This document shows, in pieces, positions 1 through 42,542 of a DNA stretch of 42,542 nt; the first letter of the stretch is position 1, and every line of letters begins with the position of its first letter. This DNA comes from Phycisphaerales bacterium. Its GTDB lineage: Bacteria > Planctomycetota > Phycisphaerae > Phycisphaerales > UBA1924. The translations under genes and the position numbers were made by a program. The notes beneath the pieces were generated by a model, which was not told where the DNA came from, made no database searches, and saw only the letters and a list, made by a program, of their open reading frames with translations. The stretch covers positions 1-42,542 of the forward strand of contig JALWOY010000192.1 in assembly GCA_027083355.1 (NCBI GenBank), read 5' to 3'.

Positions 1-51
1 CTCGCTTCCGCTCGGGCCTCTTTGGGGAATGAGAGATGGAGATGGTGAAGA

Positions 52-143
52 GACGGGCTGGAAGCCCGTCCCACGAGGTGGAGGAGGGAGAGGAGAGAGA
101 AAGCCCCTCACCCCGGCCCTCTCCCCGCAGGGCGGGGAGAGGG
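52..143. repeat. Double-hairpin REP-like element, copy 1
   Basis: Two perfect stem-loops lie here. The first has an 8-bp stem (GACGGGCT / AGCCCGTC, 52-70) and the second a 12-bp stem (CCCTCTCCCCGC / GCGGGGAGAGGG, 117-143). A purine-rich GGTGGAGGAGGGAGAGG stretch lies between them. The same order of parts recurs at 338-423. The arrangement resembles dispersed intergenic REP-like repeats. No coding function is seen; the short open frames across it are products of the repeat. Confidence 0.75.
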
Positions 144-337
144 AGGGAGGTATCGGCGGGTTGTGTGGATCGTGTGGAAATACGACGCAAGCTCGGCGTC
201 GGCGTCTGGCTGGGTGAGAAACCCGACCCGGTGGAGCTGGAAGTTGGGCCTGCAAGGAGCTGTTTGAAACCCGTCCCGTGAAACCCGGCCCGTCGCTCAC
301 GCTCCGGGCTATTTTGCTGAGAGAGCGATGGGGAGAC

Positions 338-423
338 GACGGGCTGGAAGCCCGTCCCACGAGGTGGAGGAGGGAGAGGGGAATCAGGAGCCTCGGCCCT
401 CTCCCCGCAGGGCGGGGAGAGGG
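338..423. repeat. Double-hairpin REP-like element, copy 2
   Basis: Second copy of the element at 52-143. The first stem (338-356) and the second stem (397-423) are identical to copy 1, while the spacer between them differs in length and sequence. Conserved stems with a drifting spacer suggest that the hairpins are the selected or mobilised part. The rest of 1-512 holds no gene that I can support. Confidence 0.75.
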
Positions 424-512
424 GGGCGAAAACTCCCGGTTCTTTTTTCAGAAAGAACGGGAATCCTTTGGAATCCGAATGATTGACCCCCGAACGTGCG
501 AAGGCGGCGCGG

Positions 513-1292
513 TTACGGATAGTCCTGCCGCGTCGGGCGGATGACCGCGTCGCAGACGTGCACCGACGCTGGCTGGGCGGCGATGAACGCGATCGTGCGC
601 GCGACGTCGGCCGGTTCGAGGACGGGGCCGAAGCGTTCGTCGAAGCCCGCGACCAGCTCATCCGAATATCCGGCGACGGCCTGGAACTCGCTGGCGACGA
701 TCGCCGGCTCGATGAGCGAGACGCGGATGCCTTTCGGCCCGACCTCGCGGCGGAGGGCCTCGGCGAGCGAGTGGACGGCGAACTTGGTCGAGCCGTACAT
801 GCTGCTGAACGGGCTGATGTGCCGACCGACGGTGGACCCGAGCATGACGATGTCGTGCGGGTGATCACGCCACGTCTCGGGGGTGACGGCGTCGAGCATG
901 CGCCCGGCCGCGGTTCGCATGAGGCGTGCGGCCCCGAGCAGGTTTGTGCGCACCATGTCCTCCCACTGCGCCGTGTCGGAGGTCATCAGGCTGCCGGCGA
1001 GCCCGCGCCCGGCGTTGACCACGACGAGGTCGGCCGGCTTGCCGAACGAGTCGGCGGCGGTGTCGAGCATCGCGTCGATGACGCCCTGCTCGGCGCAGTC
1101 GCCGGCGGCGACGGCGCAGCGGCCCGGGCCGATCTCGGATTCGATCTCTCTTTGCAGCGTTTCGAGCCGATCGACGCGCCGGGCGTTGACGACGACCCGG
1201 GCGCCGCGGCGGGCGAGTTCGAGTGCGACGGCGCGGCCGATGCCGGCGCTGGCGCCGGAGACGACGGCGGATCTTCCTTCGAGGTCATGCAT
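513..1292 (-). CDS. SDR-family NAD(P)-dependent oxidoreductase
   Basis: A 259-residue classical short-chain dehydrogenase/reductase, cytoplasmic, with a Rossmann fold. The cofactor loop is SGASAGIG (residues 12-19), the NAG motif is at 93-95, and the catalytic Ser153, Tyr166 and Lys170 (YGSTK) are all present. An Arg-rich segment after the second strand (NARRVDR, 36-42) would suit NADP, but that is inference. I start at the ATG at 1292 because GGAGG lies about eight bases upstream; the open frame continues further upstream without homology. The substrate cannot be told from the sequence. It is divergent from the endonuclease IV gene, with only about 55 bp between them, so the two promoters must share this gap. 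Confidence 0.85.
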   Translation of the reverse strand: MHDLEGRSAVVSGASAGIGRAVALELARRGARVVVNARRVDRLETLQREIESEIGPGRCAVAAGDCAEQGVIDAMLDTAADSFGKPADLVVVNAGRGLAGSLMTSDTAQWEDMVRTNLLGAARLMRTAAGRMLDAVTPETWRDHPHDIVMLGSTVGRHISPFSSMYGSTKFAVHSLAEALRREVGPKGIRVSLIEPAIVASEFQAVAGYSDELVAGFDERFGPVLEPADVARTIAFIAAQPASVHVCDAVIRPTRQDYP

Positions 1293-1346
1293 GGGCGGCC
1301 TCCGGGTGGATGATACGCGGCGGTGGTGGGGGGCCAACAATGGGCG

Positions 1347-2270
1347 ATGCCGTGGTTCGGTTCCCATCTTTCGATCGCGGGCGGGATGGTCAACGCCCTG
1401 CACGAGGCCGAGCGTCTGGGGATGGACGCGGTGCAGGTGTTCACCAAGAACCAGCAGCAGTGGAAGGTCCACCCGCTGGACGGTGCCGCGGTCGCGGACT
1501 GGACCGGCGCGCTATGCCGGCTGGGGTGGGCCGGCGAACGGGCGGTGTCGCACGCGTCGTACCTGATCAACCTGGCCAGCCCGGACGACGTGTTGTGGAA
1601 GAAATCGATCGATTTGATGACGGTCGAGATCGAGCGGTGCGAGGCGCTGGGCATCGGGCTGCTGGTGCATCACCCGGGGGCGTATACGACCTCGGACGCC
1701 GAGGCGGGGCTGTCGCGGATCGCCCGAGCCTACGACGAACTGATGAAACGGACACGGGGGTTCGCGACGGTGTGCTGTCTCGAAAACACGGTCGGCTCGG
1801 GGTCGAACCTGGGGCGGACGTTCGAGGAGCTGGCCGACCTGCGGGGGCGGATCATCGACCGGACCGGCGAGCCGGGGCGGGTGGGGTTCTGCTTCGACAC
1901 CTGCCATGCGCACGCGGGCGGGTACGACATGTCGAGCCGATCGTCGGCGGACGCCGTGCTGGACGGGTTTGATGAGGTCTGCGGGTTGGCGAATCTGCGT
2001 GTGCTGCACCTGAACGATTCGCTCAAGCCGCTGGCGAGCCGACGCGACCGACACGCGCACATCGGCGAGGGGACGATCACCAACCCGCCGGGGCGTCGAC
2101 GCCAGCCTCTGAAGGACTCGGGGTTTGCCGCGGTGGTGAACCGGGCGGAACTGGCGGACCGGGCGATGATCCTCGAAACGCCCAAGGGCGAGGACGAGCG
2201 GGGCGTCGCGTTCGACACGAAAAACCTCCGCAGGCTCCGGCGGATGATCGACAAACCCGCCCGCGGGTGA
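1347..2270 (+). CDS. nfo: Deoxyribonuclease IV (AP endonuclease)
   Basis: A 307-residue endonuclease IV, a TIM-barrel enzyme that cuts the backbone 5' of abasic sites in base-excision repair. The family's metal ligands are all visible: His69, His109 (VHHPGAY), Glu146 (CLENTVG), Asp184 and His187 (FDTCHAHAGGYD), His221 (LHLND), Asp234 and His236 (RDRHAHIGEG), and a final Glu in the ILETPKG segment. Length is close to the usual 280-310. I chose the ATG at 1347, which puts FGSHLSIAGG at the N-terminus as in the family; in-frame GTG codons at 1323 and 1326 are alternatives. No clear Shine-Dalgarno precedes any of them. Function is secure, start is not. Confidence 0.92.
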   Translation: MPWFGSHLSIAGGMVNALHEAERLGMDAVQVFTKNQQQWKVHPLDGAAVADWTGALCRLGWAGERAVSHASYLINLASPDDVLWKKSIDLMTVEIERCEALGIGLLVHHPGAYTTSDAEAGLSRIARAYDELMKRTRGFATVCCLENTVGSGSNLGRTFEELADLRGRIIDRTGEPGRVGFCFDTCHAHAGGYDMSSRSSADAVLDGFDEVCGLANLRVLHLNDSLKPLASRRDRHAHIGEGTITNPPGRRRQPLKDSGFAAVVNRAELADRAMILETPKGEDERGVAFDTKNLRRLRRMIDKPARG

Positions 2271-2312
2271 ACCGGCCGCCGCGGCATCGCGGCATCGCGC
2301 CCGGCCCTCCGC

Positions 2313-2318
2313 TACGCT
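2313..2318 (+). promoter_or_regulatory. Possible -10 box of a leaderless pgi transcript
   Basis: TACGCT fits the TANNNT pattern and ends six bases before the pgi ATG, where no Shine-Dalgarno is found. No recognisable -35 is present. The same geometry occurs before two other genes in this window (19523 and 21297). This is the weakest of the three matches. Confidence 0.3.
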
Positions 2319-2324
2319 TGCTTC

Positions 2325-3749
2325 ATGCTGACACTGGATTATTCGAACTGCTTGTCCGACCGCGTCGGCCCCGAGCACGGGCTGGACCCGGACACCCTGA
2401 CCGGCCCGCTCGCCGACCGCGCCCGCGAGTTGACCGCGAGCCTGGAACGGACGAGGGGCACGGGCTGGGAGCGTTGGCGTCTACTGGCCGACCCGGTGGG
2501 GACGCGGCGGGGGCACGTCGAGGCGGTGCGGGCGCTCGCCGAGAAGCACGCGGGCCGGTGGGAGAACCTCGTCGTGCTCGGCATCGGGGGCTCGGCTCTC
2601 GGCAACATCGCGCTGCAGGCGGCGCTGAACCCGCCGACGCACAACCTGATGGGCGAGAACCGGCGCGGGCCGAGGCTGTTCGTGCTCGACAACGTCGACC
2701 CGGCGAACTTCGCCGCGGTGATAGACGTCTGCCCGCCCGAAAAGACGCTGTTCAACGTCATCAGCAAGTCCGGCGAGACGGCCGAGACGGCGGCGCAGTT
2801 CATGATCGTCCGCGACATGCTCGACAAACACACCGCCGACCCGGCGTCACACATCGTGGCCGTGACAGACCCCGAGCGGGGAACGATGCGGAAGATCTGC
2901 GACGAGGCGGGGTACGACACGCTGCCGGTGCCCGAGGGGGTCGGCGGACGGTTCAGCGTGCTCAGCCCCGTGGGGCTGTTCAGCGCGGCGATGTGCGGCA
3001 TCGACATCGACGCTCTGCTCGACGGGGCGCACGAGATGGAGACGATGTGCCGCAGGGAGAGCCTCGACCGGAACCCCGCGGCGATGCTGGCGACGATCCT
3101 CGTCGAACTGGGCAAGGGGCGGGCGGCGAAGCCCGGGGTGTGCAAGCCGAATCATGTGCTGATGCCGTACTGCAACGGCTTGTATCTGCTGGCGGACTGG
3201 TACCGGCAGTTGTGGGCCGAGAGCCTGGGCAAGCGGCACAACACCGCGGGCGAGGAGGTCTTTGAGGGGTTCACGCCGATCAAGGCGCTGGGCGCGACGG
3301 ACCAGCATTCGCAGGTGCAGCTGTACCGCGAGGGGCCCAACGACAAGGTCTTCGGGTTCGTGGAGGTCGAGTCGTTCGGCGTCAGCGATGTGAAGATCCC
3401 CGAGGGGCTGGGTGTCGAGAACCTCGCGTATCTCGAGGGCAAGAACATGGGCGCCCTGCTCAACGCGGAGAAGCGGGCGACGGAATACGCGCTGGTCGAG
3501 TCACGCCGACCGAACTACACGATCCGGTTCCCGCGTGTCGACGAGCGGGCGGTCGGGGCGTTCATCATGCTGTGGCAGGTGGCGACGGCGTACGCCGGGC
3601 TGATGCTGGGGATCGACGCCTACGACCAGCCCGCGGTCGAGACGGGCAAGAAGGCCACGTTCGGCCTGATGGGGCGGGAGGGCTTCGATCAGTGGCAGGG
3701 CAAGGTCGAACAGGCCCTGGGCGGGCCGGGACGCATCATCACGCAATGA
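2325..3749 (+). CDS. pgi: Glucose-6-phosphate isomerase
   Basis: A 474-residue phosphoglucose isomerase interconverting glucose-6-phosphate and fructose-6-phosphate in the cytoplasm. Two SIS folds are present. The phosphate-binding motifs are GIGGSALG (86-93) and SKSGETAET (147-155), followed by the family signature GVGGRFSVLSPVG (205-217), a catalytic Glu in LWAESLG, a His in DQHSQ and a Lys in the C-terminal ETGKK. Length matches the short bacterial form rather than the ~550-residue enteric form. It follows endonuclease IV by 54 bp. There is no Shine-Dalgarno, but a TACGCT hexamer ends six bases before the ATG, which is compatible with a leaderless transcript. Its products feed sugar-nucleotide synthesis, relevant to the envelope locus downstream. 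Confidence 0.95.
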   Translation: MLTLDYSNCLSDRVGPEHGLDPDTLTGPLADRARELTASLERTRGTGWERWRLLADPVGTRRGHVEAVRALAEKHAGRWENLVVLGIGGSALGNIALQAALNPPTHNLMGENRRGPRLFVLDNVDPANFAAVIDVCPPEKTLFNVISKSGETAETAAQFMIVRDMLDKHTADPASHIVAVTDPERGTMRKICDEAGYDTLPVPEGVGGRFSVLSPVGLFSAAMCGIDIDALLDGAHEMETMCRRESLDRNPAAMLATILVELGKGRAAKPGVCKPNHVLMPYCNGLYLLADWYRQLWAESLGKRHNTAGEEVFEGFTPIKALGATDQHSQVQLYREGPNDKVFGFVEVESFGVSDVKIPEGLGVENLAYLEGKNMGALLNAEKRATEYALVESRRPNYTIRFPRVDERAVGAFIMLWQVATAYAGLMLGIDAYDQPAVETGKKATFGLMGREGFDQWQGKVEQALGGPGRIITQ

Positions 3750-3977
3750 TTACACGGGGGCGTTCGATGACACGAACCGGTTCCGCGGAGTCGTGCTTTT
3801 CGCTGAGCAGACGCCGACACTGAGCGTGCGAAGCGTCAAGCCGATCCATCTTTCTCGCCGCTTTTTTCTCTCTTTGCCCACTGTCTGCTGGACTTGCGAG
3901 ATTGGCAACAGTCTTTCAGGGACATCGGTGACACCCACGGGGTGTTGACTGCGGTGCCGATCATCCGCCACACCAAA

Positions 3978-4436
3978 TCATGCGGATTTCAGCGCCGAGT
4001 ACCGGATGTAATCGGAAATGCTCCTGAACCCCGCGGTGCGTGCGGCTTCTTCAAGGCGTTCTTTCTCGTCGACGGTGAGCCGGATGTTGACCTGTCGGTC
4101 ACGCTTGAATGCCGACGCCGGGGTGGGGGGGCGTTCGCCCATCTCAAGCATCGTTGCAAGAAGCGAGACCATGGCTTCCCGCGTTTGACGGACGCACACC
4201 TCGACGGTTTCCCCGTCGCCCATCGCGCCGGGAAGCTCGACGCACCGGCCGAAGAAACCGACTTCAGGGTTCGGCTCGATCAGGACGCGGTAGCTATCGG
4301 CGATCTGCTCCGCTTTGCTCAGGACCGACGCCTCGAACGGGCGATCGAGCGGGAGGGCCTCGGGCTTACGCCGAGCCTTCTTCGGGGTCTTCTTCGATTT
4401 CTTTGATTGCTTTTTCGATTTCCCGCCGGTAGACAT
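3978..4436 (-). CDS. hicB: HicB-type antitoxin
   Basis: A 152-residue frame. Residues about 40-105 are a HicB-like partial RNase H fold (YRVLIEPNPEVGFFGRC then ELPGAMGDGET), and about 110-150 are a ribbon-helix-helix DNA-binding domain (RQVNIRLTVDEKERLEEAA then SISDYIRYSAL). Such proteins neutralise HicA and repress their own operon. The first 38 residues are lysine-rich, unlike the family, and are encoded by DNA that reads as the HicA C-terminus in another frame. The native start may therefore be the CTG at 4322, as no ATG, GTG or TTG exists in frame between 4436 and the domain. It follows hicA on the same strand. The antitoxin domain looks intact although the toxin gene is broken. Confidence 0.8.
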   Translation of the reverse strand: MSTGGKSKKQSKKSKKTPKKARRKPEALPLDRPFEASVLSKAEQIADSYRVLIEPNPEVGFFGRCVELPGAMGDGETVEVCVRQTREAMVSLLATMLEMGERPPTPASAFKRDRQVNIRLTVDEKERLEEAARTAGFRSISDYIRYSALKSA

Positions 4437-4580
4437 GCTTCACCTTGCCTTTGTGCGCCGGGATGACGAATCCGCGAGCTGCCGGATGCTTGAAAATGTG
4501 GTGCGAGCCTCTGATTCCAGTGTCCACCCGTTCTTCTCAAGGAGCCTCGTGATCTCACCTGCTTTCGGATGCCATTTCAT
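4366..4580 (-). pseudogene. hicA: HicA-type mRNA interferase, frameshifted
   Basis: HicA toxins are small double-stranded-RNA-binding-like proteins that cleave mRNA. The start (ATG at 4580) reads MKWHPKAGEITRLLEKNGW then TLES, a typical HicA N-terminus. From that point the family sequence continues in another frame: RGSHHIFKHPAARG, then a VIPAH-KGKVKH segment and an acidic IEKAIKEIEEDPEEGSA tail ending at TAA (4366-4368). The catalytic His of GSHH is in the second frame. The 215-base span is one base short of 72 codons, so a single-base loss near 4522-4526 explains the break. Either the toxin is dead, the base is a sequencing error, or there is programmed slippage; no slippery run is seen at the site. 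It was missed by simple frame calling because both halves are short. Confidence 0.82.
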
Positions 4581-4776
4581 TCTCCGAAGGAAGAAACAGT
4601 ACAACCATGAGGTCGCTGTTGCTTCCCTCGAAGACGTTCTCCCGCTCGCCGGCATCTTTCCGGTCAGGAGCATCTCAAGGGCTCTGCATGCTGCTCATCC
4701 GCTGCCAACGACCCGAGCGGGCGGTGTGACTCCAATATCCGGCTGGCGGCATCCTGCCATCAGACGCACAGCAATT

Positions 4777-4798
4777 CTGTATAGCCCGGAGTATACTG
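4777..4798. promoter_or_regulatory. Inverted repeat over the hicAB -10, candidate HicB operator
   Basis: CTGTATA (4777-4783) and TATACTG (4792-4798) form an inverted repeat with one mismatch and an 8-bp spacer, covering the -10 box and predicted start site. HicB proteins with ribbon-helix-helix domains repress their own promoters at such dyads. The assignment is by position and symmetry only. Confidence 0.45.
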
Positions 4799-4817
4799 TA
4801 TCATCCGCCGAAGTCAA
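4790..4817 (-). promoter_or_regulatory. hicAB promoter inside the end of lipA
   Basis: On the minus strand, TTGACT (4812-4817) and TATACT (4790-4795) are separated by 16 bp, each matching five of six consensus positions. The -35 overlaps the last codons of lipA. The predicted transcript start is near 4783, about 200 bases before the hicA ATG, leaving an unusually long leader with no convincing gene in it. Confidence 0.65.
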
Positions 4818-5862
4818 GCCCGTCAAACTGCTTGTCCGCCAAATAGCTCGACCGCACCAGCGGACCCGAGAACACCACCTTGATCCCCGCGGCTTTCCCC
4901 AGGCGTTCATATTCGGCGAAGCGGTCCGGGGGCACCCACCGGTCGATCGGCAGGTGGTTCCGCGTCGGCTGCAGATACTGCCCGATCGTGATGATGTCTA
5001 CAGGGTCGCCGCGGGACGGATCGCGCGCGTCGCGCGGGCCGTCGTGGTCGCTCGTCAGGCGGACGAGGTCGTGCAGCGTCTCGGCCACCTCGTCGTCGCG
5101 TTCCCCGATGCCCACCATGATCCCCGTCTTGGCGACCCGCCCCTGCGCCTTCACCCGTCGGAGCAACTCGATCGACCGTTCATACCGGGCGCTGGGCCGG
5201 ACGGCCGGGTGGCACCGCCGCACTGTTTCGAGGTTGTGGGCGATCACGTCCGGGGCCGCGTCGATGACTTTCTGCAACGCGTCGGCGTCGCCGCGGAAGT
5301 CGCCGATCAGCACCTCGAGCTTCATGTCGGGGCAGGCGGCCTTGACGCGCCGGATCGTCTCTGCCCACAGCCCCGCCCCGCCGTCGGGCAGGTCGTCGCG
5401 GTCGACGCTGGTGATGACAACATACTTCAGCCCCAGCCCATGCAACGATTCGGCCACCCGTTCGGGTTCCCCATAATCGGTGGTCAGAGGTTTGCCGGTT
5501 TTGACGTTGCAGAACCCGCACGCCCGCGTGCAGGTGTCGCCGAGGATCATGATGGTGGCGACGCCCCGTGCCCAGCACTCCCCCATATTGGGGCAGGCGG
5601 CTTCTTCGCAGACGGTGTGCAGCCGGTTGGTGGAGATGTTGGACTTTGTTTCGCGGTAGCCCGGTCCGCCGGGGACTTTCGCCCGCAGCCAATCGGGTTT
5701 GCGTTTGATGTCGAGGTGGTGTGTGCCGTTCTGGTGGTTGTTGAGGATCATGGAGGAAAGGCTGACCAGAGGGCGCAGATTCCGCGCGGGGTCCCCGCCG
5801 AGGGGTTTGGGGTGTCTCGGCGGATTCTCACGGTGGGGTTGCCGGGCGGTATTGGGGGTCAT
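4801..5862 (-). CDS. lipA: Lipoyl synthase
   Basis: A 353-residue radical-SAM enzyme inserting two sulfur atoms into octanoyl groups on lipoate-dependent proteins. The auxiliary-cluster cysteines are Cys85, Cys90 and Cys96 (CEEAACPNMGEC), the SAM-cluster motif is CTRACGFC (Cys111, 115, 118), and the diagnostic C-terminal RSSY is present. The ATG at 5862 was chosen because GGAG lies six bases upstream; an upstream ATG (5904) and an internal one (5751) lack such a site. The first ~45 residues are Pro/Arg-rich and poorly conserved in type. No lipB is adjacent. Its 3' end carries the promoter of the hicAB locus. Function is secure. Confidence 0.95.
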   Translation of the reverse strand: MTPNTARQPHRENPPRHPKPLGGDPARNLRPLVSLSSMILNNHQNGTHHLDIKRKPDWLRAKVPGGPGYRETKSNISTNRLHTVCEEAACPNMGECWARGVATIMILGDTCTRACGFCNVKTGKPLTTDYGEPERVAESLHGLGLKYVVITSVDRDDLPDGGAGLWAETIRRVKAACPDMKLEVLIGDFRGDADALQKVIDAAPDVIAHNLETVRRCHPAVRPSARYERSIELLRRVKAQGRVAKTGIMVGIGERDDEVAETLHDLVRLTSDHDGPRDARDPSRGDPVDIITIGQYLQPTRNHLPIDRWVPPDRFAEYERLGKAAGIKVVFSGPLVRSSYLADKQFDGLDFGG

Positions 5863-6166
5863 GTGATCTCCACATCGACTGTAGCGCGGGGTGGACTCGG
5901 GCATTGTTTTGGTGGCGATGATGAAAAGATGGATTCCGGGGCGTGTTTCCCGGACGCTTTACTCAGTCTGCCGCCCGGAATGGCCGATGCAGCCAGACCG
6001 AGAACCCGGCCTCGAAGGGCCGAATGATTCGAACCCCGCGGCCGCGGGGGACGTTTGGAATCGAGCGGTCCTACCGTCCCGGCCCGGGGCGGTGATTGGG
6101 GACCGATAAGAACCGTGGGCGGGTGTCCGCGGTTGAGTTGAAGATGGGAACGGAAGGAGCCTTGGG
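5863..6166. other. Intergenic region with a 16-bp GC palindrome
   Basis: This gap separates the divergent lipA and envelope-locus genes, so it must hold both promoters. A perfect 16-bp palindrome, CCCCGCGGCCGCGGGG, occupies 6034-6049. No convincing -35/-10 pair was found on either strand. AAGGAG near 6154-6159 is the ribosome-binding site of the export gene. Confidence 0.5.
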
Positions 6167-7795
6167 TTGTCCTGCTCACATTCCTCGCCGGCGTGCCAGA
6201 CTGGTTCGATGATGCAACGGCTGCGTGCCGCGTGTGCGGGAAGGGCCCTCTCGGGTCTGAGCCTGCTGGCGGCCGCGGTGGCTTTGCCGGGGTGTCATTG
6301 GGATTCGTTCATCGACCCGAGCATCGTCGGTCGGTGGGAGAAAACTCCGACGGTGGTGCCGATCCTCGAGCAGCTCGCGCCGATTGAGTCCGACGGCGGG
6401 GCGCTGGTGGAATATACGGATGTTTCGGTCGAGGATCTTCAGGTCCAGACCGAATCGTACGCGATCAGCCCGGGCGACCAGATCCGCCTGGAGGTCTGGG
6501 ATGTTGTTGTCCAGGGCCAGCCCGAGCAGTACGAGCGGGTGGTGGATCAGAACGGGTACATCGAGGTGCCCCAGTTGGGCCGCGTCTTCGTCAGCGGGCT
6601 GACCGAAGACGAAGCGACCGATCTGCTCAAGCGTCGATTCGGGCAGTTTGTCGCCGACCCGCTGGTGTCGGTCGTGATCGTGACGCGTCGGGCGCAGTCG
6701 TTCAACCTGACGGGCGCGGTCGCGGCCCCGGGGCGGTACCAGATCCCCTCGTCCGACTATCGGCTGCTCGAAGCCCTCATCGCCGGCGGGGGCGTGGACC
6801 CCAACATCGTCGATTACGTCCATGTGATCCGGCAGGTGCCCCTCAGCGATTCGATCTCGCCCAACGAGCCGGAGTACCCGTCCAAGAGCGATGACGGCGA
6901 GCAGACGCCGCTCACGGAACCGGCGGGCGGTGAGGATCTGATCGACATCATCAACGATCTGACGGGAGAGGACGGCTCGGACGGGGGGAGTGATCAGCAG
7001 AACGGGTCGGGCGGGAACGATGGAGGTGATGGCGGCAACGGCGGCATCTCGCCGGCCGTGCTTGGTGGCGGGATCGGTCTCGTGCAGCCCGGGGAGGATT
7101 CCCCCGAACCAGTAATTGATCTGATCGAGGACGAGACGACGCCCGAGGCACCCTCGGTGGCGCCGAAAGCGGCGGCGGCGAAGGGTGGCGGCCGGTGGCT
7201 GTTCCTGAACGGGAAGTGGGTCCGCGGCTACCCGGAGGACGACGCCACGAAGCCGAGGCGTGGGGGCGGCTCATCGGGTGCTTCGCAGGAGAAGCCGCTG
7301 GTGACACAGCGTGTGATCCGCGTCCCGGTCAAGCCGCTGCTCGCCGGCGATGCGCGGTACAACCTGGTCGTCCGTCCGGGCGATGTCATCATGGTGCCCA
7401 ACCCGGAACAGGGGAATGTCTATCTCGGCGGGCAGTTCGCCCGGCCCGGTGTGTATCAGATCCCCGCGATCGGTCGGCTGACCCTGACCCGTGCCGTGAC
7501 GGCGGCGGGCGGGCTTGCCGGGATCGCGATCCCCGAGCGCGTCGATCTGACGCGGATGGTCGGCCCGGACCGGCAGGCGACGATCATGCTCGACCTCCGG
7601 GCGATCGAGGAGGGCACGCAGCCGGACGTGTTCCTGAAACCGGACGACCGGGTCAACATCGGGACGAATTTCTGGGCCTTGCCCTTGGCGGTGGTCCGCA
7701 ACGGGTTCCGGACCTCGTACGGGTTCGGGTTCTTGTTGGATCGCAACTTCGGCAACGACGTGTTCGGCGCTCCGCCGACGAATCTCAGCCGTTGA
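6167..7795 (+). CDS. Wza-like polysaccharide export lipoprotein
   Basis: A 542-residue outer-membrane polysaccharide export protein. A hydrophobic stretch ends in a lipobox (ALPGC, Cys43). A Poly_export domain follows at about 76-166 (AISPGDQIRLEVWD, then a GYIEVPQLG segment), then an SLBB repeat (about 170-230). After a long Gly/Asp/Ser-rich linker with no predicted fold (about 240-370) comes a second SLBB-like region (YLGGQFARPGVYQIPAIG). Such proteins form the channel that exports surface polysaccharide. I use TTG at 6167 because AAGGAG stands about seven bases upstream; ATGs at 6209 and 6212 are the alternatives and give a more usual signal peptide. First gene of the exosortase/polysaccharide locus. 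Confidence 0.88.
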   Translation: MSCSHSSPACQTGSMMQRLRAACAGRALSGLSLLAAAVALPGCHWDSFIDPSIVGRWEKTPTVVPILEQLAPIESDGGALVEYTDVSVEDLQVQTESYAISPGDQIRLEVWDVVVQGQPEQYERVVDQNGYIEVPQLGRVFVSGLTEDEATDLLKRRFGQFVADPLVSVVIVTRRAQSFNLTGAVAAPGRYQIPSSDYRLLEALIAGGGVDPNIVDYVHVIRQVPLSDSISPNEPEYPSKSDDGEQTPLTEPAGGEDLIDIINDLTGEDGSDGGSDQQNGSGGNDGGDGGNGGISPAVLGGGIGLVQPGEDSPEPVIDLIEDETTPEAPSVAPKAAAAKGGGRWLFLNGKWVRGYPEDDATKPRRGGGSSGASQEKPLVTQRVIRVPVKPLLAGDARYNLVVRPGDVIMVPNPEQGNVYLGGQFARPGVYQIPAIGRLTLTRAVTAAGGLAGIAIPERVDLTRMVGPDRQATIMLDLRAIEEGTQPDVFLKPDDRVNIGTNFWALPLAVVRNGFRTSYGFGFLLDRNFGNDVFGAPPTNLSR

Positions 7796-7963
7796 TTCTT
7801 TGCAAACGGCGTGAGCAGAAACATCTGAACCTTGCGACCGAAGGGGGCGTACCAACGCCCGGCCCGCGAACAGTCGGGCGACCCGGTCCAGGGGTGTCAA
7901 AGACGGGGGGCGCCCGCCCGATTCGTGGGCGCAACGGGTTTTACGGAGGGAAAAGCGACCGGG

Positions 7964-8878
7964 ATGGCCACGGCGACAGCACAAGCGGGTGAATCGGCGT
8001 GGCCCCGTCTCAGCCCGGCGATCGGGGCCGGGGTTGCGTTGATCGCGGCCGCCTACTTCGGGCTCTTCTTCCGGTGGTTCGAGCGGCAGGCGCTGCTCAG
8101 TGCCGACGCGATGGAGGACTGGGGGCACGCGTTCCTGATCCCCGTCATCAGCGCGTTCTTCGTCTGGAGAAACCGCGAGCGCATCCGCGAGGCGGCCCCC
8201 GAGGTCTTCTGGCCCGGGCTCGCCCCCTTCCTGCTCGGCATCATGTCGTATTTCTACGCGGTCGTTGCGATCCAGAGCCACATGGTCGAGGGCTTCGCGG
8301 TGCTGCTGACGCTGTTCGGGCTGGTCCTGCTGCTGCTGGGTCCGGCGGTCATGCGCTGGCTGTTCATCCCGATCGCGTATCTCGTTTTCGGGATCACCCT
8401 CGCCGAGATGATCATGATCACGATCACCTTCCAGCTCCAGCTGCTCGCCAGTCAGGGCGCGTGGGTGATTCTCGGCGCCATCGGCTCCGTCACGGGGTTC
8501 ACCGTCGATCTGGACGGCAACACCCTGCGTCTGTACGAGGGCGGGCGGACCATCCCCCTCAACGTCGCCGAGGCGTGCAGCGGGATGCGCATGGTCGTCG
8601 CCTTCTACGCCCTGTCGGTGTGGGTGGCGTTGACCTGGAGCCGGCAGTGGTGGCAGCGGATCGCCCTGTTCCTGCTCGCCGGTCCGGTCGCGGTGTTGAT
8701 GAACATGATCCGGGTCGCGGTGCTGGGGCTTCTCTCGCTCTGGAACCCCGATCTCGCCACGGGCCAGGCGCACACCCTCATCGGCACCCTCCTGCTGATC
8801 CCATCGCTCGGGCTCTACCTCGGGATCGTCTGGGCCCTGAACCGTGTGATACAGACCGACGAGGCGGGGGCGGCATGA
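7964..8878 (+). CDS. xrt: Exosortase
   Basis: A 304-residue polytopic membrane protease/transpeptidase of the exosortase family, which processes C-terminal PEP-CTERM-type sorting signals. It has about eight membrane segments. The catalytic triad is visible: Cys205 in EACSGMRM, Arg250 in NMIRVA and His270 in GQAHTLIG. The start at 7964 is the first ATG next to the conserved region; GGAGGG lies about 15 bases upstream, rather far. It follows the export gene after 168 bp that include a short GCGCCC/GGGCGC hairpin (7910-7932). Its stop overlaps the start of the EpsI gene (ATGA), implying translational coupling. No PEP-CTERM substrate is in the window, so the target is unknown. Confidence 0.92.
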   Translation: MATATAQAGESAWPRLSPAIGAGVALIAAAYFGLFFRWFERQALLSADAMEDWGHAFLIPVISAFFVWRNRERIREAAPEVFWPGLAPFLLGIMSYFYAVVAIQSHMVEGFAVLLTLFGLVLLLLGPAVMRWLFIPIAYLVFGITLAEMIMITITFQLQLLASQGAWVILGAIGSVTGFTVDLDGNTLRLYEGGRTIPLNVAEACSGMRMVVAFYALSVWVALTWSRQWWQRIALFLLAGPVAVLMNMIRVAVLGLLSLWNPDLATGQAHTLIGTLLLIPSLGLYLGIVWALNRVIQTDEAGAA

Positions 8879-9771
8879 ACCGGAAAGGACTCATGACACC
8901 GGCGTACCTGCTCGCCCTGATCGTCCTCGCGGTCAGCGCCGTCGGCTTCAGCCGGGTGATCTCGGCATACGGGTTCCACCTCCGAAAAGAGGCGATCTAC
9001 CCCTCCGACGGCCGGCTGCTGGTCAACCTGCCCACCGAGACCGAGCACTGGGTTCAGATCGGCGTCGACGAGGTTCTCGACCCGGAGATTCTGGACACAC
9101 TCGGTACGGAAAACACCGTCTCCCGCGTGTACGTCGAGAAGGACCCCCCGGACCCGGCCAACCCGCGGACCATCAGTTTCCACGCGGCGTATTACACCGG
9201 GATGATCGACACGGTGCCCCATGTGCCGGAGCGGTGCTTCGTCGGCGGGGGGATGCAGAAAAGCAGCGCTTCAGTCGTGATGGACCTCCCCATCGACACC
9301 GAGGATTGGGTCCCCGATTCGAGCGTTCCGGAGGAACTGCGTGGCCCGCTCGGCGACATTTACACGGCCCCGACGAGCTTCCGGTATTCGGACATGCGTG
9401 GCCGGCGCGTCCGGCTCCCGCGTGGGGTGGGCCCCGGTTCGCCGATCCGGATGAAGGTCAGCGAATTCCAGGGTGACGACGACAGGGTGATCTACGCGGG
9501 CTATTTTTTCATCGCCAACGGCGGCACGGTCGCCAGCGCAGAAGGGGTGAGGACGCTCGCGTTCGATCTGACGAGTGATTACGCGTATTACCTGAAAGTT
9601 CAGACCACGAGCGCCACGGTGGGCTCGATGGAAGAAATGATGGAGGTTTCGGCCTCGCTGATCGGGGATCTGCTCCCCGAGCTGATGCGGTGCGTGCCGG
9701 ACTGGATCGATGTCGAGACGGGACGGTACCCGGCGGATAACCCCCGGCGTCGATCGGGCGGCGAGAAGTGA
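8875..9771 (+). CDS. EpsI-family exosortase-associated protein
   Basis: A 298-residue protein with one N-terminal membrane anchor (residues about 9-27) and a periplasmic domain. The EpsI-family motif HVPERCFVGGG is at 116-126. In many genomes this domain is either fused to the C-terminus of the exosortase or encoded right after it; here it is separate and coupled by a 4-bp ATGA overlap. Its biochemical role is not established, though it is tied to exopolysaccharide assembly. The C-terminus is charged and lacks a sorting signal. Confidence 0.87.
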   Translation: MNRKGLMTPAYLLALIVLAVSAVGFSRVISAYGFHLRKEAIYPSDGRLLVNLPTETEHWVQIGVDEVLDPEILDTLGTENTVSRVYVEKDPPDPANPRTISFHAAYYTGMIDTVPHVPERCFVGGGMQKSSASVVMDLPIDTEDWVPDSSVPEELRGPLGDIYTAPTSFRYSDMRGRRVRLPRGVGPGSPIRMKVSEFQGDDDRVIYAGYFFIANGGTVASAEGVRTLAFDLTSDYAYYLKVQTTSATVGSMEEMMEVSASLIGDLLPELMRCVPDWIDVETGRYPADNPRRRSGGEK

Positions 9772-9879
9772 TCCCCGGGGCGGAGCGGGCGTCGGCGCTC
9801 TCCGCCCTCGGCGTTGAACGGAAGTTTTCGGCGGGAGAACCCGCCTGGATGATGAGACGAGTCAGAAAGGGCTGATGCC

Positions 9880-12800
9880 ATGGCGGGTCGGGTCAACACC
9901 AAGTTTGTCGTCGTTCTCGTGGTGAGTGCCGTGGTGGTGCTCGGCGCGGGGTTCGGTCTGTTCTGGAAGATGGTGAACAAGACCGGCGAAACGTTCGCGA
10001 CCAAGGCCCGGCAACTCGAAGCCGAGCAGAACTGGGTGGACGCCGAGGACGCGTGGGGGCGTGCTGTCGGCCACGAAAAAACGAATATCGAGTGGCTCCG
10101 GGCCTGGCGTGATTGCATCGGCCACCTCGCGCCGGAATCGCAGACCGAATACGAGAACTTCTTCGCCCGGTACATCCAGATCTCCAAGCAGCTGGCCGCC
10201 ACGCTGCGGACCGATCCGGACGAGGCCGCGTCGTACCTCGAGCTCCGCTCTGTCTTCTTCAAAAACTTCGGCCGGCCGGGGCGGGCTCAGATCGAGCAGT
10301 ACGTCAACGAGCTGAACTCGATGCTCGCCAACTTCCCCGAGTCCAGCGTGCCCGAGCAGAACCACCGGCTCCTGCGTTACCGCGGGCTCGCGTGGGCGGC
10401 GCTTGCCGGGCCGGCGAGCCCGTTGACCCCCGACGAGATCAAGTCCGCCGAGGCGGACCTCCGCGCGGCGCTCGGCGTCGACCCCAAGGACGGCGAGTCC
10501 GCCCGTGGGCTGATCGAGCTGCTCGACACCGAGCGCCAGCAGGCCCAGCGCGACAAGCAGACCGACCGTGTCGCCGAGATCGCCGGAGAGAAACGGGCCG
10601 TTGTCGACGCCTTGCTTGCGGCGGACCCGGAGAATCCCTGGGGGAAGGTCAGCGATCTCGAACTCTCGATCGAAGAGGCGGGCAAACTCCCGCCCGAACA
10701 GCGGCAGGCCCGAAAGGCCGAGCTCCTGGCCCGGCTCGACGATTTCGTGGGCTGGCTGGACGAGCACATCGCCGAGGTCGACGAGCGCATCATCGACCGC
10801 GTGGGCGTGATCGAGATGCTGCTGGACCCCGCGTCGAAGGGCACGCGGCTGGCGGGGCTGTATGAAAAGGCGATCGAGGTGCTCGGCGAGAAAAGCGACC
10901 TGCTGCTCAAACTGGCGAACATGCGGATGAACGCCGGTGATTACGAGAGCGCGGTCGCGCTCGTGGAAAAGGTGGAAGCGCAGCCCCGGCTTCCGGTCTC
11001 GGTCGAGGGCCGGATGCGGATGTTCTACAAGGCTCAGGCGCCGCGTCAGCTCGCGGAATTCGCTGTTCTGCAGATCGACAAGGCCGACAACCCGGAAGAG
11101 GCGTCGGCACTCCTGAAAACGGCGCGGGAGGCGCGTGAGCGTTACGCGTCGAAGGTGGGCAACGACAACCCGAGCCTCGAAATGCTCGACGGGCAGATCG
11201 CGCTCGCCGCCGCCCGGATCGCGGATATGAACGCGGACCCGCGTGCGTCCCGCGACGCTTACAAGGAGGCGCTCGAGCATTTCTCCAAGTACAACGAGCT
11301 GAGCAACTACGAGAGCCGCGACGGTCTGTGGCGTGAGGGCAAGACCGCGATGATCCTCGACAAAACCGGGCTCGCCCGGCAGCGGTTCGAGAGGCTGCAC
11401 GAGATGGACCCGCAGAGCACGGAGGTCCTTCTCGCGCTGGCCGCGGTCGAGGAGAAACTCGGCACCCCGTCGAACCTGGACAAGGCGCTGCATTATGTCA
11501 ATCAGGCCCTCGACCGGAACCCGACGGACAAAAAGATCATCGACCGCCGCAACAGGCTCATGCAGCTCACCGGCGAGGCGAAGCCGGACGACCCGATCGA
11601 GGCGATCATCTTTGAGTCGGAGCGTCTGGCCACCGGCGCCGACGGGCAGGCTCCCGACGCGATCGCCGCCGAGAAGGTGGTGCGTGACGGCCTCGCGAAG
11701 TACCCGGACGAGACCCGTCTGGTGCGTCAGCTGGCCCGGGTGCTGGTGTTGAGCGACCGTCTGGACGACGCGAGAAAACTGGTCCTCGAGGAGCAGAAGA
11801 AAAAGCCTGACGACGAGGTTCTCGCGGCGCTCGCGCGCCGCCTGTCCGCGGGAAGCCTGGCGGACATCGTCATCCTCGACATCGAAGAGTCGAACATGCC
11901 CCCGCTGAGCAAGCTCCTCCGCAAGATCGAGGTCTACCGCCGTTACGGCGAGCCAGACAAGGCGCAGGAGGCGCTCGCCGAGGCGATCAAGCTCGCCCCG
12001 GACGACCCGGACGTGCTCGAGCAGCGTTTCCTGCAGGCGCTCGTGTCGGGGAAACTCGACGAGGCCGAGCAGATCGTGGCCAAGGCGGAGGAGGTCAACG
12101 CGGACGATCTCGAGGGGATCACTTTCCGGGCGCGTCTGCTCGCGGCGAAGGGGGATCACGCGGGGGCGGTCGAGCTTCTCCGCGAGGCGACATCGCGGAT
12201 GTCGACCGAGGCCCCGCTCTGGCGTCTGCTGGCCTCGGAGCAGGCGGCACTCGGGCGCATGGGAGACGCGATCGCGTCATACCGGCGTGCGCTCGAGATC
12301 ACGGAGAACGACCCGACGACGATCCGCGGGTATATCGCCACGCTCGCCAGCGCGGGCCGAAGCGACGAGGCGTTGGCCGAGGCGAGGCGTCTGCGAGAGT
12401 ACGGTCAGGACGACCCCGCTTTCCTCGAGATGTACCTGCAGCTGGAGGCGGGCATCGGCGGCAAGGAGGGCCTCAAGCTCGCGATCGAGCGTCGCAAGCA
12501 GCTTCTGGGCGAGCGTCCGTTCGACGTGAACAACAAGCTCTCGCTTGCCGAGTTGTACATCAAGGACCGGCAGTGGGACGAGGCAAAATCCCTCATCGAC
12601 GAAATCCGCGAGCAGAACGGGGATTCGCTGCGGCTTGTCCAGGTGCTCGCCAAGTGGTACGCCGATCAGGGTCGCGTGGAGACCGAGGACGGGTACCACG
12701 ACGGGATCGAACTCGCCCGCGGGGCGTTCATCGATTACATCGTGTCGCACGACCCGGCGAAGGTCGGGGTCGATGCCTATATCGCGATGGCGAGGTTCAT

Positions 12801-14547
12801 GCTCGACCGCGGGCGTGACGACGTGGCGTTGCGGGCCGTCGAGGAGGCACGCCAGTATCAGGACCCGAAGAAACTCCGCGCCGAGAAACTGTTCGGGGAG
12901 ATCATGATGCGCCGGAACCTGCCGAGGCAGGCGGCGGAAGCGTTCAAGAAAGTGGTTGAGGCGGGCGCCGACGACGACGCGGACACCTACCGGAAGCTGC
13001 TGATCGAGATGCTCCTGCGGATCAACGATTTCGACGGCGCCGCCGAGCAGATCGCCGCGCTGGACAGCTCGCACGCGGACGACCTGACCGTGCTGATGCA
13101 GCGTGCCGACATCGCGATGTACCGCGACGACGTGGAAGAGGCGCAGAAAGTCGTCGACCGGGCGATGCAGCTGTATCCGAACAGTTCGCTCCCGTTCATC
13201 AAGCGGGCGCAGATCCTCATGATGGACGAGAACCTCTGGCAGGACGCCAAGCGGAACCTCGAAGAGGCGCTGCGTGTGGCGCCGAATGACTACCAGGCCC
13301 ACAAGCTGATGGCGACGATGTACTTCCGCGAGAACCGCAAGGACGACGCCATCAAGGAGCTGCGTGCATCGCTGGCGATCAACCCGAACCAGGACGCCCT
13401 GCTGGTCGCGACGCTGATCGAACTCATCGAGGCCGGCCGGGAGGGTGAAGCGCTGGACACGGCCAACGAGGTCATCGACAAACGGCCCTCCGACGCGACC
13501 CTGATGCTCATCGCGGGCCGGGTCTTCACCCAGCGTGAGAAGTGGGACCGCGCGGCCGTGCTGTTCGATCGGGCGTGGAAGCTGACCAAGGACGCCCGTG
13601 TCGGGCTGGCCTACATCAACACGCTGCTCTCCACCGAGCCGCCCCAGGTCGGGCCCGCCACGCGGGTCGTGCTCGAGCTCGAACAGCTCGGCGCGAAAAT
13701 CGACGATGACCCCGTCCTGCTGGCCGCCCGAGGGATGATCGAGCAACGCAGCGGCAAAACCGCCCGCGCGCAGTCCTTCCTCTCACGCGCATACGAGCAG
13801 GCCCTGGGCAACCCGGGCCTGGTGATGCAGTGGTTCCGTGACGTCCGGAAAACATTCGAGCACGGCGACACCGGCGAGGCCGTCCGTTTCATTCTCTCCC
13901 TGCGGGATCAGATGCCCGAAGGAACCGACCAGCGGGACTGGCTGACCTACGGGGCGGCCCTCCTCCGCACGCAGGATCAGATCGAGACCGACGCGGCCGA
14001 GCGCGACCTCGAAAGCCTCATCTCGGGGACCAAAAACGACGGCATCCGTCGGTTGGCCTACCGGCTCCTCGGCTCGGGCCGCTACAGCCGAAAGGAATAC
14101 GAGAAGGCGGAAGAGGCCTGGCGGCGCGGGATCGAGGCATTCCCGGACGACTGGGAGATGTACAACAACCTGGCCTACTGCGTCGGGATCGACCTCAACA
14201 GGCCGGCGGAGGCCGTCCCGTTGGCGCGGCAGGCGACCCAGCTGGCCGACGCCCGGGCCGATGTTTATGACACGCTCGGCAGTCTCCTTTTGCGAACCGG
14301 CGACCTCGACGAGGCGCAGGACGCTCTTTTGAAGGCCGACGAACGGGTGAAGACCGAGCGCGAGCGGGTGAATGTGCTGCTCAATCTCGCCCGGCTTGCC
14401 CTGAAACGGGGGAATGTGGACGAGGCGGTCCGTCAATGGACCGAGGCGGACACCGCGGTCTACACGCTCCCCACATTGAGGGAGGCTGTTCAGGATGATC
14501 TTGACGAGGTGAAGCAGCAGATCCGCTCAGCGCGGGGTCAAGACTGA
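9880..14547 (+). CDS. Giant membrane-anchored TPR protein of the exosortase locus
   Basis: A 1555-residue protein. Residues about 9-29 form a single hydrophobic anchor (VVVLVVSAVVVLGAGFGLFW), followed by more than 1400 residues of helical tetratricopeptide repeats, seen as recurring A-x-AL-x-P-D segments (for example ALAEAIKLAPDDPDVLEQ and LEEALRVAPNDYQAHKLMA). This would place a long periplasmic solenoid on the inner membrane. Related TPR proteins (PrsT type) accompany PEP-CTERM exosortases, though this one is much longer than the usual 900 or so residues. TPR scaffolds bind partner proteins, so a role organising the export/assembly machinery is likely but inferred. AAGGG lies 8-12 bases before the ATG. 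Very acidic and Arg-rich. Confidence 0.85.
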   Translation: MAGRVNTKFVVVLVVSAVVVLGAGFGLFWKMVNKTGETFATKARQLEAEQNWVDAEDAWGRAVGHEKTNIEWLRAWRDCIGHLAPESQTEYENFFARYIQISKQLAATLRTDPDEAASYLELRSVFFKNFGRPGRAQIEQYVNELNSMLANFPESSVPEQNHRLLRYRGLAWAALAGPASPLTPDEIKSAEADLRAALGVDPKDGESARGLIELLDTERQQAQRDKQTDRVAEIAGEKRAVVDALLAADPENPWGKVSDLELSIEEAGKLPPEQRQARKAELLARLDDFVGWLDEHIAEVDERIIDRVGVIEMLLDPASKGTRLAGLYEKAIEVLGEKSDLLLKLANMRMNAGDYESAVALVEKVEAQPRLPVSVEGRMRMFYKAQAPRQLAEFAVLQIDKADNPEEASALLKTAREARERYASKVGNDNPSLEMLDGQIALAAARIADMNADPRASRDAYKEALEHFSKYNELSNYESRDGLWREGKTAMILDKTGLARQRFERLHEMDPQSTEVLLALAAVEEKLGTPSNLDKALHYVNQALDRNPTDKKIIDRRNRLMQLTGEAKPDDPIEAIIFESERLATGADGQAPDAIAAEKVVRDGLAKYPDETRLVRQLARVLVLSDRLDDARKLVLEEQKKKPDDEVLAALARRLSAGSLADIVILDIEESNMPPLSKLLRKIEVYRRYGEPDKAQEALAEAIKLAPDDPDVLEQRFLQALVSGKLDEAEQIVAKAEEVNADDLEGITFRARLLAAKGDHAGAVELLREATSRMSTEAPLWRLLASEQAALGRMGDAIASYRRALEITENDPTTIRGYIATLASAGRSDEALAEARRLREYGQDDPAFLEMYLQLEAGIGGKEGLKLAIERRKQLLGERPFDVNNKLSLAELYIKDRQWDEAKSLIDEIREQNGDSLRLVQVLAKWYADQGRVETEDGYHDGIELARGAFIDYIVSHDPAKVGVDAYIAMARFMLDRGRDDVALRAVEEARQYQDPKKLRAEKLFGEIMMRRNLPRQAAEAFKKVVEAGADDDADTYRKLLIEMLLRINDFDGAAEQIAALDSSHADDLTVLMQRADIAMYRDDVEEAQKVVDRAMQLYPNSSLPFIKRAQILMMDENLWQDAKRNLEEALRVAPNDYQAHKLMATMYFRENRKDDAIKELRASLAINPNQDALLVATLIELIEAGREGEALDTANEVIDKRPSDATLMLIAGRVFTQREKWDRAAVLFDRAWKLTKDARVGLAYINTLLSTEPPQVGPATRVVLELEQLGAKIDDDPVLLAARGMIEQRSGKTARAQSFLSRAYEQALGNPGLVMQWFRDVRKTFEHGDTGEAVRFILSLRDQMPEGTDQRDWLTYGAALLRTQDQIETDAAERDLESLISGTKNDGIRRLAYRLLGSGRYSRKEYEKAEEAWRRGIEAFPDDWEMYNNLAYCVGIDLNRPAEAVPLARQATQLADARADVYDTLGSLLLRTGDLDEAQDALLKADERVKTERERVNVLLNLARLALKRGNVDEAVRQWTEADTAVYTLPTLREAVQDDLDEVKQQIRSARGQD

Positions 14548-14688
14548 CCGAAAACCGGATAGTGCGATGCGGGCCGATACCCGCCTCGTCGCTGTCAAGT
14601 TCGAGAGGGACACGCCGGGGGATCGGGTGTCCGCCACACAGACGATCGAGACGCGGGCCCGTCGCCCGCGGGACGGAGTACCAATCAG

Positions 14689-16944
14689 ATGAGCAGCGCC
14701 GCACCCCCGAGACCGATGAGCCCATCGCCCGCGCGTTCGGCTCCACCGCCACCGGGCGGCGGGGCGACGATCGACCCGATCAAGGTGCTCAAGAAGTGGA
14801 AGTACGTCCTCATGGCCTCGGTCGTCGTGGGCATGGTGGTCGGCGTGATCGGTCACTACGTCTGGATGTTCACGTATCCGCTCTATGTGGCGGGCGTGAC
14901 GTATGAGGCGAGCCCCCCGGAGAACCCCGACCTGCTCGAAGCCAGCAACGTGGACGAGGACGCGATGGAGCGGTTCATGGCGACGCAGGCGGACCGCATG
15001 ATGAGCCCCATCATCCTCGAGAGTGTCGCGAGGGACCCCCGTCTCCAGCAGGAGGCGCCCGACTGGTCGAAGCGGTACATGCAGTCCGACGGTCTGTTCG
15101 ACTACCAGGAGGCGATGGAAGACCTCGAGGACATGGCCAGCGCCCACCCCGTGAAGGGCACGAACTATGTTCGCCTGAAGGTGATGTGGAAGAAGCCCGT
15201 CGATGTCGCTGCGATCGCGAGCCTCCTGAGCGAGGCGTACATCAAGGACCTCCAGCAGGGCCGGGTGCTCGAGAACAACCAGCGTCGCGACGCGATCCAG
15301 CGCGCGATCAACGACTTCAAGAAGCAGATCGACAACCTGAGCGAACGCCGGGCGCGCCTGATCCGCGACAAGGAAGTCACCGGGATCGTGGAACAGGCTA
15401 CGACGACACGGGAGAAGCTGAGTCTGATCGCGCGTGAGCGGAACAATGTCGCACTCGAGATGCGCAGCATCGAGGTGCAGCTCAACCAGATGAACAAGAT
15501 GGTCGAGTCCGAGGGCGGGATCCGTTATTCCGACACGCAGCGTGCGATGGCGGAGAACTCCCCGATCATCCAGCAGATGAAGCAGACGAAGGAGCTGCTC
15601 GAGGCGAGGCTCAAGGAGCTGCGCCGGAGCGGGTTCCTCCCGGAACACAGGGAATACAAGAAGGTCGAGCGGCAGATCCAGGCAACCGAGCAGCAGATCA
15701 ACGTCACAATGGAGCGCGAGCTCGCCAAGATCTTCGATTCCGAGAAGGACGCCCTCGAGATGCAGCTGCGTCAGTACCAGGCGCAGGACGCGGACATGGC
15801 CGCCCGGGAAGAGGAGCTCTCGCTGACGCTCCAGGATCTGACCCGGACGATCCGGGAGATCAACGACATCTCCGACGAGATCAAGGAACTCAACGGCGCG
15901 CTGGCCGACCGCCGGCGAGCCCTGCAGGATATCGAGACGACCACGTCGCTCGACTCCGCGTCGAGGATGCAGGTGGTCGAGTCGGCTCGCGTGCCCGAAA
16001 AACCCATGATGCCGGTGATCTACATCATGATCCCGCTCGGCGCGCTCGTGGTGACGGGGCTGGTCGGCGGCGTGATCCTTGCCGCGGAGTTCCTCGACCA
16101 GCGGGTCAAGAGCCCGAGCGATCTGGCCACGATGCCCGGGGTGAAGATCCTCGGGACCGTGCCGCTCGCCAACGAGGACCCGACCGCGACGGGCCCGTTC
16201 GAGACGATTTTCAGAGACGCCGAACGCAGCGTCGTCGCCGAGCATTTCCGGCAGATCAGGACTGCGCTGCTGAAGAAGCTCGACGAGGGCGGGCACAAAG
16301 CGTGTCTGTTCGTTTCGTGCATGCCCGGCTCGGGCAGCACGTCGGTGGCGACCAATCTCGCCCTCGCGTGCGCCGGGGTGGACCGCCGCGTGCTGCTCGT
16401 CGATGCCAACTTCCGCCGGCCGGCATTGCACCGCGTCCTCGGGCTCCGGGAATCCCCCGGTTTGGGCGACGTTCTCGCCGGCCTCGCAGATGATTCCGAC
16501 GCGGTCCAGCCTGTCTCCGGTGGTTCGTTGGAAGTGCTGTCCGCCGGTTCTCCCGAGCACCGGATCTTCGAACGCCTGGGGACGCAGCCCATGACCGAGC
16601 TGCTCGCCCGCCTCGGCACCCGGTACGACTTCATCTTCGTCGACACATCGCCCGCGGTGGTCTCCGGGGACGCCTACGCACTGGCGCAGCGTTGCGACGC
16701 CGCGGTGCTCGTCACGCGTGCGATGGCCGAGAAGCGGGGGATGGTCGGGCGGATCAAGAACGAGCTCAACGACACCCCCGCCGAGCTCCTCGGCCTGATC
16801 GTCAACGGTGTCCGCTCCGCTGCCGGCGGGTATCTCAAGCGGAACATCCGGACCAGCGCGGCCTACCACGCCCCGCAGGAAGTCGCCGTCGTTGCGCACG
16901 AAAAGAAGAGCAAGACCGGGGAGAAGGGACGCGGGGCGGCGTGA
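14689..16944 (+). CDS. Wzz/BY-kinase-like protein with degenerate P-loop
   Basis: A 751-residue polysaccharide co-polymerase. It has a Pro-rich N-terminus, a first membrane segment (about 42-63), a periplasmic coiled-coil region (about 190-420), a second membrane segment (about 444-468) and a cytoplasmic ATPase domain (about 510-730) resembling bacterial tyrosine kinases. The Walker A region reads PGSGSTS (546-552) where active kinases have PGEGKS/T: the essential lysine is Ser550. Walker A' is VDANFRRP (Asn574 where Asp is usual). Walker B-like FVDTSPAVVSGD remains. There is no C-terminal tyrosine cluster. The protein may therefore control chain length without kinase activity. It sits 141 bp after the TPR gene and overlaps the next start (GTGA). 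Confidence 0.87.
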   Translation: MSSAAPPRPMSPSPARSAPPPPGGGATIDPIKVLKKWKYVLMASVVVGMVVGVIGHYVWMFTYPLYVAGVTYEASPPENPDLLEASNVDEDAMERFMATQADRMMSPIILESVARDPRLQQEAPDWSKRYMQSDGLFDYQEAMEDLEDMASAHPVKGTNYVRLKVMWKKPVDVAAIASLLSEAYIKDLQQGRVLENNQRRDAIQRAINDFKKQIDNLSERRARLIRDKEVTGIVEQATTTREKLSLIARERNNVALEMRSIEVQLNQMNKMVESEGGIRYSDTQRAMAENSPIIQQMKQTKELLEARLKELRRSGFLPEHREYKKVERQIQATEQQINVTMERELAKIFDSEKDALEMQLRQYQAQDADMAAREEELSLTLQDLTRTIREINDISDEIKELNGALADRRRALQDIETTTSLDSASRMQVVESARVPEKPMMPVIYIMIPLGALVVTGLVGGVILAAEFLDQRVKSPSDLATMPGVKILGTVPLANEDPTATGPFETIFRDAERSVVAEHFRQIRTALLKKLDEGGHKACLFVSCMPGSGSTSVATNLALACAGVDRRVLLVDANFRRPALHRVLGLRESPGLGDVLAGLADDSDAVQPVSGGSLEVLSAGSPEHRIFERLGTQPMTELLARLGTRYDFIFVDTSPAVVSGDAYALAQRCDAAVLVTRAMAEKRGMVGRIKNELNDTPAELLGLIVNGVRSAAGGYLKRNIRTSAAYHAPQEVAVVAHEKKSKTGEKGRGAA

Positions 16945-17966
16945 CCGAACGCGGGGGCGAGCGGAGCACCGGCCGTCCGCGACGGGTCCTCGTGACCGGC
17001 GGCGCCGGTTTCATCGGCTCGCACCTCGTGGCATCGCTCCTCGAGCGGGGCGATGATGTCACGATCGTGGACGATCTCTCCACCGGCGACGCCCGGAATA
17101 TCCCGGACGGTGCGCTGTTCATCCGCGACACGGTCTCTGGCGCGGTCGGCCGCTCGGAGATCGGCCGGGAGACATTCGATCAGGTTTATCACCTTGCCGC
17201 TTCGGTCGGTGTCGATCTCGTGATGCGAGATCCCGTGCGCGCGATCGAAACCAACATCGAGCAGACCGCGGCGCTGCTCCGTTTCCTCGCCGAGACCGGG
17301 TCGGGGCCCGTGCTCATCGCGTCGTCGTCGGAGGTCTACGGCAAGCCCACGAGGCGGGTGTTCAGCGAGGACGACGACGTGGTCTACGGCCCTACGACCA
17401 TCACGCGGTGGTCGTACGCCTGCACGAAGGCGATCGATGAATACCTCGCCCTCGGGCATCACCACGCCGGGACGATCGCGTGCGTCGTCGTCCGCTTGTT
17501 CAACACGGTGGGCCCGGGGCAGGTGGGGCGATACGGGATGGTTCTGCCGAGGTTTGTCGAGGCCGCGCTGCGGGGCGAGCCGCTGCGTGTGTTCGGCGAC
17601 GGGACGCAGACCCGTTGTTTCTGCGACGTGCGGGATGTGGTCCGGGCGCTGCCCCGACTGCTGGAAACCCCGGCCTGCCTCGGCCGGGTGTTCAATCTTG
17701 GTTCAGATCGCCCGATCAGCATCCTCGAACTGGCCGAGATGGTCCGCCGGGTGCTCGGCTCGTCGTCCGAGGTCGTGCTCGTGCCGTACAGTGAGGCATA
17801 CCCGGAGGGGTACGAGGATCTCCGGCATCGCCGGCCGGACCTGGCGCGGGTTCGTGAGGCGATCCGGTTCGAGCCGTTGATCGGATTGGAGCAGACGATC
17901 CGCGACATCGCGGACGCCATCGGGCGGGGCGGGCGTGTGACCGCCGCGGAGAGGGCCGAGATGTGA
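16941..17966 (+). CDS. NAD-dependent sugar-nucleotide epimerase/dehydratase
   Basis: A 341-residue extended SDR acting on nucleotide sugars, cytoplasmic. The NAD loop is TGGAGFIGSH (19-28), and the catalytic SSSEVYG Ser (about 129), Tyr159 and Lys163 (YACTK) are present. The segments VVRLFNTVGPGQ and FGDGTQTRCF resemble UDP-glucose 4-epimerase and UDP-glucuronate decarboxylase relatives. Which sugar is used cannot be decided here. GTG start at 16941 overlaps the stop of the Wzz-like gene as GTGA, and its own stop overlaps the next gene in the same way, so these three genes are translationally coupled. It would supply a sugar for the exopolysaccharide. Confidence 0.88.
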   Translation: MTERGGERSTGRPRRVLVTGGAGFIGSHLVASLLERGDDVTIVDDLSTGDARNIPDGALFIRDTVSGAVGRSEIGRETFDQVYHLAASVGVDLVMRDPVRAIETNIEQTAALLRFLAETGSGPVLIASSSEVYGKPTRRVFSEDDDVVYGPTTITRWSYACTKAIDEYLALGHHHAGTIACVVVRLFNTVGPGQVGRYGMVLPRFVEAALRGEPLRVFGDGTQTRCFCDVRDVVRALPRLLETPACLGRVFNLGSDRPISILELAEMVRRVLGSSSEVVLVPYSEAYPEGYEDLRHRRPDLARVREAIRFEPLIGLEQTIRDIADAIGRGGRVTAAERAEM

Positions 17967-19396
17967 TCCCGTTATTTTCCAATCCAGCCCCGGAGACGTC
18001 GTCGATCCCGCCCGAGCTGGCGGCACGGATCGCCGAAATGGGACGCGGGATCGAGCGGCTGTCGGCCGAACAGGCCCGGCTGGCGGACTTGGCGGGCCTC
18101 GACGGCGCAACACACACCCAGAGCTGGATCTCCGTCTTCAACGGTTACGTCGGCGTGCTCATCGTCGCGTTCCTGGTGACGCTGCTGACGACACCGATCA
18201 TGCGCCGACTCGCCCTGCGCAACGGGGTTGTCGATCATCCGTCCGACCCGCGCAAGGTGCACCGGATGCCCATCGCCTACCTGGGCGGGGTCGCCGTCTA
18301 CTTGGGCATCATGGCCGGCATCCTGCTGAGTTATCTGGGGGTCAACGAGCCGTCGCTCGTCCGGTTCCACGATACACTCCCGCAGGCCCCCCTCGGGATG
18401 TTGGACAACCGCTTCGTCCCCCCGTGGATTTTGCTGGGACTGACCGTCATCATGGTGATCGGGCTGATCGACGACGTCACGGGAATCAGCCCCAGGGTGA
18501 AGATCGGCGGGCAACTCCTCGCCGCCGCGGCGTTGGCGTACGGCGACTTCGGCGTGAAAGTCGCCCAGGGCGTCCTCGCCCCGACCCTCGGCCACCTCCT
18601 GAACAACCCGAGCCTCGTTTACACGCTCGACCTCGGGTTCAACGCCCCTCTGCTCGGGCACACCGTCGAGATCGATTTCATCTATTGGACGGGCACCGCG
18701 GTGATCGCCGTGTTCGTTCTCGGCGCGTGCAACGCATCCAACCTCATCGACGGGCTCGACGGGCTGCTGTCCGGCGTGACCGCGATCGCGACGATCGGGC
18801 TCCTCGCGATCTCCATCCTCGTCGCCTTCACCGACCCCGGCCCACGCGATGCCCAGCGGATCATCCTCTGCATGGCGCTGCTCGGCGCCTGCCTCGGGTT
18901 CCTGCCCCACAACTTCAACCCCGCCACGATCTTCCTGGGTGATTGCGGCTCGCTCCTGCTCGGGTTCTCGACCATCGTCATCATCCTCAGCCTGGGCGAC
19001 ACGGGCCGGACCGACCTCGTCATCGCGGGGCTGATCGTCTACGCGATCCCGATCCTCGACACCTTCCTCGCGATCATCCGCCGGAAAATGGCCGGAAAGA
19101 GCATGTCCGACGCAGACTCCGACCACCTGCACCACATGCTCAAACGCGCCTTCGGCGTCAAGGGCGCCGTCTTCATCATGTACGGCATGGGGCTGGTGTT
19201 CGCGATCATCGGTGTCCTGCTGGCGGCCTCGGGGGCGAGGTTCGTCTACTCGCTCGCGCTGCTGTGCGCCTCGTTCATCGTGGTCTACTCGATGAAGATC
19301 GCCCGAGGAAAACAGCTCGAACAGCAATCCATGGAATCCGCGGCCCCGCCCCCGACCCACGAAACGGAGACCGAGCAGGAATCGGTCGCCGTGTGA
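17963..19396 (+). CDS. WecA-like undecaprenyl-phosphate sugar-1-phosphate transferase
   Basis: A 477-residue polytopic membrane enzyme of the MraY/WecA/TagO family, which moves a HexNAc-1-phosphate from a UDP-sugar onto undecaprenyl phosphate and thus starts glycan assembly. Family motifs are the catalytic aspartates in GLIDDVTG (Asp170, Asp171), NASNLIDGLDGL (257-268), FLGDCGSLLLG and HLHHMLKR. An N-terminal ~55-residue amphipathic stretch precedes the first membrane segment and is longer than usual. GTG start overlapping the epimerase stop (GTGA). As the last gene of the locus in the window, it makes a Wzx/Wzy-type pathway likely, though no flippase or polymerase is present here. Confidence 0.9.
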   Translation: MIPLFSNPAPETSSIPPELAARIAEMGRGIERLSAEQARLADLAGLDGATHTQSWISVFNGYVGVLIVAFLVTLLTTPIMRRLALRNGVVDHPSDPRKVHRMPIAYLGGVAVYLGIMAGILLSYLGVNEPSLVRFHDTLPQAPLGMLDNRFVPPWILLGLTVIMVIGLIDDVTGISPRVKIGGQLLAAAALAYGDFGVKVAQGVLAPTLGHLLNNPSLVYTLDLGFNAPLLGHTVEIDFIYWTGTAVIAVFVLGACNASNLIDGLDGLLSGVTAIATIGLLAISILVAFTDPGPRDAQRIILCMALLGACLGFLPHNFNPATIFLGDCGSLLLGFSTIVIILSLGDTGRTDLVIAGLIVYAIPILDTFLAIIRRKMAGKSMSDADSDHLHHMLKRAFGVKGAVFIMYGMGLVFAIIGVLLAASGARFVYSLALLCASFIVVYSMKIARGKQLEQQSMESAAPPPTHETETEQESVAV

Positions 19397-19522
19397 CAAT
19401 CAAACCCGCTCGCCGCGCGGTGTCTGATCTCGATGAACGAAAAACCACACCGGGATCGTGCCGTTCTGCCGTCGAAGCGCGGGCCTTGAACCCGGTGTTT
19501 TCTGAGCATCCATCAGAATCGC

Positions 19523-19528
19523 TATACT
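19523..19528 (+). promoter_or_regulatory. Candidate -10 box for the methyltransferase, leaderless geometry
   Basis: TATACT ends five bases before the methyltransferase ATG at 19534, with no Shine-Dalgarno between. Transcription would start at or next to the start codon. No clear -35 exists at the expected distance. If translation began at the second ATG (19540), the leader would be about five bases. Confidence 0.4.
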
Positions 19529-19533
19529 AAGCG

Positions 19534-20511
19534 ATGAAAATGGACGCCCCGAACATCAACGATGCCGCCGACTTCATCGACTCGATTGCGGGCGAGGCCG
19601 GCCTCGACGGGATCATCCCGACACTGGCACGCGACGCGAGCCGCATGGCCAGGATCGAGCAGTTCGTTCAAAAGCTGCACACACGCCACGAGTTGATACG
19701 CGGAGACGCACGCCAAATCGACCATGTGCCGGATGCCTCGGTCCATCTCGTCGTGACCTCTCCACCATACTGGACACTGAAGAAGTACAACGAACATGAT
19801 GATCAGCTCGGCCACTTCGCCGATTATCAAACATTCCTTGATGAACTCGACAGGGTGTGGCGCCATTGTTTTCGCGTACTGGTCCCCGGGGGACGCCTCG
19901 TATGCGTGGTCGGTGATGTCTGTCTTTCGCGCCGGAAGAACAACGGCCGGCACACGGTGGTGCCGTTGCATGCAGCCATTCAGGAGCGTTGTCGCATCAT
20001 CGGCTTCGACAACCTGACCCCGATCATCTGGCACAAGATCGCGAACGCCAACTATGAAGTCTCCGGCAAAGCCGCGGGATTCCTCGGCAAGCCGTACGAA
20101 CCCAACGCGGTGATCAAGAACGACATCGAGTTCATCCTCATGCAACGCAAGCCCGGGGGATACCGCAGCCCGACTCGCACCGAACGATTGCTCAGCGTCA
20201 TCTCGGCCGACAACTACCAGTTATGGTTCAGACAGATCTGGAGCGACCTGACCGGGGCATCGACAAGGAAACATCCCGCCCCTTACCCGCTCGAACTCGC
20301 CGAGAGACTCATCCGCATGTTCAGTTTCGTCGGGGATACCGTGCTCGACCCGTTCATGGGCACCGCGACAACGAATCTGGCCGCAGCCAATTGGGGCCGC
20401 AACAGCATCGGCGTCGAAGTTGACCAGACATATTTCGAGATGGCCAAACAGCGCATCGAACGGGCTACTTCAGATCTCTACACGACCTCTCGGATGGTGG
20501 TCCGACAGTGA
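19534..20511 (+). CDS. DNA methyltransferase of a restriction-modification pair
   Basis: A 325-residue amino-methyltransferase. Catalytic motif IV, TSPPYW, comes first (about residues 74-79) and the SAM-binding motif I, DPFMGTATT, near the C-terminus (about 275-283), the order of the beta class. SPPY is most often seen in N4-cytosine methyltransferases, while (N/D)PPY is usual for N6-adenine; the base methylated is thus inferred. Its stop overlaps the start of a PaeR7I/XhoI-like endonuclease gene, so it should protect that enzyme's site. A TATACT box ends five bases upstream of the ATG. Codon use is less GC-rich than in the neighbouring envelope genes, in keeping with transfer. Confidence 0.88.
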   Translation: MKMDAPNINDAADFIDSIAGEAGLDGIIPTLARDASRMARIEQFVQKLHTRHELIRGDARQIDHVPDASVHLVVTSPPYWTLKKYNEHDDQLGHFADYQTFLDELDRVWRHCFRVLVPGGRLVCVVGDVCLSRRKNNGRHTVVPLHAAIQERCRIIGFDNLTPIIWHKIANANYEVSGKAAGFLGKPYEPNAVIKNDIEFILMQRKPGGYRSPTRTERLLSVISADNYQLWFRQIWSDLTGASTRKHPAPYPLELAERLIRMFSFVGDTVLDPFMGTATTNLAAANWGRNSIGVEVDQTYFEMAKQRIERATSDLYTTSRMVVRQ

Positions 20512-21230
20512 TCCCGGATGATCTTGACCAGCGGGTATGCGAAGCGGTTGAGCGTTTCTGGGAAACACGCCGGGCTCAGGTTTCGCGGCAGGGTGCCCGA
20601 GACGGCGTGCGGGATGCGGGCGCACGCTCCGCGGTGACCGGCGGTGCGCAGATGGATGGGTTTGTCGATCTGGTACGCGAGATACTCTGCCTGAACGGAG
20701 TGTCGGAACAGGATATCTTGACCAAGCGGCGGGTCGATCTCCCAGGCTGGTTCAGGCCCGAAAAACGATGGGATCTGCTGGTTGTCCGGAACAAGGCTCT
20801 GGTCGCGGCGGTCGAGTTCAAGTCTCATGTCGGCCCCTCGTTCGGAAACAATTTCAACAACAGGACTGAGGAGGCGCTGGGGAGCGCGACGGATCTTCTC
20901 GCCGCATACAGGGAGGGGGCATTTCACCCCGCGCCCAGACCCTGGATCGGCTACCTGATGCTTCTGGAGGAATCCCCGAAATCGACCTCGCCGGTCCGAT
21001 CTGCCGAGCCGCATTTCCGGGTTTTCCCGGAATTCAGACAAGCCTCATACGCCGATCGGTACGAGATCCTGCTGACCAAACTCCTCCGCGACAGGCTTTA
21101 TGACGGGGCTTGTCTGCTTCTCTCACCGAGATCGGAAGGGCCCGGTGTGTACCGCCAGCCAAGCAAAGAACTCGAGCTCGCCGGTTTTCTTCGTTCTTTG
21201 TTGGCGCGGGTGCTCACGGCTCTGCATTGA
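20508..21230 (+). CDS. PaeR7I/XhoI-family type II restriction endonuclease
   Basis: A 240-residue protein, close in length to PaeR7I (about 246). The family core is seen at residues about 86-125: RWDLLVVRN, then VAAVEFKSHVGPSFGNNFNN and RTEEALGSATD. Asp in WDLL with Glu-x-Lys in EFKS forms the PD-(D/E)xK nuclease centre. Known members cut CTCGAG. That site is present in this window (for example 10237 and 12109), so unmodified host DNA would be at risk and the adjoining methyltransferase should cover it. GTG start overlapping the methyltransferase stop (GTGA). Specificity here is inferred from the family. Confidence 0.88.
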   Translation: MIPDDLDQRVCEAVERFWETRRAQVSRQGARDGVRDAGARSAVTGGAQMDGFVDLVREILCLNGVSEQDILTKRRVDLPGWFRPEKRWDLLVVRNKALVAAVEFKSHVGPSFGNNFNNRTEEALGSATDLLAAYREGAFHPAPRPWIGYLMLLEESPKSTSPVRSAEPHFRVFPEFRQASYADRYEILLTKLLRDRLYDGACLLLSPRSEGPGVYRQPSKELELAGFLRSLLARVLTALH

Positions 21231-21296
21231 TCAACTGCGACTCGGCGGGATTCGTGCTCGGTCCGGTTGCATCGGGGCGGGAACGGGCGGCCCAGA

Positions 21297-21302
21297 TATA
21301 CT
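21297..21302 (+). promoter_or_regulatory. Candidate -10 box for parA, leaderless geometry
   Basis: TATACT ends six bases before the parA ATG (21309) and there is no Shine-Dalgarno. A TTGCAT occurs upstream, but 24 bp away, too far for a standard -35. Position matches the boxes at 19523 and 2313. Confidence 0.4.
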
Positions 21303-21308
21303 CACGCC

Positions 21309-22325
21309 ATGACCACCGAAGGCCGAAACACCCCCCGCCGCATCGCCTTCATGAACCAGAAGGGCGGAGTCGGGAAGACCACCACCACCGTCAACCTCGC
21401 CGCGGCCTGCGCCCGCAGGGGGACCCCGACGCTGGTTGTCGACCTCGACCCGCAGGCGCACGCCTCGCTTCATCTCGGCGTCGACCCGGCCGACCGGATG
21501 GACGACGCGTCGGTCTACGACGTCCTGCTCAACCCGGACGATCCCGAGACGATTCGTGAGGCGATCGTCGAGGCCGACGAGAACCTGTTCGTGCTGCCCA
21601 GTGAGACAGACCTCGCGGCGGCGGAATTCGAACTGGGGGATCAGCCGGGGCGGAACACGAGGCTCCGGTCGGCTCTGCAAAGCGTCCGCGGACGATTCGG
21701 GGCGGTGCTGATCGATTGCCCCCCCTCGCTCGGGCTGTTGACGCTCAACGGCCTGGCGGCGGCGGGCGAGGTCATTATCCCGATGCAGGCGCATTTTCTG
21801 GCCCTTCAGGGTGTGGGCAAGCTGCTCGAGACGATCCGGCTGCTGACGACTGGCGAGCGGGCGATCAACCCGGACTTGACGGTCACCGGGGTCATCCTGT
21901 GCATGCACGATCATCAGGCGGCGCACACGCGCGAGGTGGTCGAAGATCTGGAAGCGTTCTTCGCCGAGGCGGCCGAGTTGCCGGGGCTACCGTGGTCGTC
22001 GGCACGAGTGCTCCGGCCCGCGGTGCGGCGGAATATCAAACTGGCGGAGTGCCCGAGTTTCGGGCAGACGATCTTCGAGTATGCCCCGGAAGCGAACGGG
22101 GCGAAGGACTACGCGGCCCTGGCCGAGACGGTGTTCGGTCGGCCGGCCGGGGTGATCTCGCCCGAGCCGCGTGCCGATGACAGTTCGCCGCCGCCCGAGC
22201 CCGCGACGCCTGAACCGGAACAGTCCGTCTCGGCGACAACCGACGGGTCCGGGGAGGACCCGGTCCCCGAGGTGCGGGTGGTGGTGTCGCACAACACGCG
22301 CACGCAGGACGGCCGCGGTGCGTGA
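21309..22325 (+). CDS. ParA-family ATPase
   Basis: A 338-residue Walker-type ATPase of the ParA/Soj group, which uses the nucleoid as a matrix to position DNA or other cargo. The deviant Walker A motif NQKGGVGKTTT (residues 16-26), Walker A' VDLDPQAHAS and Walker B VLIDCPPSLG are intact. A Pro/Glu-rich tail of about 60 residues (SSPPPEPATPEPE) extends beyond the ATPase domain and is probably disordered. No parB or parS is seen nearby, so the cargo is unknown; orphan ParA proteins can position protein complexes rather than chromosomes. An upstream GTG-type start is possible but the ATG at 21309 places the ATPase fold normally. Confidence 0.88.
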   Translation: MTTEGRNTPRRIAFMNQKGGVGKTTTTVNLAAACARRGTPTLVVDLDPQAHASLHLGVDPADRMDDASVYDVLLNPDDPETIREAIVEADENLFVLPSETDLAAAEFELGDQPGRNTRLRSALQSVRGRFGAVLIDCPPSLGLLTLNGLAAAGEVIIPMQAHFLALQGVGKLLETIRLLTTGERAINPDLTVTGVILCMHDHQAAHTREVVEDLEAFFAEAAELPGLPWSSARVLRPAVRRNIKLAECPSFGQTIFEYAPEANGAKDYAALAETVFGRPAGVISPEPRADDSSPPPEPATPEPEQSVSATTDGSGEDPVPEVRVVVSHNTRTQDGRGA

Positions 22326-22713
22326 CGCGTTGCGAACTGTCGGGGTTGCCCGTGTGGGGTTCGTGGTGTGGGCGTTGATCGTGGTGACGCTGACGCATTG
22401 GCCGCAGTTGCAGATTGATACGGGCATCCCGCGGACGGATCTGTGGGCCCACTTCACGGTGATGTTCATCTGGACGACGCTGCTGATGTTGACGGGTTGG
22501 CTGGGGCCGCGGGGGTCCTGGCGGAACCCGGCGCTCGCGGTTCCGTTGGCGATCGCGTATGCGGGGCTGGATGAGATCAGCCAGGGGATCCCGGGTCTGG
22601 GCCGGATCGTGGCGTGGTCGGACTTCGCGGCCAACTGCATCGGCGTCGAGATCGCGGCGGTGGTGTGGATTGCGGTGTTGCTTGCGCGCGGCTGGGGCAA
22701 CGCCGGCGGGTGA
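22318..22713 (+). CDS. VanZ-like membrane protein
   Basis: A 131-residue protein with about four hydrophobic segments. The VanZ-like pattern is visible: THWPQ near the N-terminus, a DLWAHF segment, AYAGLDEISQ and a DFAANCIG segment preceding the last helix. Members are often of unknown function; the founding VanZ gives low-level teicoplanin resistance. GTG start at 22318 lies within the end of parA, so the two are probably co-translated. Nothing links its role to the ParA protein beyond this overlap. Confidence 0.75.
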   Translation: MRDALRTVGVARVGFVVWALIVVTLTHWPQLQIDTGIPRTDLWAHFTVMFIWTTLLMLTGWLGPRGSWRNPALAVPLAIAYAGLDEISQGIPGLGRIVAWSDFAANCIGVEIAAVVWIAVLLARGWGNAGG

Positions 22714-22792
22714 CGGGCCGTGGTTTCTGTTGTTGCGTTGTGGATTGATGTGTGGGTCGGCGGGCCGTGGCGGCGCTGTCGCCCCACCAAGG

Positions 22793-22890
22793 CCGGTTTT
22801 TTGTCGTTTCGGGCGAAAAGACCGGCGTGAGCCCTTCGCTTCACATGAGCGCAAGAAAAAGCGGAAGCCCCTTGTTTTCAAGGACTTCCG
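22793..22890. repeat. Double-hairpin element flanking the ars operon, left copy
   Basis: About 98 bp nearly identical to 32834-32932. The first hairpin pairs CCGGT (22793) with ACCGG (22821-22825) across a T-rich/A-rich stem. The second (22862-22890) is an imperfect palindrome around CCTTG-TTTT-CAAGG with CGGAAG/CTTCCG outer arms. Read on the minus strand, the second hairpin is followed by CTTTTTCTTG and so has the form of an intrinsic terminator. On its right it abuts an IS5-type transposase fragment. Confidence 0.8.
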
Positions 22891-23070
22891 TGCGGGGCCG
22901 ACCTCCGCGTTGGTCCGGCGGCTTCTTCGGGATCAGCGGCTGGACCCGTTTCCACAACGCATCCGTGACCAAGCGTCGTTTCATGCGCCAGCCCTCCTTC
23001 ACCGACGCATGATCACGACATCAAGCCAAGGGCACAGCCCCCCGTTTGGGGGTCTTGAAACAGCGTCATA
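22891..23070 (-). pseudogene. IS5-family transposase, 5' fragment
   Basis: Read on the minus strand from ATG at 22984, the first ~31 residues (ALWKRVQPLIPKKPP then GGRPRT) match the N-terminus of IS5-type transposases. The homology ends abruptly where the double-hairpin repeat begins (22890), so the DDE catalytic part is missing. GGAGG lies upstream of the ATG, and at 23040-23067 there is a sequence (GACGCTGTTTCAAGACCC on the minus strand) like an IS5-family left terminal repeat. This is the end of an element cut by recombination. Confidence 0.7.
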
Positions 23071-23183
23071 GGGCTTCGGGAGGGGCGCATTCTGGTGTGT
23101 CCGGCGTCGTTTCTCGGACCGGCTCCTGCCAAGCCTTCGCACGCTTCCAGCCCGGCGGGGCTGCGACGGGACCTGTGGGCTGC

Positions 23184-23212
23184 TTGATCTGCCGCGTGTG
23201 TGAGAGTAGAAT
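23184..23212 (+). promoter_or_regulatory. ars operon promoter
   Basis: TTGATC (23184-23189) and TAGAAT (23207-23212) are spaced by 17 bp, a good sigma70-type match. The predicted start is near 23219, about 20 bases before the arsR ATG. Confidence 0.7.
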
Positions 23213-23226
23213 CACTAAATCACTAA
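23211..23226. promoter_or_regulatory. Tandem ATCACTAA repeats, candidate ArsR operator
   Basis: Two consecutive copies of ATCACTAA (23211-23218 and 23219-23226) overlap the 3' end of the -10 box and the predicted transcript start. A repressor bound here would block the polymerase. ArsR-type operators are more often inverted repeats, so the assignment rests on position. AAAGGA just downstream is the arsR ribosome-binding site. Confidence 0.45.
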
Positions 23227-23238
23227 AGGATTGTCGGC

Positions 23239-23562
23239 ATGATTTCTGATCGGGACAAGAAGCGGTATGAACGGCAGGCGGAGGTCGTCCAGGCCCTTTC
23301 CCACCCGATCCGCATCGCCATCGCGGATCTGCTGAAGGGTGGCGAACGGTGCGTCTGCGACATCGCCGAGCACGTCGGGGCCGAGCGGTCGAATGTCTCG
23401 CGGCATCTTGCCGTCATGCTCAAGGCCGGGGTGGTGAAGACGCGCAAGGAAGGCGTCATGGTTTTCTACGAACTTCGAACACCGTGCATCCTCAACTTCC
23501 TTGCGTGCGCTTCCGATGTGCTCCGCCACAATCTGGAGGAGGAGATTCAAACGTTTTGCTGA
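23239..23562 (+). CDS. arsR: ArsR-family arsenic-responsive repressor
   Basis: A 107-residue winged-helix repressor. The recognition helix region is DIAEHVGAERSNVSRHL (41-57). Cys38 and Cys40 in ERCVCDI match the ELCVCDL arsenite/antimonite-sensing motif of classical ArsR; a third thiol could come from Cys residues in the C-terminal part (PCILNFLACA or the terminal FC). When metalloid binds, such proteins leave DNA. AAAGGA lies eight bases before the ATG. First gene of the operon at 23239-32540, and its regulator by position. The CVC pair favours arsenic or antimony over zinc or cadmium as signal. Confidence 0.9.
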   Translation: MISDRDKKRYERQAEVVQALSHPIRIAIADLLKGGERCVCDIAEHVGAERSNVSRHLAVMLKAGVVKTRKEGVMVFYELRTPCILNFLACASDVLRHNLEEEIQTFC

Positions 23563-23611
23563 CCGGTTTTTTTGTACGCATCAGTGAGTATTTTATCACG
23601 GATTCACAAGA

Positions 23612-25051
23612 ATGACGGCGACCGCATCTTCGACATCTGACTCCGGGGCGTCATCCGCGGTGGTATGCACCGCCGGGCGGGCGGGGCCGTCTCCGCTCAG
23701 GGGGGAATGGCGCAAGCTGGCCCTGGGGTTGATCGTTTTCGGCATCATGTTCGCCCTGCCGTTGGGCTGGTCACGATTTGATCAATCGATCTACGAAGCG
23801 CTCGCGCTGACGAAGTGGTATGCACTGGAGCATGTTCTTCTGTGCCTCGTGCCGGCGTTTTTCATCGCCGGCGCGATCGCCGTGTTCGTCAGCAACAACA
23901 CGGTCATGAAATATCTCGGGCCGACTGCTCCGAAGCCGATCGCTTACGGCGTCGCTTCGATCAGCGGGACGGTCCTCGCGGTGTGCTCGTGCACCATTCT
24001 CCCGTTGTTCGCGGGGATCTGGCGGATGGGTGCGGGGCTCGGGCCCGCGGTGGCCTTCCTGTACTCCGGGCCGGCGATCAATGTGCTGGCGATCGTGCTC
24101 ACGGCGGCGGTGCTCGGGCCGCGGCTCGGGGCCGCTCGCGCGATCGGGGCGATCGGTTTCAGTGTCATCATCGGCCTCGTGATGCACTTTATCTATCGGA
24201 AGGAAGAAACGGAGAGAGCGGCCCGGGCGGTGGCCGTGCCCGAGGAAGGGCACACTCGGCCGCTCTGGCAGACGGTGATGTACTTCGCCGCGATGGTGGG
24301 CATTCTGGTCTTCGCAAACTGGGGCAAGCCGCGGTCGAGCGAAGGTCTCTGGTATGTGATCTGGACGAGCAAATGGCAGATTACTTCCTTGTTCGGCGTG
24401 GCGCTCGCGGTGATGCTCGTGGCATGGTTCGGGGTCCGGTGGTGGAAGATGGCGTTGACCGCGGCCGCGACCGCCGCCACTTGGGCGATCAGCCGGTACT
24501 GGCTTCTGCCCGCCTTCGGGCATGTGCTCCCCGGCGCCGATCACGGGCTCCCGTACGCGGCGATGATCCCCTTTGCCGTTGCGACGGTCGGCCTCAGCAT
24601 CGTGCTTTCGACGGGCGACCGCGGCGAGGAGGCGGACGAGTGGTTCAATCAGTCCTGGGGCTTCACCAAGCAGATCACGCCGCTGCTCTTCTTCGGCGTC
24701 CTGATCGCGGGTTTCCTGCTGGGCCGCCCCGGTGAGGAAGGGCTCATCCCCAGCGGGTGGATCGCGTCACTTGTCGGCGGCAATTCCCTTTGGGCGAACC
24801 TGTTTGCGTCGGTTGTCGGGGCGTTCATGTACTTCGCGACGCTTACCGAAGTGCCCATCCTTCAAGGCCTGATCGGCAACGGCATGGGAAAGGGTCCGGC
24901 CCTGGCCCTGCTGCTGGCGGGGCCCGCGTTGTCACTTCCCAACATGCTCGTGATACGCAGCATCATGGGCACGCAGAAGACGCTTGTCTTCGTGTCGCTG
25001 GTGATCGTTATGGCGACATGCAGCGGGATGATCTATGGAGCCTTTTTTTGA
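23612..25051 (+). CDS. arsP: ArsP-like (DUF318) permease
   Basis: A 479-residue inner-membrane protein with about ten hydrophobic segments. The family core is seen as VCSCTILPLFAGIWRMG (about residues 128-144) and YSGPAINVLAI, with a second repeat half containing LTEVPILQGLIGNGMGKG. ArsP exports trivalent organoarsenicals such as methylarsenite, using a cluster of cysteines; Cys129 and Cys131 of the CSC motif are candidates here. A hydrophilic loop (about 195-215) separates the halves. It is 49 bp after arsR, with no strong Shine-Dalgarno. Annotation as arsenical permease leans on the ArsR and ArsEFG-like neighbours; related DUF318 proteins may carry other metals. Confidence 0.8.
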   Translation: MTATASSTSDSGASSAVVCTAGRAGPSPLRGEWRKLALGLIVFGIMFALPLGWSRFDQSIYEALALTKWYALEHVLLCLVPAFFIAGAIAVFVSNNTVMKYLGPTAPKPIAYGVASISGTVLAVCSCTILPLFAGIWRMGAGLGPAVAFLYSGPAINVLAIVLTAAVLGPRLGAARAIGAIGFSVIIGLVMHFIYRKEETERAARAVAVPEEGHTRPLWQTVMYFAAMVGILVFANWGKPRSSEGLWYVIWTSKWQITSLFGVALAVMLVAWFGVRWWKMALTAAATAATWAISRYWLLPAFGHVLPGADHGLPYAAMIPFAVATVGLSIVLSTGDRGEEADEWFNQSWGFTKQITPLLFFGVLIAGFLLGRPGEEGLIPSGWIASLVGGNSLWANLFASVVGAFMYFATLTEVPILQGLIGNGMGKGPALALLLAGPALSLPNMLVIRSIMGTQKTLVFVSLVIVMATCSGMIYGAFF

Positions 25052-25070
25052 GTCAACGGGAGCATGGGTC

Positions 25071-26489
25071 ATGACCAAACTTGCGGTGATATTCGTTCCG
25101 TTGATGGCGTTATCCGGGTGTGCCTTGAGTCATCCAGTCGACCCCTATGACGGCATGCCGGCCTTCTGGAAGGGGCAGGTTGGCACCACCGAGACACCCA
25201 CGAGTCGCGGCGCCGTGGCCTTGGTCGAGCCGGACGGCCCATTGATGCTGGCGGAAGCGGTCCGGATCGCGCTGGCGAACAACCCGGAGACCGCGGCGAG
25301 GGGGGACGAGGTTCGGGCGGCGGCGGCGCAGAAGGACTTTGCCAAGGGCGAGGCGCTCCCGCATTTCAGCCTGGAAACGGATTACTCGCACTACCTCGAC
25401 AGCCAGCGCCTCGTTGCACCGAGCACGAACGGCCAGACCGGGGTGTTCGGTCGCGACATCGTCTCGGGCGGCGTTGTCATGCGGATTCCGTTGTACACCG
25501 GGGGGCGGATCACCAGCGAGATCGACGCCGCGGAACTGCTGACCAAGGCCGCGCAGCATCAGTTGGTACGGAGTCGGGAAGAGTTGGTGTTCAACGTGTC
25601 GAGCCTGTACTACAACATTCTGGCGCAGCGTCATGTCGTCGAATCGCTCCGGTTCAGCCAGCGGGCACTGGAGCGGCATCTCGAACAAGTCGAGCATCAG
25701 ATCGAGGCGCAGAAGGCCGCGAACGTGGATCGTCTGCGGACGCAGGTGCGGCTGGCGAACATCGATCAGCAGATCGTGGCGGCGCAGAACGTGCTGTCGG
25801 TGCAGCGTGAGGCGATGGCCGATCTGCTGGGTCTTGCGGAGGGTCACGCGGCGATCGAGATTGTCGGTGAACTGGAGGCCGACCCGCCGGCGGGGATCGA
25901 CCCTTCCCTGGCTGTCCGGCGAGCGTTGGCGCAGCGCGAGGATTTTCTGGCGGCTCAAGCGTCGCTGGAGGCTCAGGCCAGGGCCGTCGATGCGGCGCGG
26001 GCGGCGCGATGGCCCTCAATCTCTGGCGAGGCTTCTTATGGGGGGCGATGGGGCGTGGACCCGACGGTCCAGCCGGCGGGAACCGACCGTCTCGAGGATG
26101 TCGGGATGATCGGCTTCACCGGGCACATCCCTCTGTTCGAGGGCGGTCAGATCGTGGCCCGGATCCGCCGGGAACGCATGCGGTTGTCGGCCGCACGGCA
26201 GCGGCTGCGGGCGTTGGCCCTGCGGATTCAGCTGGATGTCAAGACCGCCCTTCTCAACATTGAGTCGACATACAAACGGGTTCAGGCCACCAAAGCCGCC
26301 ATCGAACAGGCGACGGAAAGCCTGCGCATCGAGCGAGAAAAATATGACTTGGGCAAGGGTTCGATCACCGACGTGCTCGATGCCCAATCCTCCTTGTTGT
26401 TCACGCAGACCAGTTACTACGCGGCCCTTTCGGACCACAACGTGGCCCTGGCGCAGTACCGACTGGCCGTAGGGGAGCCGTTGCAATGA
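25071..26489 (+). CDS. TolC-family outer-membrane efflux lipoprotein
   Basis: A 472-residue outer-membrane factor of an RND tripartite pump. The ATG at 25071 is preceded by GGGAG and gives a short signal peptide ending in LSGC, so the protein is probably lipidated, as in NodT/OprM-type channels. Two long alpha-helical repeats follow, visible as AEAVRIALANNPE (start of first repeat) and SLAVRRALAQREDFLAAQ (start of the second), with tunnel-forming coiled segments. It overlaps the next gene by an ATGA junction. Its place between the permease and the fusion protein puts it in the ars operon. Confidence 0.88.
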   Translation: MTKLAVIFVPLMALSGCALSHPVDPYDGMPAFWKGQVGTTETPTSRGAVALVEPDGPLMLAEAVRIALANNPETAARGDEVRAAAAQKDFAKGEALPHFSLETDYSHYLDSQRLVAPSTNGQTGVFGRDIVSGGVVMRIPLYTGGRITSEIDAAELLTKAAQHQLVRSREELVFNVSSLYYNILAQRHVVESLRFSQRALERHLEQVEHQIEAQKAANVDRLRTQVRLANIDQQIVAAQNVLSVQREAMADLLGLAEGHAAIEIVGELEADPPAGIDPSLAVRRALAQREDFLAAQASLEAQARAVDAARAARWPSISGEASYGGRWGVDPTVQPAGTDRLEDVGMIGFTGHIPLFEGGQIVARIRRERMRLSAARQRLRALALRIQLDVKTALLNIESTYKRVQATKAAIEQATESLRIEREKYDLGKGSITDVLDAQSSLLFTQTSYYAALSDHNVALAQYRLAVGEPLQ

Positions 26490-27682
26490 AACGCAGCATC
26501 GCCGTCTTGATCCGCGCCGTGCTTGTCCTGGTGGTCGTCGGGCTGATCGGCCTGGGCGGCGCCCGGCTGATCCAGAACAAGAAGCATGAACTCTCGGCCG
26601 CCCCGAAGTATGGGGTGCGACCCACACCTGTGCATGTGGTGAAAGCCGAGTTGGGCACGCTGACGCAAGACCGGACCTATCTCGGCGTCTGCGAGCCGGT
26701 CCGGCAAGCCGATGTGTCGGCAAGGATCACCGCGACCATCGATGAGGTTGCCTGTGACGAGGGCTCCACGGTCACGGCGGGCCAGGTCCTCATCCGCCTC
26801 GATGATCGTGAGATCCGGCAGAATATTGCCGAGGCCGAGTCCGAGATCGAGCGTGCCAGGTCGGATCTGACGGGCAACGAGGCGGTCGTCGAGTCGCTGA
26901 AACAGAGCGTTGCGTATTGGAATCGTGAAGCCGAGCGCGACAGGTCGCTGGCAGATCGGGGTGACATCCCCGGTTCCCAGGCCGAGGGAACACAGGAGAA
27001 GGCCAACGAGTTCACCGGTCGGTTGCTCGCGGCGCAGCAGCAAACCAGATCGCTCCGGCATCGGATCGAAAGCCTGCAGCGGCGCAAGGGTCAGCTGGAG
27101 ATCCAGTTGAGTTACTGCCTTGTCGAGAGCCCGTACGACGGCTTGGTGGTGCGCCGGCTCGTCGACCCGGGCGACCTGGCTTCGGTCGGCAAGACACTGC
27201 TGCGGGTCGAAGACCGTTCGAGTCTCAAGCTTTCATTCGATATCCCGCAACAGGACATGGAAGAGGTGCACGAAGGGCTTGGGCTCAGGTTCAAGGCGGA
27301 CGGGCGGGAGCGCCGGGGCGCTCTGACGCACCTGTATCCGTCGCTCAGCGCGGACCGCACGATTCGGGCCGAGAGCGTGCTGGGGCCCGAGGCCGCCGCG
27401 GGCCTGACCTGCGGCAGCTATGTGCCGGTATCGGTCGAGGTCGGCCGGATCGAGAATGCCGTGTTGGTGCCCAGCACCAGCCTGATCGAGGGCCCGGACG
27501 GCACGACCTATGTCTTCGTGGTGCGCGATGGCAAGCTGGAGCACCCCATGGTGACGGTGCTCGGCCGGAGCAAGGACCGGGCGGCGATCACGGGGATCGA
27601 GCCGGGCGAGCAGGTTGTCGTGAGCACCTATCTGGGCTGGGCGAACCTGTCCGGGGGGATGGCCGTGGAGCCGGTGCAATGA
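26486..27682 (+). CDS. RND membrane fusion protein (periplasmic adaptor)
   Basis: A 398-residue HlyD/AcrA-type adaptor joining the inner-membrane pump to the outer-membrane channel. One N-terminal hydrophobic segment (about 5-26) anchors or exports it. A barrel-sandwich (lipoyl-like) half motif is seen around DEGSTVTAGQVLIRLDD (about 90-106), then a helical hairpin (about 110-200) and the second half (SPYDGLVVRRLVDPGDLAS). A beta-barrel and membrane-proximal domain complete it. No His/Met-rich metal-binding segment is present. ATG start overlaps the preceding stop, and the end overlaps the pump start (both ATGA). Confidence 0.9.
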   Translation: MKRSIAVLIRAVLVLVVVGLIGLGGARLIQNKKHELSAAPKYGVRPTPVHVVKAELGTLTQDRTYLGVCEPVRQADVSARITATIDEVACDEGSTVTAGQVLIRLDDREIRQNIAEAESEIERARSDLTGNEAVVESLKQSVAYWNREAERDRSLADRGDIPGSQAEGTQEKANEFTGRLLAAQQQTRSLRHRIESLQRRKGQLEIQLSYCLVESPYDGLVVRRLVDPGDLASVGKTLLRVEDRSSLKLSFDIPQQDMEEVHEGLGLRFKADGRERRGALTHLYPSLSADRTIRAESVLGPEAAAGLTCGSYVPVSVEVGRIENAVLVPSTSLIEGPDGTTYVFVVRDGKLEHPMVTVLGRSKDRAAITGIEPGEQVVVSTYLGWANLSGGMAVEPVQ

Positions 27683-30600
27683 ACCTGACAAACTTTTCTC
27701 TGAAGAACCCCTACGCGGTGACGGCCCTTGTGCTCGTCGTGACGGCGCTGGGCCTGTTCGCGTTCTTCCGCACGCCCACGGATCTTTTTCCCAACACGGT
27801 CCCGCCGCAGGTGGTGGTGATTACGGTCGAGCCGGGGGCGGCGGCGAGTGATGTGTCCGACAAGATCACGCAGGTGATCGAGAAGGAGCTGAGTTCGATC
27901 AGCGGGTTGAAGAAGGTGGTCAGCACCAGCCGCGACGAGGTGTCTTCCGTCAACGCCGAGTTTTATTACGACAAGCCGATCGGCGAGGCGGTGGTTGATG
28001 TGCAGAACGCCATCAGCCGGATCCGTGCGACCTTACCCGACGACATCTTCGAGCCGCGGATCTACCGCATCACCGATGCCACGCGTCCGCTGCTGACCGT
28101 GGCCATCAGCCCCAAGGCCGGCAGCACGAAGACCTTCGCGGAGCTGCGCCTGCTGGCCGAGAACGAGATCATGGACGCGATCCTCCGCGTGCCGGGGATT
28201 GCGGACGTGGACATCTTCGGCGGATACCAACCCGAGGTCCGCGTGCATGTCCGCCGGGAGGATTTGTTCGCCAATAGACTCACGATCGCGCAGGTCGTCG
28301 GGGCGCTCTCCAGGCAGAACGTCTCCGCCCCGGCGGGCACGATCTACACCGACCGGAACGAGTTGCTGGTGCGGACGGTCGGGGAGTTTGCCGACCTCGA
28401 GACGATACGGGACCTGCCCATCGCCCGGGCCGGCGACGGGTTCATCCGCGTGCGCGATGTCGCCGATGTCGTGCTCGACCACCGGGAACAACGCAGTTTC
28501 TATCACGGCAACGGCAAGCGGGCGATTGCGATTAACGTGCTGCGCCCGGAGAGCGGGCCCACTGTCTCGGCCATCAGGAATTTCAAGGCCTTCCTGCCGA
28601 AACTTGAGGCGCGGTACCCCGACATCGACTTCCAGATCACCGATGATCAGCAGCCCATCATCGACGTCAACGTGCACGGCATGCGCGGCTCTCTGGTCGA
28701 TGCGGTCATCCTCACTGTGTTGATCATCTTTATATTTCTCGCCGATATGCGTGCGGCGGCGGTAGTGTCGATCAGCATCCCGCTCGCGTTCCTGACGAGC
28801 CTTGTTGTGCTGTGGTTCAGCCCGTACACGCTCAACATGGTCACGTTATCCGGGCTGATCATCGCGGTCGGGATCGTGCTGGATGCGTCCATTGTCGTGC
28901 TGGAAAACATCTACAGGCACTATCGCGAGATGGACCGGCCCGATGCCCTCAAGGCCGCCCGTGAGGGGACGGGAGAAGTGGCCCTGGCCGTGATGGGGGG
29001 AACGCTGACCACGGTGATCGTGCTCATCCCGGTGATGTTCACCGGCGGGTACACCCAGCAGACCATGCGCCCCCTGAACCTGATGATTGCCTCGACGATC
29101 CTCGCCTCCCAGGTGGTCGCGATGACCGTCGTGCCGCTGCTGGCCTCGAAGTTGCTGGGGCGGGTTTCGGGTCGTCGCAACATCATCGAGCGGGTCTTTA
29201 CCAAGACCGATGCGGGCGTATCCCTCCTGGCGAGGCTGTACCTGTGGATTCTGCGCAATGCGCTGCGCTGGCGCGTGCTCACGCTGATCCTGGCGGCGGC
29301 ACTCTTCGTCGTCACGATGAAGCTCGTCCCGCCGCTCATCGGCGGAGAGCTGATGCCGAAGATGGACACCGGGATCGCGTTGATCGAGTTCGACTGCCCC
29401 TCCGATCGCGCCCCCGCGCAGGTCGAGAAGGTCCTCGGCCGGATCGAACAGATGGTCTACCGGCAGCCCGGAGTGGAGATGGTCTCTTCGATCATCGGAT
29501 CCGAGCCGGGACAGATCAGTTTCGGCGGCGGCGGCGCAACAGCCCAATCCGGCAAACTCACGATTCACCTCGTTGATCGCCAACCCCGGTCCGAAACGAT
29601 CTGGCAGATCGAAGACAAATGGCGTAACGAGTTGCGCCATATCGCCGGTGTGCGGACGTTCCGTGTCAGCGAGTTCGGCGCGACACCGCTCTCGACCACC
29701 AGGGCCCCGCTCGACATCATCATCAGCGGACCCGATTCCCGGGTGGTCAGCCAACTGGCGGATCAGAGCCTGCACGCGCTCAAGGGGTTGCCGGGGCTGG
29801 TCGACGTCCGGCGGAGCTGGTACTTCGACAAAACCGAGCAGCACGTCGAGATCGACCCGATGCTCGCGAGGTTCTACGGCACGTCACCCTCGGAAGCGAC
29901 ACACGAACTCAAGGCCGCCATCAAGGGTGTGCCGGGCACCACCATGCGGCTGGCCGGGTATCTGGACATCCCGATCCGCGTGCTATACGCGGCGACCGAC
30001 ATCGCCTCGCCCGCCGATCTGGAGCAGGTGTACATCCCCACCCGCGTCGGTTCAACACCGCTGCGGGCGATGGCGACCATCACCGCCACGACCGATCAGC
30101 CCTTCATTACCCGTGAGCGATTGAACAACACGATCGACATCACCGGGCAGAACCACACGCTCACCATCGCGCAGGTGGCGAAGATGGCCGGGAAGCGCCT
30201 GGCGAAGATCAAGACGCCCGCGGGTTACTCCATCAAGGTCTCGGGCACCGCGGCGGACATGAAGGTCGGCAAGCAGGAAATGGGCAAGGCGTTGCTGATC
30301 GGGATCGTTCTGCTCTACTTCCTCCTGCTGGCGATGTTCAAGTCGTTCAGCCACCCGCTCGTCATCATGTCCGCCATCCCACTGGCGATCGCCGGCGCGA
30401 TGTGGGGCCTGCTGCTCTTCGACAAGCCCATGTGCAAGCCCGCGACGATGGGGCTCATCCTCCTGGGCGGCACGATCGTGAACAACAGCATCCTCCTGCT
30501 GGACTTCATCTTCGAAGCACGGAAGCGCGGCATCCCGAAGAACGAGGCCATCCTCCAGTCCGTGCGTCTGCGCATCCGCCCGATCCTGATGACGACGTTC

Positions 30601-30837
30601 GCCACCAGCATCGGGCTGGTGCCGCTCATCTTCGAGATGGCGGTGGGTCTGGAGCGCATGAGCCCGCTCGGCATCGTCGCCGCCACGGGGCTGATCATCG
30701 GGACGTTCCTGACCATGATCGTGATCCCGGTCGTGTATTCGAGCGTGGACAGCTCGGTCGTCCGGGCGGGCCGTGCCCTCCGCTGGTTCATGGGCGTCCA
30801 GCCGAGAGCCGGCACACCGAAGAGCTCCCCGGGATGA
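27679..30837 (+). CDS. RND-family efflux pump subunit
   Basis: A 1052-residue proton-driven RND transporter of normal length, with the first membrane helix at about 10-28 and two blocks of helices (about 335-540 and 870-1030) around periplasmic loops. The helix-4 motif is AVGIVLDASIVVLEN: one Asp in the proton relay, as in heavy-metal (HME) types, rather than the Asp-Asp pair of drug (HAE1) types. FFRTPTDLFP near the start and the duplicated fold are typical. Substrate is not determined; position in an arsR-led operon suggests arsenicals or antimonials, which would be unusual for RND pumps. Start coupled to the adaptor by ATGA. Confidence 0.9.
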   Translation: MNLTNFSLKNPYAVTALVLVVTALGLFAFFRTPTDLFPNTVPPQVVVITVEPGAAASDVSDKITQVIEKELSSISGLKKVVSTSRDEVSSVNAEFYYDKPIGEAVVDVQNAISRIRATLPDDIFEPRIYRITDATRPLLTVAISPKAGSTKTFAELRLLAENEIMDAILRVPGIADVDIFGGYQPEVRVHVRREDLFANRLTIAQVVGALSRQNVSAPAGTIYTDRNELLVRTVGEFADLETIRDLPIARAGDGFIRVRDVADVVLDHREQRSFYHGNGKRAIAINVLRPESGPTVSAIRNFKAFLPKLEARYPDIDFQITDDQQPIIDVNVHGMRGSLVDAVILTVLIIFIFLADMRAAAVVSISIPLAFLTSLVVLWFSPYTLNMVTLSGLIIAVGIVLDASIVVLENIYRHYREMDRPDALKAAREGTGEVALAVMGGTLTTVIVLIPVMFTGGYTQQTMRPLNLMIASTILASQVVAMTVVPLLASKLLGRVSGRRNIIERVFTKTDAGVSLLARLYLWILRNALRWRVLTLILAAALFVVTMKLVPPLIGGELMPKMDTGIALIEFDCPSDRAPAQVEKVLGRIEQMVYRQPGVEMVSSIIGSEPGQISFGGGGATAQSGKLTIHLVDRQPRSETIWQIEDKWRNELRHIAGVRTFRVSEFGATPLSTTRAPLDIIISGPDSRVVSQLADQSLHALKGLPGLVDVRRSWYFDKTEQHVEIDPMLARFYGTSPSEATHELKAAIKGVPGTTMRLAGYLDIPIRVLYAATDIASPADLEQVYIPTRVGSTPLRAMATITATTDQPFITRERLNNTIDITGQNHTLTIAQVAKMAGKRLAKIKTPAGYSIKVSGTAADMKVGKQEMGKALLIGIVLLYFLLLAMFKSFSHPLVIMSAIPLAIAGAMWGLLLFDKPMCKPATMGLILLGGTIVNNSILLLDFIFEARKRGIPKNEAILQSVRLRIRPILMTTFATSIGLVPLIFEMAVGLERMSPLGIVAATGLIIGTFLTMIVIPVVYSSVDSSVVRAGRALRWFMGVQPRAGTPKSSPG

Positions 30838-30931
30838 TGGACGCCCTTGGCATGAAACGGTCGTGACGGTTCGGCACAACACCGAACCAGCCGGAACAGG
30901 AAACAGCAGATTCACACACGGAGACAACACA

Positions 30932-31183
30932 ATGAAACAAATCAAAATCCTTGGCACGGGATGCCCGAAGTGCCAAAAACTCGCCGAGAACACGAAAACG
31001 GCCGCCGATCAGCTCGGGATCGGATGCGAGATCGAGAAGGTCACCGAGATCAGCGAGATCATGAAGTTCGGCGTGATGCTGACGCCGGCTCTGGTCATCG
31101 GTGATCAGGTCAAAGTATCCGGCACCGTCCCGAGTGTCGAGCAGATCAAGTCCATGCTGCAGGAAGACCAAGCCGCGAGTTGA
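30932..31183 (+). CDS. arsE: ArsE-like small redox-active disulfide protein
   Basis: An 83-residue thioredoxin-fold protein of the TM0996/MTH895 type. The redox motif GCPKCQKL lies at about 10-17 and the cis-proline segment GVMLTPALVI follows. Such proteins commonly accompany ArsP-like permeases, and in arsEFG loci the corresponding ArsE takes part in efflux of trivalent aromatic arsenicals. GGAG stands eight bases upstream of the ATG. The 94-bp gap from the pump gene has no promoter I can identify, so it probably belongs to the same transcript. Confidence 0.85.
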   Translation: MKQIKILGTGCPKCQKLAENTKTAADQLGIGCEIEKVTEISEIMKFGVMLTPALVIGDQVKVSGTVPSVEQIKSMLQEDQAAS

Positions 31184-31223
31184 CAGACTCGAATTCCGGT
31201 TCCAACCGAAGGAGTCCCGAAAA

Positions 31224-31778
31224 GTGAAGCCGAATCTACACAAGTTCGTGACGCTCGTCCTCGTCGCAGCGGCTGTGGCCGTCGTCCTGCTCGTGAAGCA
31301 GAGAGAAACACGATCCGTATCGGAAGCACGAACAGGCCCGTCTTCCGTCGCCGTTGTCGACAAACAAGCGAGTGTTCCGGCGGCGGAGCCGAAGCCGGAG
31401 GTCTCCACGGCAGCCGCAGACTCTCCCGAATCCTCGGACAAAGCGACAACCCGTATGGCCGCGCACGTTGGGCTGCCGAAACTCATGGACCTCGGTGCGG
31501 ACAAGTGCATCCCGTGCAAGAAGATGGCACCGATCCTCGAGGCGATGCGGAAGGACTACGCAGGACAGCTCGACGTCGTTTTCATCGACGTCTGGAAGAA
31601 TCATCAGGCGGCGGAGCAACACCACATCAGGCTCATCCCGACCCAGATCTTCTTCGACGCGCAAGGACACGAACTGTATCGGCATGAGGGCTTCTTCTCA
31701 CGCGAAGACATCCTCGACAAGTGGAAGGAACTCGGCCATGTGTTCACCACGCCGGCCAAGAAAAAGTCGGATGGGTGA
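31224..31778 (+). CDS. arsF: ArsF-like membrane-anchored thioredoxin
   Basis: A 184-residue protein with an N-terminal membrane anchor (about 6-24), a Ser/Ala/Glu-rich linker (about 30-80) and a thioredoxin domain in the periplasm. The active site is KCIPCKKMAPIL; the cis-Pro loop is RLIPTQIFFD. GTG at 31224 is chosen because GGAG lies nine bases upstream; this start puts the anchor at the N-terminus. It is set between the ArsE-like and ArsG-like genes, as in arsEFG clusters, and probably exchanges electrons with the CcdA-like protein next to it. Confidence 0.82.
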   Translation: MKPNLHKFVTLVLVAAAVAVVLLVKQRETRSVSEARTGPSSVAVVDKQASVPAAEPKPEVSTAAADSPESSDKATTRMAAHVGLPKLMDLGADKCIPCKKMAPILEAMRKDYAGQLDVVFIDVWKNHQAAEQHHIRLIPTQIFFDAQGHELYRHEGFFSREDILDKWKELGHVFTTPAKKKSDG

Positions 31779-31838
31779 AAACCAAGGATGTGAACCCGGT
31801 GAATCTCGCCCCTCGCCCGGCCTCTCGCAGATACCCCA

Positions 31839-32540
31839 ATGGAACAACTCTTTGAGAACCTGAGCCACGCCGTCGAAGGATCGCCGTTCGTCGCGATCGC
31901 TGCGGCCTTTGCCTGGGGCGTGCTGAGCATCCTGCTGAGCCCCTGTCACCTTTCGAGCATCCCGCTGATCATCGGGTTTATCAGCGGCCAGGATGGTGTG
32001 GTCACATTCCGCCGCGCCTTGACTCTCTCCACGCTGTTCGCCGTCGGCATCCTGATCACGATCGGCATGATCGGTGTGATCACCGCGGCCGCCGGGCGGA
32101 TGATGGGCGACATCGGTGCCTACGGAAACTATTTCGTCGCGGTCATCTTCCTTGTCGTGGGGCTTGTTCTGCTCGGGGTCATCCCCATGCCGTGGTCCGG
32201 CCCGGGACGGGTCGGCATGAAACGAAAGGGCGCACTTGCCGCGTTCATCCTCGGGCTCGTCTTCGGCGTCGCGCTCGGGCCGTGCACGTTCGCCTATATG
32301 GCTCCTATGCTCGCCGTCACGTTCAAGTTCGCATCAACACGTTTGGCGTATGGCATCCTGCTTCTCGTCGCCTACGGCACGGGCCATTGCGCCGTGATCG
32401 TTCTGGCGGGGGCAAGCACCGAGTTTGTGCAGCGCTACCTGAACTGGAACAACAAATCCGGGGGCGCCGCCGTGTTGCGTGGGGTGTGCGGGTTTCTCGT
32501 GATCCTCGGCGGACTGTATCTGATCTACGCCGCGCCTTGA
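31839..32540 (+). CDS. arsG: ArsG-like CcdA/DsbD-type membrane protein
   Basis: A 233-residue polytopic protein of the CcdA/DsbD transmembrane family, about six segments. The paired cysteines expected in this family are in LLSPCHLSSIPLI (first half) and GVALGPCTFAYM (second half); they relay electrons across the membrane. Its close relatives next to arsE and arsF are called ArsG and are proposed permeases for aromatic arsenicals. Which of the two activities applies here cannot be told from sequence. Last gene of the operon; the ATG at 31839 has a weak ribosome-binding site. Confidence 0.83.
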   Translation: MEQLFENLSHAVEGSPFVAIAAAFAWGVLSILLSPCHLSSIPLIIGFISGQDGVVTFRRALTLSTLFAVGILITIGMIGVITAAAGRMMGDIGAYGNYFVAVIFLVVGLVLLGVIPMPWSGPGRVGMKRKGALAAFILGLVFGVALGPCTFAYMAPMLAVTFKFASTRLAYGILLLVAYGTGHCAVIVLAGASTEFVQRYLNWNNKSGGAAVLRGVCGFLVILGGLYLIYAAP

Positions 32541-32833
32541 TGGAGCGTCCGCCTTCTTTGATCGCAGGGATACAGTTTCGGGATGGCACGCATCGACCAG
32601 TGGTGTTACACCAATTGACTACCCCCATTTTTTCTGTACTAGTCCCTATGGAAGTCTTGGTTCAAGTGCGCTTGTGCCCGTTTCTGTACCAGCCGCAATA
32701 TCAATCACGGATGAAATCCGGGCGAGAGGTATTCGCACTTGCAGATGGATCGCAGGCGTGTCTTGGTCAATGACCGCCACGCCGCGCCGACGCCGTCGAG
32801 CAGATCGTCGTAGCCGTCGTCGCCTCGCCAATG
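32541..32833. other. Intergenic region after the ars operon
   Basis: No recognised gene. A perfect small hairpin TGGTGT-T-ACACCA lies near 32600-32612, with TTTTTT at 32628-32633, too far for a standard terminator. TTGACT (32615-32620) is followed after 16 bp by TACTAG, a weak promoter-like pair. Directly below it an ORF of 41 codons runs from ATG 32648 to TGA 32773; it has no recognisable domain and may not be expressed. Confidence 0.35.
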
Positions 32834-32932
32834 CCGGATTTTTGCTATTTTCGGGCGAAAAATCCGGCGTGAGCCCCTCGCTTCACATCAGCGCAAGAAA
32901 AAGCGGAAACCCCTTGTTTTCAAGGACTTCCG
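32834..32932. repeat. Double-hairpin element flanking the ars operon, right copy
   Basis: About 99 bp, near-identical to 22793-22890. The first hairpin has a perfect 10-bp stem (CCGGATTTTT / AAAAATCCGG, 32834-32867); the second (32904-32932) matches the left copy. Compared with the left copy, the fifth stem pair changed from T-A to A-T on both sides, a compensatory change. On the minus strand, hairpin two is followed by CTTTTTCTTG and would terminate transcripts coming from the tRNA remnant just upstream. Confidence 0.8.
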
Positions 32933-32939
32933 CTCTGAA

Positions 32940-32981
32940 TCGGGGTGAGAGGATTCGAACCTCCGACCTTCTCGTCCCGAA
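32940..32981 (-). pseudogene. 3' part of a tRNA-Pro(CGG) gene, probable att scar
   Basis: On the minus strand the sequence reads from an anticodon loop (TTCGGGA, anticodon CGG) through the 3' anticodon stem, variable loop, a T arm (GGAGG-TTCGAAT-CCTCT) and the 3' acceptor strand CACCCCG with discriminator A. The 5' half is absent: upstream sequence does not pair with the anticodon or acceptor stem. The break at the anticodon loop is where tyrosine recombinases cross over in tRNA genes. A terminator hairpin follows directly on its 3' side. Confidence 0.72.
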
Positions 32982-33051
32982 CACGATACTAAACAGCGTT
33001 TCTGGGCCATGAGGGCCGATTCAGGGAACAGAAGTGGACACAAACGGACAG

Positions 33052-33198
33052 TTACGCTGGATTCGAATCCGGCGGATTCGAAGGCCACGCTGCCCACCAT
33101 TCGGACGAGTCTGGCCCTTCGCCAGCTTCAATCCGTCGCTTGGCCTCAGATAGCCTCCATTCAGCCGCCTGAAGTTCCTCGGGCGTGAATTTTTCGGT
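33052..33198 (-). pseudogene. Unassigned open fragment
   Basis: In the same frame as the ISL3 remnant, and directly after its TGA, the minus strand reads 48 codons including TPEELQAAEWRLSEAKRRIE before a stop at 33052-33054. The helical, coding-like composition suggests the tail of an unidentified protein. No start codon is present. The other two frames here also stay open, so this is weakly supported. Confidence 0.25.
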
Positions 33199-33332
33199 TC
33201 ATCCGGCATTTCCGGGGTGTGCTCCCGGGAAGGCTGCTCTGATCTTGAGGAAGAAGTAGTCTTGGTCGCGGTATCCATACGCCATGCGTTTGATGACCTT
33301 GATCTTGTTGTTGATGCCCTCGATCGAGTTCT
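33199..33332 (-). pseudogene. ISL3-family transposase, C-terminal fragment
   Basis: The minus strand encodes EGINNKIKVIKRMAYGYRD followed by a DYFFLKIRAAFPG segment, the characteristic end of ISL3-type (DDE_Tnp_ISL3) transposases, up to TGA at 33199-33201. Everything upstream, including the catalytic residues, is missing. It is joined to an IS3 OrfA fragment within about ten bases at 33321-33332. Confidence 0.72.
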
Positions 33333-33514
33333 TTGAGCCGCCGGACTTCCTCGGCCTTCATCCTGCCTTACTGGTTCCGCCAGCGGTGGAAGGTCGCCTC
33401 GCTGACGCCGAGGGCCTGGATGACCTGGGCGACGGGCCGCCCCGCCGCCAGCATCGCGTCGGCCTCACGGAGTTTGGTCACGATCTGTTCCGGACTGTGT
33501 CTTGTTTGCTTCAT
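33333..33514 (-). pseudogene. IS3-family OrfA fragment with internal stop
   Basis: From ATG at 33514, preceded by GGAG, the minus strand reads a helix-turn-helix typical of IS3 OrfA (HSPEQIVTKLREADAML, then VAQVIQALGVSEATFHRWRNQ). A TAA at 33368-33370 interrupts it where relatives have a tyrosine codon, and the frame then continues as MKAEEVRRLKEL before the join to the ISL3 fragment. OrfB is absent. A decayed element. Confidence 0.75.
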
Positions 33515-33725
33515 CAGGAGTCTCCTCGGCCCGACCGGAGCCGCTCGGGACTCTCATAGCACATGGATCAGGATTTGGGGAGCGGGCCACCGGCGTCCCG
33601 GCACCGCATACAAAGCCCCTGTACAGTAGAGAACGAGGTGATGCTCGATAATTCATTTTCGTGCGTGATCTTATCTCGAAGATCATGTGGCGTATCAGGA
33701 TTCACCGCTGAGGCCGCGTCTTCGC

Positions 33726-34190
33726 TCAATCTTCCGAGGGGTGGAGACGCCGCCAAGCCTCGTCGAACGGCACGACCTCGCCCTGCATTTCGGCTCGCGC
33801 AGCCTCGGCCCCGGCCTTGGTCGCGAAAGCCGCCACGTTCGAGCCCATCGGCGACCGGAGTTCCGGGGCCAGCAGGAAAAACGCTTCCGAGGTCTTCAGC
33901 CACTCGTGCGTCGTGTAGTCATGCGACCAGCGGTCGAGGATCACGAGATCGGGGTGATCGGTCTCGTAGTTGACTTGGCAGTTGAAATCGTCGAACAGCC
34001 TCGCCTCGGGGCCGCGCGGGCCCTGGACGATCGTTGCCGTCGCCCAGCGATCGTCGCTGAGGATCATGTTGCAATAATCACAGACCGAATCGCCGAGCAG
34101 CACCTTCGGCGGGGCGTCTGCGGGCTGTTCACCGCAACCGCCGAGGGGCGCCAGCGAAACCACCACGAGAAGCAGCCCGAGAGACCTCAT
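33726..34190 (-). CDS. nosL: NosL copper-chaperone lipoprotein
   Basis: A 154-residue periplasmic lipoprotein that delivers Cu(I) for the CuZ site of nitrous oxide reductase. The signal peptide ends in a lipobox (PLGGC, Cys19). The copper-binding motif CDYCNM (Cys37, Cys40, Met42) matches the CxxCxM of NosL, and FDDFNCQ follows. The ATG at 34190 overlaps the nosY stop (ATGA); the much longer open frame upstream is a shadow of nosY and nosF. Last gene of the nos operon. Confidence 0.9.
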   Translation of the reverse strand: MRSLGLLLVVVSLAPLGGCGEQPADAPPKVLLGDSVCDYCNMILSDDRWATATIVQGPRGPEARLFDDFNCQVNYETDHPDLVILDRWSHDYTTHEWLKTSEAFFLLAPELRSPMGSNVAAFATKAGAEAARAEMQGEVVPFDEAWRRLHPSED

Positions 34191-35077
34191 ACCGATTGCC
34201 TCCGTACAAAGAGCACCATCGCGGCGGCGAGCGGGATCACGATCCAGGCGACCATCGTCGATGCGAGCAGCCAAGGCAGGACGGCACCGAAAGTGTGCGA
34301 CGCGTAATCCCCGACCGGCCCGAGCACGTCGAGCGAGGCGTTCATATTCACGATGACCCCCATCTTGAATGATTGGAGGGGGTTGAGGATCGCGACTCCG
34401 AAGATCTCCTGCACGCGGAGTTTGAAGATGATCGAACTGGCCATCAGCCCGAGGTCGCTCACGAACACGAGCGCGAGCCAGACGAACAGCGCGACCCCAG
34501 TCGAGACCGACGTCCGGCGCGAAACGACCGAGATCACGAATCCGACCGAGAGCATGCCCAAGGCGAGCATGGCCGTGAAACCGATCAGCAGGATGTACGC
34601 CCCGACGCCCACCCCGCCGGCCCGCCACGCGAGCAGGCCCGCGCTGACGCCGAACCCGATGCACAGCGAGCACACCAGCGCGAGGGCGAGCCCAGCGTAT
34701 TTGCCCAGGAGCACCTGCGTCCGCGAGACGGGCTGGGCGAGCAGATAGAGCAGCGTGCCCCGTTCGCGTTCGCCCGCGATCGATCCGGCGCCGGCCGTCA
34801 GTGCCATCAGCGGGACGATGAGCATGATGAGGTTGAGCAACCCCGCCGCGGTGCGCCCGAAGCCCGCGAAGCCGCTCGAACCGACCCCGCTGAGCGACAG
34901 GAACGAAACCCCGACGGCGAGCACCGTGAACGCGAGCGTGTAGAGCAGGAACCACCGGCTCGCGATGGCGTCGCGGAACTCGCGCCGGGCGAACATCGCG
35001 ATGCCGCCAACGGTGGTGGCCGCACGGAGCGGTGAAGACGCGGCGTTGTTCCCGGCGGGCGCAGCCATCGTGCTCAT
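34187..35077 (-). CDS. nosY: NosY ABC transporter permease
   Basis: A 296-residue inner-membrane protein with about six hydrophobic segments, of the ABC-2 permease type. The conserved SIAGERERGTLLYLLAQPVSR segment that contacts the ATPase is present at about 103-122. With NosF and NosD it forms the NosDFY complex that supplies sulfur/copper for CuZ assembly. Its start overlaps the nosF stop, and its stop overlaps nosL. The first 28 residues are longer than usual and Ala-rich; a later start (for example the Met at position 28) is possible. Confidence 0.9.
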   Translation of the reverse strand: MSTMAAPAGNNAASSPLRAATTVGGIAMFARREFRDAIASRWFLLYTLAFTVLAVGVSFLSLSGVGSSGFAGFGRTAAGLLNLIMLIVPLMALTAGAGSIAGERERGTLLYLLAQPVSRTQVLLGKYAGLALALVCSLCIGFGVSAGLLAWRAGGVGVGAYILLIGFTAMLALGMLSVGFVISVVSRRTSVSTGVALFVWLALVFVSDLGLMASSIIFKLRVQEIFGVAILNPLQSFKMGVIVNMNASLDVLGPVGDYASHTFGAVLPWLLASTMVAWIVIPLAAAMVLFVRRQSV

Positions 35078-35955
35078 GATTCAACCCCCGGGATCTCCAT
35101 GTCGTCGAGCACCTCGATGTTGAGCACCTCGATTCGGTGCTTCGCCAGCGTGTTGATCGGCTCGGCTTTGCGGTCACGCGGGACCGCGACGCACAGCCCG
35201 TTGCCGTTCAGATGCACCGCGTGGCCCGCCTCGCGGAGCACCCCGGCGGCCTCGGACTCCTTCGCCATCGACAGGAAAAGACGGATCACCTGCACCGGCT
35301 TCTCCGTCGGCCAGAGACCCCGCGGCGTTGTGTCCCGCTCGACACGGCCGTGCTCGAGCACGAGCACACGGTCGGCCAGCGAGATCACCTCGTCCGGGCG
35401 GTGCGACGCGAACACCAGCGTCTTGCCCGAGGCTTTCAGGTGCCGGAGGGTCTCGATCACCTCGCCCCGGCCGGCCGCGTCGAGGTTCGAGGTCGGCTCG
35501 TCCAGCACGATCAGCGGCGGGTCGCTCAGCAACGCGATCGCCAGCGCGAGACGTTGCTTCATCCCCCCCGAGAGATCGCGGACCCGTTTGCGCTCGTGCC
35601 CGCTCAGCCCGACGGCGGCGAGCGACTCGGCGGCGCGCCGCCCCGGCACCCGCCGCAACCCCGCGAAGAACCCCATCGCCGACCCGAGCCGGGTGTCGTC
35701 GTGGAACGCGAGTTCCTGCGGGACATACCCGGTGAGGGCCCGGGCCTGCCGCCCCCGCCGCTGCACGTCGATGCCCCCGATGCTCGCCCTGCCCCGGAAG
35801 CGGATGACCCCGAGCAGGCAGCGGATCAGCGTCGTCTTGCCCGCCCCGTTGCTGCCCCACAACGCGAGCGAACACCCGTTGCCAAGCTCAAACGAAATAT
35901 CAGAGACGGCCTCCACCGGTCCGAATCGTTTGGTGATGTGCTCCGCTTTGATCAT
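35074..35955 (-). CDS. nosF: NosF ABC transporter ATPase
   Basis: A 293-residue cytoplasmic ATPase. Walker A is GSNGAGKTT (about 34-42), the Q-loop VPQE, the signature LSGGMKQR, Walker B LIVLDEPTSNLD and the switch His in ASHRPDE. A C-terminal extension of about 70 residues beyond the ATPase core is normal for NosF. It energises the NosDFY maturation complex. ATG at 35955 overlaps the nosD stop (ATGA). Confidence 0.92.
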   Translation of the reverse strand: MIKAEHITKRFGPVEAVSDISFELGNGCSLALWGSNGAGKTTLIRCLLGVIRFRGRASIGGIDVQRRGRQARALTGYVPQELAFHDDTRLGSAMGFFAGLRRVPGRRAAESLAAVGLSGHERKRVRDLSGGMKQRLALAIALLSDPPLIVLDEPTSNLDAAGRGEVIETLRHLKASGKTLVFASHRPDEVISLADRVLVLEHGRVERDTTPRGLWPTEKPVQVIRLFLSMAKESEAAGVLREAGHAVHLNGNGLCVAVPRDRKAEPINTLAKHRIEVLNIEVLDDMEIPGVES

Positions 35956-37331
35956 TCCCGCCCCCCCGGTGCGACCGGGATCCCCGGCGATCGTCCGAAC
36001 ACCACTGTAAGCCCCCCGGACGCCAGCAACAGCCCCGCCGCCAGAGATGCCATCACGGGCGCGGCCCCGTCCGCGGGGGGCGAGGCGAGTTTGATCTCGG
36101 GCGGCCTGGCGAGCGGAGCCGGATCGACCAGCACGGATTTCGGCTGGAGCTCCGGCAATGCCCGTGCGGTGAACTCGATCGCCTGCTGTGCCGGGCTGTG
36201 AACGAACAGCCTGAGGTTGGGCTCCACGGCGAGCATCTCGTGAAAGAGGCTCCTCGGCTCGTACGCGACGTCGCCGATCCCGTCGCCGTCGAGATCGAAC
36301 CCGGTGTAATCCGACCAGTAATTGCCGAAACCGTCGCGGCTGAACGAATTTCTCGTCAGCCGCCCGCGTCCGTTCGATTCCGCGGGTTCCTCGTTTTCCA
36401 TGAAGGCGTTTCGGGTGAAGACATTCTCGTGCGTGTTCGGCGTGGCGAGCAGGCCGACCTCGTTGAACGCGATCATGTTCTGCTCGACGGTCCCGGTGGC
36501 ACCGATCGAGGACGGGCTGTTGTCGATATACATCCCGACGCGGTTGGCCAGCAGGGCGTTGCCCCGGACGACGATATCGTCGCAGTCCTTCAGCCCGATC
36601 CCGTAGCCGCTTGCCCCGCGATGGCTGAGCATGCGGTTATTGATCAGGGTGATCCGGTTGCTGTACATGAGATAGATGCCGACGGAGTTGCCGGTCAACT
36701 CGTTGCCTTCTAGCACGGTGTCGTGGCTGTACATGAAGTGCAGCCCGTAGCGGCTGTCCTTCACCGTGTTCCGTGTGATGTGCAGATTCTCCGAATACCA
36801 GAACACCATGTCACGCGAGGAAAGGACCGTGTTGTCCTCAACGGTGCAGTTGTGGCTCCACCATAAGCGCAGACCGTCACCACGCCGGGCGGGCTCAAAG
36901 TTCTTGCACGCGATTCTGTTGCCGCGGATGACCGAATCCGACGCCTGCCGCAGGTCGATCCCGAACAGGCTGTCTTTGATGGTGTTCGACTCGATCACGG
37001 CGTGACCCGCCAGGACACGGATGCCCGCCGGTTCGGCCGTGACGTTCTCACCCGAGCCACGGATCGTGCACCCACGGATCGTCACGCCCTCGGCCAGCAC
37101 CTCGACGACGGTCCCGCTCTCCATCCCATCGAAGATCGCCCCTTCCTGCCCGTCGAGCACGACCGGCTTGTCGATCACGAGGTTGCCCTCGTAGACGCCG
37201 GGCGGGATCAGGACCACACCGCCCGGCTCCGCGGCGTCGATCAACGCCTCGATATCGGACATCGGGTGGGCCGCGAGCGGGGCCGCCGCCCCGAGAAGCA
37301 CGAATAAGATTGCGACCGCCCCCCTGCGCAT
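35952..37331 (-). CDS. nosD: NosD periplasmic copper-site maturation protein
   Basis: A 459-residue protein with a Sec signal peptide (about 1-21, ending ALAAHP-like) and a right-handed beta-helix made of repeated GIRV, VIESNTI, VIRGNRI and NRITLINNRM units. SRDGFGNYWSDYTGFDLDGDGIGD closes the helix, as in NosD proteins. Residues about 428-448 form a C-terminal hydrophobic segment that could anchor it. NosD, with NosFY, is needed for CuZ assembly. It starts 13 bp after the nosB-like gene and overlaps nosF. Confidence 0.9.
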   Translation of the reverse strand: MRRGAVAILFVLLGAAAPLAAHPMSDIEALIDAAEPGGVVLIPPGVYEGNLVIDKPVVLDGQEGAIFDGMESGTVVEVLAEGVTIRGCTIRGSGENVTAEPAGIRVLAGHAVIESNTIKDSLFGIDLRQASDSVIRGNRIACKNFEPARRGDGLRLWWSHNCTVEDNTVLSSRDMVFWYSENLHITRNTVKDSRYGLHFMYSHDTVLEGNELTGNSVGIYLMYSNRITLINNRMLSHRGASGYGIGLKDCDDIVVRGNALLANRVGMYIDNSPSSIGATGTVEQNMIAFNEVGLLATPNTHENVFTRNAFMENEEPAESNGRGRLTRNSFSRDGFGNYWSDYTGFDLDGDGIGDVAYEPRSLFHEMLAVEPNLRLFVHSPAQQAIEFTARALPELQPKSVLVDPAPLARPPEIKLASPPADGAAPVMASLAAGLLLASGGLTVVFGRSPGIPVAPGGRE

Positions 37332-37344
37332 GCGTCGCCCCCGA

Positions 37345-38019
37345 TCAGGCCGCCTTCCCCGCGGAAGACTGCATCTGCTTGACCAGCGGCAGGTAGGCCC
37401 GCCGATGGAAATACAGCGCGATAATCAGCACGACCGAGGCGACCGTGGCCAGGATCAGCCCGACCCCGGGGGTCGCCATCGTCTCGAACTGCCCGATACC
37501 GCCCTTGCCCAACGCCGTCGGCACGAACGGTTTGACCGCGTTGGACAGCGGCGCGTCCGGGTCGAGGTTCAGCCCGAAGTGCCTCATCCAGAGGTGAAGA
37601 TCGACCAGAAAGATCACCGGGAACAGGATCACCGGAGCAACCAGAAGCACGGACCAACGGGTGTGAACATACGCGGCCAACTCCAGCATGATGACGAACC
37701 CAATCATGATGAAGACACCCGATGCGCGCTCGAGTTTCGCCGCCTCGAAGAGCGACTTCATCCCGATGTAATGGTTCAACCCGTCGATCTCGGCGACATC
37801 GCCCTCGAGCTTGTTCACGTACGCCGTCATGTGCAGACCGTCCGGGTACTGCGGTGCCTTGAGTTCCATCTGCCAGTACGGCAGGAAAAGTGAAACCAGC
37901 AGAAGCACCCTCGCCAGCAGCAGAAGAAAACCGGGCGTGCCGTAGCGGATGGAGTTCTTCGAAAGGTCCGCCGGATCAATGCGCGGGCCGAGGATGCGGT
38001 CGAGAAATGTCGCGCCCAT
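37345..38019 (-). CDS. NosB-like membrane protein
   Basis: A 224-residue integral membrane protein with about four to five hydrophobic segments: about 29-48, 100-118, 122-145 and 182-202. I see no cofactor motif. Its place between nosZ and nosD matches nosB of clade II nos operons (order nosZ-nosB-nosD, as in Wolinella), whose role is unknown. Sequence identity to known NosB was not tested, so the name is by synteny. GGGAGG lies six bases upstream of the ATG. A soluble loop (about 49-95) holds conserved-looking aromatic and charged residues. Confidence 0.65.
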   Translation of the reverse strand: MGATFLDRILGPRIDPADLSKNSIRYGTPGFLLLLARVLLLVSLFLPYWQMELKAPQYPDGLHMTAYVNKLEGDVAEIDGLNHYIGMKSLFEAAKLERASGVFIMIGFVIMLELAAYVHTRWSVLLVAPVILFPVIFLVDLHLWMRHFGLNLDPDAPLSNAVKPFVPTALGKGGIGQFETMATPGVGLILATVASVVLIIALYFHRRAYLPLVKQMQSSAGKAA

Positions 38020-38095
38020 GATGCCTCCCGATGATGTGTCAGGCGTGGTTCAGTGAATCCGCGGCCGGGTGTTCTCACGCCCGGCGCGGTAGAAC

Positions 38096-40081
38096 TTATT
38101 CAGGCTCGACCAGCAGGTAGCCCATCATCTCCAGGTGCAGAGCGGAGCAGAACTCCGAGCAGTAGAACGGGAACGTCCCCGGGATGTCGGCGTCAAACTC
38201 GATCGTCTCCGTCTCGCCGGCTTCGAGCGAGGCGGTGATGTTGTACACCGGCACCGCGAAACCGTGCGTCGCGTCGAACGCACGCTCGATGTTCGTGATA
38301 TGCCAGCGGACGTGATCACCCTGTTTCACCTTCACATGCTCGGGGTTGAAGTGGCTGCGGATCGCCGTCATGTAGACATCGACCGTGCCGTCATCGTTCC
38401 GCTGCACACGCTCCATCTTGGACTTGGGTGCCATCGGGTCGATGTTCTGCTCGACCGTATCCCAGCCGACCTCGGGATAGATCTTCCACGGGTTCAGCTT
38501 GTCGGCTTTGATGATCTGGGCATAGTGCGGCTCGCCCACGCCCATCGGCATGTCGTAGATCACCGGCATGTTCGTGCCCTGATGGCTGATATCCAGCAAC
38601 TGGAGGTTCTGCGGCAGCAGCGGGCCCGTCGTCAGGAACCGGTCCACAGACCACTTGTTCAGCGACACGAGATACTTCCCGTCCGGGCTGACAGTATCGC
38701 CCTCCGCCGCCGAGATGTGCCCCACGTTGTAGTGCACCGGGGTCTTCTGCACCAGCGTCCAGTCCGGCTCGGGCGTGGACGAACCGTACGAACCGCCGAG
38801 CGTCCAGCGCGCGATCGCCGAGTCGAGGAACAGCGACGTGTACGCGTAGCCGTCCGGGCCGAACTGCGTGTGCAGCGGGCCGAGGCCCACTTCGACCTGC
38901 GCCTCGACCACGCTGTCGAAGTCGAGGATCGGCAGCCCGAAATCATCCTTGCCCGAATACGAACCGCTCGCGATCGCCTTCTTGATCTTGTCGAACGAGT
39001 AAACCGTCACGTGCGGGTCCAGCTTGCCCGAAACGACCATGAAATCACCCTTCGGCGTCACGTCCACGCCATGCGGGCTCCGCGGCTCCGGGGTCAGGTA
39101 AATCAGGCCCTCGTCAATCGAGGTCTTCAGCGTGATGACGGGGAACCCCTCGATCATCTCCGCCTTGCCCGCTTCGTACACCTTCACCGCCTTCTTCCAG
39201 TTGATGATGTGCAGGAAGTCCGTCGCGTTGCGGCTCGCGCCCGCCTCGAACGGCGGGTTCTTCTCCTCGATGCCCCCCGTCGCCATCTCCGTGTTCAGCG
39301 AGTTCAGGAACATGTACCCGTCGCTGACCAGCTTGCCCGCATCCGCCAGATCCTGCCAATAAGGCGGCAACTCCAGCGCGAACGATTTCGATTTGTCGAT
39401 CCGCCCCTTCTTGCGGTCGAACTTCCACAGCGTGACCGATCCGCGGTACTTCTCTTTGTACTGCGAGATCGGGGCGTACTCGGAACCGAACGGAACGGAA
39501 TACTGCCCGCCCTCGATGATGTAGTCCGTGTTGGGCGTCACGAACGTCCCACCGTGATCGCTGACCGTCAGCGGGTTCTTGACGATCTGCTTCGTCTCCC
39601 AGTCACGCAGGTCGATCACCGCCACACGGGCGTTGATCTTGTCGTTGATGAACAGGAACTGCCCGTCGTAGTCCCCGTTCGTCTCGGAGAGCGCCGGGTG
39701 GTGCGCGTCGCCCCAGAGGTTGGGCTTGCCCTTCGGGAAACCCGCTTCGAGGATCTCGTTGCCCACGCCGAACCCCCAGCCCTGCCAGGATTCGGGGGTG
39801 AACACCGCGATCGAACGCAGCAGACGCATGCTCGGCAGGCCCACCGCGAAGACCTGACCCGCGTGCCCGCCCGAGGCGAACATCACATAATCGTCGTGCT
39901 GACCGCTCGGCGTATAGGTCTTCGCCGCCGCCACGAGGTCCTGGGTCGTCAGCCCCCGTTCCTTGGCGATCGCCTCGACATCACGCATCGACTGGGCGTG
40001 CGCCGCCGAAGACGCCGCGCAGGCGATCGACACCGCGAACACGGGCCGAACGCGGTTCCAGATTCGTTTTCTGCCGCTCAT
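38096..40081 (-). CDS. nosZ: Nitrous oxide reductase, clade II (Sec-exported)
   Basis: A 661-residue periplasmic copper enzyme reducing N2O to N2. The N-terminus has a Sec signal (cleaved about AHA-QS) with no twin-arginine motif, which is typical of clade II. The seven His ligands of CuZ are visible in GDAHHPALS, SDHGG, SPHGVD, GPLHTQFG, NVGHIS and GEPHYAQ. The C-terminal cupredoxin domain carries the CuA motif CSEFCSALHLEMMG with an upstream His in DATHGFAV. I chose the second ATG (40081) because AAAGGA lies seven bases before it; the first (40096) has none. Flanked by a dihaem cytochrome gene and nosB, nosD. Confidence 0.96.
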   Translation of the reverse strand: MSGRKRIWNRVRPVFAVSIACAASSAAHAQSMRDVEAIAKERGLTTQDLVAAAKTYTPSGQHDDYVMFASGGHAGQVFAVGLPSMRLLRSIAVFTPESWQGWGFGVGNEILEAGFPKGKPNLWGDAHHPALSETNGDYDGQFLFINDKINARVAVIDLRDWETKQIVKNPLTVSDHGGTFVTPNTDYIIEGGQYSVPFGSEYAPISQYKEKYRGSVTLWKFDRKKGRIDKSKSFALELPPYWQDLADAGKLVSDGYMFLNSLNTEMATGGIEEKNPPFEAGASRNATDFLHIINWKKAVKVYEAGKAEMIEGFPVITLKTSIDEGLIYLTPEPRSPHGVDVTPKGDFMVVSGKLDPHVTVYSFDKIKKAIASGSYSGKDDFGLPILDFDSVVEAQVEVGLGPLHTQFGPDGYAYTSLFLDSAIARWTLGGSYGSSTPEPDWTLVQKTPVHYNVGHISAAEGDTVSPDGKYLVSLNKWSVDRFLTTGPLLPQNLQLLDISHQGTNMPVIYDMPMGVGEPHYAQIIKADKLNPWKIYPEVGWDTVEQNIDPMAPKSKMERVQRNDDGTVDVYMTAIRSHFNPEHVKVKQGDHVRWHITNIERAFDATHGFAVPVYNITASLEAGETETIEFDADIPGTFPFYCSEFCSALHLEMMGYLLVEPE

Positions 40082-40155
40082 CCGGGTTCCTTTCATTTCG
40101 TTGACTGATCACTGTGCGGTGATCTCAAAGGTGTACACAAAACGGCCCGAATCGA

Positions 40156-41088
40156 TCACGACCCCAGGGCCTTCTTCTGCAATGCACGGATATACGTCAC
40201 GATCTGCTGGAGTTGCTCGTCGGTGATCGCCGGGTTGCCGCCCTTCGGGGGCATGTCGACCCCCGTCGTGTTGGCCGCGTCCCAACTCGGGCGACCGCTC
40301 TTGATGAAGTTGATCAGTTCCTTGTCCGTCTTCCCTCGGACGAACCCGCTCGTCGTCAGCGGGAGCCCAAGGTTCGGCAGCCCCGCCGCATCCGCCCCGT
40401 GACACGCCGAGCATGATGCAATGAAGATGTCGTGCCCAGGATGATCCGGCAACTCGATCGAGGCGGCCTGCGTCGTGCCATCCTCCGACTTCAGGTTCCA
40501 CGCATCGACCGAGGCCGGCGGCGCGGACGGGTCCTGGATCGAACGAAGAAACGCGATCACGGCCCTGATCTGTTCATCGGAAAGGTTCTGAGCCCCCCGC
40601 GGCGGCATCGCCGCCCCCGTCGTGTTCGCCGGGTCCTCGGGGGGGCGGCCGTTGACGACGAGCGTAAATAACTCGTCGTCTGTCTTGCTCTGGACAAACG
40701 CGCTGTTGCGGAGCGGCTTGCCGAGGTTCATGATCCCCTTCGCATCCGGGCCATGACACACGACACAACTCTTCTCGTAAACGGTCCGCCCGACTTCAGC
40801 CGGGGTTTGCGGGCCCGCCGATGACCCACCCCCGGCCACCGGAGCCCCGCCAGCGGCCACCTGAGCCCCGGCCACCGCGCCACCGGTGTGCATCATGCCT
40901 CGGGGCGCCAGCGGGTCGGGCTTCAGCAACACGATCACCCCGATCAACACCGGCAGCGTCAGCGTGAAAACCGCCGCCATGGCGTGTGCCGCGCCCTTAT
41001 ATGGGTCCGCGGGTTGAAGCGGAAACCCCGGATAGCCGAGCGGTTGTGGGTTATCGGGCTGAGGCGAACTCGAATCCGGTGCTGTCAT
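40156..41088 (-). CDS. Membrane-anchored dihaem cytochrome c of the nos operon
   Basis: A 310-residue c-type cytochrome. After a Pro-rich start comes one membrane segment (about 38-55), a Gly/Ala-rich linker (65-95), and two cytochrome c domains with haem sites CVVCH (108-112) and CSACH (226-230). Axial Met ligands are likely in AAMPPRGAQ and VDMPPKGGN, about 50 residues after each site. It is the probable electron donor to NosZ, like the NosC proteins of clade II operons. The ATG at 41088 has AGGAAG just upstream; an earlier ATG-type start (41121) lacks it. It precedes nosZ by 74 bp. Confidence 0.88.
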   Translation of the reverse strand: MTAPDSSSPQPDNPQPLGYPGFPLQPADPYKGAAHAMAAVFTLTLPVLIGVIVLLKPDPLAPRGMMHTGGAVAGAQVAAGGAPVAGGGSSAGPQTPAEVGRTVYEKSCVVCHGPDAKGIMNLGKPLRNSAFVQSKTDDELFTLVVNGRPPEDPANTTGAAMPPRGAQNLSDEQIRAVIAFLRSIQDPSAPPASVDAWNLKSEDGTTQAASIELPDHPGHDIFIASCSACHGADAAGLPNLGLPLTTSGFVRGKTDKELINFIKSGRPSWDAANTTGVDMPPKGGNPAITDEQLQQIVTYIRALQKKALGS

Positions 41089-41147
41089 CGTGCTTCCTCG
41101 GATGTTGTGGGGGATGCGCAAAATGGATTACTTGGTTCAGTATTCGG

Positions 41148-41180
41148 AGTATATCCGCGATTTCATAAAGGTCTAGTCAA
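41148..41180 (-). promoter_or_regulatory. Possible nos operon promoter with long spacer
   Basis: TTGACT (41175-41180, overlapping the end of the Rrf2 gene) and TATACT (41148-41153) on the minus strand are both good hexamers but are 21 bp apart, longer than the usual 16-19. Long-spacer promoters depend on activators that twist DNA. GATATA one step upstream gives 19 bp. The pair lies about 60 bases before the cytochrome ATG. Confidence 0.35.
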
Positions 41181-41704
41181 TCCGGATTCACCGGGTCACT
41201 TTTTTCGGGACGGTCATCTGAATCCGATTTGTCCACTCGGATCTGGGTCGGGAATCGACCCGTGGTATCGCAGAGTGCCCGGATTCCCCCGGCCCCGTCG
41301 ATCAGATCGCCAATGGATGTGGTCGCGAATGTCCGTTCGGTCCGTTCCATTTCCTTGTCCAACATCTGGTGCAGGGCGCAGAGCTTTGTGTGCCCCTCGA
41401 TCCCGAGTGGGCACCGCTCGATCCGCCTTTGAACATGGGTTTCCATGGCATACAGAACGTCACGCACGCTGATGGCCGTAGCCACCTTTGCCAATGTGAA
41501 CCCCCCTTTCGGCCCGCGGTGAACCGTCAGCAAACCGTGACGGGCGAGCAGCCGCAGAACCTTTTGGAGATAACCCAGCGGCACACGGACCGCATCCGAG
41601 ATTTCCTGCGCCGGGGTTGGGCTGTGGTCCCCCTTGGCGGCCAGATACACAACTGCCCGGAGTGCGTATTCGCAGGTGTGGGTAATCAAGGCACCGGCTC
41701 CCAT
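41177..41704 (-). CDS. Rrf2-family transcriptional regulator
   Basis: A 175-residue winged-helix regulator of the Rrf2/NsrR/IscR family. The N-terminal part has the family's THTCEYALRAVVYLA helix, and the recognition region EISDAVRVPLGYLQKVLRLL; GPKGGF forms the wing. Downstream, Cys residues in RCPLG and KLCALH resemble those that hold an Fe-S cluster in NsrR-type nitric-oxide sensors, and a third lies in RALCDTTG. Start at the ATG 41704, with an in-frame GTG at 41713 as alternative. It stands 89 bp upstream of the cytochrome gene and is the likely regulator of the nos operon, responding to NO or redox state (inferred). Confidence 0.83.
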   Translation of the reverse strand: MGAGALITHTCEYALRAVVYLAAKGDHSPTPAQEISDAVRVPLGYLQKVLRLLARHGLLTVHRGPKGGFTLAKVATAISVRDVLYAMETHVQRRIERCPLGIEGHTKLCALHQMLDKEMERTERTFATTSIGDLIDGAGGIRALCDTTGRFPTQIRVDKSDSDDRPEKSDPVNPD

Positions 41705-41848
41705 GGGATGCACAAGTGGATAAGTGCATGCAGTGGTTCACTATTATCCCCCAATGATCCCGGATCAAGCCTAACAGGCCGCTAAGCATCCTGTCGATCG
41801 TTTTCCGCTGCGTGTATCTTCTTGCGGTCTTGAGCCTGGAGGCGTCTG

Positions 41849-42418
41849 ATGCGTGGCAAGCCCGATCGTCAGCAGTCGATGTTCATCGTGTTTGACCTCG
41901 AGCAGCGGGTTCCCGACGATCACCCGCTGCGGCCCATCAAGCGGTGGTGCGACAAGGCCCTGGCCGCGATGAGCCGGGACTTCGATCGGGCCTACGGCGG
42001 GTGTGGCCCCGAGAGCATCCCGCCCGAGTCGCTGATCAAGTGCCTGCTGCTGCGGGCGTTGTTCGGCATCCCCAGCGAACGCAGACTCTGCGAGGCGTGC
42101 GAGTTCAACCTGCTCTACCGCTGGTTCATCGACTGGCCGATCGAGAAGCCGATGTGGACGCCCGAGGCGTTCAGCATGAACCGGGACCGGTTCGAGCTGC
42201 ACGACCTTGTTCGCAAGTTCTTCGACCGGCTCGTGGCCGAGGGGGTCCTCCGGGGGCTGATCGACGACGACCGGTTCTGCGTGGACGGGACGCTGATCCG
42301 TTCGGTGGCGGGTCACAAGCCCATCAACTCTTGGACGCGATTCCGTCAAGCAGATCGTCCAAGAACTCAGAGGCAGGATCAACTCCGGTCAGCAAGAGAT
42401 GATCGCGAGCACGAGTGA
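41849..42418 (+). pseudogene. IS5/IS1182-type transposase, truncated
   Basis: The first ~158 residues match transposases of the IS5/IS1182 type: FDLEQRVPDDHPLRPIKRW, an IPPESLIKCLLLRALFGI block, FNLLYRWFIDWPI and FCVDGTLIRSVAGHK, whose Asp is the first of the DDE triad. After about 42323 the frame loses similarity and ends at 42418, so the second Asp and Glu are missing and no transposition activity is expected. TGGAGG lies about eight bases upstream of the ATG. The break may be an older recombination; the rest of the window (to 42542) shows nothing recognisable. Confidence 0.8.
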
Positions 42419-42542
42419 AACCTCTGAACTACCCCCTCATCGCGGATTTTCATCCTGAGCGAGCGGATTTTCTTTGCATTGTCGAGGATTGCGGGCTGGG
42501 CGATGCTGCCCGCTGCCGATTCGTTGGGCTGTCGGCGGCTCG

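Follow-up and report, generated by a model that had tools for sequence, protein, structure and literature searches.

The window, i.e. the whole stretch of 42,542 nucleotides that was analysed, is contig C192 of a Phycisphaerales genome (G000), a 3.4-Mb draft in 234 contigs that is probably a metagenome assembly and in which a chimeric contig or a mixture of strains is possible. Two blocks of core genome, an exopolysaccharide/exosortase cluster on the left and the nos operon on the right, border a mosaic of about 11 kb (about 22.7-33.7 kb). This mosaic contains a block of arsenic, efflux and thiol genes, remnants of insertion sequences (IS) and a fragment of a tRNA-Pro(CGG) gene (Table 1). The fragment lies between two arms that we relate to IE-B, an element family defined in this analysis by its left terminus, its right terminus and a recombinase ORF located about 155 bp after the tRNA. 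By inspection, we take the transposase fragment abutting the coreless copy of the left terminus to be IS5-like and the remnant interrupting the left terminus to be IS630-like. The remnants that truncate the right end are presumably ISL3-like (33223-33330) and IS3 OrfA-like (33340-33530).

Table 1. Features of the window, from left to right
Feature	Coordinates	Strand	Basis
Conserved exopolysaccharide/exosortase cluster, core genome left of the mosaic	4801..22700	+	Collinear in G001, G002, G008
Second IE-B left-terminus copy, coreless; direct repeat of 32819-32932	22778..22890	-	89% identity; joined directly to the transposase fragment
IS transposase N-terminal fragment abutting the coreless terminus	22891..23012	-	Translation MKRRLVTDALWKRVQPLIPKKPPDQRGGRPR
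Acquired block: ArsR regulator, ArsP permease, TolC/HlyD/RND efflux, two thioredoxins, DsbD-like protein	23239..32540	+	Pfam
IS transposase gene 3' remnant interrupting the left terminus	32697..32816	-	94% identical repeat ending at the edges of contigs C202, C230, C233; translation
IE-B left terminus: terminator hairpin (~32898-32933) and second imperfect palindrome	32819..32939	-	96% to C157:49747-49922
Attachment core, 3' 42 nt of tRNA-Pro(CGG), anticodon loop to discriminator base	32940..32981	-	Exact match to the intact gene on C54
IE-B right terminus (arm), abutting the core; supported by statistics	32982..33101	-	Aligns to IE-B right ends of G076, G126
Transposase remnants truncating the IE-B right end	33223..33530	-	Translations; 82% DNA match to a G041 contig-edge repeat
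Conserved nos operon and downstream gene, core genome right of the mosaic	33687..41713	-	Order conserved in relatives

The fragment reads TTCGGGACGAGAAGGTCGGAGGTTCGAATCCTCTCACCCCGA on the minus strand (32981-32940). All its 42 positions are identical to the 3' part of the tRNA-Pro(CGG) gene at C54:4402-4446 (45 bp aligned, 100% identity), which ARAGORN calls intact and which is the sole intact copy in the draft. The second-closest 42-mer within the window differs at 16 positions, and a chance origin of the match is therefore excluded. Neither ARAGORN nor Rfam found a complete tRNA in the window, and an Rfam scan of the site for an intact tRNA or another known RNA family returned nothing, even at E<=1. 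The anticodon loop is a known crossover subsite of tyrosine integrases in tRNA genes. The core starts at the first base of this loop, as do the junctions of seven relatives (G008, G026, G021, G073, G076, G126 and G133). Furthermore, an identical 42-bp repeat bounds the IE-B elements of G126 and G076 and prophage-type elements in G008 and G026. Hence, the fragment is indeed the attachment core of a tyrosine integrase at tRNA-Pro(CGG), as the first-pass annotation had proposed from the lone 3' part of the gene. That annotation also rightly saw no integrase, and the window has no recognisable recombinase. The 5' half of the tRNA is absent at the site, and the 5' strand of the anticodon stem, i.e. 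the left core-binding half, is missing from the junction. Given the lack of a recombinase, the window site is a relic junction rather than an element.

The left flank of the core carries the conserved hairpin GCGGAAGTCC...GGCTTCCGC that follows the core at IE-B left ends. Downstream of their tRNA-Pro core, nine relatives have this flank as well (77-148 bp aligned, 80-94% identity); a tenth match of the search, in G185, corresponds to a different flank and was left out. The left terminus is followed by the recombinase ORF in G126 and G076 and by a decayed ORF in G065 and G073, and it occurs with no recognised recombinase in G001, G003, G133 and G163. In G126, the intact tRNA, with its core, is followed by the flank and the recombinase. 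At a distance of 21.6 kb, another core in the same orientation precedes a terminator of a different kind. This far-end terminator, CTTTC...GAGCCCCTCGACGAG...CGTCGAGGGGCTTTTTC, is of the type seen directly after the intact tRNA-Pro in four relatives with no element at this site (G002, G035, G031 and G032). The same layout extends over 24.1 kb in G076. Since the native terminator of G126 has been displaced to the far end of the element, the hairpin beside the window fragment is element-borne, and we rejected the left flank as a candidate native terminator. The terminator located to the left of the window core is therefore the left end of an IE-B. The hairpin that the first-pass annotation had noticed on the 3' side of the fragment is thus present; its native origin is not sustained, nor is the view that original chromosome lies on this side, where the IE-B end gives way to an acquired block.

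The recombinase ORF expected about 155 bp past the tRNA 3' end is absent from the window according to tblastn; an IS remnant occupies its place, and no remnant of the recombinase was found in the window or on C157, the contig that holds another copy of this flank. A repeat like 'GGTACAGAAAATGGGGGCAGGTCA', which to us is presumably reminiscent of the REP sequences of REP-associated transposases, is common to window positions 32600-32690 and to C157 at about 49.9-50.0 kb.

On the other side of the core, the right arm (120 nt) was compared with attachment arms of relatives by a shuffle test. It scored 59.5 against the IE-B right end of G076 (shuffles 24.3 +/- 5.1, z 7.0) and reached z 4.0 against that of G126; none of 500 shuffles attained the score in either case. 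Eight other attachment arms, of prophage type and others, gave no significant score (z 0.1-1.8). BLAST with the 120-bp arm did not recover the IE-B match, and the assignment thus comes from the shuffle test with these two relatives. These statistics support the window right arm being an IE-B right end. With both arms assigned to IE-B ends, the junction would therefore read IE-B right end / core / IE-B left end, which is the order found in attP and at the joints between tandem copies. Such tandem arrays at tRNA-Pro are directly visible in G073, where one 3.26-Mb contig carries three cores in direct orientation, at 1144437, 1173764 and 1178773. The earlier proposal that the DNA to the right of the fragment is an insert is thus correct for the sequence immediately adjacent, which appears to be an element terminus, but not for the nos operon.

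A different element occupies the intact gene. On C54, a gene encoding a tyrosine integrase (PF00589) lies directly downstream of the intact tRNA-Pro(CGG). C157 holds a second 3' fragment of tRNA-Pro, preceded by terminase, portal and tape-measure genes and by AAA/SNF2 and DUF499 genes with PbeA/HmaC-like PADLOC hits. The left end on C54 and the right end on C157 correspond to the arm pairs of the elements of G008 and G026, so that C54 and C157 would belong to one prophage of roughly 54 kb; no overlap of contig ends joining them was found. The intact tRNA-Pro(CGG) with a nearby integrase that the first-pass annotation had suggested looking for therefore exists, but it belongs to a prophage that ends on C157. 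Since the right end of this element is on C157, the window fragment would not be its other end; the window copy is on a separate contig, divided from the intact gene by gaps in the assembly. The prophage (C157:36001-54149, C54:1-13000) carries defence-like genes (PbeA-like, HmaC-like and AAA_15). On C157, its attR is followed by the same IE-B left terminus as in the window. Directly after this terminus, a CRISPR array, Cas1 and Csm6 are found (about 50.0-51.2 kb), which are possibly IE-B cargo. Another element, of 22.7 kb, was observed in G001 (C64:1-22850); it has its own integrase and carries GH127 and trypsin-like genes, and its end is a chimeric tRNA-Pro fragment, after which comes an IE-B left terminus.

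Within the mosaic, the arsenic/efflux/thiol block is acquired. Of 60 relatives, only two, which belong to other families, have its DsbD gene; in these two, arsR, arsP, the thioredoxin genes and dsbD are collinear. The nos operon (34187-41713) shows another pattern: it is present, in conserved order, in 24 of 36 family relatives, and the neighbouring gene on the left side of nosY, which reaches about 33.7 kb, is also conserved. In the 15-20 kb around nos in eight relatives, every core-like sequence had at least 17 mismatches. The combination that would mark a nos island, i.e. a patchy operon bounded by attachment cores, was therefore not found. Moreover, the presence of tRNA-Pro fragments in relatives does not depend on nos, which is in substance what the first-pass annotation had itself named as evidence against its nos insert. 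The nos operon and the exopolysaccharide cluster are on different contigs in relatives, and their adjacency here is therefore probably due to rearrangement. The exopolysaccharide cluster includes an XhoI-type restriction endonuclease gene (PF04555, 6.5e-79) and a DNA methylase gene (window 19534-21230), an insert that G001, G002 and G008 lack at their syntenic loci.

We consider it probable that the window fragment, read as IE-B right end / core / IE-B left end, is an internal joint of a tandem array within an IS-damaged mosaic. The attP core of IE-B, consisting of the 3' 42 nt of the tRNA, would recombine with the chromosomal tRNA-Pro(CGG). Integration would rebuild the 3' half of the tRNA and supply the terminator of IE-B; the tRNA would still be transcribed and terminated, and the native terminator would be pushed to the far end of the element. 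Repeated insertion at the regenerated tRNA would produce a tandem array in which older elements are pushed away. The window junction would have formed in such an array and would then have been moved by IS activity. Both brackets of the acquired block being IE-B left ends in direct orientation, this block may represent the interior of an IE-B copy. However, the IE-B cargo of relatives is defence-related, unlike the arsenic/efflux block of the window, which counts against this reading. The lack of the IE-B recombinase in G000, where no functional IE-B is seen, and the relatives that have the left terminus but no recognised recombinase also count against it. Because the recombinase has been lost and no intact tRNA-Pro lies beside the junction in the assembly, the latter is most likely an inert relic.

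An unlikely but serious alternative is that an IE-B circle or an attP-bearing fragment was captured by homologous recombination or IS action, giving the same junction at a place where no tandem array ever existed. Right end, core and left end do follow each other in the exact order of attP, and the 5' half of the tRNA is missing here. Furthermore, directly repeated copies of the left terminus lie on both sides of the segment 22891-32818, a pattern expected from insertion by homologous recombination. Against capture stand the tandem arrays seen directly at tRNA-Pro in G073 and the stacking of prophage and IE-B on C157 of the same genome. It is more doubtful still that the fragment and about 300 bp of its left flank are a copy of the attR locus of C157 that arose by segmental duplication or as an artefact of assembly or strain mixture, with no integrase action. 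The two loci share core and flank at 96% in a 234-contig draft with IS repeats at nearby contig edges, but their right arms differ, that of the window being specific to IE-B right ends. Moreover, the position of the break coincides exactly with the recombination boundary, and a third, more diverged copy of the left terminus is located on the same contig.

Two further readings have very little probability. The island proposed by the first-pass annotation, with its attR at the fragment, native chromosome on the left and a body including nos on the right, agrees with the orientation of the 3' fragment, with the terminator that follows it and with the IS fragments to its right. However, nos is conserved in the family and was never near the tRNA-Pro core in the eight relatives checked; in addition, the left terminator is element-borne and the acquired side is the left one. 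Just as improbable would be a second attR of the C54/C157 prophage family, even if the core is identical and the integrase of that prophage is present in this genome: the right arms, which are conserved among C157, G008 and G026, show no match to the arm in the window (z 0.9-1.8). An array joint of IE-B thus remains our preferred reading of the window. The case illustrates how a comparison of both arms can place a 42-bp tRNA scar in an element family, which here corrected a plausible but wrong view of nos as island cargo.

In relatives, IE-B elements carry various anti-phage systems. For instance, the 21.6-kb IE-B of G126 encodes a type III restriction-modification system, DarT/DarG (DarTG), PDC-S11 and an HKD+Snf2 helicase, and the 24.1-kb IE-B of G076 encodes a prokaryotic Argonaute, PDC-S28 and a canonical integrase. 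Their recombinase ORF of about 440 aa was not found in G000, nor in plasmids and viral contigs, and that of G126 has no match in Pfam or NCBIfam. Distant members of the recombinase family do match PF00589 (up to 2.8e-9), and through them and the C-terminal LxH...Y motif the G126 protein is indirectly related to tyrosine recombinases. Across the order, members are located downstream of tRNA-Pro, Asp, Lys, Val, Leu and Arg genes, on the same strand; loci of this family also include tmRNA, Ser and Gly genes.

The Box I arginine is a textbook catalytic requirement of tyrosine recombinases. In a sequence alignment of 12 family members, the Box II Arg is kept, and LxH and Tyr are kept in most, whereas the catalytic Arg of Box I is missing at the aligned position in all 12; nor was it found in the G126 recombinase. 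A single-sequence structure model of the latter had a pLDDT of 36, and a PDB profile search was uninformative. Judging from the alignment, the Box I Arg is apparently lacking from this tRNA-adjacent recombinase family, which annotation libraries have missed. We tentatively propose that IE-B belongs to an undescribed tRNA-targeting, defence-carrying family whose recombinases, despite lacking the Box I Arg, insert with precision into a wide range of tRNA and tmRNA genes across the order and swap the terminator of the host tRNA for that of the element. If these enzymes are active, the textbook requirement becomes testable.

IE-B itself appears to be undescribed, whereas element-element junctions at tRNAs are of an already known kind. 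Tandem arrays in tRNA genes are a known but minor class of Islander-type islands (Hudson et al. 2014, PMC4383910). These islands share with IE-B a displaced 3' tRNA fragment with an anticodon-loop boundary, a regenerated tRNA, a tyrosine recombinase beside the regenerated gene, and tandem arrays. The window copy differs from them since it has no recombinase and is detached from the intact tRNA, and its displaced fragment runs into the end of another element instead of native chromosome. The elements of the C54/C157 prophage, G008 and G026 have the same 42-bp core and target gene as the window, but the prophage differs from IE-B by its left and right arms, its integrase (PF00589) and its terminase, portal and tape-measure genes. 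The IE-B elements of G126 and G076 resemble mobile defence hotspots, such as those of phages and satellites (PMC9122126), in carrying anti-phage systems between element ends. They differ in that phage or satellite structural genes were not recognised among the scanned IE-B proteins and the recombinase has no Pfam match, and the window copy has an arsenic/efflux block that may belong to IE-B.

Prophages and defence-carrying elements thus stack at tRNA-Pro(CGG), a hotspot of integration in this bacterial family. A 3' fragment of tRNA-Pro(GGG), broken within the anticodon stem, was also observed in G016 (C31; L079 5533), which suggests that this sister isoacceptor is a target as well.
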